Source of the DNA: Chrysophaeum taylorii | Lineage: Eukaryota > Sar > Pelagophyceae > Pelagomonadales > Pelagomonadaceae | Reading direction: 5' to 3' | Assembly (NCBI GenBank): GCA_029834535.1 | Contig: JAQMWT010000027.1 | Coordinates: 62,001-126,000, forward strand | Length of the DNA stretch: 64,000 nucleotides | In this document: positions 1-64,000 of the stretch, one piece after another | How the letters are laid out: each line of letters opens with the position of its first letter | Position numbering within the stretch: the stretch's first letter is position 1 | The notes under the pieces: generated by a model | The model's input: only the letters and a program-made list of their open reading frames with translations | Told to the model about the DNA's origin: nothing | The model's database searches: none | Program-made: the position numbers and the translations under genes

Positions 1-695
1 AGGAGGGCGGATACACGAACGCCGACTCCGAGAAGCCAGAGATTGGCCGTCGACGCGGCGAAATCCTCCTCGGCGGGCCTGCGATCTGCAATGGGTACTT
101 TATCGACAAAAAGAGTCCCGACCCTGCGATCGTCAAGAAGAACGAGGAAGACTTTGTTACCATCGACGGCGTCCGCTACTTCTGTACGGGCGACGTCGGC
201 GAGGTCGACGATCGCGGCTGCCTCTTCATCATCGACCGCAAGAAAGACCTCTTCAAGGGAGCCACGGGCGAATACGTCGCGCTCTCGAAAGTCGAGGCTG
301 TGCTCAAACTGTCCAAGTTTGTCGAGATTCCTATGGTCTACGGCCAAACCGGCAAGCAGGGCGTAATCGGGCTCGTCGCCCCGCAGATGCCGGCGATCGA
401 AGGCCTCAAGGAAACTCTTGGCCTCGGCGACGTCCCCTACGGCCCCGACCTCTGCAAGCACCCAAAACTCGTCAAAGCAGTCTCCGACATCCTCAAGGAG
501 CAATGCAAAAAAGGTCGTCTCCTGCCGTTCGAGACGCCGGTCGCGTTCGCCCTCGTCGTGGCCCCCGACGGGTCGCCGGCCCTCACGCTCGAGAATGGTC
601 TCCTCACGAGCACGATGAAGCTCAAGCGCCCGGCCATTGCCAAGACCTTCCAAGCCGAAATTGATGCCGCGTACGCTTCGGTTGCCGCCTCTTGA
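1..695 (+). CDS. Long-chain acyl-CoA synthetase, C-terminal part (5' end outside window)
   Basis: The frame is open from base 3 to a TGA at 693-695, about 230 residues. It is the C-terminal half of an AMP-binding (ANL superfamily) enzyme that activates fatty acids to acyl-CoA using ATP. Visible motifs are GEILLGGPAICNGYF, then YFCTGDVGEVDDRG (the ribose-binding Asp of motif A8 region), IIDRKKDLFKGATGEYVALSKVE (hinge and C-terminal subdomain), and a late Lys-containing NGLLTSTMKLKRP, which matches the end of eukaryotic long-chain ACSLs. The family is usually 600-700 residues, so roughly two thirds lies upstream of the window. No intron is needed in the visible part. Substrate chain length cannot be told from this fragment. 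Confidence 0.9.
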   Translation, partial: EGGYTNADSEKPEIGRRRGEILLGGPAICNGYFIDKKSPDPAIVKKNEEDFVTIDGVRYFCTGDVGEVDDRGCLFIIDRKKDLFKGATGEYVALSKVEAVLKLSKFVEIPMVYGQTGKQGVIGLVAPQMPAIEGLKETLGLGDVPYGPDLCKHPKLVKAVSDILKEQCKKGRLLPFETPVAFALVVAPDGSPALTLENGLLTSTMKLKRPAIAKTFQAEIDAAYASVAAS

Positions 696-1046
696 GTCCG
701 TCCGCGAGCGCGCTCTTTTTCTCCCCCATCTTCTTCTTCTTCTTCTTCTGCGGCTGTGTCCCGATTATGTTGTCCCATTATCAACAACAACAACGCGCTT
801 CTCTTCTCTTTTTGTCGTTGTTATCAACAACCAACAACAACGACCCGCACGCTTCTCCATTCCTCCTGCTGTGAATCTGTGCTTGTGACCATTACGCCCC
901 ACCCCGCGTGCGGCAGCTGTCGCGCATTTGAAGACGGCCCGTGCTATTTTTCTAGAGAGACAGACTCGAGGGAGCAGCCAGCGCATGGCGATGATTGATG
1001 ATGCTGTTGCTGCTGCGTCGAAAATATATACAACTGATACTAAGCA
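696..1046. other. Intergenic, convergent 3' regions
   Basis: About 350 bases lie between two convergent genes. They hold pyrimidine-rich runs (CTT repeats near 730-755) and CAA-type microsatellite stretches near 780-845. No coding signal is seen. Confidence 0.6.
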
Positions 1047-2072
1047 CTATGTTGTGGATGCGGCGCGTTGTGGTTTGAAGGTAGCGTAGGTGTCGTCGAT
1101 CGCGGGGAATTCGGGCTGCTCCAGGTCGCGTCGGTCGGGCGCCACGCGCGCGTAGTCGAGTCGATCCGCCCGGAGCGAAGCCCACTCGTGGCAGGCGATG
1201 ATGACGAGCAACGCGGCGCCGCCAAGGATGGTAGGCTCGGGAGGTATCTCGCCAAAGCAGAGGAAGACCCAGCCCGGCGTGAAGACGATTTCCAGGAGCG
1301 AGACGAGGCCGATCTCGCCGGCACTCACGTAGCGCGGGGCGATGCTAAAGGCGACGAGGATGATGCCTATCGAGAACCCGTCGAGGAGCATCGGCGCGAA
1401 AAAGACGGGACTAGACACGTCGCAGACGTTGCCCCAGCCCAACGCGGCTACGGCACCGAGCGCGGTCCCGATCGAGGAGGCGAGAGGGGTAGGAAGGTCG
1501 GGGACCCTTCGAAGTCCCGCGCGCACCGAAACCAGAAATATTGAATTAACTAAGCCGGTGACGAGCGCGAGGACGTCCCCAAAAACGTGGCCCGGCCGCT
1601 CGCCGCTGGGCCGAACGAACATGACAGTGATAGAGGCCGTCGCGGCAACAAGCGCGAGCACGGTGCGCCGGGGGAGCGCATCGTCGAGCAGCACCCACCC
1701 GAGAATCGCCGAAAACAGCGGAGTTAGCGAAAATAAAACTATGACGTTGGCGGCGTACGTGTACAAGAAAGCCAACGGAAATGAGATGGCGATGAACCCT
1801 TGGCACGCGACGGCGAGAGCGAAGAAGGGCCACCCCTTCAGGATTCGCCGTCCTGAAACCTCCTTGTGCTCGCGGTCGAGCAAGGCTGAGAGGACCGCAC
1901 CAAACAAGCAGGTAAACGCGTTCTTCCAGAACAACAATGGGGCCTCGCCGTCGATCAGAAATTCCTTCCCCCACCGTAAAATGGCACCCTCGGGGGTCGC
2001 GCTCATCACGCCCACAAACGCGATGAGCATCCCCTTCCGACGCGACAAAGACGACGACACAGACGGCTCCAT
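1047..2072 (-). CDS. EamA/DMT-superfamily membrane transporter (paralogue 1)
   Basis: The protein is about 341 residues from the ATG at 2072 (start MEPSVSSSLSRRKG). The frame stays open upstream to 2123, but the shorter start sits just before the conserved RKGMLIA helix. About ten hydrophobic segments alternate with short loops in two EamA halves. Typical motifs are LRWGKEFLI, FWKNAFTCL, FLYTYAANVIVLFSLTPLFSAILGW and, near the end, SAGEIGLVSLLEIVFTPGWVFLCFGE. DMT proteins move metabolites or drugs across membranes; the substrate is unknown. The second copy at 54186-55228 has the same order of motifs. A DMT relic probably lies at 38.2-38.9 kb. Confidence 0.85.
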   Translation of the reverse strand: MEPSVSSSLSRRKGMLIAFVGVMSATPEGAILRWGKEFLIDGEAPLLFWKNAFTCLFGAVLSALLDREHKEVSGRRILKGWPFFALAVACQGFIAISFPLAFLYTYAANVIVLFSLTPLFSAILGWVLLDDALPRRTVLALVAATASITVMFVRPSGERPGHVFGDVLALVTGLVNSIFLVSVRAGLRRVPDLPTPLASSIGTALGAVAALGWGNVCDVSSPVFFAPMLLDGFSIGIILVAFSIAPRYVSAGEIGLVSLLEIVFTPGWVFLCFGEIPPEPTILGGAALLVIIACHEWASLRADRLDYARVAPDRRDLEQPEFPAIDDTYATFKPQRAASTT

Positions 2073-2123
2073 TGACCCCAACTGTCTCGTCGTGACGTCA
2101 CGGGACGTGACGTCTAGGGGCAA

Positions 2124-2851
2124 CTCATCACGTCGTAACGGCCATCGTTTTGGGGACGAACGACCACAGTTTTTTGGTTCGATATGGGGGAGATGCTACC
2201 GTGCCTCGCGACTTTTTCGGAGCCACAAGCCATATGGCATGCTTCCATCGTCATCTCCTTCTTCTTCTTTTTCGTGTGGTCCGGTTCAGGGCGGAAAGGG
2301 ATCGACGGGTTTTTAAAGGTCTACTGGAAGAGGTCACGCCGGCTTAGAGGCCAAGTGCACCCGACCTACAGGGACAAGAGGGTCGGCGCCTATCGAACCC
2401 GGCACTTCACAAGTCGGGTACGCACGAAGGACGAAGCCCGTACGACGTGCGCAGCAATGCCCGGAATCATTCGTGCTCCAAGAAATAACGTGACAGGATT
2501 CCTACGTTAATAATAAAAATGCGTTCTACGTGCCAGCAGAGAGAACGCGATTCCCCCTGCAATGCTGCTCGTCGTCCTCGCACTGAAGAAACACATGCGC
2601 GTCGCCATGCCGTGTATAATATCCAAAAGAAAGAAAGGAAGAACGGAAGAAAGAAAGACATTTACAGGGTGCTCGTGGGGTCCAAGCGCGCAGAACCAGG
2701 CCGCATCCGTTGGTCGACATCGCCGCGCGCATCGTCCGCAATTCGTCGGCTACCTTCAGGAGCCAGATAAATACCACTAGATCTTTTTCACGTTCTCGCG
2801 ACGGCCTTCAAATCCGAAGGCCACTAGGATCATTCCAGGAGTATTCTCAGT
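2124..2851. other. Intergenic, divergent 5' regions
   Basis: This lies between the divergent transporter and oxygenase genes. A GC-rich inverted stretch at about 2340-2440 contains a GGTTCGA-like box on the minus strand but does not fold as a tRNA. No gene is supported. Confidence 0.5.
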
Positions 2852-3820
2852 ATGATGATGAAGGATTGCAGTGAAGACATTGGGAGTCGCCTCGCGTTGC
2901 GCGTAGCGGCCGAGGCCGAGGCGTGGGAGGCGCCGCGGGATGTCGAAGGGTTGGCGTTCGTTGATGCCACGGATATGCCCGTGCTGGACGTGGGTCGGTT
3001 CCTGTCGGATCCGAATGAGGAAGAGCGGAGACGCCTCGGCGCCGAGGTGCGCGATGCGTGCGAGCGCGTGGGTTTTATGTATCTGAAAAACCACGGGCTC
3101 TCAGCACTCGATCGTGCGTTCGCGGCGGCGCGAGAGATGAAATCGTTCGAGGAGAAGACTGCGTTGCGCCGGGGACAGGGGTTCGTGATGTCCGGAAATC
3201 GCGTCCTCCCGGAACGGTCGACGGCTAACTACAACGAGAGCTTTATCGTGAAGCGCATCGACACGCTCGACGACGTCCCGTGGCCAAACGACGCGTTCCG
3301 CGACGTTGTCGAGGCGATGGCCGCCGACTACGAACGTCTCGCCAAACGAATCCTTCCCCTCTACGCCGAGGCGTTCGGGATGCCCCCGGATTATTTTTTA
3401 CCCTTCTTCGAACACCCCGTCTTTCGGATGCGCCTCGCGACCTACGACGCGACACCCCCGGGCCAGTTCGGCATCTCCCCGCACGTCGATACCTCCTTTT
3501 TTACACTCCTCGCCAGCACCGACTACTCGGGTCTCGTCCTCTACTCGACCAAAAAGCGAGCCTGGCTCCGTGCCCTCGACATTCCGGGCGCCCTCGTCGT
3601 CAACACAGGCCAGCTCCTCGCCCAACTCTCCAACGACACCTGGCCCGCGACTCGACACTACGTCGTTGCCCGAGCACCTCGAATCTCGGTCCCCTTCTTC
3701 TTCAACGCCACCGCCTCCGTCCCCGTCCCCGTCGTCCCCTCCTGCGTTGATGACGACCATCCTGCCAAATACCCCCCCATCTCTTATCTCACATCCCAAG
3801 CGGCGGCGCAAGGCGAGTAG
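2852..3820 (+). CDS. 2-oxoglutarate/Fe(II)-dependent dioxygenase (isopenicillin-N-synthase-like)
   Basis: A 322-residue single-exon protein. The N-terminal DIOX_N part spans about residues 42-150 (MPVLDVGRFL, GFMYLKNHG). The catalytic double-stranded beta-helix spans about 190-290. The iron ligands are visible: His211 and Asp213 in SPHVDTSFFTLL and His269 in TWPATRHYV. Arg277 and Ser279 in RISVPFFF bind 2-oxoglutarate. All key residues are present, so activity is expected. Relatives hydroxylate or desaturate small metabolites; the substrate cannot be read from sequence. The length fits the family. Three Met codons open the ORF and the first was taken. Confidence 0.88.
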   Translation: MMMKDCSEDIGSRLALRVAAEAEAWEAPRDVEGLAFVDATDMPVLDVGRFLSDPNEEERRRLGAEVRDACERVGFMYLKNHGLSALDRAFAAAREMKSFEEKTALRRGQGFVMSGNRVLPERSTANYNESFIVKRIDTLDDVPWPNDAFRDVVEAMAADYERLAKRILPLYAEAFGMPPDYFLPFFEHPVFRMRLATYDATPPGQFGISPHVDTSFFTLLASTDYSGLVLYSTKKRAWLRALDIPGALVVNTGQLLAQLSNDTWPATRHYVVARAPRISVPFFFNATASVPVPVVPSCVDDDHPAKYPPISYLTSQAAAQGE

Positions 3821-4732
3821 CCATTTCTTCTCGGACGTCGCGTCCGCCGGAGAACGGATACTGACTTCCAAGCTGAGGACTCAAGACCCGACGGCGGTGA
3901 GTTTGCTTGCAGCCAGCACCACCGGCACGACCAGAGGGCTGAAGAAAGAAAGGAAGAAAGAAAGAAACTAACTAACTAACTAACAGAACAGAACAGAACA
4001 GAACAGAACAGAACAAACATTTTTGTTTAAGTTATTGGCCCATCGACCGTGCCATTATCATCATCATAGTAAACAAAATACACAGTCGGCGGCAGCAGAG
4101 AGAGGCCACTGTAAAAAAAAAATGCGCCATGTTGTTATTATCATCAGGTAGCGTGCGTGGCACCAAATTCTGGAGTCTCATCTTTTCTACTGTAGCCCCG
4201 TCAGCATTGGAAAATAGAGAATTTTTTTACTTCTATACAAGTCAAGGCGGGAATTCTGATTGGGTGGGATGATAAGTCCGCCCCGTTACTTGTGACCAAA
4301 AAAAATCCCAAAATTAATCTTGAAACCTTTCGCCGCATCCTCATTGGTTCACTCTTGAAAGCAGAACTCCAGGATACTTGCTTGAAGGTGAAAAGGCCCG
4401 AATCACCCGCGCGTGGGTGCACAATCCGGGTGTACACGATGTGAAGGAATGGGTGTCGAGAGGCTACAGTACCTACGCGACAGTACCCACAGAGTCCGTT
4501 CGAGAAGATGCGTTCGATATCGGGATTCAGGTTACGTCGCACTCGTGCTTGCGGCGCCATGATAACAACAAGAACAAGAACAACAACAAGGCCAAACTGA
4601 GTCCTTCTTTCGGGCGGGGTACGTGGCCTGGAGGAGGGAGGGTAGAATTGAGGGACAACTCCCCAATCGCGCAATCCACATCGGATTTTTGGGACTCTGG
4701 GAACCTCGATGTGTGTGTTTGGAGGGGACACC
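3821..4732. other. Intergenic region with microsatellites
   Basis: About 0.9 kb between convergent genes. A purine tract and a (CTAA)n-(CAGAA)n composite microsatellite lie at about 3948-4018. A GAT/AAC-rich stretch lies near 4560-4590. Short ORFs here show no recognisable domain. Confidence 0.6.
3948..4018. repeat. Composite microsatellite (GAAA)n-(CTAA)n-(CAGAA)n
   Basis: Tandem GAAAGAAA, then four CTAA units, then about seven CAGAA units, just downstream of the oxygenase stop codon. Confidence 0.85.
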
Positions 4733-6685
4733 CTAGAGTGGGTGAATATCCGTAGTCAACACAAAGCTGTATCGGCAGTGGGGACATATCACTCTTGCAT
4801 CTGGTTGCTTATTCGCACAAGACAGACACAGAACGAAGTGTCTGCATTCGGGCAAGAAGAAAACACGCGGCTTGTTGAGGCATATGACACAACAGAAAAT
4901 GTCGTCGAGGTCCGCGCGCATCCCCAAGCTTTGAGCGAAGGCCGTATCCCTCTCGTGCTCTATCACGCCCGCCTCGTAGGGCAGCGATCGGAAGTCGGTG
5001 GGCCGCACGAGCTGGTGATTCGTGGGGTGACTTGCCCTCGACACGGCGCGAGGCGAGATCGCCGCGGCCATATTTTCCTTCGTTTGTGGTGGTTGCGGGA
5101 ATGCGGCGGGGGTACTTGGCCGAGAGGTAGTACTCGGTTGATGCTGCTTGGTGATAGACGAGGCGGCGACGCTGTTTGGTGGCCGGGCACAACAGAGTCG
5201 ATCGCTTTGTCCGTAGGGTGGTGCGTCGTCAGACTCGTAGTCATCACTGGGAGCGACAATCTGGGGCTTATCTGTTCCGCTCAGGGACAAAAGCGTCTCT
5301 GCGTCCTTCAGCTCCGACTGAAAGAACGAGCGCGTAGCTCGCGCGCGAACCGGGAAGTCCTTCGCGCTGCTGCTCGGCATAGAGACCAAGAACTCGTCGG
5401 GCCGTAAACCACCGTCGTCGTCGTCGATTGGATGTGTCGAATGAGAAAATGAAACCAAGTTGTTGTGATCTCCCTCGCGATGACTCGGCGCTGTGACGGC
5501 GAGCTGCTGATGTTGCAGCTGGACGGCGAATTGTTCCGGGGCGGCGAAATCTGGCTGGGCGGCGAGGTGATGCTCGTGTGATGGCTGATGCTGCCATTGC
5601 TGGTGGTAGTCGTGCGCTCGTTGCATCTGGGAGTAAAACATCTCCTGGAGATGCGGATTTCCTGGCATCGGTTGTTCAAGGGGCGGCTGCTGAAGCATTT
5701 GCTGAGATGGGTTCGGCGGGGACATCCCGCGGGGTTCGTTGGTCGTATCGTGCCATCGCAGCGCGCCCACCCACGGGTGGTGCGGCTGGTCGAAGTAGAT
5801 CTGGCGACTTATGGGAGCTTGCGTTTGTTGTTGGACCACGTCGAGGGGCACGGCGAGGCGATGGTCGGGTGGGCGTCGGGGGACGTCGAGCTCGGCGGCG
5901 GAGGTGTCGCGGGAACGCTTCGACTTCCTGCGCTCGCGCGGCCGGAGCATGAGCAGGTCATTTATGGTCGTAATCTTCCTGCCATTGACCCTGGTGTAGA
6001 CATTGATCGTCGAATATGGATATTCGACCTTGGTGAACTCAAACTGTGGCAAAAAGTGATATCGCGAATTCGAGAGCAACGCACGTTGTTGAGCTGCCGC
6101 AAGAAGGAGCTGTAGTTTGCGTGGCGGAAATAGAGCGGGAGCTTTTGCTGCAAGCAGAGTGGGGGTTCGAGGATTTGGCGGACTCACCTCGAGTATTGTC
6201 GAGTCGTAGATTACGACGTTGCCTACGATAATCGCGCGTAAAACGAACGCTACGAGAAGTCGTCGTCGCGCATACCCTCGCGAAATTCGATCAAGTCCGG
6301 CCAGTCCTACGCGCACGTTATCAAGAAGCTCGCGTTCACCACGGCGTACCGTGCACATGTGGGCGAGATTTGTGAGAAAAGGCACCGGAAACTTCTTCGC
6401 GCGATCCTTAGACGGGCGCTTCGCCCTCTCCTTACGGTCGTTGTCTAGGCTGCACACCGGACCTCGCGAGATCTCGCGATACTGCGGCGCGGGAGGCATC
6501 ATCGGTGCGCCCCCCTCCTCGAAGAAGACGGGAAACACGACGCCGGGGAGGGGACGCTCCCCATCTCGACCAGTTGCGGCGCCAGCTTTGGTCTGGAAGG
6601 CGTCGAGGACCTCGAAGAAGTGCGGCGGTGGGGCTTGACCCAGGGGCGCATCGCCCAACTGCGCGCGATGACGGCGATCATTCAT
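4733..6685 (-). CDS. HSF-type DNA-binding domain / C3HC4 RING fusion protein, five exons
   Basis: The unspliced frame is open for 650 codons. The heat-shock-factor DNA-binding domain becomes legible only after removing four GT-AG introns (6307-6349, 6223-6275, 6148-6187, 6044-6084; 43, 53, 40, 41 nt). The exons are then 6685-6350, 6306-6276, 6222-6188, 6147-6085 and 6043-4733, giving 591 residues. The spliced domain runs from PVPFLTNLAHM through DWPDLIEF and GNVVIYDSTILE to LPLYFRHANYSSFLRQLNN and FEFTKVEYPY, the hallmark HSF recognition-helix order. A basic patch RPRERRKSKRS, a long Gln/Pro/His-rich middle and a C-terminal RING follow: CVIC, ECRH, LCLSC, CPHC, all eight ligands present. HSF domains bind DNA, and RING domains recruit E2 ubiquitin enzymes. 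The combined role is inferred. Confidence 0.82.
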   Translation of the reverse strand: MNDRRHRAQLGDAPLGQAPPPHFFEVLDAFQTKAGAATGRDGERPLPGVVFPVFFEEGGAPMMPPAPQYREISRGPVCSLDNDRKERAKRPSKDRAKKFPVPFLTNLAHMCTVRRGERELLDNVRVGLAGLDRISRGYARRRLLVAFVLRAIIVGNVVIYDSTILEVSPPNPRTPTLLAAKAPALFPPRKLQLLLAAAQQRALLSNSRYHFLPQFEFTKVEYPYSTINVYTRVNGRKITTINDLLMLRPRERRKSKRSRDTSAAELDVPRRPPDHRLAVPLDVVQQQTQAPISRQIYFDQPHHPWVGALRWHDTTNEPRGMSPPNPSQQMLQQPPLEQPMPGNPHLQEMFYSQMQRAHDYHQQWQHQPSHEHHLAAQPDFAAPEQFAVQLQHQQLAVTAPSHREGDHNNLVSFSHSTHPIDDDDGGLRPDEFLVSMPSSSAKDFPVRARATRSFFQSELKDAETLLSLSGTDKPQIVAPSDDYESDDAPPYGQSDRLCCARPPNSVAASSITKQHQPSTTSRPSTPAAFPQPPQTKENMAAAISPRAVSRASHPTNHQLVRPTDFRSLPYEAGVIEHERDTAFAQSLGMRADLDDIFCCVICLNKPRVFFLPECRHFVLCLSCANKQPDARVICPHCRYSFVLTTDIHPL

Positions 6686-7274
6686 GAGCGTGCTGCGTGC
6701 TGCGATGCTGCTGCAGTCAAACGTGTTGACTTCAGTATTTTTCTGTGGAAGATGAACATATCATCCGACGCAGAAAAGATTTTTTGCCACACAATTGAGT
6801 CAAAAACCAAAAATATAGCTAAAAACCAACGCATTCGGGACTTTTTCCGGGAAGCCACGTCGGTGACTTGGGCACGCTGACCAAGGGGACGTACGTCGGG
6901 TCGTATGGGGAATCAATCGCAAGTCGTCCTGTCCGAGTGACAACCGTCGGTCAACTTACCGCGGTTTTTCGAGGCGTGATCCGGGTACACCGCGATGAGC
7001 GCCGCCCGGCGCGGAGGTGGCGATGTGCTAAGGTCTGCTGCTGCCTAAGGTCTTTATCGGGCGCAATATAGAATTATATCTCCATTTGACTTCTCGTCTA
7101 TTTATTCTTGCCATTTCTTGTTGCAGTTCGCGGCAGTTTTACGAAACAAAATACAACTCCGATTCGATAATCCGAAGACTACTAAAGTGGGCGAGCGCGC
7201 CATGTCATGTCGGGCCCCTCCCCCGCCAGGACGACGACGACGCATGAGTGGCCCCGGATGTGCTCGTGTCCCGA
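6686..7274. other. Intergenic, 5' region of HSF-RING gene and 3' region of RRM gene
   Basis: Roughly 590 bases, AT-richer than the flanking coding DNA. Nothing codes convincingly. It should hold the promoter of the minus-strand HSF-RING gene, next to the 6685 start. Confidence 0.5.
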
Positions 7275-8675
7275 TCAAAAAGTGCGCCGGCGTTTGCGGG
7301 CCTGGATCTTACGCAGGAGGCGGCGATAGGACTTAGTGAGTGCCGCGTGCTGGTCTTCCCAGCGCGCCTGGATTGCGCCAACGTCGATCTCGCGTACATA
7401 GCGTTCCCCCTCGTCGATCGCCGCGTGGACGTTCGCCCACAGACTCGGCACTGCGGCCTCGGGCTGACGCTGGTCGGCCGCCTCGGCGGGCTCCTCGGCA
7501 GGCTCCTCGGGGGGCTTGTCGTCGTCGAGTCCGGCGAAGGCGAACTTGTGCTCGATCTTGCCGCCCGACGCAGCAAACGAGAGCGAGAGGCCTCCCGCAA
7601 ACGTCTTGACCGGCGCGGCTTTGAAAACATCGCGAAGCGCAGCCCATTGGTGTCGCTGGTTGCTGGCGGGGGGCTTCTCCGCGCGCGGCTCTTCGACGGG
7701 AGGTGTCTTCTCGACGTTCAGGGGGGGGGTCCTCTCGGTTTCTAGGGAGGGCTCCTCCTCAGCTTTGTCGAGCTGTCGTAGAACGGCAAGCGACGCGTCG
7801 GCCTCGGCCTCGAGAGCGCGAGACACCTCGTCGGGACTATCGGATCTGTCGCCCGGACTGCCGACGGAGGTCTTCTCGGCTGTCGCCGTCGAAAGGCCTT
7901 CCGTGGGGGGCTCACGAGCGCGAAACTCCTCCTCGGCTTTGATGAGCTGTCGCAGAACGGCAAGCGAAGCGTCCGCCTCGGCCTCGAGAGCGCGCGACAA
8001 CTCGTCGGGTCCGTCGGATGGGTGGTCCGGGCTGTCCGCAGAGGTCTTCTCGGCTGTCTTCGAGAGGCCTTCTAACGTGGGGAGCTCATGGGGGGTAACC
8101 TCCTCCTCGGCTTTCATGAGCTGTCGTAGAACGGCAAGCGATGCATCTGCCTCGGCCTCGAGAGCGCGCGACAACTCGTCGGGTCCATCGGATGGGTCGT
8201 CCGGGCTGCCGGCGGCATCGTCGATATGTAAGCGATGTCGTAGAACGGGAAGCGACGCGTCAGTCTCGTCGGGTAGACGAGGGCGCTTGCGCGGCGGTGG
8301 CGGGATGTCTCGCAAGTCGGTCTTAGTGCCGGCGAATCGCGGCACGAAGGTCGGGGGTGGCAGCGAGGGAGGCGGAGGCGGCGGCGGCGCGGGAGCTGGC
8401 CCGGGTGACGCGACGACCTTGAGGCGTTCACGGTAGTCTGGCTTGGCCGGCTCGATCCTTAGTCGTCGGCCTTTGCGCCAGACCACGTTATCATACCGTC
8501 GACGGAAGGTTTCGGCAGCTGCTCCCGGCATTGAAACGAACCCAAACCCGCGCGATTGGCCGTCGAAAGGGCTCTTCGGGATCGACACGCTCTCGACGAG
8601 ACCGCATTTCGACGCAAGAGACAACACCTCATCCTCGGTCGTTTCGAGCGTGAGGTTGCCGAGGTGAAGCCTCAT
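7275..8675 (-). CDS. RRM-domain, NOL8-like nucleolar protein with internal acidic repeats
   Basis: 466 residues from the ATG at 8675; the open frame upstream begins only with a GTG. An N-terminal RNA-recognition motif spans about residues 1-80, with RNP2 LHLGNL and RNP1 RGFGFVSM. A proline/acidic linker follows. Then come three near-identical units of about 55 residues containing SRALEAEADASLAVLRQL and a diverged one, encoded by about 165-170-nt DNA repeats between about 7750 and 8250. The C-terminus (RWEDQHAALTKSYRRLLRKIQARKRRR) is basic and resembles the end of NOL8-type ribosome-biogenesis proteins. A nucleolar RNA-binding role is inferred. The repeated region should be prone to copy-number change. 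Confidence 0.75.
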   Translation of the reverse strand: MRLHLGNLTLETTEDEVLSLASKCGLVESVSIPKSPFDGQSRGFGFVSMPGAAAETFRRRYDNVVWRKGRRLRIEPAKPDYRERLKVVASPGPAPAPPPPPPPSLPPPTFVPRFAGTKTDLRDIPPPPRKRPRLPDETDASLPVLRHRLHIDDAAGSPDDPSDGPDELSRALEAEADASLAVLRQLMKAEEEVTPHELPTLEGLSKTAEKTSADSPDHPSDGPDELSRALEAEADASLAVLRQLIKAEEEFRAREPPTEGLSTATAEKTSVGSPGDRSDSPDEVSRALEAEADASLAVLRQLDKAEEEPSLETERTPPLNVEKTPPVEEPRAEKPPASNQRHQWAALRDVFKAAPVKTFAGGLSLSFAASGGKIEHKFAFAGLDDDKPPEEPAEEPAEAADQRQPEAAVPSLWANVHAAIDEGERYVREIDVGAIQARWEDQHAALTKSYRRLLRKIQARKRRRTF

Positions 8676-9066
8676 CCTTACCCCCACCCTTTTTTTTTCG
8701 GAAGTGAAGCCTCATCCTAACCTCGCCCGTGTCAGCAATCTGGCAGTTTTGCCAAATGGATCCCCGCCGATGCGACGATCCAAGAACGCAAGATCGCGAC
8801 CCATGCTACGTCGACCGACAACCAAAACGTCCACGGTGTGGCGACGTCGCGACTCGAGAAGATAGCAACCTGATACCGTCTCCAATCTTGCACAACCTCC
8901 CGGTGGTGCTCCATCACGCTGACTCCGAGGGGAGTTCAAAACAACCCAAAGAAGTGTGGTATATCCAGCATTCCCGAGCTCATCCTTCTCATGAGGTAGT
9001 CCGCCTCTGCGAGCTCCAGTAACCACCGCATTGATCGTCACCATCTTTGACATATCTCAGAACCCC
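8676..9066. other. Spacer between RRM gene and retrotransposon
   Basis: About 390 bases. The segment around 8702-8720 repeats the GTGAAGCCTCATCCT sequence found at the RRM start codon (about 8664-8678), a small local duplication. No gene is supported. Confidence 0.5.
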
Positions 9067-9071
9067 CGCCT

Positions 9072-9490
9072 TGGAGAGATTTGACCCTCTCCGGGTACGT
9101 GGTAGAGACTGCGTGCAGTCTTAGGCGTGCACAGACCATTCCGCTTGCCACATGCTACTACACAAGGTAGGGATTTAAGCCCTGACTCCTTAAGGACATT
9201 AGGTCCCATAGAAGCGCTTACACTGACAACGAGGAACGAAGCCTCTGTTACTTATAAACAGAAAACCCCGTACCTGACGGTACGCACCTGGAGGCCTACT
9301 CCATGTTGGAAAAGAGCTTCAGACTGGGTTCTTCATAGTCATGAAAAATATAATTGCGGAAGGGGAAGGAAGGGGAAGGAAGGGGAAGGAAGGGGAAGGA
9401 GGGAAAGCCGTATTACGGAGAGAAAACCCTCTTGTAGAGATAGGTGTGAAATGTTCCGGTGTCGCACACATAATAGTGTAGCTCTCTGGA
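9072..9490 (+). repeat. 5' LTR (copy A)
   Basis: 419 bp, highly similar to copies B and C. It contains two short hairpins shared by all copies: AGACTGCGTGCAGTCT and CGTACC-TGAC-GGTACG. Near 9357-9400 a GGAAGGGGAA purine tandem is expanded relative to the other copies. It ends at TCTCTGGA. Confidence 0.88.
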
Positions 9491-9543
9491 ACCTGTTGCC
9501 TACTCTACCAATTTATTCGCTACAACAAGCAAAAGCGCGTAAA

Positions 9544-9720
9544 ATGAAACTTCGCTCACTACAGTTCAGACAATGTGCTTTTAATGAACAACGCGAAGTG
9601 CTTAAACTATACTCTACCCTCATGGAACGTGCAATTTACGTCCCATGGCTTAAAACCATCTTGGAGTCAATGCATTCGCAGCTGCCTTACATGCGCAAGC
9701 ATTTCCCGCCTCCCGTATGA
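9544..9720 (+). other. Short leader ORF in frame with the methyltransferase ORF
   Basis: 58 codons from the first ATG after the LTR (start MKLRSLQFRQ) to a TGA at 9718-9720. The same frame continues directly into the methyltransferase ORF. The TGA is either a mutation in this copy or a readthrough site. No known domain is seen. Confidence 0.4.
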
Positions 9721-9738
9721 CGCAAGGTTACCATACGC

Positions 9739-12700
9739 TTGCTTCACACAGTAACTACGTCTCCCAGCTCACGAACACCTACTGTAACTCTACTTTGCTC
9801 TGGGATGTCCACTCCTGCATTCTTGGCTTGCGCTTCTAATGACTTGCAAATCAACATCAACGTTAAAGTTCTTGTTGAGAGCGACGACAATATCACGCAC
9901 ATGCTACGAAGACGTTTTGGTAATTCCATCGAAGTTTTCCCATCCCTACCTAAATTTCTGACATATCTCCATCGAGCATCGGACGCTGAACGTGCACGAT
10001 ATTACACCGATATAGTGGAATTGACATCACCATGCACAAATCGCAACATAATCAATGGGAGATCCATTTCCACCTTCGAGCGTGATATGGATGATTCCTT
10101 GTTTCCAAGTGCTTTAAGTGTACTTGAGCTTTTAAAGCCGCTCGTTCTTTTCATGGAAATGACACCACCACACTCCGCATCGTATGAAGACCATATACGA
10201 GTTGCTAATCTCATCTTCTCAACGATGCACTATACGGTGGATGTATGTGACCGAATTCCATGTTATTTGTGTGGAGATTATCAAGCCAGAGAAAGATGGA
10301 TCCTCGTTGCACGCAAATATAACACCGGCCATCTTGATCTGCTTTCCTGGCCTAACAAACGAGTCACTTCCTTTCTGGACATTGCAGACCACGCTAATTC
10401 CATCAGTCGCAAGTTAATAGTCGACGAACCTTGGACGCAAGTCTTTCCCGACATACCATTCGTGTCCACACCTAAAACCTACAACATCTTTAGTCGTACA
10501 GGATCCGTGCGCCTAACTGTGACTGAGCTTGAAACCTTAACTATGCTGTTCCTTCGTCTGCACTCTAACAAAACAGTCGAACACCCCAGTCAAGATGAAA
10601 TGGAGGGCATTTCTAACTTTCGCCTGGGATTCTTGACTAATTCAAGAAAGCCACTTGCTTGCATGAGATCCCCTATTGAACTCAAAGCTTTTGTGCTCCT
10701 CTATAATATCATGGGACGATTTTTCCCTAAATCCATCACATTACCTGTGTCCTTTCGTATTACAACTATCGAATCTAACCAACCATCTCACAGGTTATTC
10801 CTAAATAAATCCTCTACTTCATCTATCATTTACATCACTGGTGGAAGACACACAGGCGGAGACATAACAGTTTCTAACTCTTCCTCTAAACACCAGGTAC
10901 ACATAAATGCTTTTGGCGAAACCTACACCCTTTTAACACACAATACCGGAATCGACAAGACTGCTTCTCTCGAACCAGTTACCGGCTTTCTTTGGCTTTG
11001 CCAAGCATACCATCATAATAATGAAAATCAAGACACACCTCATCTAGTACAAGCACTGGCTTCCTATACCTCTCCTGTATTTCACGATTCTTTTGTCTTC
11101 TACCCTCAGGAAAATCGTCTTGAATTTATCGACAAAATATTTGCCTTAAGTGACATGCATTTGTCCCAAAGCAGATATTTGGGCTTTATAACATCAAGCG
11201 ACAGGAAGATGGGGGCCAAAGTTCACTCTATATATACTCCCACTCCTACCATTCGTGGATTTGCTAATATGCTCGTGTACGATCCACGACTCGATCGCAT
11301 CCGACACTACTCAACTCGCGAATTGGCATGCGCCAATAACTTCACAGCGTACCAAATCAATTTTCTTTTGTCTTTGTCCCCTGACCTATGCTGTGATATC
11401 ATCGCAAATGCTATTCCAGCTGGAACATATCATACAATTTATAAACACTTGTGTCAGCTTGTTTGCGACTTGCGTACATTATCTCTATCACCATCGTTTG
11501 ACCCTGATCACGCTCCTCTAACCAAAAACTATAGGTCAACCTTCTTCACAAATATATTCCCAACAGATACATCTTTAACATTACACCAGAGTTCCATTAC
11601 TATGTTCTACATTTCCAATAAAAAACTCTTATGTTGTGATACTATCACTTCTAACCACGAACTTACCTCTTTTCATACTGATTCAGTAGCTCATGCTTTC
11701 CTCTCTAACATCCTATCCGCAGATATATTATCTCCTACTAAAGAAAAACAAATACCACTTATAACGCCAAGACAGCTCCATGAGAAGCATGCGCCCTTCG
11801 ATAAGAAAGTCCATGCCAGGGGCACCCTTGCATTTCGAGATGCGCAACAGCGAGCTACTAACTTTCACAACATTCACCATTCCAGTGATTCTCAAGCCAT
11901 AAAAGCTGTTCAGGTTATTGCCAGTCCTGGACACCACCCATCTGACGTACCCTACCGTAAGTTCTGTGTGGATTGTACAATTCATAAAAAACGCTTTCCT
12001 CACCCACACCACCTTATCAAGCAACCATCATTCGAAAAAATTTTTCAACCTGGTGAAGCTTGGGCATGTGACGGTGGTTACGTCTCTGTGCTCTCGGAAT
12101 GGGGATCCTTTCGACATATTATTGTCTTCAAGTGTCTCATTTCTAAATTTCTGTTAGTGTACTTTTGTCGTAGCACTAACTCCAGCGAATTTTGTAACGC
12201 CCTTGAGTTTGTCCGCAATTTTTGCTCTACTTATGTTCATGTACAACTAAAACAAATTTATTGTGATTCCTTTAAACCCTATTTATCCCAGCATGTTACA
12301 ACCCCCTTCCGTGTGGAACACGGTATTAATATGTCCGCGTTCCCCCCTTACTTACATGTCTTTAATCATGAAGTCGAAGCCGCTGTTGGTCACATAGCCA
12401 CTGCCGCGTCTACACGACTCAGGCATATGCTTAATGTATCCTATAAAGGTCACCCCCTAATAGATCCGGCACCACACTACCCGTGGGCTGTTATACATGC
12501 TATCCAATCATATAATCTCCTCCCTAACGTTTCCCTCGAACGTATTTATAATAAAGTCCTAAGTCCCCAACAAGTTTTGTTAGACCAATGTAATGTTCCC
12601 CAACAAGACTACCTCAAACCTTTTGGTTATGTTTGTTATTTGCATTTGGGGCCTAATGAATTTCATAAATATGAACCCCGATGCCGCCCCTACATCTACC

Positions 12701-13242
12701 TATGCGGTGCTAACGTTATAAATCCTTTCATAACACCCCATGTTAATCACTTAGCCGATGTTGTCCTTAATCCTGAAAGCGGTCAAGTCCGTGTTTCCTC
12801 TAAACTGACTTTTCCCCATCTTATTTCTAAATCTCCTCCTGATTATGAACAGCATCCACCTCCCGCACCTTCACCAGACATTCCCTTCTCTGTTCACAGC
12901 ACCCCCAATGATGCGGCGCAGAGGGAGAATGCTATGCCTACCGACACTGACCATGAGAGAGGGACTCATTCTTCTCATCTCCATACTCCCTCTCCCGCTC
13001 CCGCATGTGCTCCAGCTGCTCCTGCACCCGCTACTTCCACCACCACACCGACCCCACCCTCCACTCCCTTCATATCGCTCATGGCACCCACTGGACGGCT
13101 ATACCACCAGAGGGGGAATTTACACCATCCCTTCATCACCATGTTCACCAAGCGATTTCACAGTCCTCTTCAGTTATGTGTGATAGGAGCCATAGCCACC
13201 CATCTCCTGATGCTCCTCATGTCCACTTCTACGACGACGTAA
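9739..13242 (+). CDS. Retrotransposon polyprotein: C5-cytosine DNA methyltransferase fused to Copia integrase
   Basis: 1167 codons, opening with TTG in the given frame. The N-terminal half is a DNMT. Motif I is TVTLLCSGMSTPAFLA (about residues 16-31) and motif II region is VLVESDDN. Motif IV is DIVELTSPC with catalytic Cys99. Motif VI is LKPLVLFMEMTPP with Glu140, and motif VIII is DYQARERWILVARK. Motifs IX/X are RHYSTRELACANNF and DIIANAIPAG (about 521-560). A gag-pre-integrase type H/C zinc site follows (GHHPSDVPYRKFCVDC, about 735), then the integrase core: WACDGG (Asp), QIYCDS (Asp) and NHEVEA (Glu), with 34 or 36 residues between the second Asp and Glu. Catalytic residues of both enzymes are retained. 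Motif I lies upstream of the first ATG (9805), so initiation must come from an upstream fusion or readthrough. Confidence 0.88.
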   Translation: MLHTVTTSPSSRTPTVTLLCSGMSTPAFLACASNDLQININVKVLVESDDNITHMLRRRFGNSIEVFPSLPKFLTYLHRASDAERARYYTDIVELTSPCTNRNIINGRSISTFERDMDDSLFPSALSVLELLKPLVLFMEMTPPHSASYEDHIRVANLIFSTMHYTVDVCDRIPCYLCGDYQARERWILVARKYNTGHLDLLSWPNKRVTSFLDIADHANSISRKLIVDEPWTQVFPDIPFVSTPKTYNIFSRTGSVRLTVTELETLTMLFLRLHSNKTVEHPSQDEMEGISNFRLGFLTNSRKPLACMRSPIELKAFVLLYNIMGRFFPKSITLPVSFRITTIESNQPSHRLFLNKSSTSSIIYITGGRHTGGDITVSNSSSKHQVHINAFGETYTLLTHNTGIDKTASLEPVTGFLWLCQAYHHNNENQDTPHLVQALASYTSPVFHDSFVFYPQENRLEFIDKIFALSDMHLSQSRYLGFITSSDRKMGAKVHSIYTPTPTIRGFANMLVYDPRLDRIRHYSTRELACANNFTAYQINFLLSLSPDLCCDIIANAIPAGTYHTIYKHLCQLVCDLRTLSLSPSFDPDHAPLTKNYRSTFFTNIFPTDTSLTLHQSSITMFYISNKKLLCCDTITSNHELTSFHTDSVAHAFLSNILSADILSPTKEKQIPLITPRQLHEKHAPFDKKVHARGTLAFRDAQQRATNFHNIHHSSDSQAIKAVQVIASPGHHPSDVPYRKFCVDCTIHKKRFPHPHHLIKQPSFEKIFQPGEAWACDGGYVSVLSEWGSFRHIIVFKCLISKFLLVYFCRSTNSSEFCNALEFVRNFCSTYVHVQLKQIYCDSFKPYLSQHVTTPFRVEHGINMSAFPPYLHVFNHEVEAAVGHIATAASTRLRHMLNVSYKGHPLIDPAPHYPWAVIHAIQSYNLLPNVSLERIYNKVLSPQQVLLDQCNVPQQDYLKPFGYVCYLHLGPNEFHKYEPRCRPYIYLCGANVINPFITPHVNHLADVVLNPESGQVRVSSKLTFPHLISKSPPDYEQHPPPAPSPDIPFSVHSTPNDAAQRENAMPTDTDHERGTHSSHLHTPSPAPACAPAAPAPATSTTTPTPPSTPFISLMAPTGRLYHQRGNLHHPFITMFTKRFHSPLQLCVIGAIATHLLMLLMSTSTTT

Positions 13243-13338
13243 AACCTTGCCGATTTTCACCTTCCTCAAGCTCTCGTTCATTTAATTTCTGAACATGCTC
13301 ACGCCTTTCAAGTTCCTCCCGTTCAATATGCTTATGCT

Positions 13339-15711
13339 TTGGTCACACCCCACTCCATTTTGGATCATAATGACGCTTCTTACGGTGCTTCCGAGCCTCA
13401 TCTCTCCGCCATCGAAGACTATATCACCGTGCAATCGCATTACATTGAAGCCCACCTTGGTGATGCTCCTCTACTCGTCGTTCAACTCATCGAAGATCCC
13501 GATCACGCTCATTTAGCAGATAATGTCGCTTCTTACGCAATTACTCATCTGACGACGAGTCATGATCCCAGCACGGTTGGTTCGGACGAATACAAGATTC
13601 AAGCCAAAGATATCAAAATTGATGAATATGAATTGAACTGCCTCAAAGGTCTCTCAGACGCTGATCGCAAAGCTTATGTTGCTGCCATCTCCAAAGAGAT
13701 TTTTGACATTGTTAAGTTTGGCTGCTTTAAACTAGCGCTGCCAATGGTGAACTCAAAGCCTATTGACACCCGTCTCGTCCTACGGATAAAAACCAACGCC
13801 GCTGGTCAGTACATTAAACATAAAGCACGCCTGGTCCTACGAGGATTCTTAGCCTCTCTGGGCACCGATTTCTTCAACATATTCAGTCCTATGGCACAGC
13901 TTACCGGCATCCGTTGTGTTTTGGCGCTAGCAGCTCACCTGCGACTTCCCGTCTACCATGTAGACGTCCCTAACGCTTTTGTTCAAGCTCCCATCGATTC
14001 TCATGTCTACTTCAAACTGCCTCAAGGCATTTACCTTCTCGATCCTGAAGATACTAAATACCAAGGAAGCCGTCTTCCAAAGCTACTTAAATCTCTCTAT
14101 GGATTGCGTCAGAGCCCTGCCCTTGGAATCAAACCATAAACGGCTTCTTTGATTCCTTAGGCTATACAAGATTTCGAACAGACACATGCATTTACGCTAA
14201 AGTCCAAGCTGACGCTACATTTCTTATTTGCACGCTCTCAGTAGACGACGTCGTCATTACTTGTACTTCGGAAACTCTACGTCGTGAGTTCCAGCACGCT
14301 CTGAAAAAGGAATACTCAGTCGACACCTTCGAGGAAGTCCATACTCTCTTAGGCATGCGCATAACGCGTACAACTGATGGCTCTATATCACTGGACTGTC
14401 AGGCTAAACTTGATGCATTGTTCGAAGAGTACCCCATTTTAATGCAGTTGCGTCCCACTTCCACACCGATGTCACCATCAACCACGTATAAAACTGGAGA
14501 GCCATCTTCTGATATGGACAAGTTCATCCTTCATACCTTCTCTACGCTACTCGGCAAGCTCACGTTTGTTCAATTGGCCTGTCGCCCTGATTTATCCCAA
14601 AGCCTTAGTCGTTGCTCTCGAGGAATGCACAATCCAGCATTTCTACATGTTCAAGTACTAACAGGAACGCTCCGCTACTTGCGCAAGCCCGAAAATCGCA
14701 ATCTTCGCCTCTGGTACTACTCTGGTTCTTCCGCTCTAATGGACCATCTTCGACTTCTTATCGGTAATCGTACTGACATGGCTACCATGTTGGACTACAC
14801 TAAAGAACAAGAGTTAATTCAGGTAATTTTGATCCACTAGTCGCATTTGTTGATGCCGATAATGCACCCTCTTATGAACAAGACCGCAAATCTACGACCG
14901 GTTACGCTATCTTTCTGTTTGGTTCTCTCATCACTTGGAAGTCCAAGTTGCAACCTATTACAGCTACTTCTACGCACGAAAGTGAACTCATAGCCCTTAA
15001 TATGTGCGCCGATGATGTGGTCTGGTTACGCAAATTGCTAACGGAAATGGCATTCGCTATAAATCCTCACTTCTATCTCCGCCAACCTTCAGGGAAAGAC
15101 TTGCTACTAGACTATGATGCTCACGACAATCCCCTCCCGTCGGACTTGTCGTTCATACGTAACAGCCCTAACTAACTAACTAACTAACTAACTTCAGACC
15201 TCTCCCGAGCATGGGAGCCAGGCCGGACCGACAGGAGCCAGTCCGGAATCACGGGCCTGTAGACGAGGGGTGCCGAAAGGCGGGTCGGCGGAGAGTGATC
15301 ATCAAGCTTGTCGCCATGCGACGAGGAGACCGCGATGTGACTGACAACCAACTCGTCGACAACCTTCCGTCTGCGCCCCCCGGCCATACCCCGTCCCACT
15401 GCGAACGTTCCGGCTGCCAACCGGCCCGCCCGAGAGGCGAATAGGTGCCAACCTACAGCCCTATACTTGGAGATTCTGCTTCTGCTATTCATCTATCTAA
15501 TAATCCCGACAGTGCGACTAAGGCTAAAGCTATCAGCACACGTTGGTTCCGTATACGCGACTACGTACAGTTAAAACGCATTCGTCTACATCATGTTTCC
15601 GGTTCCCATAATATCGCCGATGGATTTACCAAACCCTTTGGAGCTCCACTCTTCAGCAGATTCCGCACGTTACTCGGCTTACAACAACCCATGGCTAAAC
15701 AAGATGGTTAA
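13339..15711 (+). pseudogene. Copia reverse transcriptase and RNase H, frameshifted and split by a SINE
   Basis: RVT_2-type RT, continuing the integrase ORF after a frame change at about 13240-13340. The fingers region has KHKARLVLRGF. The catalytic motif is VYHVDVPNAFVQAP (Asp), followed by SLYGLRQSP. After a frame shift near 14130 the YVDD-box equivalent reads LSVDDVVIT. A second shift lies near 14830, then RNase H: FVDADNAPSYEQDRKSTTGY, ATSTHESELIAL and, beyond the insertion at 15171-15454, GDSASAIHLSNNP and HHVSGSHNIADGFTKP. Removing the insertion with one target copy restores the frame exactly. The three frame changes make this copy unlikely to express active RT. Confidence 0.85.
15171..15454 (-). 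mobile_element. SINE copy S1 with (TTAG)n tail, inserted in RNase H
   Basis: 284 bp, read on the minus strand. It starts TAGGTTGGCACC and ends with about six TTAG units. A 9-bp target duplication ACAGCCCTA flanks it (15162-15170 and 15455-15463). It is nearly identical to S2 (26446-26736) and S3 (49892-50176). The target duplication, simple-repeat 3' tail and lack of coding capacity identify a non-autonomous retroposon. No clear pol III A/B boxes were recognised, so the source RNA is unknown. Confidence 0.85.
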
Positions 15712-15968
15712 TCATTACCCTCCATTATGTCCGAAATGACATTAAACTAACCCTGTTATGCAAAGGGATACTGGCTTGTAAAGCTAAAATGTGAAACACT
15801 ACAAAAGATCTGATGTTGAGATTCCTCTCATGATGAATCCCACTAAAAAAACAAAGATGCTGCGAGCCGACGCCACTCTACCTTGAACCGCGGTCGCGGT
15901 GGTATACTGTCACTGTCCCCACCTTTTAATGCTCTAATTCCAAGCGCTGAACCGACTAGTTCCCCTAA
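15712..15968. other. Spacer after RNase H
   Basis: About 260 bases between the RNase H stop and the next ORF of the element. Nothing recognisable. Confidence 0.4.
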
Positions 15969-17303
15969 TTGGAAACATCAAACCTATTTGTCGGTGGCGC
16001 AAGGACATTAATCTACGCCCGTGACGCCCAAGGCGCCCAAGGCAACTGCCCAGCAACAGTCAGCAGCCCTTCCAACTTTCCTGCTTTAATGATCGACAGT
16101 ATCATGCTTTTACTTCAGTTGCCCTTTATCTCGAGTGTAAATCTTGAGATTCTTGTAGCAGCTTGGTCTTTGTTACAGTCTGTTGAAGATAAAGTATGTG
16201 TAGTGACCAATCCTCATGAGCTACTTAATATGCTTGTCGAACGCCTCGTTAACGATGTTTCCCACTAATTGGACACAATCTCTCCCGAGACGTTACCGCC
16301 AATGCTTAATTATTTTCATCAACTATCACTTGACCAGCAAGCTGCCTTTAAAAATGTGCTAATCCAGGTTAGCTACCCTTCGGACACAATTGAGGTCTTT
16401 TCAGTTGATACTTCTTCTGAAGATGCTTCACCGGCGCCGATCGATAATCCAACCGCTGAACCCACGTCAAATAAAGCTGACAACAATATGGCTGAATCTT
16501 TACACCAATTAAAAGAAGAGGTTCGGTCCTTATCCCTACGTCTCACTAATACCGAACAGCAATTGATGGCACGAGATCAACAACTATCGCTTGCACTGAC
16601 GTCTCTCACACAGATGCAAGAGACTTACGAAAACTTCAACACTCGAGTGATCGAGAACATCAAACATGCATCTCTATTAGACAACATCTTGTCAAGTCTT
16701 CAAATGCATCAGGACACCATAATCCCGTCTTCTGCTGTATTTGTCCATATCATTTCTCGGTCACTTATCTCGTCTATTGGACAGCTTCCTCCAGACACCT
16801 ATAATGAGGCACAGCGAGTTTTAATCGACGCAGCAGCTCACGACATCCACACAGCTATGTCTGATGCACATGATCGTGTTATTCCTGCATTGGATCTACA
16901 CGGTCTTACACCGGATACTGCTATGTCCTTCCTTTCTTCAGTTATATTACCCTTGGTCAACTTGAGTGATGCAATGATTACGCAACATCACAACACGCTC
17001 GACGTCGAAATTAAATTGTCCTGTTCTGTTGTTGTTTGTTCCATTGTTCACTGTTCTCATGTATATTGCACAAGTTCCGCCTCAAGAACGTCTGAAATGC
17101 ACAAACCGTTTCCACACGTTGAGGGGGTCCAGAGAGCTACACTATTATGTGTGCGACACTGGAACATTTCACACCTATCTCTACACGAGGGTTTTCTCTC
17201 CGTAATACGGCTTTCCCTCTCTCCTTCTTTCCTTACCCCTTCCGCCCCTTTTATCTCAGATTATGAAGAACCCAATCTGAAGCTCTTTTCCAACATGGAG
17301 TAG
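15969..17303 (+). CDS. Additional retrotransposon ORF, coiled-coil protein with one in-frame stop
   Basis: An open frame from ATG 15969, interrupted by one TAA at 16266-16268. It then continues to about 17040 before running into the inverted LTR, where the formal stop is at 17301-17303. The middle contains a heptad-rich stretch (about 16490-16650, with LHQLKEEVRSLSLRLT and LTSLTQMQETYENF) preceded by an acidic Ser/Asp/Pro segment. No enzyme motif is visible. Position after RNase H is unusual for Copia. It may be a structural or nucleic-acid-binding accessory protein; function unknown. Confidence 0.45.
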
Positions 17304-17525
17304 GCCTCCAGGTGCGTACCGTCGGGTACGGGGTTTTCTGTTTAATTAACAGAGACTTCGTTCCCCATTGTCAGTGAAAACGCTTCTATGGGACCTAATG
17401 TCCTTAAGGAGTTAGGGCCTAAATCCCTGCCTTGTGTAGTAGCATGTGACAAGCGGAATGGTCTGTACACGCCTAAGACTGCACGCAGTCTCTACCATGT
17501 ACCCGGAGAGGGTCAAATCTCTCCA
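17128..17525 (-). repeat. Internal inverted LTR copy (copy B)
   Basis: 398 bp, the reverse complement of LTRs A and C. It has the same TGGAGAGA and TCTCTGGA ends and both internal hairpins. Flanking bases (GGGGG to the left, CAGGT to the right) do not form a target duplication, so it is unlikely to be an independent solo-LTR insertion. Confidence 0.85.
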
Positions 17526-20044
17526 CAGGTTATTAAGTATAAACAAGGTAATCTTGACATTATCATCAATTTTACTCTGGATAGATGATTGTCCTTTAAA
17601 TTCAACACCATAAAGATGTATACCAAGTTTATCTTCTCCCCATTGAGTCATACTGATGATGTGCAGATCGGGATCGTTATGGTCGTTTTGCTTGGGTAGG
17701 AAAAGCGCAACGTCTAGCTTTGCATATCCCACATTTGGATGCTTTGGTAGAGCGGGAATGACAGTCCTTATAATCATAGCATGTGTGATACTCTGCGTAT
17801 CCGTAGCAGTCTGGATAGCAGGTGATAAGAACTCGGGTAGCTTTACGATGTGGATAGGATCAGCAACGTTTAAAGTTAATTACATGTTGAGAAGCACATG
17901 TATCAGCATATCCTGGCGTAGTCATTAGCGGCAAATTGTACTCGTTGTACAGTTCAAGCATTGTTGCATAACAGGCATGTGTTGAGCTTCGACCAAACGC
18001 GTACTGTGTCATGAAACTTTGCGTTTGTTCGGAAGGCACAACGACGAGTGTAAAACCAGTGTTTAATTTTGGTAGCAACACAGGGGGAGCTGTGCCATCT
18101 TCATTATCTTCGTTGGGTAGATTATTGGGGAGCTCAGAGTGCGAGGAAGTTTCCCGAGCTTGACGACGAACGATAGCATTCTGAGCTTTAGCATTTATGT
18201 GCTGCAATAGCGGCTGAGGGATGTTATCGATTTCATCATCTTTAATGGACAGAAAAGTGTGGAACATTTTCTCTGTGTCAGCAGTCCCCCTCTGCTCCGC
18301 ATCACTGGGGGACGCTTCAGGAGCAGATGTTTCAGTTTGATACTTTTCTTCTGAAACATGAGATTCCTTATCGGCTTCTAAGAGGTTCACAATGGTATTG
18401 GACATAGTATCAACTCGAGATAAGTAGAGATGAACTTGGGTGGCTTCGTCAGGATCTAAGGACTGTGTCGAAGCTTGAGAAGCGGTTGTCCAGAGGGTAC
18501 TCAATAAGCTTTTCATTTCCTCCTGTACCGTTTTAGAGTCGGTAGAGGGGTTGGGATTCGCTTCCTGTAATTTACCAAACAGGTGGCGAAGACGATCAAC
18601 TTGATAAGTAGCCCGGTCCATAAGAGACATATTAGAGCGTGCATTACGGTTAGAGAAGGGTGAGTAGACAGGACGATCGAAGCTGGTACCTTTGACGTTA
18701 TAATTTGAAGGTGGACGATAGTACGACGTGTCACGAGGTAAAATTGTCGATGCTTTATCTTTTGCATTACGAAGCTTACGAGCGTTGAAGCCAGACTGTC
18801 CAGCTACAGTAGCTAATAACGAGTAAGCATTGTTTAGAGAATCGTGGGATTGATGAATAGTATCCATCAATAACACCTTAGGTGGCTTGGTAGCGGTAGT
18901 ACCAGGGATGTAAGGGATCCAGGAAGCGGGTTTATCCAAGCGTCGGTTAGAGGAAAACTTTGTTTCATTGTATATTTTTAACAAGAACTCCAATAACGGA
19001 CGAACGTCATTAGGATCAACTAGCTTCAACAATTCAGGATCGTGAATCGAGTTGTTCCCAGAGCGTGTCTCGTATAGTTTACACCATTCCAATAAAGATT
19101 GAGAATAGCGCTCGTGATCCGAGGGATTAGCATATAGACGGTAGATCTCCTCGTGAGCTTTAAGAGTTATTATGGAATCATTAAACTGGATTGATGCTTC
19201 ATCATTATTTAATTGCTTTGCCTGAGATTGGAAAGCAAGGAGTTGTTCGACAAATACATGGGCATACCAATTAACATTTAAAGACATTCGATTAAACTGA
19301 GATTTAAGTTCAGTGACATCTGTACAAGACACTGTCTCATAGTAATGGTAAGCTAAAAGCATTACTGCACGTAGTTTATTTGGATGTGCAGTAAGTGCGC
19401 ATATCTTCTTTAATTGAGGCCACATAGCGAGTGCGGGCTTGTCTTGTGATTCCAGATTTTAAAATGTGTACAAGAAACCAGCATAAGTTTCGCAGTGTTT
19501 GATCCAGTCGGTATTAGAGAGACCTGTAAAGGATATGTTAGTTAGAGATGAATCATACACAATTAATTTAGGGAATCGGGTATCTAATAGATTGAGGACA
19601 CGTTTAACATCCTCATTTAATTCGGGACGAACGAGATTGTATGACTCTTGGTAATAAAGTCGTTCGAGATTATTGCGGACGTCAACTGTTAGTTGATGTG
19701 ATGAGTTGACGTGCCAAGTTTTAAGATGATCAGGCAAGGCAACTTCATCAGGTAAGTTTAAATCGATTACTTGTTCAGCTTTCCATTGAGCGAAGATGAT
19801 AAATATAAACTTCTAGTTCAAGAAGCTGGTTATACTCCGGAGCATTCCGGGTGTAAGCTTCATATGAATTGAAACAGAATAACGCGCCCACGTATGGACT
19901 TGTCATATGCCTGCGAAGCGCCTCAATTTGCAAGCTCACCTTGGTTGAGTTGTCTTGGAAACGCAATCCTGCGTTAATTTTATCAACGAGGATTTGTTCT
20001 TGTTTGTAGATATCCGTAGTGGACATTGGTTTATATTTTGACAT
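17526..20044 (-). pseudogene. Minus-strand Gag-protease module of the same element family
   Basis: Read leftward from ATG 20044 (MSKYKPMSTTDIYKQEQ). The first frame ends at 19775. A shifted frame continues (19737 onward), is broken by one TAA near 19459-19461, and then runs as a 521-codon ORF (19425-17860). The long helical polar region resembles Copia Gag. Near the end is TPGYADTCASQHVINF, which fits the Copia aspartic-protease active-site pattern D-[ST]-G-A-[ST]-x-H but with Cys in place of the usual Gly. A 1-base shift then gives about 110 further open codons up to the inverted LTR. No Cys-His zinc knuckle was seen. These breaks mean the copy is probably defective. Confidence 0.65.
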
Positions 20045-20529
20045 GGTTGTGACCTATTAAAGAATAGGTTATAGGATTGATAGACATATTCGACACAAAA
20101 GAATGAAGGGTTTCTCGAGTGCGGGTTATATGTACAGTACGCTATTTTAAGCGTGGGCTTATTTACAAGACCAAACAAATCAACATGCTATTTAAAAACA
20201 GGATGACTTGAGACTGAGCAATGGATTAATTCTCGAGTAGTCAGTCTTTTGTTGGGGAATAGGAGGAAAAACCCGTACAAGTTTCCGCGGCTAGTGTAGG
20301 AAAAAATTTAATTTTATTGGCTATGCGAGTGCATATGACCAGTGACCGACCCAACTCGGCCACAAACCAAATTAACTGGTGGGCACATACCGTCACACAA
20401 CAAATATGTACAGTAGACCACCGCCAAACACATTGTCGCATTGTACTCGTGATCAGGCGTATATTGATCACTCCATTTATACGTACAACACAGTTGGGCT
20501 GACACACCTACGCATCTGGGCCCATAACC
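20045..20529. other. Untranslated region between LTR C and the Gag start (minus strand)
   Basis: About 485 bases lie between the plus-oriented LTR C and the minus-strand Gag ATG. The region would serve as the 5' leader of a minus-strand transcript if one exists. No convincing primer-binding site was recognised. Confidence 0.4.
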
Positions 20530-20933
20530 TGGAGAGATTTGACCCTCTCCGGGTACATGGTAGAGACTGCGTGCAGTCTTAGGCGTGTACAGACCATTCC
20601 GCTTGCCACATGCTACTACACAAGGTAGGGATTTAAGCCCTAACTCCTTAAAGACATTAGGTCCCATAGAAGCGTTTACACTGACAACGAGGAACGAAGC
20701 CTCTGTTAATTAAACAGAAAGCCCCGTACCTGACGGTACGCACCTGGTGGCCTACTCCATGTTGGAAAAGAGCTTCAGACTGGGTTCTTCATACATTGTA
20801 GTCATGAAAAGTATAATTGCGGAAGGGGAAGGAAGGGTAAGGAGGGAAAGCCGTATTATGGAGAGAAAACCCTCTTGTAGAGATAGGTGTGAAATGTTCC
20901 AGTGTCGCACACATAATACTGTAGCTCTCTGGA
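20530..20933 (+). repeat. 3' LTR (copy C)
   Basis: 404 bp in the same orientation as copy A. The CGCCT target copy follows at 20934-20938. It differs from A mainly by point changes and fewer GGAAGGGGAA units. Confidence 0.88.
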
Positions 20934-21845
20934 CGCCTGCTTCAATCTTCCAGGGATCTACTGCGACTCCTCGCGCCGAGGTCAATGTCGAAACCACACC
21001 GTACTATCTTAACTCGGGTGCCGGTCCGCTACGAGTCCTTGCGCCGAGGTCGACGCAAACACCCCTCAACGAAGTTTTGGGACGGTGGCCTAAGCACGTG
21101 CCCTTAAGAGAGATGTGTAGGTTGATTTATTTTTAACACCGTCGGTCCGTGGGCGGATTCAAGTATGACGTCAAAAGTCCTCGACGGTTAAAAACCCCGT
21201 TTTGAGGCAAAACTTATTCAGCATCATAAGCTCCAAAAGCCAGAATGGACAAGCGCAGAGAGTAACAAAGAAAGAACGCAACGGGGGACGGCAGAAGTAG
21301 GAAGGGAGCTCGGCAAAATGGAGAAGTAGGAGCATGATAGCGAAGAAAGGTACAAGAAGGGGTGACGTAAGAGGAGTTCAAAGGAAAAGGAAAGATGCAT
21401 AGAGAGTAGCGGCAGGCGTGACTATGAAGAAAGACACGAGAAGATGACGCTAGGAGACGGTCGCAGCATGATGCCAGACATCCCAAACAGGCCGCCGTAA
21501 TTGTGGTCTGGGCAAGGCGACCAAATGTCGCGAGAACACAAGGTAAACATACGTCATAAACATCAACAGCACAAGCAACAATGAGGTCAATGAGCTCCGC
21601 CGGCAAACTACCGCGAGCGAAGTATTTTGGTGCGGGTGTGCCTAGAATTTGACACGCGGCGAGTGGAGTCCGCTGAGTGCTCCGGCGAATCGGTTGAACA
21701 TGGGACTTTGGACCGTGTCGCACCCTTGAAGTTACAAACGGAGGGACATTTCTTGCACCAACGCTGCCTTTCGATGCGATCCAGCGCCTCAAAGCGCAAA
21801 GTCGTGCCGGTGCGATACGGAGGCGACAACAACGTACGTGCATGA
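20934..21845. other. Non-coding/relic region right of the retrotransposon
   Basis: No intact gene. On the minus strand at about 21608-21925 a frame contains WCKKCPSVC and later SPEHSADSTRRVSNSRHTRTKIL. This resembles the Cys-Cys-His-Arg-His tail of LINE reverse transcriptases, but weakly. Confidence 0.35.
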
Positions 21846-22745
21846 ATGCCGGCTTCGAGTCGCTTGCTTGGTGGCACGAAGCGATATTTGGAGATTGTCG
21901 GGCGTCTAAAGAGCGGCCTGTCCAAGGATACGTCGTCGCGTCAGACACTCCAGCGCAAGCCGGATGGGGCGCGCTGTTCAACACCTCGGGAAAATGTCGA
22001 AGTGTTCCGTTCACACTTTACGACGCTTTATCATCGCTAGCCTTGTTTTGACGCAGGAGTCATTGAGGATATAGCTCAGCGGCCGATCCGTGATGAACTT
22101 GGTGTTGTACTGTCAGATAACGAGGTTAGTCGTGCGGTGCGGCACCTCAATCTTTTTAGCTGCTGGAGCAACTGGTGTACGTGCGGAGATATGGAGGACG
22201 CTCGCTGTTCGTCAGGTGCGTCTCAAGGGCCCAAATCGTGCCGACGACGTCGCGAGTTGACGACAAGGCTGGAGTCGATGGCATGCCGCGAGAACATTTT
22301 TTTGCGCGCAAAGTACGATCTTGAGAGTGTATCTATCTTGAGAGCGTCGGCGCCATTCACTGCCGCCGTGCGCTTTTTGAGGATGCTGTCGCGATGCGCG
22401 GTGAGAAGCTATAGGCAGCGATGGCCAGACGCCTTGTTTAAACACACCGCTTAAGACGCGGAACCGCGTCTCGGTGCTAGGCCCAATTGGGTGACCAGGG
22501 TATCGAGCAGGGCAGGGTCGTACGAGTCAGCCAACGACATGGTTCGCAAACTCTACGCAGCCGCACGCGTTCAATCATCTGACCACGCACGCCTCTCGGA
22601 AGACTACGATATGGGCCGACTCGATGACGCGCGTTTGAAACGACTTTCTCGGTTCTTTTCGGAGTGTGTGAAGGCGTCTAGTGATATTGTAGATGTTGTC
22701 TCTGGAAGATTTGCCGACGTGCTCTGCCTCACGCTCGAGTAGAAG
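21846..22745 (+). pseudogene. LINE-like reverse transcriptase relic (N-terminal RT part)
   Basis: Frame-broken fragments in the order typical of LINE RTs: RKPDGARCSTPRENVEVF with HFTTLY (about 21950-22035), then PIRDELGVVLSDNEVSRAVRHL (about 22080-22150), then DDKAGVDGMPREHFFARK (about 22260-22315), the KAxGxDG motif of RT domain 0/1. Stops and shifts separate them and no catalytic YADD box was found. It is a dead fragment. Confidence 0.5.
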
Positions 22746-22910
22746 GCGCGCGACATCGATGTCGCCGTGCTGGTTCGTACTGCGAATCGGCGAAGGGTGC
22801 CTAATTGGCGTCGTGTACTTTTAGCAGCATTCGTGTGACCTTGATGTCGCCGCGACGGGCCGCGATGTGGAGCCCCAACCCGGCGGTCTGCTGTGGAGCG
22901 GCACGAGCTG
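22690..22910 (-). pseudogene. Ankyrin-repeat fragment
   Basis: On the minus strand, LGLHIAARRGDIKVTRMLL (about 22890-22830) is followed, after a stop and shift, by QHGDIDVARLLLEREAEH (about 22770-22720). Both match the ankyrin consensus (LHxAAxxGHxxVxxLLL). Only two partial repeats remain, so it is probably a relic. Confidence 0.5.
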
Positions 22911-23639
22911 ACTTGGGCTATCGACCGCCGCCCGCACTCTATAGCCCAGGCAGCCCACCGTACGGCGGCTGTGACGGCCATTTTTTATATTATCCGCAAT
23001 CGCAACATAGCGGACACACGGGCCAAAAGAACGGCCTGTTACGCTGCGTGGTTGCATGACACCATGATTAGGCACATCACGCCGTTGATTCTGGTGGGGT
23101 TGCGACAAGGTACGCAACATCAGGAGCGGGGCGTAGCGCGTGAGCTGTCTACGACGCGCAAAAGATGTCTGTGGAGCTGCTCTACGGTCAGCGCTCTGTC
23201 GATGGGCTCTGAGTCACATGATGCCCCTCCTTTCCTCGTTCTCCCTCGCTTCAAATTGACTCACTCTTACCATCTTCGGCGGCCTCGATCAATCTTCTGC
23301 GTCTTCGCCGCCGAATGCGTTCTTGCCATTGGGTAGGTCCTCCGATCTCGATTCCCAGATACCCAATACCCATACATAAATAATGGAGGCAGACAGGCCA
23401 TTGATTAGTGTTGTCGTCATATACTGAAAAGTACTCAGAACGGACGCCGAAACGGACATTATTGTTAGTACGAATACAAAATTTCGGGATGTTTGTGCGC
23501 GCTAATCACTTTCGCGATTTTATTTTTTTGTCCGGCCCACAATTTTTGCCCGGGTGCGGCCACTTGTTTAGAATTTTGTATTGTTAGTACGAGGTATATG
23601 TCTGGGTGGTGCTAGCCACAACACAAACCCTAACCCTGC

Positions 23640-23850
23640 GATCGCTAACCGTTGGTTGCGATGGAGGACGGCGCCTAACGCTTGCTCCCTGCGGCGGCCC
23701 CGGCCGTCCCGGAGTGAGACGGTGCCTGCTCGCCTCCCGGGCTGGCCGGTTAGCACCCGGAAAGTCCGCGCTGGGATGGGGTTCGCTCGGTTGGGCAGAA
23801 CGCGACGGACAGGTCGATTGTTCGTGGACCAACACGTCCCGGCGGAGGCA
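23640..23850 (+). repeat. Diverged SINE-like sequence
   Basis: The core at about 23727-23790 aligns by eye with the S1-S3 SINE head (GCCTGCTCGCCTCCCGGG, then GGCCGGTTAGCACCCGGAA and GGGATGGGG). The rest differs and no (TTAG)n tail is seen. It is likely an older copy or a related subfamily. Confidence 0.5.
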
Positions 23851-24065
23851 GAGAGGCCATTGATTAGTGTCCGGTGTCCTCATATACAGAATCATATACT
23901 GGCAGATGTTTGTCTGTCTGTCTTTGAAGGTCGACTGCTAAGAGGGGTGTGTGTGTGTGGTGCATGAAGGATGTGGGTGGTTTTGTGGGGCAGGTCGACT
24001 CTCCCCCGAATCAACGTGCTGCGCAATACCGATAAGCCCCCTCCCGGCGTCTACACGTGCACTGT

Positions 24066-24126
24066 AGGTGAACTTACTGGGACCAGGTGAACTTACTGGG
24101 GTTAGAGATTTTGACTAGGTGAACTT
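24066..24126 (+). repeat. Three spaced copies of AGGTGAACTTA
   Basis: AGGTGAACTTACTGGG occurs twice, about 19-20 bp apart, and a third AGGTGAACTTA follows about 36 bp later. No gene is nearby and the role is unknown. Confidence 0.6.
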
Positions 24127-25396
24127 AGTCACGCGACCGCTCGCGATGCCAGCGCCATAAGCACACTCGACGCGAAGCGGCGGCCCTCACGTTCGCACTC
24201 TTCCCCCACCGTGGTCTTACGGTGCGTTGTGTCGCGTGTGAGGATGTGCCAGAAGGGCATAGCAGAGATCTCATAAAAATTAAAAAAAAAAAAAAAAGAA
24301 CATGATATCATAAAAAAGCAGATGTACGGGTACTGGAAAAAAAAAAAAGTCAGCGTCTCTCAACTGCACCTCTCAACTCGTTTCTTCATTATTATCATAT
24401 TTTATCGCTTCGAGAAAAAATAAAAAGGTTCGGTGGTCGATGCTGGTTACGTGGCAACGGCAAGAAGAGGCCCAAGCTTGATGTTGATAGCGGGGGGCGC
24501 GCAGGTGTCACACGAGCCCGTGGTGGTGGGTCTCGATGGGCGAGGAGCACCCCGTGTGCCCGCTCGCTGAAGGAAGGACCGCTTAAAACGGTGGTTTCCT
24601 CGTCGTTGACCCAGAAGAACGTGGGTCGGGTCGACTGGCATCGAGAAAACCGAATTTTACACCACGGCATTCGTTCGAGCTGATGCGAGACGACGATTCA
24701 TTTACGACCTCGCGCAGTGGTTGAATTGTACAGAGCGTTCCAGGCGCCCGCGTCGGCAAAACTCCCCCCAAATCTTCACCCAAAACTTCAGCTCGACGAT
24801 GTTGAAGCCTGCCGAGTTCCCTAAACTCAAAGCCGCTGTCGTTCCCAAGCGTCGCAATTATACAGTGCCACGGTTGTTGTCGGCGTGGTACCACATTTTG
24901 CACCATCTCGTGCTGCGCGGGGCTCGGAGTCACCGAATCACGTCCAGATAAGAGAATCCCCGAAGACAGCCTCTTTTGTCCTCTTAAAACAACTCCCACA
25001 AGTGCCCGTTCTACAGGAATGGTACAGCGACATGAACAACGCGGCAGTCCTTTTTACGTCGCCCAACGAGCTCATACATTTTGCCACTCCATCGAACAAA
25101 ACCCGCCGCGACCTCGCAGCCTATTATTCCGCTGCGAGGAGAACCGCAGCCTATTATTCCGCTGCGAGGAGAACCGCGACCTCAACTCGAGGATCTTCGC
25201 CGCATAACCCCCCAAAACCGCCAGGCACCCACACGCATCCCCCCCTTTTGGCAGTCGACCCTTAAAACCCCCAGATGATGACTTCGTCCAAGCGGCAATA
25301 TTCTACGCAACTTAAGTTGCGCGCCCCCACTCCACACAACATTTGATTACATTGAGTGAACTGCCAGGAAGACGACCTCCTCCCGACTTCCGATGA

Positions 25397-26266
25397 CTAA
25401 CTGTCCTCTTCCTCGTCGTCGTGGAGGGCGTCGTCCTGGGCGGCGACGGCGGTGGTGGTGGGTTCCTGGACCGGCTCCTCCGGGATGCTAGAGGGCGGGT
25501 AGAGCAAAGCCCCCGGGAGCGTCATGAGGGGCGCGGGCGCCATGACAGGGAGGTGTCGGGAGTCTTTCGCTGGAACGTAGTAGCCGTGGGGAGCTGGCGT
25601 CGGGATGAAGTGGGCGTCGGCCGTCGCGGCGACCGGACCGTAGTCGTAGTCGCACTGGTCCACGCGGGTCCGCTTGCGAGCCGGCTTGAGCCTAGCCTCG
25701 TCTCTCTCGGCATTCAATTTCATGAAATACTTCTGCGCGTGGCTCCGCACTTGGGGCTCGTTTCTCGTCGGCATCTTCTCGGCAATCTGCGTCCAGGACC
25801 TGCCGTATTGCGTCATTAGACTCAAAAACAACTTGTGCTCGTCCTCGCTCCAGCGTCCGCTGCGCACCGTGGTCGGCTTGGGCCGCGGCGGCGGGGACGG
25901 CGGCAGATCGATCGACGGCTGGACCTTCCAATAGCACAAGTGTTCCTCGAGTCTCTCCCGAAGCGCTTGCATGAGAGGCTGATCGTTCCGACCCACGGCC
26001 GCCGACAAGGAGTCGCACAGATGTTTCAGTTTCGCGCTCGCAAAGTTTGCGTCCGCCTGGCTGTCAAAGTCGCAGAACCCAAACCGGTAGATGTAGAGCC
26101 CCTGCTCGTTGGCTTGGAGCGACACGAGCTTTTCTCGGAGCATTGGAAAGTTGTCGGGGAAGGTGATGTGGATCGGAAAACGGAGGGGCCAATTCGCCTC
26201 TGACCGAAAAAAGGTCGACGGTTGCGGCGCGCTCGTTACGCGCGCCGGGGCCTGCTGCGACTCCAT
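25397..26266 (-). CDS. SHAQKYF-class single-MYB transcription factor
   Basis: 289 residues from the ATG at 26266; the frame is closed upstream by a TGA. The MYB/SANT repeat has GRWSEDEHKLFLSLMTQYGR, SWTQIAEKMPTRNEPQVRSHAQKYF and a trailing basic RKRTR. The SHAQKYF signature in helix 3 marks the CCA1/LHY-REVEILLE-like and related algal MYBs that bind DNA as a single repeat. The N-terminal third contains a helical segment (YIYRFGFCDFDSQADANF and beyond) of unknown role. The C-terminus is Pro/Ala-rich and then acidic, as in activation regions. Target genes cannot be inferred; a nuclear site is expected. Confidence 0.85.
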   Translation of the reverse strand: MESQQAPARVTSAPQPSTFFRSEANWPLRFPIHITFPDNFPMLREKLVSLQANEQGLYIYRFGFCDFDSQADANFASAKLKHLCDSLSAAVGRNDQPLMQALRERLEEHLCYWKVQPSIDLPPSPPPRPKPTTVRSGRWSEDEHKLFLSLMTQYGRSWTQIAEKMPTRNEPQVRSHAQKYFMKLNAERDEARLKPARKRTRVDQCDYDYGPVAATADAHFIPTPAPHGYYVPAKDSRHLPVMAPAPLMTLPGALLYPPSSIPEEPVQEPTTTAVAAQDDALHDDEEEDS

Positions 26267-26290
26267 CAACCTCTTCTGATGCAACAACAA

Positions 26291-27794
26291 TCGTCGTATC
26301 CCTCAGCATAAGGATTCATGGTATCACTTGTGGTAAAAAATCAATTGGGATTTGAGTCGGGGGCCTGGGAAACCGCGACTCAGACTTTCGTACCGACACC
26401 TTTACCCTGATCGCCAACCATCATGAGCCTTTCGCGATCCCGGCGTAGGTTGACGCCTGTTCGCCTCCCGAGCGGGCCGGTTGGCAGCCGGAACATTCGT
26501 AGTGGGACGGGGTATGGCCGGGGGTGCAGACGGAAAACATTATCGACGAGTTGGTTGTCAGTCACATCGCGGTCTCCTCGTCGCATGGCGACAAGCCTGA
26601 TGATCACTCTCCGCCTACCCACCTTTCGGCGCCCCCCGTTTACAAACCCGTGATTCCGGACTGGCTCCTGTCGGTCCGGCCGGCTCCCATGCACGGGAGA
26701 GGTCTGCAGTTAGTTGGTTAGTTAGTTAGTTAGTTACCCTCACACATCAAAGGACGGACCGCGGACGGGCCCAAATTGCGCCGTCCATAAGCTTCGCATG
26801 ACCGCGACGGCGCCCGCCAGCCTGGTTCCAGTTCCAGGAGGACGTGAGTCGCCGCGCTACTTTTTACCGAGGCGGCGGGGCTGAGGTCGGATGCCGTTGC
26901 CGCCGCGGCGGCGAAGATTTGTGAACGAAAGAATGCGACGACGACGACGGCGACGACGCTGAAGATGTGGTAGGCTCCAAGCTCGGAGAAGTCCATGTGT
27001 GAAGCGATGGAATATCAGGCGAGGGCAAAACACGCGTTCGGGGAGGAACAAGCTCTGGAGATCATGCTTTGGCCTTTGGACGCACGACGGCGTAGGGCGC
27101 TTGGAGTCAATCAAAAATGCCGCGCCAATGGATCGTGAGAAGTTGATTATTGAAGCGCGCGTTGTCGGCTGATTTTTTTTCATGCACGTTGCCGATACGA
27201 GGTCGCGTCGCATGGCAGGTGCGAAGCGCTAGTGTCCTTTGTACTCGTCATGGGCAGGTGATACGCCCAGGAGTCATCACTCTAGGGTGGCGGCTGTGTC
27301 GCAGCGCGTTTCGTCGAGAAGGTTGTATTCGTTCAAGATCAAATCCATTTGTGCCAGTGGCGCTTCCTCGTGGACGGACGGACGGACGGACGGACGGACT
27401 GACTTTGGGGAGACGAGCTGCGCATGTTTTCTTCATACCCTTCTTACAAGAAGGCCCTTCGCAGGTCTTACTAGATTGCACCTCTTTTATGATCGCCTCG
27501 CCAGCTCAGTCAATGAGCTTACAAACCTTATCAAAAGAAAAGACGTTTCGAAAATGCGGTTCATGCATGCATGCATGCATGATTGCATGCGGCACACCAG
27601 ATGAGACGCAGCAGCGATGTGGCGATATCAATCGGTGCTATTTGTACCGAAGAGACCGAAAAGTGTCGTCGTCGTCTTTGTCGTCTTTGTCGTCTTTGTC
27701 GAATCGCAACGTCAATAAAAAAGACCGCATCATCGAAGAAGAGATCACAAATTCCCCTCCGTCCTTTCTCCAAAGGCAAGAAGGTGGAGGGATT
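26291..27794. other. Intergenic region containing SINE S2 and microsatellites
   Basis: Apart from the SINE, it holds (ACGG)n at about 27371-27400, (GCAT)n at about 27560-27590 and (TCGTCTTTG)n at about 27664-27698. A minus-strand 88-codon ORF (26996-26730, start MDFSELGAYHIFSVVAVVVV) has one hydrophobic segment but no recognised homology. Confidence 0.5.
26446..26736 (+). mobile_element. SINE copy S2
   Basis: About 290 bp in plus orientation. It starts TAGGTTGACGCC, perhaps a few bases earlier with CCCGGCG as in S3. It ends in (TTAG)n at about 26708-26736. The body is closely similar to S1. No clean target duplication was seen. Confidence 0.8.
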
Positions 27795-29444
27795 TTAGAC
27801 GCGGGCAACCGTCTTCTTTTCGTCGCCGGGGAGTCGGGAGTCGGGATCTCGAAGAGGGGGGGGATCTTGGTCTATCCCAAGAAAATGTCGGATCTCGGCT
27901 TTGATGGGGAGGTCCCCGAGGTCGCGGTAGGGCCGCGCGGGGTCTCGCAGGGGTTGGAAGACGTCGTCGCCGTCGCCAAAGAAGGGGACGACGGACTGGA
28001 GGAGCGTCGAGCCCCTCGTTATCGAAAAAAAGGCGATGAACGAGACGAGCTTGATCGCGATCTGCGGGGGTAGGTTGAAGAACATTTTAAGGCCAAAACC
28101 GAGGCGACCGAGCCTCGTCTCGTGGTGGTGGTTGCCCGGGAGACCTGGCCAGAAGGCGAGGAAGCCGGCCCATACGTCCTGGGGAAGGGCGAAAAACGCG
28201 TTAAACCAGCCCCTCAGTTCGGGGGCATCGAGGCCGAGGAGAAACTCCCCCCCAAAGAGTGCGAAATCGCGCTGGAGTTTTGTGGTACGGCCCCAGAGCG
28301 CCGCGTAGGCCGCGGCCGCCGCGGCGTCGGGTGTTTCGCCGTTGCGCAGGCTCGTCCCGAGGGCAGAAGCGACGTCTCCGGAGGCGGCGAGCGCGCGACA
28401 GAGCTGATAGCCGGTCGCCGGGTGGACGAGGCCGGCGGCCGCGCCGAAAGCAACGACGCGCTGGCGCGGGTCGGGAAGGGGCCCGCCCATCGGGATGTAG
28501 CAGAGCTCGACCTCCTCCTTCGGCCCCACGAGCCTGACCCCTAGGCGGTCGAGGCGTCGGTCGAGGCGTCGTTCGCACTCGGCCATCGAGAGCGCCGGCC
28601 TCGAGACGAGGACCGTCTCCTCGAAAAACACTTTTTTCCCATCAAGAGGCATCACGTACACAAAAGTCGGCGGGAAGGGCTCCTCGCCGTCGAGGTGGTC
28701 CGTGCGGTAGTCGAACAAGACCATCGCGTTTCGGTCGTACGGGCAGCCTTCGACGTCCGCGGCAAAGCCGTAGGCAATCTGGTATACCGGAGATGGCTCG
28801 GGACCGCGCGTCGTGAGCGTCGACTCGACGCCCGTCGCGTCCACGACCACTTTGGCCCTCACGTCCCCCGACGATTTGAGCTTGAGGGTCGTGCCGTCGA
28901 GATCGTGCGCGACGTTTCCCGTCGAGTAGACGTTCGAACACCAGTCGCTCGCGCGCGCCTCGACTGTTCCACGAATTTTTGTGACCGCCGGGTCGGCGCG
29001 GAGTCGGCGCCGGAGGGCTTCGCGGTCGACGCGGCTGTAGCCGCGCTCGATGCGCGTTCTTTCGTCGTTCTCGCGGCCCCACGACCCCCCGAAGAAGCAG
29101 TCCGTCACCGGCCACGAGTTGGACACGCACGACCCGAGATCCAGATCCTCGAGATCCGCAGCGAGCTTCTCCCACTCGTCCGTCCACACGCCGTAGTTGT
29201 TCGTCCAGGGGGCATCAAAGTCGGGGGATATCAGCCCGACCTTGAGACCCTCGGAGTGCGCGAGCCTCCACGCCAGCACCGACCCGGCGGGACCGGCCCC
29301 GACGACGGCCACGTCGAGAGAGCATCCACTATTCTCGCTGCTGCTTCGGATGGGACCCAGCCGCCGACGCACCCCCGCGGGCTGCGTCCAGGCGCCGACG
29401 ACTGTTGCACCCAGTGACAACAAAAGCATAGGCTTCAACAGCAT
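27795..29444 (-). CDS. Lycopene beta-cyclase, plastid-targeted
   Basis: 549 residues. Enzymes of this family cyclise lycopene ends to beta-ionone rings in carotenoid synthesis. Diagnostic motifs are the dinucleotide-binding VAVVGAGPAGSVLAWRLA (about residues 48-65), PWTNNYGVW, MVLFDYRTD, FFEETVLVSRPALS, IPMGGPLPDPRQRVVAFGAA and GLVHPATGYQ, all in family order. The N-terminus MLLKPMLLLSLGATVVGAWTQP looks like a signal peptide followed by an aromatic at the cleavage site and a basic transit-like stretch (VRRRL). That is the bipartite pattern for plastids of secondary red origin. The start is only 41 bp from the divergent PAH2 gene. Beta rather than epsilon specificity is inferred. Confidence 0.92.
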   Translation of the reverse strand: MLLKPMLLLSLGATVVGAWTQPAGVRRRLGPIRSSSENSGCSLDVAVVGAGPAGSVLAWRLAHSEGLKVGLISPDFDAPWTNNYGVWTDEWEKLAADLEDLDLGSCVSNSWPVTDCFFGGSWGRENDERTRIERGYSRVDREALRRRLRADPAVTKIRGTVEARASDWCSNVYSTGNVAHDLDGTTLKLKSSGDVRAKVVVDATGVESTLTTRGPEPSPVYQIAYGFAADVEGCPYDRNAMVLFDYRTDHLDGEEPFPPTFVYVMPLDGKKVFFEETVLVSRPALSMAECERRLDRRLDRLGVRLVGPKEEVELCYIPMGGPLPDPRQRVVAFGAAAGLVHPATGYQLCRALAASGDVASALGTSLRNGETPDAAAAAAYAALWGRTTKLQRDFALFGGEFLLGLDAPELRGWFNAFFALPQDVWAGFLAFWPGLPGNHHHETRLGRLGFGLKMFFNLPPQIAIKLVSFIAFFSITRGSTLLQSVVPFFGDGDDVFQPLRDPARPYRDLGDLPIKAEIRHFLGIDQDPPPLRDPDSRLPGDEKKTVARV

Positions 29445-29485
29445 AATTTGTTAGTTAGTTTGGAACCCGAACCCGGCTGTTGGAG
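29445..29485. promoter_or_regulatory. 41-bp divergent intergenic promoter
   Basis: This is the whole space between the start codons of lycopene cyclase (minus) and the PAH2 protein (plus). It contains TTAGTTAGTTTGG. Core promoter elements must overlap transcribed sequence or coding DNA. Confidence 0.5.
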
Positions 29486-30049
29486 ATGGACCGGACGATG
29501 GTCCCGGCGATCGACTTCCTCGAGGCCGCCAAGCGAACGCTCGGGCGGAACCTCTATCAAACGCTCGTGAACTGTCTCAACTTGTCGGCGAAGCGCGGTA
29601 CGCCCGTCGCCGAGATCCGGGAGCAGGTCCAGGCCCTCCTCGGGTCTTACCCCGATCTCCTCGAGCGGTTTCGCACCTTTATCCCCGAGCGCGGCGAGGC
29701 CCGGGAGGGCGCGACTCCCGGGGCCGCTATCGTCATCGACTCGGACGACGAGGAGGTCGAGATCCTCGGCTCGCGCGGCGCGAACGCCCTCGCCGATTAT
29801 CCGCACCCCCGACATGCGTGCGTCCTCGTGCCATTTCCCCTTACGAGCCGACCCGACCGCGGAGCCCGCGCGCGCGCCTGCTGCCAACGCTGCTACTGCG
29901 TCCTCTGCGACCTCCCCGCGGCCGACTGTCCCTACTGGCCTCTGCACGCCGTCGCCACGGATACCGCCCCGTGGCGCGCGATCCGCGAGGCTCTCAAGCG
30001 ACCCGACGCCCCGCCCTCCCCCAAACGACGACGCCGCTTCCGATCCTGA
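29486..30049 (+). CDS. PAH2-domain protein with C-terminal Cys cluster (nuclear corepressor-like)
   Basis: 187 residues from the ATG at 29486. The N-terminus (AIDFLEAAKRTLGRNLYQTL to LLERFRTFIPE, about 8-70) is a paired amphipathic helix as in Sin3 corepressors and the plant proteins that share it. An acidic segment with a SUMO-interaction-like IVIDSDDEEVEIL follows. The C-terminal half has CCQRCYCVLCDLPAADCPYW and HAVATDTAPWRAIRE, matching a Cys-rich module found with PAH2 in plant RPM1-interacting-type nuclear proteins. A basic tail PKRRRRFRS ends it. A chromatin role is inferred. The gene converges with its minus-strand neighbour, leaving 44 bp. Confidence 0.75.
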   Translation: MDRTMVPAIDFLEAAKRTLGRNLYQTLVNCLNLSAKRGTPVAEIREQVQALLGSYPDLLERFRTFIPERGEAREGATPGAAIVIDSDDEEVEILGSRGANALADYPHPRHACVLVPFPLTSRPDRGARARACCQRCYCVLCDLPAADCPYWPLHAVATDTAPWRAIREALKRPDAPPSPKRRRRFRS

Positions 30050-30093
30050 CGACGACGACGACGACGACAAAGACCTTGTTGTTGTTGTTGTGA

Positions 30094-30930
30094 TTAGGAT
30101 GGGTCGCAGGCGCGCGGGAAGAGTCGGAAGCAAATGGCGTGGCCGTTTTCGAGGTCGATCGGTCGGCCGAGCAGGCGCCGGACAAGCGGCGCCGCCGTCC
30201 CCTTGTGCGTCGTGATCCAGACGGCGGTGCGCGGCGGGAGGCCGCAGACCAGGGGTCTCAGGACGCTGCGGTCGAAGTCGGCGACGCGCGCGGCCATGAC
30301 CGCGTCTAAGCGCGGGTCGCCGCGCAGCTGGGCGCTGATTTTGTCGTCGCCTCTCCGTGTCGGATAGGTGTCTGCGACGTCGTCGACCGAGACGCGACCC
30401 CCGTAGCGCTTTCGGATGTCGTCGCGGGACGCGCGCTCGCAGGCCGCCTCGTCGAACGGCGTCTCGCCGAGGAGGTCGTGGGCGCAAATAGACGAAAACG
30501 ACGACGACGACGACGACGCCTCGAGCTGCGTCTCGAGCGCGCGGCGGAAGGGCGACGAGAGCCGACGCACGGCGCGCGCGCCCGCGGCCTCGAGCACTCG
30601 CGTGATCTCGTCGCCCGAGCGACGCGCCTCGGCGCGACCGGCTGCCGTGAGGCCGTCGTCGAACCACCTCGCGTCGCGCGCCAGCTTTCGCCACGCTTCG
30701 ACGGCGTCGTCGGGCCTGGTGCGCGCCGCCTCGAGAAGCCGCGCCTTGGGCTGTTTGAGGGCCACGTTCTTCGCCGCCTGTGCGTGTCGCTGCACGACGA
30801 CCACCACGCCACGAGTGTCCGCCATCGTCGCGTCGAGGTGGACGTACAACAACGACCGCCGCCGCCAAGACACGGCGATGATGATGACCGCCAACGAGGT
30901 GAGTCCAACCGCCCACGGAAGAAACCGCAT
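30094..30930 (-). CDS. Histidine phosphatase superfamily protein, membrane-anchored
   Basis: 278 residues. A hydrophobic N-terminus (MRFLPWAVGLTSLAVIIIAV) predicts a signal anchor. The catalytic-core motif reads VVVQRHAQ, where the phospho-accepting His sits in the RHG-type loop (here RHA). The second conserved patch is SPFRRALET and the distal His is in WITTHKGTAAPLVRRL. These give the phosphoglycerate-mutase-like fold with both active-site histidines. The substrate is unknown. A Ser run (EASSSSSSFSS) coded by a TCG repeat sits in the middle. The gene diverges from the FG-GAP gene with about 150 bp between starts. Confidence 0.8.
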   Translation of the reverse strand: MRFLPWAVGLTSLAVIIIAVSWRRRSLLYVHLDATMADTRGVVVVVQRHAQAAKNVALKQPKARLLEAARTRPDDAVEAWRKLARDARWFDDGLTAAGRAEARRSGDEITRVLEAAGARAVRRLSSPFRRALETQLEASSSSSSFSSICAHDLLGETPFDEAACERASRDDIRKRYGGRVSVDDVADTYPTRRGDDKISAQLRGDPRLDAVMAARVADFDRSVLRPLVCGLPPRTAVWITTHKGTAAPLVRRLLGRPIDLENGHAICFRLFPRACDPS

Positions 30931-31080
30931 GCTACCCGGATATTCTCCACTACATCACCACACGTCACGGTTGGTGCAGGCCACGTCAATTATATCTAAG
31001 TTTTTGTACTCGATCGCCGAAAGCGCCGACATTTGTGCTACCAAGCAACTCTTGGGAAGCTCGGCGCCCACACACAATAA

Positions 31081-33742
31081 ATGACCAGCAAGTCGTCCAC
31101 ATTATGCTGGACTCACACCGCTGTCCTGCCGCGCGTTGTGACGATAAGCTTGTTTTCATGGTGGTTTGCGGGGGCCAACGACGACGATCGCGCTTCCGGC
31201 GTCGTGTTTTCGCGGCGACGCGTCGTAACGAGCTCCGCGATGGGCTCGCGGTGCGCCACGGCCGCCGATTTCGATGGGGACGGCCTCCAGGACATCGTGA
31301 GCGCGAGCAGCAACGACAACAAGGTCGCTTGGTACCGCAATCTCGGGGCCCTCAACTTCAGCGAGCCGAGGCCTATCACGCTCGTCTCGAACGGCGCGCG
31401 CATCGTGACGGTCGGCGACGTCGACGGCGACGGCGACGTCGACGTCATCGTCGCTTCCAGCGTCGTCGCCTCCTCTCATTGTTTGTGGTGAAAAATCACG
31501 CTGCAGAGACCACGCTTAGGTGGCATCGTACTACGACCATACGGTGGGCTGGTACTCGAACGAAGACTCCCTCGGAACCTTTTCGGATATCCGCCCCGTT
31601 TCGACCAACGCCCTCAACGCCCAGGGCGTCTACGCGGCCGACCTCGACGGAGATCGCGACCTCGACCTCGTGTCGGCATCGTCGGGCGACAACACGATCG
31701 CGTGGTACAAAAATTTGGGGGACGGCGAGTTTTGTGACATCAAGTATCTCGTCGACGCGAACGCGATCGGCGCGCGCGCCGTCGTGGCCGCCGACTTTGA
31801 CGGAGACCAAGACCTCGATCTTGCGAGCGCATCGAAGGACGACGACACGCTCGCGTGGTATCCAAATGTCGACGGCCGCGGCGACTTTCCGGACAAGGTT
31901 GTCGTCAGCTCGATGGCCCGGGGGGCTTACAGTCTCTTTCCCGCCGACGTCAACTCGGACGGCCACGTCGACCTCGTGTCGGCCTCGAACGCGGACAACA
32001 CCGTCGCACTCTGCGTCAACCTCGGCGACGGCGTCGGGTTCGAGTGTAAGCCCATCACGCGCAACGCGTCGTTCGTGCTGTCCGTCTGGGCCGGTGACCT
32101 CGATGGGGATCGCGACCTCGATATTGCGTCGTCGAGCTTGTACGACCGGTCGGTGCGATGGTACGAGAATCTCGACGGCGCGGGCGGCGCGTGGACGACT
32201 CGCGTTATCTCCTACGAAGTGGATGGGGCGCACTACATCTCGGGCGCGGACTTGGACAACGATGGCGACGCGGACCTCATTGCGGCCGCGCACTTCGACA
32301 GCACGGTGGTGGTCTTTGGCGCCGAAACCTCGTGCGACAACCCCCGGCCCGACTGCTGCGACTTTGGCACCACCTGGAACGCCGACTCGAGCAGTTGCAC
32401 GCCGTGTCCCGCAGACTCGTACGGTTTTTTTCGGGAAGACGACGCGGTTGCGACGTGCGCGCCGTGCCCCACCGGAGAGGCAGCGGCAGCAGCAGCCTGT
32501 AACCTCACCCTCCCCGACGAATGCGGCGCGCGTTCGAGGTGTCCCGACGACGATCGCGACGAGCCAGAGGCGTGCGAATGCCCGGTCAACTTCTATCAGG
32601 CCGAGGAAACGAGCGTGTGCGAGGCGTGCGCGGCGGCGTCGACTAACGCAGCGTGCTTTGGGACGTTGGTGTGCGAGGCAGGCGAATACAAAGACGTGGA
32701 ACGCGAGGTGCCGACGTGCATCCCGTGTCCTTCCGGTGAGGTGTCTCCGGGCGGCAACGCGACGCGGTGCACGACCTGCCCCGCCGGCTCGGTGCCGACC
32801 AGCAACGCGAGCGCGTGCGCCGAGTGCGGGCTAGGGAAATACGCCGAAGAGGGGGCGACGGCATGCTCGGTGTGCCTGTCGACGACGTGGCAGTCTGAAT
32901 ACGGCGCGACGGCGTGCGAGCCGTGTCCCGACCATTCGGCTCGGCTCCTCGATGAGGCATGCATGCTCAACTTCGCATGCTTGTCCAATCTCGGAGTATC
33001 GGTGGAACAATGCGTATGCGACGTCGGCTACTACCAATACCACGCCGACGCCCTCGTCGGTCAAACGCCCGACTGGCGCTGCGTCGAATGCTCGCGCGGG
33101 ATGGACTGTAGCGCGCGCGAAGGATTCTCGATAACGCTCGAGGCGTTGCCGCGGAAACGCGGATGGTGGCGCGCCGACAGACGCGGGCGCAAGATGTACG
33201 AATGTCCTCTCGGCGGGCGGGCTTGCGTTGCCGGTCCCGCCGTCAAGGACGACGCGTGCGACGAGGGGTACGCGGGGGCTGCTTGCGGGTCGTGCGCGAC
33301 GGATTACTATCTCGACGCCGCACGCGGCAAGTGTCGGAGGTGCAGGTCGAACAACAAGGTTGTGATCCTCGTCGTCGGCCTCGTCCTATTGCTTGTCTTC
33401 GCAGCCGTCACCGTGATTCTTGTCCGCCTCTGGGAATCGCGTCAGCTTCAACTTGGCGCGTCGTTCGCTTACAAACACGTGGCGTCGAGCGCGCGGCTCA
33501 AGCTCCTCTGGTGCACCCTACAGATCATCGCCAACGTCGACACCGTCCTCGAGATCCGGTTTCCCTCGCCGCTTGGGGCGCTCTTGTCCCTTCTTCGTTT
33601 CCTCAAGCTCGACGTCAACATCGTCCCGTTGTCGTGCGTCCTCGACGTGACCTTCTACGACGACCTCCTCGTGTCGACGGTCGCGCCGCTCGTGCTCGTC
33701 ATCTTGATCGCGCTGACAGCGCGCTTGCGCCTCTTCTTCTTG

Positions 33743-33779
<37 letters not shown>

Positions 33780-36037
33780 TTAACGCTGCCCCCGCGCCCG
33801 CGGAGAAAAGGCGGAAGATCGTCGCGCATCACAGCAAGGCGGCCATCTTGGTGGCATTTTTGCTGTACCCGACGATATCGGCAAAAATCCTCGCTTTGCT
33901 CCGGCCGTGCGACCGGTTTCAGTACTCGTCGAGCTACCTCCAGGTGGACGCGAGGCTCCGATGTGGGACGGCGACGCACGTCCATTACCAAACATACGCG
34001 AGCATCATGCTCGTCGTCGTGACGATCGGCACGCCGCTCGTGTTTTTCGCGTTTCTCTTCTCGGCGCGTCGCCGAATCAATCCGCCGGCAAGAGACGACG
34101 TCATGAAGCGACGTCTCCGCGACAAGGACGCGTCGCTCGACGCCATCCGGTCGCTCTTCGCCGACTACAGGTGCGACCGGCTCTACACGGAGCCCGCGTA
34201 CCTTATATACCGCGTCTTGTTGATCGGCGCGATAGCGCACGTCGGCAAGCGCGGCTCGAGCCTGCGGTCGGGCGTCGCGACGTTTGTCGCCCTCTACGGC
34301 GTCGTCCTCGTCCGCGAGACGCAGCCCTTCTTGGGCCGCGTCACGAACACCCTCGCCTACTTCGCGCAGTGGGTCATTTTCTTTGTCTTCGTGGCGGCCT
34401 TTCTCCTTACGAGTCGGCCGTTCGGCTTCGACGACACGCAGCTCGCGACGGGCATCTTCGCGATGACCGTCGCGCTGACGGCGACGACGGTCGCGTTCGC
34501 GCTCCGCGAGTCGCGACGCCACAAGGACCTCCTCCTCCTCAACCGCGAGTACGAGTTCTTGAGCACCGAGTGCCACATGGACATACAATCGCTCCGAGCC
34601 GACATCCAACAGCTGCGCGAAAAGTACGAGCCCCACCGCCTCGCGGCCGAGGCAAGCGCGGCCGTCGTGCCGGACGTCGCGCGCTCATCGGAAATGACCT
34701 ATCAGTCGTCGACCATCGTGTCCCCGCGTCCGAGATTTTCCTTCGCGGGTGCGACCCACAAGATCCCCGTCGATCTACCCTCGGGCGACGGCGCCGGCGA
34801 CTCGTCGGCCGAGAGTCCGCGGAACGTCGAGTTGGCCATCCTCAGGACCTCGGAGGCGCGCGTCCCCGTCGCGCAGGACCCTCTCCGGGGCCCGCGCCGC
34901 AAGTCTCCGCTTCATCACGCCGCCGTCGTGTCGCGATTGCTCACGACGAGCCACCGGTCCTTCCGGTCGTTGGTCCAGTGGTCCAGCGACGCCGAGCAGC
35001 CGCAGCTCTTAACGTCAGCCGTGCCGTCGTTCACGACGGCGCAGTACCCGTGTTACGTGATGGCGCTCACGGCACTCGAGGGGTACGAGAGGCTCCCGGT
35101 GCACGAGGACGCGCTCGAGGCCGGCGTCCTCGAGCAGCTCACGCCCCTCTCGAGCGCGCCCAACTCGGCTTACACCTTTTTCATCAGCCACAACTGGGAG
35201 ACGTTCGGACAGCGCCCGTTTCCCGACAACGACCGCAACACAAAGCTCTCGTGGGTCAAAAAATTGCGCCGGCACCTCAAGCTCCCCGCCGACCTCGAAG
35301 TGTGGGTCTGGTGGGACTTCTTCAGCATCCCGCAACGCCCCGAGAACGCCAACTCCCAAAAGCTCGCAATCAAGTCGCTCCCCTACTACAGCCAGCTCTG
35401 CACTCGCTTCCTCCCGATCGTTCGCGACGTGGCCGAGTGGTGCCGGCTCTACGACGATCGAATCGACGAGGACGACAGGCCCCCGCCGGGCGCGCTCATG
35501 ACCTACGTTGCCCGCGGCTGGTGTCGTCTCGAGATGGTCACCGCCCTCGCCCCCAAGAAACTTGCCACGGGCGCCTGGCGGCCAGGACCGCGAAACGTCC
35601 GTTTCCGCTTTCACCAAAACCCCCAAGATCCGGGTATCGGCCCGCTCGTTGCCGTCGGCCTACTCCGCGACCCGAGATTGGGGGACTTCACTAACATCCG
35701 TGACGTCGACATCATCGAGCCCGTCCTCCGCGAGGTCGCCAGCCGCTACGCCGAATACGCCGCGTCGGGATCGGACGTCTGGGATGCCACCGTCGACGTC
35801 CACAACAGGCCCGTCTGGCTCAAGGAGCTCGCGGGCGTTAACCCCAGCCACCGCGAAGCCCCTGCCCCCGACCTCCTCACGCCGCCCCTCGACGCTCCCG
35901 CGACGCTTTCCGCCGATAACCCGCCCCTGCCGCCATCAATCTCGTCCTCTCCCTTCTCCGTGGAAGCACGTTTCCTCGTAAGGCCTTCCCACGACCAAGG
36001 TCAGGTCACTCTGTACGACGACGTCGACAACGAATAA
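31081..36037 (+). CDS. Large FG-GAP/VCBS, Cys-rich, multi-TM protein with C-terminal FISHNW domain
   Basis: Two exons, 31081-31449 and 31520-36037. The 70-nt intron starts GTCGCT and ends TTAG, and its removal completes a VCBS repeat (DVDVI joined to VASYYDHTVGWY). The protein is 1628 residues. Order: hydrophobic N-terminus; about seven FG-GAP/VCBS repeats with DxDGDGDxD calcium loops; a Cys-rich region of ephrin-receptor/GCC2-GCC3 type with repeated CxxC; a first TM (VVILVVGLVLLLVFAAVTVIL); and several more TMs. An Asn run coded by (AAC)n at about 33743-33780 follows. A cytosolic domain comes last: FFISHNWETFG, VWVWWDFFSIPQ and a late GWCRLEMV, resembling the TIR-like FISH-W domains common in algae. 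A cell-surface receptor role is inferred. Confidence 0.8.
33743..33781 (+). repeat. In-frame (AAC)n microsatellite
   Basis: Twelve or more AAC/ACA units encode a poly-Asn stretch between transmembrane segments of the FG-GAP protein. Confidence 0.9.
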
Positions 36038-36865
36038 CCCGACCCATCATCATTGTGTGACTTATTATTATTCTTCTTCTGGCGGCGGCGGTGGCGAAGA
36101 AGAAGAACATTTCCGACGAACGTCGACGACGACGATTCGGAACATGTTGTTGTTCGTTAAGAAGACGACTGACTGGCGCCGCACGACAGACTTGCGACCT
36201 GCCGCCACCCGGTACTCTCCATTATCCTTGCTATTTCGGGTACTTGTCCATAATATATGTAATGGAACCGCACAACGTGACGACGACGCGAGCGCCACCA
36301 GGTCCCCCCTTGATTTTTATTGGCAGGGATCGGTCTCTCATCCTGGCGAGTCGGCCAGAGGAAGGAGGAGGAGGTATTTTTCTTCCTCGGCACCGGTGGA
36401 GCCAGACGTACACAAGCACAGCGTCTACGGTATAAAATATAAGACACGCGTTGCGTGCTGCCGACCCACGTGTGGGGCACGCGCAGAGGGGAAAGGGCAC
36501 GAGTGTAGGCAGCTTCGTTGATAATAATGTAAAAGTACGACTGGTGGTAATAATAATAATCTAATAATCATCATCAACGTAAAGAAGGCCCGCTGGAGGT
36601 CCTCTGCTGAGAACAGACGATGCACCAGTCGTCGGTGGTCGTCGTCGTCAGAGGCCCAGGTCGTCGTCGTCGTCGTCGTACCTCTTCGAAAATAATTAGA
36701 TCCGCGTGGGCGATGCGTCGGGAAGAACTTATGCGGAGATTACGTTGACCTCGTAAAATAAAAGAAGGAGGAAGACAGACACACACCACCGAGTGACACG
36801 CGCTCGGACAAGGAGAAGAAGAAGGCGTCTCGAGGGGCCACAACGCTCAAACAATGTGTCGAAGA
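36038..36865. other. Intergenic, convergent 3' regions
   Basis: About 830 bases with TTATTATTC, GAAGAAG and GTCGTC microsatellite patches. Small ORFs on both strands overlap these repeats and have no recognisable domain. Confidence 0.5.
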
Positions 36866-38119
36866 TCACCGTGCCGACGAGGGGAGTAAGTCTTTGAAAA
36901 AGGTGACAACAGGCTCGAAAATGCCAAACGGCTCCTTGTTACCGCCCGGAAACTTATCTTCCGGATCTTCTTCCTTGACGCCGAGCTGTTCGACGGCCGA
37001 GAGGGCGGCCTGAGCGTCAGCCTGGCAGCAGGCCTTGGAGACGGAGGCCGCGGCCGCGACGAGCGCGCCGATGGCGGGGAAGACCGCCGAGGCGGCGGGC
37101 TGGAGTTCGACGATGATCGCTGCGAACGCCGCGCAGAGGCCGCCGAGGGCCGAGGTGAAGGGGAGGACGGCGCCGACGCGCGCGGCTTGGTTGGCGTAGG
37201 TGTCGGCGACGGCGGCGGTGCGCTCTTTCATCGCGACCACGGCGGTCGCGCGCGCGATGGCGGCTTCGGCGGTGACGAGGTAGTAGGCGGCCTGAACGGC
37301 GGCGATAGCGGTCGCGATGATAGCCTTAAACCCAAAGCCGCCCTTGACGAGGAGGGCACACACGGGTGGCGGGATGGCAACCCAGGCGAACGACTCCCAG
37401 CGCGCGCGTTCGCGTTGCTTCTTGGTTGCGACCATCTCTCTCTGGCTCGACCACTCGCGGCCAACGGGAGCAGTCGTCTTCCCGATGGTGCACGCCGCGT
37501 CGGACCAGGCGACCGTCTCGCACTCGGAGAGGGCGGCGGTGATCGAGGCGTACATGGCCGTCAGCGGACAAATGAGCAGGAGCTCGTACTTGAAGGGCGC
37601 GAGGTCGGGGAAGCCCCTTATGAGCCCGGGCATGACGAGCGCGAGGACAGCCGCCGACGCCGACAGTCCTACGTTGAAGTGAAGCGGTGTCTTCGAGCGC
37701 TCGGCAGCCGCCAGCAGCGACTCGGCCTCGGCCGCCGCCTTGAGCGACAAAGACGAAACCTCCTTGCCGCTGGCGGTCGCGACGCGACCAGCGTACTCGG
37801 CGGCGACGCCGATGGCCGCGACCAGGAGTGCGCAAGCCGGAATCACGACCTCCACGACCTTCTCGGTGAACGCGACCGGCGAGGCGGCGGCGATCGCGAC
37901 CGACGACACCAACGCCAACCCCTCGGCCGGCCCCAGCCGCGGCAGCCGACGCCCGGCCTGTACGTCCAGCTGCTCGAGGTCTTCGCGCAACTTCTGCAAC
38001 GCTTGCACGACGGGCTGTTCCTGGGTTGGCCGCGCGAGCGGCGCGGCGAGGAAGGGTCCCAGGGTACGCAGAGCGATAAACGGCCCCGCAGTGCGCAGCG
38101 CCGGCACGATGAGGTGCAT
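36866..38119 (-). CDS. Conserved multi-pass membrane protein, paralogue 1
   Basis: 417 residues from the Met at 38119. That start is chosen because both paralogues begin MHLIVPALRTAGPFIALRT there; the frame upstream is open but unrelated. The N-terminus is hydrophobic and basic, compatible with an organelle presequence. About six hydrophobic segments alternate with Ala-rich amphipathic helices. A KEVSSLSLKAAAEAESLLAAAERSK helix and a conserved patch EKVVEVVIPACALLVAAIGVAAEYAGRVATASGK are shared with the gene at 40732-42066. I recognise no characterised family. A plastid or other organelle membrane is plausible. The two copies are a local duplication about 2.6 kb apart. Confidence 0.7.
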   Translation of the reverse strand: MHLIVPALRTAGPFIALRTLGPFLAAPLARPTQEQPVVQALQKLREDLEQLDVQAGRRLPRLGPAEGLALVSSVAIAAASPVAFTEKVVEVVIPACALLVAAIGVAAEYAGRVATASGKEVSSLSLKAAAEAESLLAAAERSKTPLHFNVGLSASAAVLALVMPGLIRGFPDLAPFKYELLLICPLTAMYASITAALSECETVAWSDAACTIGKTTAPVGREWSSQREMVATKKQRERARWESFAWVAIPPPVCALLVKGGFGFKAIIATAIAAVQAAYYLVTAEAAIARATAVVAMKERTAAVADTYANQAARVGAVLPFTSALGGLCAAFAAIIVELQPAASAVFPAIGALVAAAASVSKACCQADAQAALSAVEQLGVKEEDPEDKFPGGNKEPFGIFEPVVTFFKDLLPSSAR

Positions 38120-40731
38120 GTCTAGGATCGCGACCTGCAGGACGTCACGGTTTCTCTTGGACGACTTTCTGGGGTTCACTTCAACTCTCTCTCTCACTCG
38201 GGTTCTTTCCCGGGGGGGGGTGGAGGATTACGAGATGGCGGCGGTCTTCCGGCCCTCTCGACTCCGCTCAGAAGGGGGTAACTCGAACTCCAACTGCCTT
38301 CTCCTCTGCTCCATGCTGTGCTCACATTCGAACCGAACGACCGCCACGTGTTCATCTCGCTTCTCGTTGACAGGGTGGCACACTGCGGATCGATTTAGTG
38401 TGCTTCCGAAGTGCGCTTCCGGGGTATGCTTACGGGCGACGCTGACGCAGTCAAGGTAACCAAGGATGCAGCAGCAAAGCTCACCCAAAATCATTGGCGG
38501 CAGGTGCCAACATTGAACGTGCTTCACACCCCAAGCACAATACAAATCGCCGCCGCGTAGTTTGCGTATGCCGGAAAAAATCATCATGGTGTCCCGGGCA
38601 TCAGCACCATCGGAATATTGTACGTAGGTGCCCAAACACGAAGAGCTTTTTGGTTCCTTGTCTGTCGAAGATAGGGGGTCATCCGACCACCCAGACTTTG
38701 GTCAGGAGAAGAAACGCAGGATTGGCGAAAACGAACGCAATGATCATGGAGCTAAAGTTACGTCACATTGCGCGGGCTGAGATAAATGCCGTCTGGAACA
38801 ACGCAAACGGCGAAGACATCGCCATATCGCCCCACGCCACTCACATCTGACTTTCTATTGAACGTGACAGCGGCGACGTGGCCGCCCTTCTTAGGAACAT
38901 CGAGCATCTCCGGCTCCGTGGCTCCCACTACAGACGGCATCAAATGCGCTTGTTCGTCTTGAGTGTCGCAGATCGGGTCGACGCAACCACCGACATTCAT
39001 TTTTTTTCGCGTCGCGAGCCAACTTGCATTGTATTAGAAGTGTAGTTTGGGCCTCAATACGACACGACCACCATGGCGGTAGCCACCGAGTCACTGACCT
39101 GATAATGCGGCCTACACAGAGTGAAACAAGACCCCGTGACATGGCAACAATCTTTTGTTGTCCAATTGGACCGTAGCATCCAATAAATAATGCCACCTCG
39201 GAAGCTCCAGCGCCGTATGGCCAAAGATGTTCCTTCCACAATCTGGCCGAGGATATTAAGTACTCTGGATTCCCGGACCTTGGCGTCATCGGCCCCTTTC
39301 GTCATTATTCGAAGCGGCGATAACGAGGAAGAGCACAGTGGAGTAGATCTCAACCACTATCGAGACGTGGTTCTACGTCCTCTTTCTTAAATCCTTCTTA
39401 ATGTTATACGATAGGGTCACGCATGCGGGCGAGCTCCTAGCGAGCGTGCACAGCAAAAGTAAGACGCAGAAGGAACAGATTGAGAAAAGCAGACTATTAA
39501 AAAGCCCACTCGAGACGATGCAGGCTCGACTCTCGAGGGAACCAGCTCGAACCCGCGAGGGCAAACCCGATACAACGACTCCTAGTTGCCGCCGTATTAC
39601 ATGCTTTTCTCGCCGCAGATCCTCGCAGAACTCACCATCGTGCTAGGCGTGTTTGGGTCCTATTTTGGCCCGTGGTGTGAATCGGATCACCTTAGCCTAG
39701 GGGCGGTACTCGGCGACACTCTGGATTGGATCCACTGTCCCATCACTGCGCAGCAACCACCCTAACCTTCGGGCGTGTCAGCCATTCTACATCGGTGGGG
39801 ATTTGCACAGCGAAACAAAGCACCAGCTTCTCTTCTCAGCATAGCTCATCTTTCTCTTAAACGTCGTCGTCACAATTTTGCCGGGCAAGATCATCGGCCT
39901 CATCGACTGGATGATGGAACGCACGACTCCTTCGAGAGTCCTATCCTTCGAGAGTCCTATCCTTGAAAAGCCTCATGATCCCCGTTCCTTGACACACCCT
40001 GGAGATGTAGCATCATTTGTGAAAGCATTGTTACCAGAGACTCCTTCCACGCTACAGTCAGACCACAATCCCTGTGATTGCTACATCCAATTTTTGCCTT
40101 ATCTTCATTACATCTCGATGTGGATCTAGTCCTCCTCACGCAGGCAACGGAAGCACTTGGCACACGGAACGATATATCGTGGGCGCCTGGAGCACGCGAA
40201 GCTCAAGGCCGAGCCAAATCCGAACCCGAAGTAGAAAGATATTTGCAGCTCAAATCCGACACTCACCGCTGAAAACGACGGCGACAGACGTCAACCAAGT
40301 GCCGCTTGCGATCCAATGGTCGTTTCAAGTTTATGAGCGACAGACGTACGTATGCCAATGATGGCCCTAATATAAGATAATTATAGGCGCAAACAACTCC
40401 TGGGCTCATGCGGCACTCAGTCGCCGGTGTCGTTGCGCTCATGGCATGGCAAACTTCCGCAAGCGGCGGCGGCGGTTCGAGGCGGGTATAACGCGCCCAC
40501 CCCCAGCGGCGCGTCAATGGCGCTCAACCGGAATGGGCCGCGACAACGCCGCTGCCACCGAAGGGGGGAGGAGGAGGCGGCGGATTAGCGGACTGCGGCG
40601 GCGATGCGAGGAGGTGGAGGGGCAGGTCCATAAGAAACGCGCATATGGATCAGCGGCCGTATGGGGTCTTTTTTGGCATGCGGGTGGACATGTCCGTCGG
40701 ACGACTTGAGAGGCATGTATGATGGTGCATA
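38120..40731. other. Gene-poor spacer between paralogues, with a probable DMT relic
   Basis: About 2.6 kb. Beyond the DMT relic at its left part, no coding region is convincing. A 17-bp tandem (TCCTTCGAGAGTCCTAT) occurs at about 39925-39965. Confidence 0.5.
38380..38860 (-). pseudogene. Relic of a DMT transporter
   Basis: Minus-strand fragments resemble the two intact transporters of this window. WGDMAMSSPFALFQTAFISARAM (about 38835-38765) aligns with YGDAMAITTSLTMALFLTSARAA of the 54-kb copy. SMIIAFVFANPAFLLLTKVWVVG follows, and PPMILGELCCCILGYLDCVSVA (about 38500-38430) recalls the last helix. Stops and frame changes separate them. Confidence 0.4.
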
Positions 40732-42066
40732 TCACCGTAGGGGACTGGTTGCTGGGTCGAGGGGTGCGGCGAGCGCGGAAGAAGGGAGCGTAGTATCAGG
40801 GATGCTGTCGCGGAAGGAGGCGTAGAGGGGCGTAAGGAGACCGAAGGGTTGGTTTGGGACAGGCGGGAACTTGTCTTCGGGATCCTGGGCCTTGACGCCG
40901 AGCTGCTCGACGACGGACATGGCGGCCTTGGAGTCGGCCTGGCAGCAGGCCTTGGAGACGGTGGCGGCGGCCGCGCAGAGCGCGCCGAGGGCGGGGAAGA
41001 CGGCGGAGGCGGCGGGCTGGAGTTCGACGACGATGGCCGCGAAGGCGGCGCAGAGACCTCCGAGGGCGGAGGTGAAGGGGAGGACGGCACCGACGCGGGA
41101 GGCCTGATTGGCGTAGGTGTCGGCGAGCGCGGCGGTGCGCTCCTTGATGGCGACGGCAGCGGTGGCGCGCGCGATGGCGGCCTCGGCGGCGCTGAGGTAG
41201 TAGGCGGCCTGGACGGCAGCGATGGAGGTCGCGACGATCGCTTTGAAGCCAAAGCCGCCCCTGACGAGGAGCGCGAAGACGGGGGCGGGGAGCGTGCCCC
41301 AGATAAAGGAGGCCCAGCGCGTCCTCTCGCGCTGCGCCTTGCTGAAGACGAGCTCGGTCTGGCTCGTCCAGCCGCGACCGACGGTGCTGCGGTCGGCGAA
41401 GCGTCGCTTGCCGAGGCTGCACGCGGCCTCGGCCCAGCCGACCGTCTCGCACTCGGCGAGGGCCGCGACGGCCGAGGCAAACATTGCCGTCAAGGGGCAG
41501 AAGAGGAGAATCTCGCTCTTGAAGGGGCCGAGGCTGGGGTAGCGGCTGAGGAGCGAGGGCATGACGATCGCGAGGACGGCCATCGATGCCGAGATGCCGA
41601 ACGTCGTGTGTATGACCGCTTTGGAGCGCTCGGCGGACGCAACGAGGGCCTCGGCCTCGGCGGCTGTCTTGAGGGATATGGAGGACACCTCCTTCCCGCT
41701 CGCGGTCGCGACGCGACCAGCGTACTCGGCGGTGACGCCGATCGCCGCCGCGAGGAGGGCGCACGCCGGGATCACGACCTCGACGACCTTATCGCTGAAG
41801 GCCATGGGCGAGACCGCGGCCAGGACGGCCGAGGCCCCGAGCAACACACTCTCGATTGGCCCCGGCCTCACGGGTCTCTGCTTGCCGTCTTCCTCGGGGG
41901 GGTCCACGTTCAAGTTCCCGTCATTCTTGACCTTATCCAACGCCTGGACGATGGGCTGCTCTTGCGTGAGGGGGGACCGCGCGAGCGGCGCGGCGAGGAA
42001 GGGCCCCGCGGTGCGCAGCGCGATGAACGGCCCGGCGGTGCGCAGCGCCGGCACGATGAGGTGCAT
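40732..42066 (-). CDS. Conserved multi-pass membrane protein, paralogue 2
   Basis: 444 residues from the ATG at 42066. It is closely related over its whole length to 36866-38119 (for example DKVVEVVIPACALLAAAIGVTAEYAGRVATASGK and QADSKAAMSVVEQLGVKAQDPEDKFP). The N-terminus is the same with a few extra residues before the first hydrophobic region. The C-terminus is longer and divergent (ending LDPATSPLR). Like its paralogue it has about six hydrophobic segments and no known catalytic motif. Conservation of protein with many synonymous changes suggests both copies are functional. The role is unknown; organelle membrane is an inference. Confidence 0.7.
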   Translation of the reverse strand: MHLIVPALRTAGPFIALRTAGPFLAAPLARSPLTQEQPIVQALDKVKNDGNLNVDPPEEDGKQRPVRPGPIESVLLGASAVLAAVSPMAFSDKVVEVVIPACALLAAAIGVTAEYAGRVATASGKEVSSISLKTAAEAEALVASAERSKAVIHTTFGISASMAVLAIVMPSLLSRYPSLGPFKSEILLFCPLTAMFASAVAALAECETVGWAEAACSLGKRRFADRSTVGRGWTSQTELVFSKAQRERTRWASFIWGTLPAPVFALLVRGGFGFKAIVATSIAAVQAAYYLSAAEAAIARATAAVAIKERTAALADTYANQASRVGAVLPFTSALGGLCAAFAAIVVELQPAASAVFPALGALCAAAATVSKACCQADSKAAMSVVEQLGVKAQDPEDKFPPVPNQPFGLLTPLYASFRDSIPDTTLPSSALAAPLDPATSPLR

Positions 42067-42139
42067 CACGTCAGGCTTTCTGATTCCAACTTCAACAGAA
42101 GATAATAATAATCCTTGCCCCACTTCAAGGTTTTCTCGG

Positions 42140-42753
42140 ATGAGACGCCTCGCGTGGCTCCTCCTTCCGCTTGGTGTTCGGGGCCTCGTCTCCGGGGGGA
42201 GGCCCTTGTATTCGGGGGCGTCTCTAGCGAGGAGCGCGGCGCAGAACAACGACGACGACGACGCCGCCGCCGCCGCCGCCGCCGATTGGGAGGTTGGATG
42301 AGAGCGTCGTCGTCGTCGTGACCAAGTTCTATTATTACCAGGAAGCTTACAAGGAGCGCCTCACGCAGCTCGGCGGCACGACGGGCGTGCGCGCCCAGGC
42401 GACGGCGAGCAAGGTGCGGCGGGGCGTCGCGGCCGCAGGCGAGTCTGTCCGCGAAGGCGGCGAGTCGGTCAAGCGGATCCTAGACATCGACAAGGCCAAG
42501 GAGAGCCGCGAGCCGGTGAGGTCCCTTGCTTGTTTTCGGCCCCTTGCTTGTTTTCGGCCCCTTCGGCCCCTTGCTTGCTTCAGCCCCTTGCTTGCTTCGG
42601 CGGATCTCGAAAGCTCTCCAGGCCGGCACCGTCCAGGAGGAGATGGCGCTCCTCGACACCACCGGCTGGTATACGACGCTTGCGTGCCTCGGCATCGTCG
42701 TCGTCCTCGCCGTCTTCCAGTCCTTTCGAATCGATCCGACCAACTACATGTAA
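42140..42753 (+). CDS. Small single-pass membrane protein, three exons
   Basis: Exons 42140-42292, 42327-42515 and 42622-42753 join in frame to give 157 residues. Intron 1 is 34 nt (GTTGGA...CAAG). Intron 2 is 106 nt (GTGAGG...CCAG) and contains tandem CCCCTTGCTTG units. The N-terminus MRRLAWLLLPLGVRGLVSGGR is a signal or transit peptide. An Asp/Ala run follows, then YYYQEAYKERLTQLGG and an Ala/Arg helix. A final TM (TTLACLGIVVVLAVFQSF) ends in RIDPTNYM. I do not recognise the family. The splice model rests on frame continuity and GT-AG ends only. It diverges from the membrane paralogue by 73 bp. Confidence 0.6.
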
Positions 42754-42763
42754 CTCTACTAGA

Positions 42764-43228
42764 CTAGAGGGCAAGGGCGAAGGCGTTGACGATACAGACG
42801 ACGCTCGGGCTCTCCCTGCGAGGCGAGAAGCAGATTCTGGCAGGGGCAAATTCCTCATTTCTGACCATGTGACGGCGCAGCAGCCGTCGGTGCTCGCGTC
42901 CCAGAAGGCAACCGTCTCGCTGTGGAGACGGGTCCCTCTGCGCTGCATGAGGACGCACGAGACCATGAACTTAAAGTTGGGCACGAGCGCTTGCTGCGGC
43001 GACGATCATGCGGAAGAACAATAATACGACGACTCTTACGAGGTTGTCCAGGGCCGACTGCGTGATGGTGTCGGTCCATCGGGTCTGGTACCGCATCTCG
43101 TAGGTTTTGCCTTCGAGGAGCTTGGCGCAGGCGTCGCGGAGCGCGGCCTCGGCCCGGGCTTTCACTCGGGAAAACTCGATGACATCGTCGTTATGCTTTT
43201 CGTCGTCGTCGTTGTCGCTCGTGTTCAT
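42764..43228 (-). CDS. DYNLT: Tctex-type dynein light chain, three exons
   Basis: Exons 43228-43040, 42993-42866 and 42815-42764 give 122 residues, the usual size for the family. Introns of 46 nt (GTAAGA...GCAG) and 50 nt (GTCAGA...GCAG) are removed. The spliced protein reads ARAEAALRDACAKLLEGKTY, then RWTDTITQSALDNLQALVP, NFKFMVSCVLMQRRGTRLHS, FWDASTDGCCAVTWESPSVV and ends CIVNAFALAL. This matches the Tctex-1/DYNLT core, including the final beta strand. These light chains dimerise on dynein intermediate chains in cytoplasmic and flagellar dynein, so the organism probably has microtubule motors and possibly flagella. The stop codon is only 10 bp from the convergent gene's stop. Confidence 0.88.
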
Positions 43229-43337
43229 CCTAACCCGCTTAAGTTGAGTTTTCTCCTTTACCCGCAAAATAATTCGCGCAGCACCAGAAGCGTCAGAGTT
43301 TCGCCACAACACAACGGTAACAACGCCCTACGGAAGA

Positions 43338-44567
43338 TGCGGGCGTGGATCTTTGAGGTGGTGGTGGTATCCGTCGGACTTGCCGAGGAGCTGTGGTCCG
43401 GGGGCCTGGAGGTGTGCCACGAGACGTGCTCTGCGGCGACAAAGATACCCGCGGCAACAAAAACACCTCGCAGCGGCAGGCGTGCAGCGAGTGTGTGGTC
43501 AACCCCGCTCGACGGCGCCTCGCCTCGCAGAGCTGCGAGATCGTGTGCGCCAACGGCGGGTGCGAGCACTGGTTCTCGCGATTTCCCGACTGCATCTTGA
43601 CGAGATGCGACGACAACCCCGCTCGACGGCGCCTCGCCTCGCAGAGCTGCGAGATCGTGTGCGCCAACGGCGGGTGCGAGCACTGGTTCTCGCGATTTCC
43701 CGACTGCATCTTGACGAGATGCGACGACTCAACGGGTCCGTCGGTGCCCAAAGGGTCACGAGAGCGCGGCCGAAGCACAAGCTTAACTCTCCTACATCTA
43801 TGCGAGCTACGAGTCGCTTCCCGAGCGACTTGCCTTCATCCACGGCCACAAGCGAGACTGGCACCAGCAGAAAGCTTACCCCGTCATGCATGATCGCCGC
43901 GCTCCGCGTGTATCTCAGCCTTCCCGGCAACGCGGAGCCCTCGTTCTTTGGCCTCGAGGGGGGCCCCGTCATCCGCGCGGGCTTACTCGACGCGGACCAG
44001 GGCCAGACCTTTTGGGACGACCGCCACGTCGCGAGCCACGGGGGGCTCGACGCCGCCGCCGCCGCTCCGGCAACACTCTGCTTCGACGCGAGCCTCCAGT
44101 CTGTCGTCTCGATTCGTCGTCCCTCGAAGGATTTTTGGTACGACCTGCGGAATCTGTCCTACCCCGCGGGCTTCGAAAGATCAGTGGGTGTTGGGACCAA
44201 CACACGCAATCATTTACACAAGAGCGTCTACCGGAGGGACCGGATTATAAAGACGTTCTTCAAGGGGAGGGGTTTACTCATTTTCGAGTGGCTCCTCCCC
44301 TACGTCTTCGATAAAGCGAGGGTTCACTCCGCGACCTGCGCGATGGCCTGCATGCGCCGCGTCGGCTCGCGGTCACCAGGCTGGACCGTGAACCCCCCGG
44401 CCACCTTCGCTCGCCGCCTCCGTTTTGATGACGCCCTAACGCTCGAGGACCTCGAGTTCCTCGCCCTGCCCTGGGTCCTAAACGCCCTCGAAAAATCCAA
44501 CCCCGAGGCCGAGAGGCGAAGCGCCAGGACGTCTTCCAAGTTCACGCCTGCCGCGCACTCCCCATGA
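43338..44567 (+). pseudogene. DUF3431-like protein gene, damaged or with unresolved introns
   Basis: Conserved pieces lie in different frames: GHESAAEAQA-stop-LSYIYASYESLPERLAFIHGHKRDWHQ (about 43757-43870), where one TAA replaces an expected Tyr codon. Then LCFDASLQSVVSIRRPSKDFWYDLRN and LLIFEWLLPYVFDKA (to 44567) follow. Order and residues fit DUF3431 (YI-x-YxxLP, FxHGHxxxWH, late ExLW). Upstream, a Cys-rich part is tandemly duplicated (43501-43728). The frame change near 43885 may be a short intron; the TAA is harder to explain. Function of the family is poorly known and often extracellular or secretory. A start near 43338 (MRAWIFEVVVVSVGLAEELW) is tentative. Confidence 0.5.
43501..43728 (+). 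repeat. Perfect 114-bp tandem duplication, Cys-rich coding
   Basis: Two copies, 43501-43614 and 43615-43728, appear identical by eye. At 38 codons per unit the duplication keeps the frame and doubles the CEIVCANGGCEHWFSRFPDC segment. The near-identity indicates recent origin. Confidence 0.85.
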
Positions 44568-44822
44568 TCGTCAAGGACCCAGACCTCGCCACCTCCTTCT
44601 TCAAGAGCGACACCGAACTCGACCTCGCCAAGCGCGCAAGTGGACGACGCGCTACCGCCCGCCCCTAACTTAATAATAATAATACACGCAATAATGTATG
44701 ATGATGTTATTGGTGACAAGGATGTATGTGTCGCGCTGCGGCAAAAAAGACCGTTTGGTTGGTTGGTTTAAAGAAGAAAAGACATCGGCGCGAGAGAGAA
44801 ACGGCGAAGTGAGAAGGAGAGA

Positions 44823-45827
44823 ATGAAGGAGGAAAGCAAGCGAAAGGCCCCCCCCTGCATCCTCACGAAGGAGGAGGCGAAGCGCGTCAAGGCGACGCTA
44901 ACGGTGCCGGCCTCGAAGAAATCTGTACGGGACGGGCGCCTTTCGGTGCAGCCGTACGGTCGAAAGCCGCAGAACGCAAAATTTCCCGGCAAGCTCCGCG
45001 AGCTCCTGCGGGACCCGCGATGGCAGGACGCGATCCGGTGGGATGACGGTCTGCGGGGGATCGTCCTCGCGAACCCCGAGCGCATCGCGCGCGACGTGCT
45101 CCCGCACTACTTCTCGATCCAAACTGGAAAGGACATTTTCAAGTCGTTTCGACGACAACTCATTTACTATGGCTTCGAGGATGTCAAGCACCGTCCCACC
45201 TGCCAGCCGGGCCTCCCGCGCAGCGTGAGCGTCTGCGTGAACCGCGACGCGACCATCAAAAGCCTCGACGACTTCGACCGAGTACTTCGCTACGTTCCCC
45301 CTCGAAAATCCCCTCCAAAACTCGTCACCCCGCCTCCGGCGGAAAAGAAGAGCACCGACTCGAGCGACGGCGTCTCGAACGAGGGCGACGACGACGTCGA
45401 CGACGCGGCCTCCTCGACGCCCTCACACGAAGCGAACTCTTCCTCGTCGCTCACAGAGGACGACGACGATCCCCCGAGGCGACCGACGACACTCCAGACG
45501 CGCCACCTCGAGCTCTACACAAACCTCGTCAAGGCCCAAGCCCTCGCCCAAGCGGCCGAGGCGACCTGCCACGACCTCAGAAACGAAAACACGAAATTAC
45601 GCCACGACAACTTAAGACTTCGGACGATCGCCGGTCTCGCTCCCGACGTTTGCTGCGTTTGCCACTCAGAGGCCAAGCCACGGACCCTCAAGTGCAACCA
45701 CCGCGACCCCACCTGCGATGCCTGCGCCGTCAACTTCAACGCCGACGACTGCGCCGTCTGCCTCCTCCTTGCTCTCGCCCGAGGCGCTGCCCGCTCTCCT
45801 GGCTTATTCTCCTTCGACGAATCATGA
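44823..45827 (+). CDS. Second HSF-type DNA-binding domain / RING fusion protein
   Basis: 334 residues, single exon. The HSF-like domain spans about residues 50-125: KFPGKLRELLRD, AIRWDDGLRGIVLANPERIA, DVLPHYF, FKSFRRQLIYYGFEDV. It keeps the W, LPxYF and SFxRQLxxYGF landmarks. A Ser/Asp-rich linker follows, then a short coiled coil (LVKAQALAQAAEATCHDLRNENTKL). The C-terminal RING is CCVC, LKCNH, TCDAC, CAVC, so all C3HC4 ligands are present. It shares its architecture with the 4733-6685 gene but little sequence outside the domains. Expected to be nuclear; DNA binding plus ubiquitin-ligase activity is inferred from the domains. Confidence 0.8.
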   Translation: MKEESKRKAPPCILTKEEAKRVKATLTVPASKKSVRDGRLSVQPYGRKPQNAKFPGKLRELLRDPRWQDAIRWDDGLRGIVLANPERIARDVLPHYFSIQTGKDIFKSFRRQLIYYGFEDVKHRPTCQPGLPRSVSVCVNRDATIKSLDDFDRVLRYVPPRKSPPKLVTPPPAEKKSTDSSDGVSNEGDDDVDDAASSTPSHEANSSSSLTEDDDDPPRRPTTLQTRHLELYTNLVKAQALAQAAEATCHDLRNENTKLRHDNLRLRTIAGLAPDVCCVCHSEAKPRTLKCNHRDPTCDACAVNFNADDCAVCLLLALARGAARSPGLFSFDES

Positions 45828-45899
45828 AGTCTCGGTCTCCCTGCCTCTCACACATCCTCATTTGTCGAGACCCCTGCGCCTCCTATGTATTTCCCTATC

Positions 45900-45951
45900 G
45901 ACTGACTGACTGACTGACTGACTGTCTGCCTGCCTGCCTGCCTGCCTGCCT
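45900..45951. repeat. (CTGA)n-(CTGC)n compound microsatellite
   Basis: Six CTGA units run into five or more CTGC units immediately downstream of the second HSF-RING gene. Confidence 0.9.
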
Positions 45952-46774
45952 CTTCCGAACTCCCTGCTGCCTGCTCCTGTCATGGCGCGAGTTCCATCTA
46001 TATATCCACATCCACATCCATCCATCCACATCCATCCATCCATCTACATCCATCCATCCACGGGTCAACTCAGAGTCAACCCTCATCAACAAAATGATGA
46101 TGCGCCAACGGCCTCACTGCTCTAGCCGTGGCACAACACAGCGCGATCTTATTTTTATTCCCCACCTCGCTCCCAGGTATCCTACCTATAAATAATGCGA
46201 CGACGACGACGCCTGGGAAATGCTCTTATGGCAGCCCTCTTCCAACACCGCTCCTTCATTTTCAACTCCCTCGGGATACTTTGCTTGGAAATCCACGCGG
46301 GTCTACCTACTTCAATAGAGTGATGTAGCGCGTGGAGTAGCCCCGCGAGGCGTCGGATAACAACAAAGTCTACTTTACGGCGGCGGCGGCGGCGGCTTGC
46401 TTGTAAAAAAGGCTAATGCAATGCAGCGCGTTGTCTGCCTGTCTGTCTGTCTGTCTCCGGGCGCCAGTCAGAAAACGAACGGGGCAATTTATTACTTGAG
46501 TGAGTAGACCACCCCGATTGCTGCTGCGTTATTGAAAGCTGAGGGAGAGAGGTCCTCCGCACTTCTGAAACAAAACTTGTCATCGAGTAGATTCTGCTGG
46601 GGTGTCATAGGATTCTTCTCTCCTCTGACTGCGCCCGAAGCTGATGCGCACGTGCCATACTACGGGATCTGCCGCCGGATTTTTGCTCGCGCCTGCGTCG
46701 TACTTTTTTCCACGACCCTTGTTCGTTCACCGGAGGGTATGTCCCGGTCTCATCAAATTAATGTCAAAAAGAGC

Positions 46775-46831
46775 TTCTTCTTCTTCTTCTTCTTCTTCTT
46801 CTTCTTCTTCTTCTTCTTCTTCTTCTTCTTT
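46775..46831. repeat. (TTC)n microsatellite, about 19 units
   Basis: Uninterrupted TTC run. It creates a spurious poly-Phe or poly-Ser ORF. Confidence 0.95.
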
Positions 46832-47205
46832 AAGCTTTTTTAAAGAAGTGCATCAGCCTCGTAGCTACCTCAGTCCACGGCTCGCTATCCTATGGCTAGC
46901 AGCTCCCCCAAGGTTCCACCAATGGTCTGTCCCCGCGGACGGACGGACGGACGGACGGACGGACCACTCGAAATCAGCCCCGCGCAAAGTTAGGCGCAAT
47001 CGACCACCACGACGGGAGAAGGGAGAACCGCGAGGCCTCTCCAACGAGTGAGCGCCCAGGCTTCGTACGCCAGCCATAGGAAAAAGGGGGAGGGGGTAAT
47101 AACGACGAGGGTGTCGGGTGTCTGATGATGGGTGGAGCCCCGTCCGTCATCGGAGCAGGCCGGAGGTTGGTTGGTTGGTTAAAAACAGGAAGGAAGCGAG
47201 CGGGG

Positions 47206-48168
47206 TCAGGCGTTGGCCGTGTCGGCCGCGGGACCGAGGAGCTGCTGTTGGAGCTGGTCGCGGACCTCGAGCTCGCGGAGGTTGTAGCCGATGACGAGCT
47301 GCCACATGCAGAGCTGGGCCATCGCCTGGCCGGACTGCTGAAGCACGACGCCAGGTTCGACGGTGGCGGCGCCCATCCCCCGCATGATAGAGTAGACGAG
47401 CTTCTTCATGCCGTCCAAGACGTCGGGGGTGACGTCGTTGGTGAGCTCGCCCATCTGCTCCTGCGGCATGCTGCGGATGTAGGCGAGAAGGTCGCGTCTC
47501 GCCGTGGCCGTTTTCTCTGTTTCGACGAGCGCGAGTTCTCGTCGGAGTTCGGTGACCTCATTCCGGAGCTCGGCCATGTAGGCGTCGGCGTCGACGGTGA
47601 CTTCTTCGGCTCCCACCTTGACTTTGACCTGGCCGCGCACCTGGGGAAGTTCGTCGTCGTCTTCGCCGTTCAACGCCATATCGCTCGGCGCGAGGGCAGG
47701 GATCGACTCGAGGCTCTCGCTCAGCGAGACGCGATACTCGGCGTTTTTGAACATGTAACCCGTCATCTGAAGCTGGAACATGAGATTGGCGAGTCGCTCG
47801 GAGGTTGTGGCCGTCGTCGTTTCCATCGCAAAGCCGCCCGCGTTTCCGAGGAGTCCCATGATCGTCTGCCTCACGGCTTCCTGGACGCGCTCCGGCGCAG
47901 TTTTCGCAAATCGTCCGATGATCTCCTTGGGCGACAGCGCGGCGACGAGCCGGTAATATTCGTTATCCTCCTCAAAGGGAAGAAGGGCCGTCGACGTCGC
48001 GTTCCGCGGGGCGAGTTGGAACTCGGCGTCTCGCGTCCCGTTGTCGGAACGGTAGCTCAGGGGGAGCGAGTCCTGCCCGGCGCTCATCACGACCCGCCGC
48101 GGCAGAGTCCCATGGTACACGAATCCCGTGCACGCGCTGAACAACACTATTATCGCCCGCCGCCGCAT
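47206..48168 (-). CDS. DUF760 tandem-domain protein, probably plastid
   Basis: 320 residues from the ATG at 48168; the open frame further upstream starts only at TTG. The N-terminus MRRRAIIVLFSACTGFVYHG is a likely signal/transit peptide. Two DUF760 units are visible. The first is YYRLVAALSPKEIIGRF to LMFQLQMTGYMFKNAEYRVSL; the second is LLAYIRSMPQEQMGELTNDV to QLCMWQLVIGYNLRELEVR. The unit keeps the family pattern L-x-YI-x-S-(M/L)-P, then GYxLRxxExR. Known members are chloroplast proteins of green plants and algae with ill-defined function. The gene starts 23 bp after the stop of its upstream neighbour on the same strand. Confidence 0.8.
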   Translation of the reverse strand: MRRRAIIVLFSACTGFVYHGTLPRRVVMSAGQDSLPLSYRSDNGTRDAEFQLAPRNATSTALLPFEEDNEYYRLVAALSPKEIIGRFAKTAPERVQEAVRQTIMGLLGNAGGFAMETTTATTSERLANLMFQLQMTGYMFKNAEYRVSLSESLESIPALAPSDMALNGEDDDELPQVRGQVKVKVGAEEVTVDADAYMAELRNEVTELRRELALVETEKTATARRDLLAYIRSMPQEQMGELTNDVTPDVLDGMKKLVYSIMRGMGAATVEPGVVLQQSGQAMAQLCMWQLVIGYNLRELEVRDQLQQQLLGPAADTANA

Positions 48169-48191
48169 CTTTCGACTACCCCCCAAAGGGT

Positions 48192-49760
48192 TCAACCACC
48201 CACTCCCGCCTGGGGAGGGGGTACGTGTTCAGCAACAGGATCGTCGTGGTGGTAGAACTCCCCCATCGGCACCACGGGGGTATCATCTTCGACATCTGCC
48301 GCGAGGCTGCTGCTGCGACCGAAGAGGCCATTTGGCGGCGGCGGCTGATCATCATACACCTCGTTCGTTGTTGCGCTCGGTTTGGGGATGTACTTCAGAG
48401 ACGGCGGGCGTCGAGCCTGGCCCAAGAGCTCGTCCACCTCGTCGCTGTTGATGGGCTTGAGGCCGAGGTAGGCCCCCACGGGGTTGATGAGGGGCCCACC
48501 AAGGACACCTATAATGCAACCGAACAACGCGAGAGAGATGAGACCGATCATGCAGGCGAAAAGCTTGCCAGAGAATGAGGTGGGCGAGTGGTCGTGGATG
48601 TCGAGATTGTCGAGCTCGGCACCGGTGAGCTCGGCGAGAATGAGGTAGAAGCACACCTTGAATGCCCAGCCCTCGGCTGCCTCGAGGATGGCCCCGAAGA
48701 CGGCAGAGAGCAACAACACGGCGACAGGGAGCACCACGAAGGTTATGAGCGCGAGTTTTTTGAGCGAGTCCACAAATTGGGTCTGGACTCTCGCTTTGTC
48801 GGCGATATCGACACAGGTCGCGATGAGGTCGTCGAAGGCGACGTCGTGGTTGTCTGAGGGAAGGCCCAGGAGAGTGAAAACCTGGTCCGTGGGCGAGGGC
48901 ACGCCCATGCCACGAAGCCCGGCCCGCAGTTGAGAGCGCGATAAAGGGCCAGACTGGTTGATGTCCATCGCCTTGAAGAGTTGACGTCGCCGCTGGAGGA
49001 TGCGCCGCGCCAACCAGACGTGGTCGGTCGTTTCGCCGCGGAGCATCTCATCCTCGGGCACGACCTGGGCGAGATTTTTTCTTCTTCCTTTCAGCTGCGC
49101 TACTTTATTGGCCAACCCGACGTCCTCGTGCTCGTCCGTGCCCTCCATCTCCACGGGCAACGAGATGCGCCCCGTGTACGCGAGAACGGGATCAAGAAGT
49201 GGGCCTGATGCGATCCCACAAACGCACCCAAACGATACAATGCCGACGAGCGAGAGGCACGCAAATACGATTCGCGATATATGGTTCGTTGCCGGCGACA
49301 CGTCCGCCACCGTCACCGCCGTCCCGCTCAGCTCGGCGAGCGTCATCCAAAAAGCGTCGTGAAACGCGTGCCCATCCAAGAGCGCAAGAATGCCGCCGAG
49401 GACGATTGCGAGCGCCACGTTTAGTAAAGGCACGTACACGAAGATCATCTTTGCTAGCTTCCTGAGCGCGTCCTTGGCTTCGACGATGCTCTTGTGTCGT
49501 TCGCTGATCTCCCGCACCAACCCCAGCAGCTCCTTGAAGCTGATGCTGCCGTCGGCGTCGGCGTCGGCGCGCCGCACAATGTCTCGCGCGACGGCCTTAG
49601 CCTCAGGGGTGGCCATCCCGAAGGTCCTTGCCAAGCCGACGCTGATCTCCTGCGGCGTCAGCAATTCGTCGGCCTTCTCGTCCATCTCCAGAAACCACGT
49701 GTACAAAGACCTGCGCTCGTGGAACAGCTTGCGGCATACAGCTTCCGTGTTGTTGTCCAT
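48192..49760 (-). CDS. EF-hand, duplicated pore-like membrane protein
   Basis: 522 residues from the ATG at 49760 (MDNNTEAVCRKLF). Two similar halves. Half 1: EF-hand-like helices with loop DADADGSISFKEL, then TM (FVYVPLLNVALAIVLGGILAL), re-entrant FWMTLAELSGTAV and TM (IVFACLSLVGIVSFGCVCG). Half 2: weak EF-hand (DINQSGPLSRSQL), TM (ALITFVVLPVAVLLLSAVFGAIL), FYLILAELTGAEL and TM (LFACMIGLISLALFGCIIGVLGG). The TM-loop-TM plan is that of two-pore K+ channels, but the loop reads AELTG or AELSG in place of TVGYG, so selectivity is unpredictable. A Ca-regulated channel or transporter is inferred. The C-terminal tail is Pro-rich. Confidence 0.65.
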   Translation of the reverse strand: MDNNTEAVCRKLFHERRSLYTWFLEMDEKADELLTPQEISVGLARTFGMATPEAKAVARDIVRRADADADGSISFKELLGLVREISERHKSIVEAKDALRKLAKMIFVYVPLLNVALAIVLGGILALLDGHAFHDAFWMTLAELSGTAVTVADVSPATNHISRIVFACLSLVGIVSFGCVCGIASGPLLDPVLAYTGRISLPVEMEGTDEHEDVGLANKVAQLKGRRKNLAQVVPEDEMLRGETTDHVWLARRILQRRRQLFKAMDINQSGPLSRSQLRAGLRGMGVPSPTDQVFTLLGLPSDNHDVAFDDLIATCVDIADKARVQTQFVDSLKKLALITFVVLPVAVLLLSAVFGAILEAAEGWAFKVCFYLILAELTGAELDNLDIHDHSPTSFSGKLFACMIGLISLALFGCIIGVLGGPLINPVGAYLGLKPINSDEVDELLGQARRPPSLKYIPKPSATTNEVYDDQPPPPNGLFGRSSSLAADVEDDTPVVPMGEFYHHDDPVAEHVPPPQAGVGG

Positions 49761-50950
49761 GGCTTCGTTTTTGACTACAATTATTATTGTTATTAGCTTG
49801 TAGATAGCGTGTGTTTGCTCTCCATACTTTCGGGTGTGGGTGGGATATGTATCGTATCTGGTATGTACTTTTACCATATCCCGAAATGAGGAACTAACTA
49901 ACTAACTTCAGACCTCTCCCGAGCATGGGAGCCAGGCCGGACCGACAGGTGCCAGTCCGGAATCACGGGCCTGTAGACGAGGAGCGCCGAAAGGTCGGTC
50001 GGCGGAGAGTGACCATCAAGCTTGTCGCCATGCGACGAGGAGACCGCGATGTGACTGACAACCAACTCGTCGATAACCTTCCGTCTTCGCCCCCCGGCCA
50101 TACCCCGTCCCACCGCGAACGTTCCGGCTGCCAACCGGCCCGCCCGGGAGGCGAATAGGTGCCAACCTACGCCGGGAGGGCGGATGCTATTATTACTGTA
50201 GTGGTTTGAAAGGCATCTTGTGGGCGGGCTGGCAGAGAGGTGAGGTGCCCACCAGCTTCGTGCGAAGAGCCACCGATGCGTCCATTCTCTATGCTGTCCT
50301 CTTCGCGTCTCCGTGGTTTTTCATTCGTTTTATGAAGAAGTGCGAGGCGCGCTCCACTCGTTTTGCGTCACTTTGTTGTCACCGTGGTCGGTCTTCTTCT
50401 TCGGGGGTGGCGTGCCTACTCTTTTTTTTTTTCTCCCCGTGGGTGGGCGGCCGAGCTTGGTGGTGTGGGCTCGTTGAACCTGCGGGATGAGGCGGAGACC
50501 TCGTTGGCCGCCGTTGCTGCTCTCCCGCGCACCTTCATCTCCGCAAAAAAATTGCACGTCTCTCTGAGCCGCGGTCGATCGAAGAACAATTTAATTCCTA
50601 CCTACGAAGTGGTGGCCCTGGCGCCGGTTCGTAAGGTTCACCGTAGTAGTGGTGGTGCGCAGGACATCGCAGGACAACAAAGTTCTCTCGAGGAGGGGCG
50701 GCGACGGCGGCGGCGGCGGCTTCATCCAACTCCTCGGGCGACCCGCCCGCCTTTCGGTTCGGAACGCAGCCCGATAGAGAGGTATGGAGGAAAGGAAGCG
50801 GCGGCGACGCAGACGGTCTTGTTTGGTTCTTCGTTAGACGCGTAGAAGAAGGCTCTTATTGGGCAGGCGAGCTCAGATCGGTCTCGAGAGGAGGTCGCCG
50901 CGGGGATTATTAACCTTACAACATACACAATATCAAATATATGCAGATTA
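49761..50950. other. Intergenic region containing SINE S3
   Basis: Apart from the SINE, the 50.2-50.95 kb part has T-rich and GGCGGC stretches. One 160-codon plus-strand ORF (50363-50845) has no recognisable domain and is likely spurious. Confidence 0.5.
49892..50176 (-). mobile_element. SINE copy S3
   Basis: About 285 bp in the same orientation as S1, nearly identical to it. The tail has only three or four TTAG units. Its head extends to CCCGGCG, shared with S2. No clear target duplication. Confidence 0.8.
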
Positions 50951-53410
50951 TTAGTCGTCGTCATTGGGGAGATCCGGCTGCTGCTGTTGTTGGTCCGCGG
51001 GCACATCCGCGGGAGGTGTGGGGGCGTCGTGTTCGGGGGGCGCGAGGGGGTTTCGACAGACGGGGCACTCTAAGTTGGTGGATCTGGAGTGTGAGGTGTC
51101 GACGTAGAGCTGGAGGCAGGCAAGGTGGAGTATGTGGCCGCAGGGAAGCTTGACAGGGACATGGTGGGTGCGGCGGACACGGTCTCGGTCTCGCGGAGGG
51201 TCGCCGCCGTCGTTTTCGTCGTCGTTTTCGTCGTCGTCGTCGTCCGGAGGTTCTTCGGCGAGGGGCGCGAGGCAGACGACGCAGCAGTCGTCGTAGGCCG
51301 TGATGTCGTCGGGCGTCGCGACCTGGAAGAGGGAGCGGGCCTGGAGCGCAGCCCGGGCCTTGACCCATTGTCTGTGGAAGGATACGCGGGCGCGGAGCCT
51401 CGAGTGGGCCTGCTGCGCGAAGACGGAAAAGAGGACGGAGCCGGTGGTGACGCGCGAGGCGCCCGAGACGAGCTCGACCGCGTACCAGACGAGGACGAGG
51501 GAGAGCTCGAGGACGTCGGTGAGGTACTCGACGTAGTAGGTCGCGACGCCAAAGGCGGCGGAGCGGGCGGCGGGCGAGGGGGGCCGGTAGAGGCGTCGAG
51601 CGCGACCGGCGCCGAAGACGAGGGCGGCGACGCGCGCGTAGGCCGTCGAGAGAGCCGGTCCGAGCTCGAAGACAGCGAGGGCGCAGTGGTGCGCGAGGGC
51701 CTGCGTGGTGCGCTTGGATGCGCGCGCGGCGAGGGCGACGAGCTGGAGCGCGGCGAGGGGACCGCGCGCGTCGTAGGCGGCGCGGACGAGAGCTATAGCC
51801 GCGGCGAGAATCGCGAGCTGGGTAGTCAAGAGGAGCGAGAAGAGGCGAACGTGGGTCAAGGCGCGGTCCCAGAAGAGGTCGGTCGGTGCGGTCACGAGGT
51901 GGGCGAGCCTCGCGCGCGCGAGGCGGGAGAGGACGCCGAGAGCGCTCGCGGCGAGCGTAGCGAACGCGGCCGCGACGGTCGCGAGCGCGGCGTCGCCGCG
52001 TCGTTTGCGGGGAGCCGTGTCGCAGACGGCAACCACGCAGAGGGCGATACCGCCGGCCGTTTCCTCCAAAACCAGCTTGCGGAGGAGAGCCGCCTCCTGG
52101 TCGCGGAGCCGGCCGAGGCCCAGGAAGCGAACGAGCTTGAAAGCGGCGATCGACGCGCGCCGAAACAGGTCCAAGAAACTCGCCGCGACCACCGCGGAGG
52201 CGACGACAAGGGTCGTGCCCTCGAGGCCAACCGAGGCGCGGACGGTGTCTTCGAAGTCGTCGCGGCTCACCACGAGCACGAGGTAGCCGCTGACGAGCAC
52301 GAGGAGCGGCTTCGAGACGTCGACCGACTCGGTCAGGTAACGCTCGGCGGCTCGTAGAACGGCCCCCAACGCCGCGCGCCGCCAGGGCCCCGCGAGCCGC
52401 GACACCAAGAGTCGCGGGAGGCGCCAGGGGAGCAGGGCGATCAGAGGTTCGACTTGCCCAGCGGCTTCGCGCCGCCGCCGGTCCTCGAGCCACGGGTCCT
52501 CCTCCTCCTCTTCCCTACCGACGACGACCGGCACCTCGGCGATCAAGAGCGGCTCGAGGCGAGGTTGCGGGGGCGCGCCGAGGCCGTCCTCGCGGTCCTC
52601 GTTCAACAGCCGAATTTGCTGGGCACGGTCCTGCTCCTCCATGTCGAGGAGATTGCGTCGCAGGAGACCCCGCGCGAGGCGCCGAAACGCGAAGAACGCG
52701 AGCGTCGCTATCCCCGTGACCGCCGTGCCGACCAGCGCCACCGTCGCGCCGTCCTCCTCCTCGTCCTTCCGCGACTTTTTCGGGGGCTCCAGCGCGTTCA
52801 CCACACCCATGATTCCCTGCGCGGAAGCGCGCTCGCACGTGTCCCCCCGCGACGCCAACAGCACGAACGGCACCCGTCCCAACGCCTTCTTGCCCGACGG
52901 ATCGACCCTCGCCCACGCCGCGCGCTCCCCGGGCGGGAGCGTCGCGTTCGTCGGCTCGATCGTCCGCAGGTAGTCCACGTCGTCGGCGTGCGAGCTCACG
53001 TTCCGGAGGTCGCTCAGGAACCAGTGCCGGAGCCCGTTCGTCCACTCGAACCGGCTCACGTGCAACGACGACTTACCCCGACGAAACGCCGGCGCTCCGC
53101 TCACGTTCCCGATCAACTCGTACCACCCGTCGATCTCGGGGGCCTCCGACCCCACCACGCACACGCCCGCCGGCGGATATATACCTTCCCGCAGCACCCA
53201 AAACGACGATGTGCTGTTCTCCTCCGCGTCACCCACCACGGCCTCCAGCAACGCGGCCACCGTCGCCTCCACCGACACCTCGCGCTCCTGCTTGAACCAC
53301 TCGGCGTACAACCGACGCACCTCCTCCTCCTCCTCCTTCTCTCGCGCAGAGCACGCGACCCATATCAAGGCGACCACCACCACTAATAATAATGACCGCC
53401 TTTCAACCAT
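50951..53410 (-). CDS. HRD1-like multi-TM RING-H2 E3 ubiquitin ligase
   Basis: 819 residues. It opens with a signal peptide (MVERRSLLLVVVVALIWVACSA) and a luminal part of about 200 residues with N-glycosylation sequons. A TM (TVALVGTAVTGIATLAFFAF) and about six to eight hydrophobic segments follow in residues 330-650. Near the C-terminus is the RING-H2: CCVVC, a long Asp/Asn-rich insertion between the first ligand pairs, then KLPCGHILHLACLQLY and LECPVC, i.e. C3H2C3. The arrangement resembles synoviolin/HRD1 or Tul1-type membrane E3s that ubiquitinate ER or Golgi clients. The C-terminal tail is Pro/Gln-rich. The 5' end lies next to a microsatellite cluster. Confidence 0.8.
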   Translation of the reverse strand: MVERRSLLLVVVVALIWVACSAREKEEEEEVRRLYAEWFKQEREVSVEATVAALLEAVVGDAEENSTSSFWVLREGIYPPAGVCVVGSEAPEIDGWYELIGNVSGAPAFRRGKSSLHVSRFEWTNGLRHWFLSDLRNVSSHADDVDYLRTIEPTNATLPPGERAAWARVDPSGKKALGRVPFVLLASRGDTCERASAQGIMGVVNALEPPKKSRKDEEEDGATVALVGTAVTGIATLAFFAFRRLARGLLRRNLLDMEEQDRAQQIRLLNEDREDGLGAPPQPRLEPLLIAEVPVVVGREEEEEDPWLEDRRRREAAGQVEPLIALLPWRLPRLLVSRLAGPWRRAALGAVLRAAERYLTESVDVSKPLLVLVSGYLVLVVSRDDFEDTVRASVGLEGTTLVVASAVVAASFLDLFRRASIAAFKLVRFLGLGRLRDQEAALLRKLVLEETAGGIALCVVAVCDTAPRKRRGDAALATVAAAFATLAASALGVLSRLARARLAHLVTAPTDLFWDRALTHVRLFSLLLTTQLAILAAAIALVRAAYDARGPLAALQLVALAARASKRTTQALAHHCALAVFELGPALSTAYARVAALVFGAGRARRLYRPPSPAARSAAFGVATYYVEYLTDVLELSLVLVWYAVELVSGASRVTTGSVLFSVFAQQAHSRLRARVSFHRQWVKARAALQARSLFQVATPDDITAYDDCCVVCLAPLAEEPPDDDDDENDDENDGGDPPRDRDRVRRTHHVPVKLPCGHILHLACLQLYVDTSHSRSTNLECPVCRNPLAPPEHDAPTPPADVPADQQQQQPDLPNDDD

Positions 53411-54185
53411 CGCCGCAGTGGAACGTACCTCAAGCCGACTACAACGGCCGGAAGGAACTCTTCACCAGACCAGAGCTAGAGCTAGAGCTAGAGCTAGAGC
53501 TGATGGGGGGTGGTAAAAGCTATCTACTAAGTGGCAAGGCGAGGCAAGGCAAGGCAAGGCAAGGCAAGGCAAGGCAAGGCAAGGCAAGGCAAGGCAAGCA
53601 ACTCCCAGGCTCGAAGTGCTTCCAGAATATATGTAAAACGGACGACACTCACCCATGACGAGGCCGTACGAGCCCTCAAGACGACACCATTGTCGGAAGC
53701 TCCCGCCGTTTCCCGCTGCTGCCGCTGCTGCTGACGTGAATGCTATGATGAGAGAGAAAGGGCGACTGTCTTCTTCTTTTTCTTCTTCTTCTTCTTTATT
53801 GTGGGGGAAATTCTGGCTGGCACCGTACGGGTTCCGTCCGAGAGCGACGACGTGCTCGAATTGGTCGCGTTTTTGTGTTATGCGCCAGACCAGATACTGA
53901 AGGTTGGCGAATGCTGCTGCTGGTGGTGCTGCGCCGTAACTATAATAATGCCCAGTGCGGCAAAAACAAAAAAAAAACACTGTCACACAACCATATCGCA
54001 CAAATCAAATGGCCAAACGGTCTCCCTCTTTCGCGCAAGGAAGCGCATCACACCTCAGGTGGGAAGAGTCTTTTTCAAAAACAAAACTGAGACAACCACA
54101 CCGAAGAGCCACTACCATCAATCACCCTCGTGCATGATGCGTTCCAATGTTGTTCTACTGTACAAAATTAATGCGTCGCGAGTGA
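53411..54185. other. Intergenic region with satellites
   Basis: Contains (AGAGCT)n at about 53472-53500, the (GGCAA)n array, and TTC-rich DNA near 53770-53800. No gene seen. Confidence 0.6.
53533..53600. repeat. (GGCAA)n minisatellite, about 13 units
   Basis: Pentamer array AAGGC with one variant unit near its left end. It can be translated in all frames and produces spurious ORFs. Confidence 0.95.
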
Positions 54186-55228
54186 CTACGGGAGCGCCGT
54201 GTCTCTGGTCGCTCCTTCGGAGTCGTCGGCGAGCGGGGAATAGGCGGGGACTCCCGTATCGGCGTCGTCCGGCGAAGGCACCTTGCCTCTCTCCTCCCGG
54301 GGGGCGGTGAGTTCGTGAGCAGCGAGAATCGCGACGATCATGACGCCGCCGATGATGGTAAAGACGGGCGGAACCTCACCGTAAATCGCGAAGACCCAGA
54401 CGGGACCGAAGACGGCCTCGACGAGACTGATGAGGCCGACCTGGGCAGCGGTGATATAGGCGGGCGCGATCGAGAAGGCGATGTTGACGGCTCCGACGGC
54501 GAGGCTATCAACGGCGATTGCGACGAAGGCAAATGACGGCATGGCGAGGCTCGCGCTGGCGCAAGTCGCGGCGACGCCAAGGACGGCCGCGGCGAAGAGG
54601 AGACCGAAGGACGAGGCCAACGGCACCGAAATCTCGGGGGCCACCCGACTCGCGGCGCGGGCCGACGTCAGGAAGAGGGCCATGGTGAGGCTAGTGGTGA
54701 TCGCCATGGCGTCGCCGTACGAGTTCCGTCCGCCACCAAAGTTTCCGGAAACGAATTCGGGAGCGAACATTACGAACAACGCGAGGACGGCACAAACGAG
54801 CGCGAAGATCGTGCGGCGTGGCAGGACGTCGTTCAAGAACACCCAACCAATGACGGCCGACCAGAGCGGGTGCATCGAATAGCACAATACTGCGGTCGCG
54901 GCGTACGTGTACACGAACGCGTACGAGAGAAGAATAATCGACACAGCTTGGAGAGAGCCCATGGCGGTACACGCGACGATGCGTCGGCTGGCCGACGCGA
55001 AGGCCGACCGCTCGCAATAGAAGCCGCACACGACACCCATTAGGAGACACTTCCAAAACGTCATGGCTACGAGCTTCCCGCCCGCGGCGGACGCCCAGCG
55101 CAGGAGCACAGCGTCTGCGCGACGCGCTCAACGCGGCCATGATTGCGACATCTACCTGGCGTCACCATCACGACCCCCGCGGTGGCAATCACAACGCCCT
55201 TGCGTTCTGGGGAGAAACCACGCATCAT
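54186..55228 (-). CDS. EamA/DMT-superfamily transporter (paralogue 2), two exons
   Basis: Exons 55228-55156 and 55114-54186 with a 41-nt intron (GTAGAT...GCAG) give 333 residues. Exon 1 encodes MMRGFSPERKGVVIATAGVVMVTP and joins to DAVLLRWASAAGG. This mirrors RKGMLIAFVGVMSATPEGAILRW of the 1047-2072 gene and supports the splice. About ten TM segments follow the same order: AFVYTYAATAVLCYSMHPLWSAVIGW, SYGDAMAITTSLTMALFLTSARA, AAQVGLISLVEAVFGPVWVFAIYGE. The C-terminus is hydrophilic. Substrate unknown. The upstream esterase gene ends 48 bp away on the same strand. Confidence 0.85.
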
Positions 55229-55276
55229 ACTTCGTCTTCTGGGTTCTGGGTCCAGATCCGTTCTTCTCCTTCTTCT

Positions 55277-56649
55277 TCAAGCTTTTTCGATTAAAACAGG
55301 GGGTGTCGAGTAGTTGTTGAAGGCCATGCAAAAGAAGGCGGCCTGCTCGGCGTTGGAGGCGCGGGGAATCCTCGTCGCGTCGAGCCTCTCGAGGAAGTCG
55401 AAGTTGGACCTGAAGTTGTACAAAATTTGCTTCCCCCTATGGTCGGCGTCGTCGGTCACGAGGAACCGGCGATCGGAGACGTCGTCGGCAGTCATGTGGA
55501 CGTAGTCGGTGTGGTAGACCACATACTTCAAACCCGCGGCTTCGGCTACCTTGGCGTAGGCGCGACCCGCGAGGGCGTGGTGGGGAAAGTCGGTGGGCGC
55601 GGTGCCGTTCAGGTAGTTTTTGACGTACAACAAAGGGGGCGTGGCATAGTGGTCTCTCGCCGACTGCATTGTCTCGGAGGGGTACCATATTTTGGCCGCG
55701 AGGCCGCGCTGGAAGGGCGTCTCGTTGGGCCACACCTGCGTCCGTCGAAGCGTCCCGATGGTGACCGCGTAGAAAACGTCGTCGCCGCAATACGCGGCGA
55801 CGGTCGCGTTGTTCCAGGTCGCGTTGCAGAGCGAGTAGTCGGTCGCCGTGGTGCACCTGCGACGAACGTGTCAACGACATCACACATAAAAGGGGACGCT
55901 GGTGCAAGCTGAAGGTTACCGATCGTCGACACGCACGCAGATACGTCGAGGAAATCGGCGACGAGGACGTCGTCGCCAACGTCGTCGGCAAACATCGTCC
56001 AGACCTTGTCCAGCGCGTTGTCCACGGGGTAGTTGAGCTGCGCGTCCGTGTAGAGAATCCCGCGCACCGTAAAATGGGGCTTGAGGGCGTGCCACACCCA
56101 CGCGAGATAGTGGATCTCGCTCCCGCCGGCCGAGCTGCCCATCAACCCGATCGCGCGTTCGTCGACGTCGTTCCGCGCCACCAGCGCCTCCAGTCCCGCG
56201 ACAGCGTCCCAGGCGGCCTGGGTGTTCCACTCTTGCCTGCCGATGCGCGGCACGTAGTCGGCGAGCGCCCGCGCGGGATTTAAAGAGAGCTCTCCCGTCG
56301 TCTCGTCGATCTCGACAAACTCGGCGGGGTGCGGGGCCGCGCACCCGGTGCCGCCGTCGTCGCAATAATAGTACGAAGTTCCGTCGAGGCGGTAGTCGAT
56401 GCTGGCGAAGGCGATGCCGCGTTCTAAGAGCAACCGGCACGTCTCGTCGCACTCGCCAGCGGCTGAGCCATGGAGAAAAGCCCCCCCGTGAAAATACGCC
56501 ACGACCCCTACCTTGCCGACGGTGTTGTCGGGCTTGTAGAGGTAGTAGGTGTTGCATTCTCGATTCCCATCCGCCGCGAAGTACTTGCCGTATTCCACGC
56601 GCTCGATTACAATACCTGACACGACAGCGGCGTACAAGGCGACTTTCAT
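55277..56649 (-). CDS. Alpha/beta-hydrolase (carboxylesterase-like), secreted, two exons
   Basis: The N-terminus MKVALYAAVVSGIVIER is a signal peptide. VVAYFHGGAFLHGSAAG is the oxyanion-hole HGG motif. IGLMGSSAGGSEIHYLAW is the nucleophile elbow, with Ser between GS and AGG. ILYTDAQLNY follows. The reading frame changes at the splice near 55.9 kb. Intron 55857-55936 (80 nt, GTGCGT...GCAG) gives 430 residues; a 29-nt alternative (55857-55885) also keeps frame. Exon 2 carries SLCNATWNN, LAAKIWYPSETM and a late VYHTDYVHMTADD, where an Asp-His pair could complete the triad. It resembles family-B carboxylesterases/esterase D-like fungal enzymes. Substrate unknown. Confidence 0.75.
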
Positions 56650-57098
56650 CGGGTGAAAAAACCGAGGGTCTTGATAGGGTCCGAGGATGGATGACGTTCA
56701 GCCTACAATGCTGTAAAATCCCAAATGTAGGTTTCTCGGACAATCATTAGGGGGGGCAATTTAAGAAACCTGGGGCGCACGGGCACAGCGAAGCCGACCC
56801 GAACAACAACTCGCGGTTTTTTTTTTATGATCGCGGGATATACATCCAAGGGAGACACTCTGCGGTGGTCCGGACTTCATATCTCCAATTTCAGCACTGC
56901 TACTTGGTCATCGGAGGCACCGTGCTGGGCACTATACGATACACGTGAGGCGCTAAGGCGCGTTGCGGCGTCAACAATGCGCAGGGCAGCTGGGGGGAGG
57001 GCGCCGTTGAGTTTGGAGCGAGGAAGTGAGTCGGAGACGCGACCTCGGCAAGTCCGGGCCTGTCCGTGGCTCGTCTTGGGGCCCGTTGCGTCGGGACA
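56650..57098. other. Intergenic spacer
   Basis: About 450 bases between the esterase start and the next minus-strand gene's stop. Nothing coding seen. Confidence 0.5.
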
Positions 57099-58286
57099 TC
57101 ACAAATCGTCGTCTTCTTCATCCTTGGGCTCAGCTTGCGGGCGCTCGGGATAGTCTTCCACGTCGACGAGAGGTTCAAGGTCCATTACAAAGCGCCAAGA
57201 GTCGGCCTTTGAGCCGTTGAAGTACGAGGGGCGGTTCGCGTTGAACCAGGTCTCTTTATCCTCCCTCTCGTAGACGAAGTAAATCCAGCCGTAACGACGT
57301 TGCCGCCCGTGCATCCCGGGTTTGCTGACTGCATCGACAACGCTCCGATGGAGCTTGCGATACTCATTCGGGTTCGAACGCGAGAGGCGAGCACGGGTAC
57401 GTCTCTCGGTGGCCGCGGCCGCTTCGCTGGCCACCTCGTCCGTCTGCTGCCGGGTAGCCTCGAGCTCGGCAATCTTGGCTTCGAACTTCTCGGCGTCGCG
57501 GGAGCGCTGCTTGGACTTGGCGTCTTTGTGTCGGTTGATCAGCACCTTGAGCCGCTCCTCTCGAGCTGCGGCGACACAGACAGCCTTCTCCAGCTGCTGC
57601 AACTCGGCCTGCTCTCGGCGCTCCTCCGCCGCCGCAGCCACCACCTCAGCGTTGAGAGCGTCGTCGTGCGCTGCGTCGCGGTCTCTCTCCGCCTGCAAGG
57701 CGCGGTCGGACTGCGACTCGAGGCTGGCGCGCAACATCGCTAACTTCTTCTCGAGTTGCGACAGGAGCCGTTTGAGCTCCTTCGTGGTCGGGCTAGGCGG
57801 CGGCCCTCCCGACATCGAATTTCGCTTCGGCGGCGGCGACAGCAGCAAGGCGGCGGTGGACTGAGATATGCCGCGCGACTCGAGCCCCTCCAAGCCCACC
57901 TTGACGGTGCCATTCGTGATGGTTTTCACCGTGAACATCACCGTCCCCAAGCTCGAGTCATAGTGGAGCGATTCGACCGTGCCGTCGCACTCGTGGAAGT
58001 TACGGTGGGGCGATAGATTCTCGAAGACGTGGACCGCGTCGCCAGCCCGAATGTCTGTGTTCAGATGCCGCGTGAGCGCGTCGGAGAGTCGGCGGCGGAT
58101 TGCGTGCACCTCGCTCGAACAGGCTTTCTTCGTCGGCGCGAAGTCCTTCCGGCAGAGAGCCGAGCACGCGTAAAAGGTGGGGGGAAGTTCGCCCGTCACG
58201 GACAGAATCCTCCCCAAGTCGAGGGACTCCCCCGCCCCCGCGCCTTGGAGTTTGTTCATGCAGCAAACGCACTCGCCGTCTCGCAC
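57099..58286 (-). CDS. Coiled-coil protein with N-terminal Cys cluster, 5' end unresolved
   Basis: 395 codons from a GTG at 58286. The frame is open, with coding-like basic sequence (KAAKKPAARHHRR), to a TGA at 58380-58382 but has no ATG, so the true start is probably in an upstream exon. The N-terminal part has GECVCCMNKL and FYACSALCRKDF, two Cys pairs that could bind zinc. A SH3/Tudor-like beta segment (GDAVHVFENL to GTVMFTVKTI) follows. A long helical coiled coil (about residues 190-300, LKRLLSQLEKKLAMLRASLE onward) leads to a conserved-looking C-terminal region RYGWIYFVYEREDKETWFN. I do not recognise the family. Confidence 0.6.
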   Translation of the reverse strand: MRDGECVCCMNKLQGAGAGESLDLGRILSVTGELPPTFYACSALCRKDFAPTKKACSSEVHAIRRRLSDALTRHLNTDIRAGDAVHVFENLSPHRNFHECDGTVESLHYDSSLGTVMFTVKTITNGTVKVGLEGLESRGISQSTAALLLSPPPKRNSMSGGPPPSPTTKELKRLLSQLEKKLAMLRASLESQSDRALQAERDRDAAHDDALNAEVVAAAAEERREQAELQQLEKAVCVAAAREERLKVLINRHKDAKSKQRSRDAEKFEAKIAELEATRQQTDEVASEAAAATERRTRARLSRSNPNEYRKLHRSVVDAVSKPGMHGRQRRYGWIYFVYEREDKETWFNANRPSYFNGSKADSWRFVMDLEPLVDVEDYPERPQAEPKDEEDDDL

Positions 58287-58603
58287 GTCGCTGCGTCGAT
58301 GGTGCCGCGCAGCGGGCTTCTTCGCAGCCTTGGCCGGCGGTGGCCCCTCCCTCCGACGTTTTGAACGTTCAACACGCGCTCAGAGAGGCCTGTGCCGGGC
58401 GCGGTGGCCGTGCGAAGTTGTTGCACCATCTTTCGTACGGCTCGGGTGATGTACTGAAAATTTGAATAGTGGGCACGTTTCAAACATACCTCGCAAACTC
58501 ATCGAAAAGAACCGAAGGGTTTTGGTGCCCTATCATCGGCTCGCTACAGCGGCGGCGGTGTTTCTTAATCGCCCCTAATAACTTTAGTATAACGCGGCTC
58601 TTT

Positions 58604-59170
58604 TCACTCGGCATCCTTAAGTGCGGCTTCGTGGTTGATCTCGGCCTGATTGCCGGGGCCCGTGACGTAGTAATCGCGGCGCCACGCGGCGTCACCGCCC
58701 TCCTCGTAGGCGGCGGCCTGGATCTGCGGCTTGCCATCTTTGGGCGGGACGTACTCGGCGTAGGGCTTGTAGTCGAGGTGCCAGGAGGGCGTGTCGAAGT
58801 TGAGGTCCATGCCGCGGGCCTGGTTGTGCTTGACGCGATCGTAGAGCGCGGCCGCGGTCGGGGGCTCGACGACGTCGAGAGCCTCGGCTGCTGCTGCTTT
58901 CGCGGCGGTCTCGACGAGGCACGCGCCGTCTGCGATGCCGCAGGCCTCGAGGGTCGCGGCTTCGTCGAGCGGCGTCCCCAAGTAGACGAGGGTGGCTGGG
59001 GTTCCGAAAATAGCCGCCTCGGCGACCTTGGCCTTGAAGGCGGCCACCGTCGTCGACGACGATACCTTAAAGGTCGACACCTGGCCCGACCGCAGCCGCA
59101 CCGCCACCTTGAGTTCGCCGCTTGTCCGCGGCTTGAGCTTTGCACGCAGCCACTCGCTCTGGGCCAACAT
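58604..59170 (-). CDS. Ubiquitin-like-domain protein
   Basis: 188 residues. Residues about 19-88 form a ubiquitin-like beta-grasp: LKVAVRLRSGQVSTFKV, TVAAFKAKVAEAA, LVYLGTPLDEAATLEACGI. The hydrophobic pattern and the LxYxGxxLd element match. There is no C-terminal Gly-Gly, so conjugation is unlikely and a binding role is inferred. The C-terminal half (LNFDTPSWHLDYKPYAEYVP, AAWRRDYYVTG) is aromatic-rich and unrecognised. It diverges from the CDC6-like gene with about 150 bp between starts. Confidence 0.72.
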   Translation of the reverse strand: MLAQSEWLRAKLKPRTSGELKVAVRLRSGQVSTFKVSSSTTVAAFKAKVAEAAIFGTPATLVYLGTPLDEAATLEACGIADGACLVETAAKAAAAEALDVVEPPTAAALYDRVKHNQARGMDLNFDTPSWHLDYKPYAEYVPPKDGKPQIQAAAYEEGGDAAWRRDYYVTGPGNQAEINHEAALKDAE

Positions 59171-59323
59171 CGGAAGACGGGTGACGTCAACGCGTGGTTC
59201 CTTCTTTCTCCCCGATTCGACGACCTTGAGCCTCCCCCCCTATTTATTTTTTAATAATAAGAGCCTCAAGCAAGCCCTCGTTGTTGGTGCCAACCACCAA
59301 CCGTCTCACCGTTGTTATTACTT

Positions 59324-60520
59324 ATGACGACCAAAAAGCGGGAGCGCGACGAGGACTCGGACTCGGATTCGGAATCGGTGGTGTCGGCCCTGCAGCTGTC
59401 GCACGTGCCGTCGGTGACGAAGCACCGCGAGAGCGAGTCGAAGCGGATCTGGGGGTTTCTGGAGGGCCGCGTCCGGGAGCAGGCCGGCGGAACGTTGTAT
59501 GTGTGCGGGGGTCCGGGCACGGGGAAGACGCTGCACGTCGAACGCGCGCGGGCAGCCGTCGAGGGCATGGAGATTTCGACGGTGCGCGGGACGTCGTTCG
59601 CGAACGGCGAGGCGTTGATGTTCGCGGTCGCGCGCGCGCTCGCGCCGCCGAGCTCGATGGAAAAAATCGAGTGGGCGCGGCTGAGCGCCAAGGAGTGCGT
59701 CGCCGAGTTCGAGGCCAAGGTGTTGCGCGGCGCGGCCCGACAGCGCGGTAAGCGCCGGAACAAGGTGTTCGGTCTGGTTGTCGACGAGATCGACTCGCTC
59801 GTGGCGGTCGCGGGCGACGCGACGCGCCGGTTGTTCGCGGTCGCGGCACGGCCCGAGAACCGGTTCGCGCTGGTCGGCATCGCCAACGCGATCGACCTTC
59901 CCCAACGCGCCCTCGGAGCAAAGCCCTCGGACACGGTCGTCTTCGAGCCCTACACTTTTCTGCAGCTGCGCGACATCGTCGCCGATCGCGCGGGCGACAA
60001 GTTCGAAGCCAAGGCTCTCGAGCTCGCCGCGCGCAAGGTCGCCGCGCAGACGGGGGACGCGCGCAAGGTCCTGGATATCTGCGCCAAGGCCGTCCGCCTC
60101 GCCTCGGGCGACGGAATCGCGACGATTCGCCACGTCGTCGCCGCCCTCAAGGACTCGGCGGCGTCGCCCGCGTGCGCTACCGTCCAGACGCTCCCCGTCC
60201 ACGCCCGCGTCGCCCTCGCCGCCGCCATCCGCCTCTCCGGGGCGAAAGGCCACTTCTCGCGCAAAGACCTTTTCCACGCCTACCAGCAGCAGTGCCCGGG
60301 CCTCAAAGCGGACATGGCTGCCGACGAAGCCCTGGCGCTTCTCGAGGCCACGGGCCTCCTCGAAGCGGTCGACGCGCGCCGCCGAGGCTCGGGGCGCGCC
60401 GCGACGACGACGGCCGTTAAGCGCAACAGGCGCAACGCTCCGACGGCGGCTCGCGCGCTCCGCCTCGCCGTCGACCCCCAGGATGTCCAGCCCGCACTCG
60501 GCAACCTCCCGAGCGCATAA
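59324..60520 (+). CDS. CDC6: CDC6/ORC1-like AAA+ ATPase (replication licensing)
   Basis: 398 residues from the ATG at 59324 (MTTKKRERDED). A short Ser/Asp-rich N-terminus precedes the AAA+ module: Walker A YVCGGPGTGKT, Walker B VFGLVVDEIDSL, sensor 1 FALVGIANAIDLP, and sensor 2 with Arg in TGDARKVLDICAKAV. A winged-helix region follows (VALAAAIRLSGAKGHFSRKD to LLEATGLLEAVD). The NAID/GDARK pair is typical of CDC6 and ORC1; the small size and lack of a BAH domain favour CDC6. It would load MCM helicase at origins in the nucleus. A C-terminal basic stretch (RGSGRAATTTAVKRNRR) could be a localisation signal. Confidence 0.88.
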   Translation: MTTKKRERDEDSDSDSESVVSALQLSHVPSVTKHRESESKRIWGFLEGRVREQAGGTLYVCGGPGTGKTLHVERARAAVEGMEISTVRGTSFANGEALMFAVARALAPPSSMEKIEWARLSAKECVAEFEAKVLRGAARQRGKRRNKVFGLVVDEIDSLVAVAGDATRRLFAVAARPENRFALVGIANAIDLPQRALGAKPSDTVVFEPYTFLQLRDIVADRAGDKFEAKALELAARKVAAQTGDARKVLDICAKAVRLASGDGIATIRHVVAALKDSAASPACATVQTLPVHARVALAAAIRLSGAKGHFSRKDLFHAYQQQCPGLKADMAADEALALLEATGLLEAVDARRRGSGRAATTTAVKRNRRNAPTAARALRLAVDPQDVQPALGNLPSA

Positions 60521-60564
60521 TAATATACAAAACGAAAAAACGAACGAACGACCGCCCGCGTTAT

Positions 60565-60590
60565 AGATCGATCGATCGATCGATCGATGA
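60565..60590. repeat. (GATC)n-type microsatellite
   Basis: Tandem ATCG units between the convergent CDC6-like and phosphoglycerate-mutase genes. Confidence 0.85.
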
Positions 60591-60654
60591 CGTCGAGAGA
60601 TGGGTGACAGAGGAATTAAAGAACAAAACCGCCGTCTCGCCTCGGAAATTATTA

Positions 60655-62895
60655 TTACAGAAAGGAGGAAGAGTAGGCGAGGTCCGCCGCCTGAAGGTCC
60701 TCCTTCGCGGCTGCCTGGCGCGGTATCGCGGGCTTGAGGCGGATGATGGGGTCTTGCGAGGGCTGGCCGTCCGCGTCCATCTGACAGGTGCCGCCCCGGG
60801 TCGGATCGCAGGGCTTGAAGAGCAACTCGGCCGCCTTCCCAAAGTCGTAGCGGTCGATGGGGTTGTCGTATCCCCCAAAATTGCCGTCGTCGAGGAGCTT
60901 GAGACACTTCTGCGAGAGGCTATAGATGAGCGGGAGTCCCGTCGGTATTTCGACGTCCGAGATCCGGTCCGGAGGGATCTCGCAGAGATGCATCAGGAGC
61001 CCCCGAATCGCATTCTCGCTCGATGCGATCAAGACGTTGCGCTGCTGTTCGACGACGAGGGGCTCGATGACGTCGACGTAGTAGGGAATCGTCCGATCCA
61101 TGCAATCCTTCAAACTCTCGGATTTGGGAAAGTTCCGGGCTACGGTGATCCGGCCCTCGGCGAGGGTCCGCACCAGCGTCTCGCGAAAGGATATGTCGAT
61201 GTCCTGGACGTACTTGACGTACCTCTCGTCGTTGCCGGGGTAGTGGTGCGAAAACGTCGACGTCTTGGGCGGTCTCTCGGCGTATCCGCGGCGCCATTTC
61301 TTGAACTTTGCCTCGCCGTGCTTCTGCGCGATCATCTTCTTCGAGAGACCGGTCAAGCCGCCGTACATCCGCTCGTTGAGCCGCCACGTCTTGATTATGG
61401 GGATCCACAAGCAGTCCAACTGCTCGAGCATGATCCACGCGGTCTCGATAGCCCGCGAGAGCCACGACGTGTACACGACGTCCAGCTCGATCCCGTGCCG
61501 TCGCAGCAATTTTCCCGCGCTCGTTGCTTCCTCGCGGCCCTGCTTGGCCAGTCCCACGTCCTCCCACCCCGTGAACAACCCAAGCTGGTTGTGCGTCGTC
61601 TTTCCGTGCCTCACAATCACAATCATCGGACCCTCGTCCTCCATCGCCTCGCTGCTCTCGGGGTGGTAGTGGTAGTGGTGATGGTGGTGGACCGCCGCGG
61701 CGGCGTCCCGCGGCTCCTCCTCGTTGAGACCCATCATGTAGGACGCGTCGTGGGTGCTGGCAGCGGTCGTGTGTTCCAAAGCCCGCGAGTCCCCGGCGAG
61801 CTCCATCAATTTCCGTTCCAGCTCGAGCTTGGCGAGCGCCCGGAGCGCCGGAGAGAGCGGCCCGCTCTCGCTCTCGAAACCCGGAATCTTGCGCTTCAGC
61901 TCGGATTCGCGGGCCAGCGCCGTTCTCAACAGGCCTTTCTTTTCCAAAAAATTCCCCCGCAGCACCGGATCGGCAACCGAGTCCTTGCTCTCGACTCTCC
62001 GCGGCGCGAGTCCCGACCTGCCGTCCGCGAAAACCCGGTCGAACTCGTACACGAGCGGGATCGCGTTCGGGATAGAGACGTTGACGATCGCCTCGTCGGA
62101 TATGCGGTCGATGTGCTTCACGATCCCACGCAGCGAGTTCCCGTGGGCCACCAGCAGCACGTTCTTCCCCTCCAACAAATCGTCCAGAATTCGAGAATTC
62201 CACAACGGCAACGTCCGCTCCATCGTGTCCTGCAGACTTTCGCTCAACGGAATCATCTCCTCCGGCAAGTCCGCGTACTTCCGCTCCTTTCCCGGATAGT
62301 ACGCGTGGTCCCGCGTCAAGGGCGGCGGCACGTCAAGGAGCCCGTGTCGCCACGACTGGACCTGAGTCTCGCCCTTCTCCAACGCGAGCCCCGGTTTGCT
62401 CAGCCCCGTCAGCGCTCCGTAGCACCGCTCGTTCAACCGCCACGACTTGTAGACGGGCCGGTAGATCTGGTCCAATTCCCGGAGCAATATCCACGTCGAC
62501 CGAATGGCGCGCTTTAGCCGAGACGTGTACGCCACGTCCACCGAGTACCCCGCCGCCAACAGCAGCCGAGCCGAGTGCTCGATTTCCCGCTCCCCCCGCG
62601 CCGCGAGGTCGGGGTCCGCCCACCCGCTAAACGTCGAGTTCTCGTTCCACAACGATTCCCCGTGCCGCACCAATATCAACGATCCCGGCTTCTTTTTTCG
62701 GTTTTTTAACAACAACTCGGTCCGCCACCGCTCATTCTTTTTCTTTCCGAGTTGCTCGTACCTCACGCTAAACCCGTCGTCTTCGACGTACGACACGGGC
62801 CGTCGCACCTCACATCTTCTCTGGACAACCACCGGCGGCACGAGCCCGACTACAACACCCAAAAACAACAAGATCGGCACCAAACTCCTCCTCAT
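60655..62895 (-). CDS. Tandem phosphoglycerate-mutase-like protein (two domains, second altered)
   Basis: 746 residues from the ATG at 62895. The N-terminus MRRSLVPILLFLGVVVGLVP is a signal peptide. Domain 1 (about 70-310) has LVRHGESLWN, TSRLKRAIRSTWI, WRLNERCYGALTGLSK and VLLVAHGNSLRGIVKH: both catalytic His present, as in cofactor-dependent PGM. A His-rich linker follows (VHHHHHYHYH). Domain 2 (about 425-690) has IVRHGKTTHNQLG and WRLNERMYGGLTGLSKK, but the second His motif reads VLIASSENAIRGLL, so AHGN has become SSEN. Domain 2 is probably inactive or regulatory. Domain 1 would interconvert 2- and 3-phosphoglycerate; the signal peptide suggests an organelle or secretory location. Confidence 0.88.
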   Translation of the reverse strand: MRRSLVPILLFLGVVVGLVPPVVVQRRCEVRRPVSYVEDDGFSVRYEQLGKKKNERWRTELLLKNRKKKPGSLILVRHGESLWNENSTFSGWADPDLAARGEREIEHSARLLLAAGYSVDVAYTSRLKRAIRSTWILLRELDQIYRPVYKSWRLNERCYGALTGLSKPGLALEKGETQVQSWRHGLLDVPPPLTRDHAYYPGKERKYADLPEEMIPLSESLQDTMERTLPLWNSRILDDLLEGKNVLLVAHGNSLRGIVKHIDRISDEAIVNVSIPNAIPLVYEFDRVFADGRSGLAPRRVESKDSVADPVLRGNFLEKKGLLRTALARESELKRKIPGFESESGPLSPALRALAKLELERKLMELAGDSRALEHTTAASTHDASYMMGLNEEEPRDAAAAVHHHHHYHYHPESSEAMEDEGPMIVIVRHGKTTHNQLGLFTGWEDVGLAKQGREEATSAGKLLRRHGIELDVVYTSWLSRAIETAWIMLEQLDCLWIPIIKTWRLNERMYGGLTGLSKKMIAQKHGEAKFKKWRRGYAERPPKTSTFSHHYPGNDERYVKYVQDIDISFRETLVRTLAEGRITVARNFPKSESLKDCMDRTIPYYVDVIEPLVVEQQRNVLIASSENAIRGLLMHLCEIPPDRISDVEIPTGLPLIYSLSQKCLKLLDDGNFGGYDNPIDRYDFGKAAELLFKPCDPTRGGTCQMDADGQPSQDPIIRLKPAIPRQAAAKEDLQAADLAYSSSFL

Positions 62896-64000
62896 CGCCA
62901 CCTCGGTTTTTGGAAATGTTTTTTGCTTACGGTTGGCCGTGGGTGGCGGAATAAACGGATCCCAACAGCCACGTGGTGCTGTGACTGACGTGCTTGAGTT
63001 ATAGATAATATCCTGGATGATCAGATCCGCAACGGTCTTTTTTTTTGGGAGGTGGTAACAAGTGCTACTCGGTTCTATATCCGAGTAGGCACCAGAGGTT
63101 GTTTTTGTCGGTCACACTCCTTTCGTGCGCGTGGCAGAAAGCAAGACGACGACAACATCTACAGTAAATACTGAGTGCTCTACATGATGACGATAATTTT
63201 GATAGAGGACGTTTGATCAAGTGTTGTTGTCATCCTGTAGAGAGACGCGCTGCGTGCTTCCCTTCGTCTACACCTTGCCTCATTTCTTCTTTCCGTCGAG
63301 AGCTTATCTCTTCCCTGCATCTTCATCTTCTTCTCCTCCTCCTTCTCTTTTCTTTTATTTTATTTGCCAGGCAGTAGCGTGCGGCTCTGGCCTTTGCTCG
63401 CCAATCCCCATTAGCGCGTCCCAGAGGATGACACAACCCGACTTTAGCTTCGAATAGTTGCCTCTGTCTGTCTCGCTGCCAGTGTGAAAGCCTGCAGGTG
63501 CAGAGTTGTTGTCTGTAGAAGTATTGCTTGTGAGTAGCACGTGGTGAGGCGGGCGGTTCTATTTTTCTTTGACTGCCCACTTTCTTCTCGCGGCAGTCGT
63601 CACGACGCCTGGATATTTCGACGCGATTGATTGCGAATACAGGACGAAAATGGTCAGGCATGTTCGATGCGCGAATTTTGGCCAACTCGGCGTGGGCCTT
63701 TGTGATGGAAGGAGAGGATATTCGTGGGTTCTTTGGCACAAGCGCCAATTGGGCCTGGTTGCGGTATCTGCTGTGGTAAATGTTGAGGAAACCTCGTCAA
63801 TACCACGCAGGCCTTGGTGAAGCGGAATGCGCATGTTTCATCTCGTACCAAGTGCGTGCAAAAAAAACAAGCGTCCCAGCAACTAATAAATTGCTCCATT
63901 CCACGGCCAGCGCGCTAGACGTGTCGGGCGAAATATTCCACTTCTACTGGACCATCTTCCGTGTATCCAGCCGATATAGAAACATCGAAATTGGAGTCTG
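62896..64000. other. Intergenic end of window
   Basis: About 1.1 kb with CTTCTTCTCC-type pyrimidine repeats near 63310-63360. ORFs up to 141 codons lack recognisable domains. No gene is supported. Confidence 0.5.

Follow-up and report, generated by a model that had tools for sequence, protein, structure and literature searches.

Organization of the Copia element in the window

The window analysed here, a 64,000-nucleotide stretch of the genome of the alga Chrysophaeum taylorii, contains a Copia retrotransposon copy whose parts occur in the order LTR-a (minus strand), Pol (plus), LTR-b (plus), Gag–protease (minus) and LTR-c (minus) (Table 1). The Copia arrangement was recognized from reverse transcriptase (RT) of the RVT_2 type, found with Pfam at E 1.4e-23 and 2.8e-11 in two frames downstream of the stop-free frame 9721–13239, with upstream integrase matches that lie below the Pfam cut-off (rve at residues 776–872, E 0.0083; SH3_retrovirus at residues 960–994, E 0.00068). 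Further Copia hallmarks are LTRs of 398–419 bp, GGTTATGGGCCCAG after the LTR, TTGAGGGGG before the LTR and a CGCCT target-site duplication. The primer-binding-site-like stretch GGTTATGGGCCCAGATGCG adjoins LTR-c; it would pair with the anticodon arm of initiator tRNA-Met, from which copia takes its half-tRNA primer. Approximately 570 N-terminal residues of the frame 9721–13239 carry C5-methyltransferase (DNMT) motifs in canonical order, with the integrase C-terminal to them. The putative RNase H-like part was labelled by eye, and a Pfam search of it gave no family. It is followed by a third open reading frame, ORF3, in which a coiled-coil-like stretch was noted by eye and no Pfam family was found above the cut-off.

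Table 1. Features of the Copia copy in the window (positions are those of the window)
Feature	Position	Strand	Evidence
Outer target-site duplication CGCCT, left	9067..9071	.	sequence
LTR-a (TCCAGAGAGC...AATCTCTCCA), 419 bp	9072..9490	-	matches 5' LTRs of e331, e39, e242, e317
ACCTG 5-bp duplication, joint of LTR-a start and Pol half	9491..9495	+	
In-frame TGA between end of Gag–protease frame (..FPPPV) and DNMT; proposed readthrough site	9718..9720	+	
Stop-free frame, DNMT–integrase	9721..13239	+	1173 aa
C5-cytosine methyltransferase domain, motifs I–X	9787..11430	+	hhalign, Ka/Ks
Motif I LLCSGMSTP	9790..9816	+	
Motif IV Cys	10033..10035	+	
Motif VI Glu	10156..10158	+	
Motif VIII DYQARERW	10276..10299	+	
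Motif IX RHYSTREL	11302..11325	+	
Motif X IIANAIPAG	11398..11424	+	
Copia integrase core and SH3-like tail	11998..12702	+	Pfam; start from PHPHHLIK..EAWACDGG stretch
Copia RT (RVT_2), spread over two frames	13747..14432	+	Pfam
RNase H-like part	14804..15172	+	reading frame
Dispersed repeat, ~280 bp, inserted in element	15174..15455	.	absent there in e317, e242
ORF3, third ORF of element	16269..17300	+	counterpart in e317, e242
Polypurine-tract-like stretch (..TTGAGGGGG) ahead of LTR-b	17113..17127	+	
LTR-b, 398 bp	17128..17525	+	
CAGGT, inverted second copy of internal 5-bp duplication	17526..17530	+	
Gag and protease-like half (..YADTCASQH.., by eye), inverted relative to Pol half	17526..20529	-	
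LTR-c, 404 bp	20530..20933	-	
Outer target-site duplication CGCCT, right	20934..20938	.	sequence

LTR-a matches both LTR-b and LTR-c, with identities of 96.7% (a–c), 92.0% (a–b) and 93.3% (b–c), and the Gag–protease half is collinear with the 5' half of four other copies (e331, e317, e39 and e242). The sequence ACCTG, a single stretch of the Gag-Pol region in normal copies, is doubled in the window copy, with the second occurrence (as CAGGT) at the joint between the end of LTR-b and the Gag–protease half. When an LTR retrotransposon integrates into itself (autointegration), an inverted internal segment becomes joined to LTR ends and 5 bp are duplicated, and the doubled ACCTG, the inverted Pol half and the CGCCT flanks are the signature expected of such self-integration. 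Unlike autointegration products, the window copy lies between two more like-oriented LTRs and an outer duplication; a circle entering a resident LTR, or a further round, would add these outer LTRs. Self-integration in one step was rejected as the full account because LTR-b is too divergent from the other two; the LTR identities are inconsistent with one event and make subsequent recombination between LTRs likely. Nested insertions, considered as a source of the three LTR stretches, were ruled out by the joints with their 5-bp duplications. The sequence of the inner joint is unique in the host genome at up to 2 mismatches; for the LTR end sequence, a search allowing up to 1 mismatch gave 561 occurrences. 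Approximately 235 bp found in four other copies are absent from the window copy at 13049. Rearranged in this way, with the Pol and Gag–protease halves in opposite orientations, the window copy is probably not functional as a unit, and it is therefore taken as a witness of its family and not as a working element.

The dispersed repeat of ~280–290 bp is present three times in the window (15174–15455, 49880–50170 and 26433–26681) at 90–95% identity, and where it has entered the element it shares 13 bp with the uninterrupted site of two other copies, suggesting that a SINE- or MITE-like element inserted here with a long target duplication. Elsewhere in the window, a 138-nt stretch occurs three times at a spacing of 174 bp (7728–8213) within an open minus-strand frame whose start resembles an RNA-recognition-motif protein by eye, a block is duplicated ~3.9 kb apart at 77–89% identity (36947–42066), and 43500–43727 is a perfect 114-bp tandem duplication.

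Layout of other copies and an in-frame TGA before the DNMT

C331, C317, C242 and C39 (copies e331, e317, e242 and e39) are collinear in the order LTR–Gag–protease–TGA–DNMT–integrase, with an insertion inside Gag–protease in C242. Only e317 has both LTRs in view; it measures ~12.2 kb overall, its LTRs are 92.4% alike, and no clear 5-bp duplication was seen at its ends. The normal layout of the family would be LTR, primer-binding site, Gag, protease, TGA, DNMT, integrase, RT, RNase H, ORF3 and LTR.

A TGA separates the protease frame from the DNMT in 29 of 30 loci of family A, to which the window copy belongs and whose count includes it; the remaining locus is shifted by an indel. The stop context in this family is mostly TGA-CGC. 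Family C, a sister family, was examined with the pattern ACGCAGCCATTAA-N(4-6)-CTACT, in which CTACT is fixed and the stop is free. This gave 109 occurrences, and among the 100 matches listed TGA precedes CTACT in 98 (the exceptions read TTA and GGA), with the two bases ahead of TGA being variable. The divergent copy L061 likewise reads TGA-CTA. UGA-CUA is a well-known leaky stop context, and the stop contexts of families A and C would both be leaky. Between the TGA and motif I, no in-frame ATG is present in the family A loci printed, except for L013, which has an indel; from this we infer readthrough, to which the conserved TGA before the DNMT in families A and C also points. A non-ATG start for the DNMT–Pol product is a possible alternative. 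Folding of the RNA downstream of the window's TGA gave nothing special (z -0.44).

A divergent C5-methyltransferase domain

All six motifs named in the original prediction (I, IV, VI, VIII, IX and X) were found in the one stop-free frame in the order claimed, and the run into Copia integrase that it described is indeed unbroken, the sub-cut-off rve and SH3-like matches lying in the same frame. The description of the DNMT as complete stands for the set of motifs and has to be qualified for their detail: in motif I, where LLCSGMST stands opposite DLCAGVGG of reference enzymes, the second Gly of the FxGxG cofactor loop is missing, and the stretch between motifs VIII and IX reaches ~330 aa in family A (302 aa in family B), which is long for the C5-DNMT family.

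A search with PF00145, for which the original prediction had named the lack of a significant match as grounds for its own rejection, did not significantly match the window DNMT. The best result was E 0.12 and 12.2 bits (cut-off 22) for the first 238 residues; a 181-aa piece gave only E 0.29, the full 648-aa DNMT piece gave no match, and neither did the entire frame 9721–13239, even at E up to 1. The family C DNMT was also short of significance (E 0.21), and that of a third family, B, clears the cut-off (E 1.1e-9, 38.6 bits). The domain of families A and C was missed in Pfam, NCBIfam and PDB by single-sequence as well as profile searches, and the models that AlphaFold produced without an alignment were unusable (pLDDT 36.8 for the 648-aa piece and 38.7 for the 212-aa N part).

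As PF00145 alone did not certify the window DNMT, profiles were compared using hhalign. The query consisted of 10 rows from families A and C (11 in alignment A2, from which the short L057 row was dropped), and the 14 reference DNMTs comprised 1 from a phage, 9 from plasmid records, 2 from viral contigs, and the host DNMT2 and DNMT5. The N half, with motifs I–VIII, matched the references at P 3.4e-5 (score 39.7, with 200 column-shuffled references at or below 24.1), and the C half, with motifs IX–X, at P 9e-5 (score 36.6, with 200 column-shuffled references at or below 20.0). In the profile–profile alignment, Cys105, Glu146 and QARER are in register with PCQ, ENV and QRRER of the references. 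The placement of the catalytic Cys and Glu on motifs IV and VI, the other point on which the original prediction could have fallen, therefore holds, with 0 of 200 shuffles reaching the score of either half. Judged from profile similarity, the window domain is a divergent C5-cytosine DNMT by descent.

Selection on the DNMT

A total of 37 family A loci were checked, and the 27 in which the DNMT is open over nearly its full length were used for Ka/Ks. Ks exceeded 0.05 in 339 of the 351 pairs, and for these the median Ka/Ks of the DNMT was 0.104, in a sample of picked open copies whose pairs are non-independent and whose Ks is near saturation for deep pairs. Constraint is tightest in the catalytic N part (0.059 over the first 200 residues, 325 pairs), followed by the middle (0.094) and the C part (0.171). 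The motif IV Cys is present in 27 of the 27 open copies, the motif VI Glu in 26 and each of the two QARER arginines in 26; Cys and Glu are likewise kept in family C and in six family B rows. The DNMT is under strong purifying selection, and because Cys and Glu are kept in this way at such a median Ka/Ks, its motifs go beyond chance.

Relative to the divergent copy L048, Ka was 0.160–0.194 for the DNMT and 0.101–0.135 for the integrase part (six family A targets each), and 0.066–0.111 for RT (five family A targets); between L048 and family C the corresponding values were 0.632, 0.482 and 0.359. The DNMT therefore evolves faster than integrase and RT, being somewhat less constrained and of the same order.

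DNMT-bearing families and methyltransferases of the host

The genome searched was the window's own (70.8 Mb, 697 contigs). The window DNMT has 73 match places in family A, some of which are fragments of one copy, and full-length matches share 72–100% identity with it. Family C has at least 150 match places, its DNMT being 46–54% identical to that of family A. A search of the genome with PF00145 gave at least 57 matches, counted exon by exon among the best 123 of 474 candidates scored: one DNMT2 (L001), one DNMT5 (L002) and 55 others. The six of these 55 that were read (L003–L008) all belong to family B and contain TLPCQ and VEN; a protease-like motif is legible upstream of the DNMT in L006–L008, and in this family the protease motif and DNMT are able to share one frame. 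With three family B queries, 79, 130 and 135 match places were obtained, counting fragments, and 53 of the 55 remaining PF00145 matches overlap these; another, on C589, adjoins a family B match place by a 7-base overlap. One match (G000:C216:62478-62798, E 1.3e-6) overlaps no listed family B match and may be an exon of a host DNMT or part of another element. At L049 (G000:C572:176500-179900), another coding stretch, and not the end of a protease frame, precedes the DNMT, with no intervening stop.

The host DNMT5 matches PDB chain 7r76 at 3e-143; this chain was deposited as Rad8 and is, as we take it, the Cryptococcus DNMT5. The host DNMT2 matches the DNMT2 structure 1g55 at 3.9e-39. Both are C5-methyltransferases encoded in the same genome as the element DNMTs. 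Of the 57 PF00145 matches (exon-wise, best 123 of 474 candidates), 56 could be assigned, and none was recognized as DNMT1 or DNMT3. The DNMT1 RFD domain had no match in the host, nor in any of 14 control genomes, which makes this negative uninformative. The genome also gave 84 matches to light-harvesting proteins; for the one that was compared, the best four PDB chains are LHCI chains of entry 9vfj, and several of the many chains ranked below them are named as fucoxanthin chlorophyll a/c proteins, as would be expected of a chlorophyll a/c alga. A query with the host DNMT2 returned no confirmed relative from the genome contig collection (44 pattern matches).

A test for CpG decay in the DNMT of the 27 open copies showed no excess of CpG transitions and no sign of methylation. 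C/T differences affect 0.271 of conserved CG sites compared with 0.210–0.283 before other bases, and G/A differences after C stand at 0.143 compared with 0.071–0.151 in other contexts. The CpG observed/expected ratio is 0.88 in the element and 1.29–1.31 in two stretches of host sequence from the window, a difference that base composition may explain.

Relatives of the element and capture of the DNMT

Searches of a 5.8-billion protein collection found no relative at E 0.001 of the family A DNMT (best 7989 candidates by shared words scored) or of the family B DNMT (best 7997 scored likewise). An integrase–RT query from family C retrieved 96 Copia proteins, the best being P0001, a metagenomic protein of 1583 aa from ENA, whose N terminus is a DNMT tail (P 1.7e-6) and whose integrase was called by eye, with no Pfam match. 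When both halves of the DNMT were tested against the 96 proteins, the tail was found in P0001 alone (P 1.9e-7, with the runner-up at 0.0034). A search of the viral contig collection with P0001 gave no confirmed relative (4 pattern matches). P0001 also carries a PTM/DIR17-like Tudor domain between integrase and RT (E 1.8e-8), a second chromatin-type domain besides the DNMT tail.

An RT tree was constructed from 34 rows, 30 from the 96 Copia proteins and four from host elements. Families A, B and C and P0001 form one group with support of 100/99 and in 100% of 200 bootstrap trees, within which B and P0001 are joined at 93/62. The tree overall leaves 15 of its 31 inner branches open, and its six long rows all lie outside this group. 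The nearest row outside, P0008, has no DNMT tail (P 0.038).

The simplest account is that the DNMT was probably captured once, long ago, before A, B, C and P0001 split. That the families instead gained their DNMTs separately is unlikely, although significant similarity between the A and B DNMTs is seen neither for the whole profiles (E 0.27) nor for the N halves (score 14.6, below a null maximum of 20.6), and the layouts differ in that the B protease motif and DNMT can share one frame. Against the references, the N half of family B is the stronger part (6.6e-11), its C part alone giving P 0.024 only. The C parts of A and B are alike, however (P 3.7e-5, score 35.0, with 0 of 60 shuffles above 18.2), the DNMT occupies the same slot between protease and integrase in both families, the motif VIII–IX gaps are of similar length, and RT places the families in a single group. 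Shared ancestry of the A and B DNMTs is thus suggested by the C-part match, the common slot and the RT tree. The host of P0001 is probably other than this alga; if so, either the capture is old or the lineage has moved between hosts.

Proposed role of the element DNMT

Our preferred reading, to which we assign a probability of roughly 0.7, is that a DNMT captured once and kept by selection resides in a readthrough Copia Pol and acts on cDNA or insertion DNA, leaving marks that DNMT5 keeps. The capture would have occurred in the ancestor of the Copia clade that holds A, B, C and metagenomic P0001, and purifying selection would then have retained the domain. In families A and C the DNMT would be the first domain of the Pol product made by readthrough of the TGA, and as part of Pol it would be packaged together with integrase and RT. 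The protein is most likely an active C5 methyltransferase whose substrate would be the cDNA of the element or the DNA around a new insertion. Marks so placed could afterwards be maintained by the host DNMT5.

Other readings of the domain were weighed against this one. Motifs that match by chance in a retroelement spacer, with no DNMT present, would account for the single-sequence database searches returning nothing significant, yet two independent profile matches, neither equalled in 200 shuffles, and the strong purifying selection leave this very improbable. A domain that derives from a DNMT and is no enzyme, serving as a nucleic-acid-binding or structural part of Pol, would agree with the strong divergence that hides it from Pfam and PDB searches, with the lost motif I glycine and with the long VIII–IX insert. 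This we consider improbable, since constraint is strongest in the catalytic N part and, beyond the near-invariant Cys, Glu and QARER arginines of the open copies, Cys and Glu persist across the distance to family C and in all six rows of family B. We are equally doubtful that the enzyme methylates RNA rather than DNA, as a DNMT2 does, with the genomic RNA, the tRNA primer or another tRNA as substrate. The genome with which the DNMT travels is RNA and is primed at a tRNA-like site, the element showed no CpG decay, and the published SymbioLINE DNMT failed to methylate DNA in yeast, but the DNMTs of DIRS elements carry out de novo CG methylation, both as reported in excerpts of PMC5890265.

A more far-reaching version of the preferred reading concerns the host. 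In an alga with only a maintenance DNMT5 and a tRNA-type DNMT2, hundreds of Copia copies, encoding the enzyme behind a leaky stop, could supply the de novo marks on their own insertions that the host then maintains; we regard this as a speculative idea with little likelihood. With DNMT5 present and no DNMT1 or DNMT3 recognized in the host, a mobile element as the de novo methylase of a genome nonetheless becomes a testable question. Retroelements that bear the class of enzyme by which they are silenced are a paradox, and a DNMT kept by a Copia lineage through deep divergence would be worth what it costs the element. With three families in a single genome and one metagenomic element, this lineage provides a system for asking why it is kept.

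Comparison with known DNMT-bearing retroelements

The original prediction of an algal Copia polyprotein with a DNMT N-terminal to integrase is supported by the layout, the hhalign comparison and the RT tree, and its suggestion of a possibly independent case is strengthened by the class of element involved. De Mendoza 2018 (PMC5890265) reports that LINE, DIRS and Gypsy elements carry DNMTs and demonstrates CG methylation by the DIRS enzymes; Copia is a different class from those named in the excerpts of that account, so that a separate capture is likely. Among the literature found by title or abstract opening, in a limited search, no further Copia–DNMT case is described, and excerpts of Hoguin 2023 (PMC9998398) describe no DNMT-bearing Copia. 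A single sentence in Sarre 2025 (PMC12344493) mentions LTR Copia and DIRS elements with an embedded DNMT3, citing streptophytes and dinoflagellates; the structure of the Copia-DNMT3 is not given in that passage, and the 2018 account (PMC5890265), in its excerpts, names Gypsy and not Copia.

Closest in organization is KnitGypsy-Dnmt3 of Klebsormidium nitens (PMC5890265), which is likewise an LTR element with an intronless C5-DNMT in Pol under purifying selection; it is, as described there, a Gypsy element with a Dnmt3, whereas the element reported here is a Copia (RVT_2) with the DNMT in the protease–integrase slot behind an in-frame TGA. SymbioDIRS-Dnmt3 and SymbioLINE-Dnmt of Symbiodinium share with it the many retroelement copies that carry a DNMT (PMC5890265). 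The enzyme of SymbioDIRS-Dnmt3 lies within Pol and methylates CG de novo, but SymbioDIRS has a tyrosine recombinase and a dinoflagellate host, whereas the present element is a Copia in another alga, and the SymbioLINE DNMT is encoded in an ORF upstream of RT, whereas here it lies inside a Copia polyprotein (comparisons from excerpts of PMC5890265).
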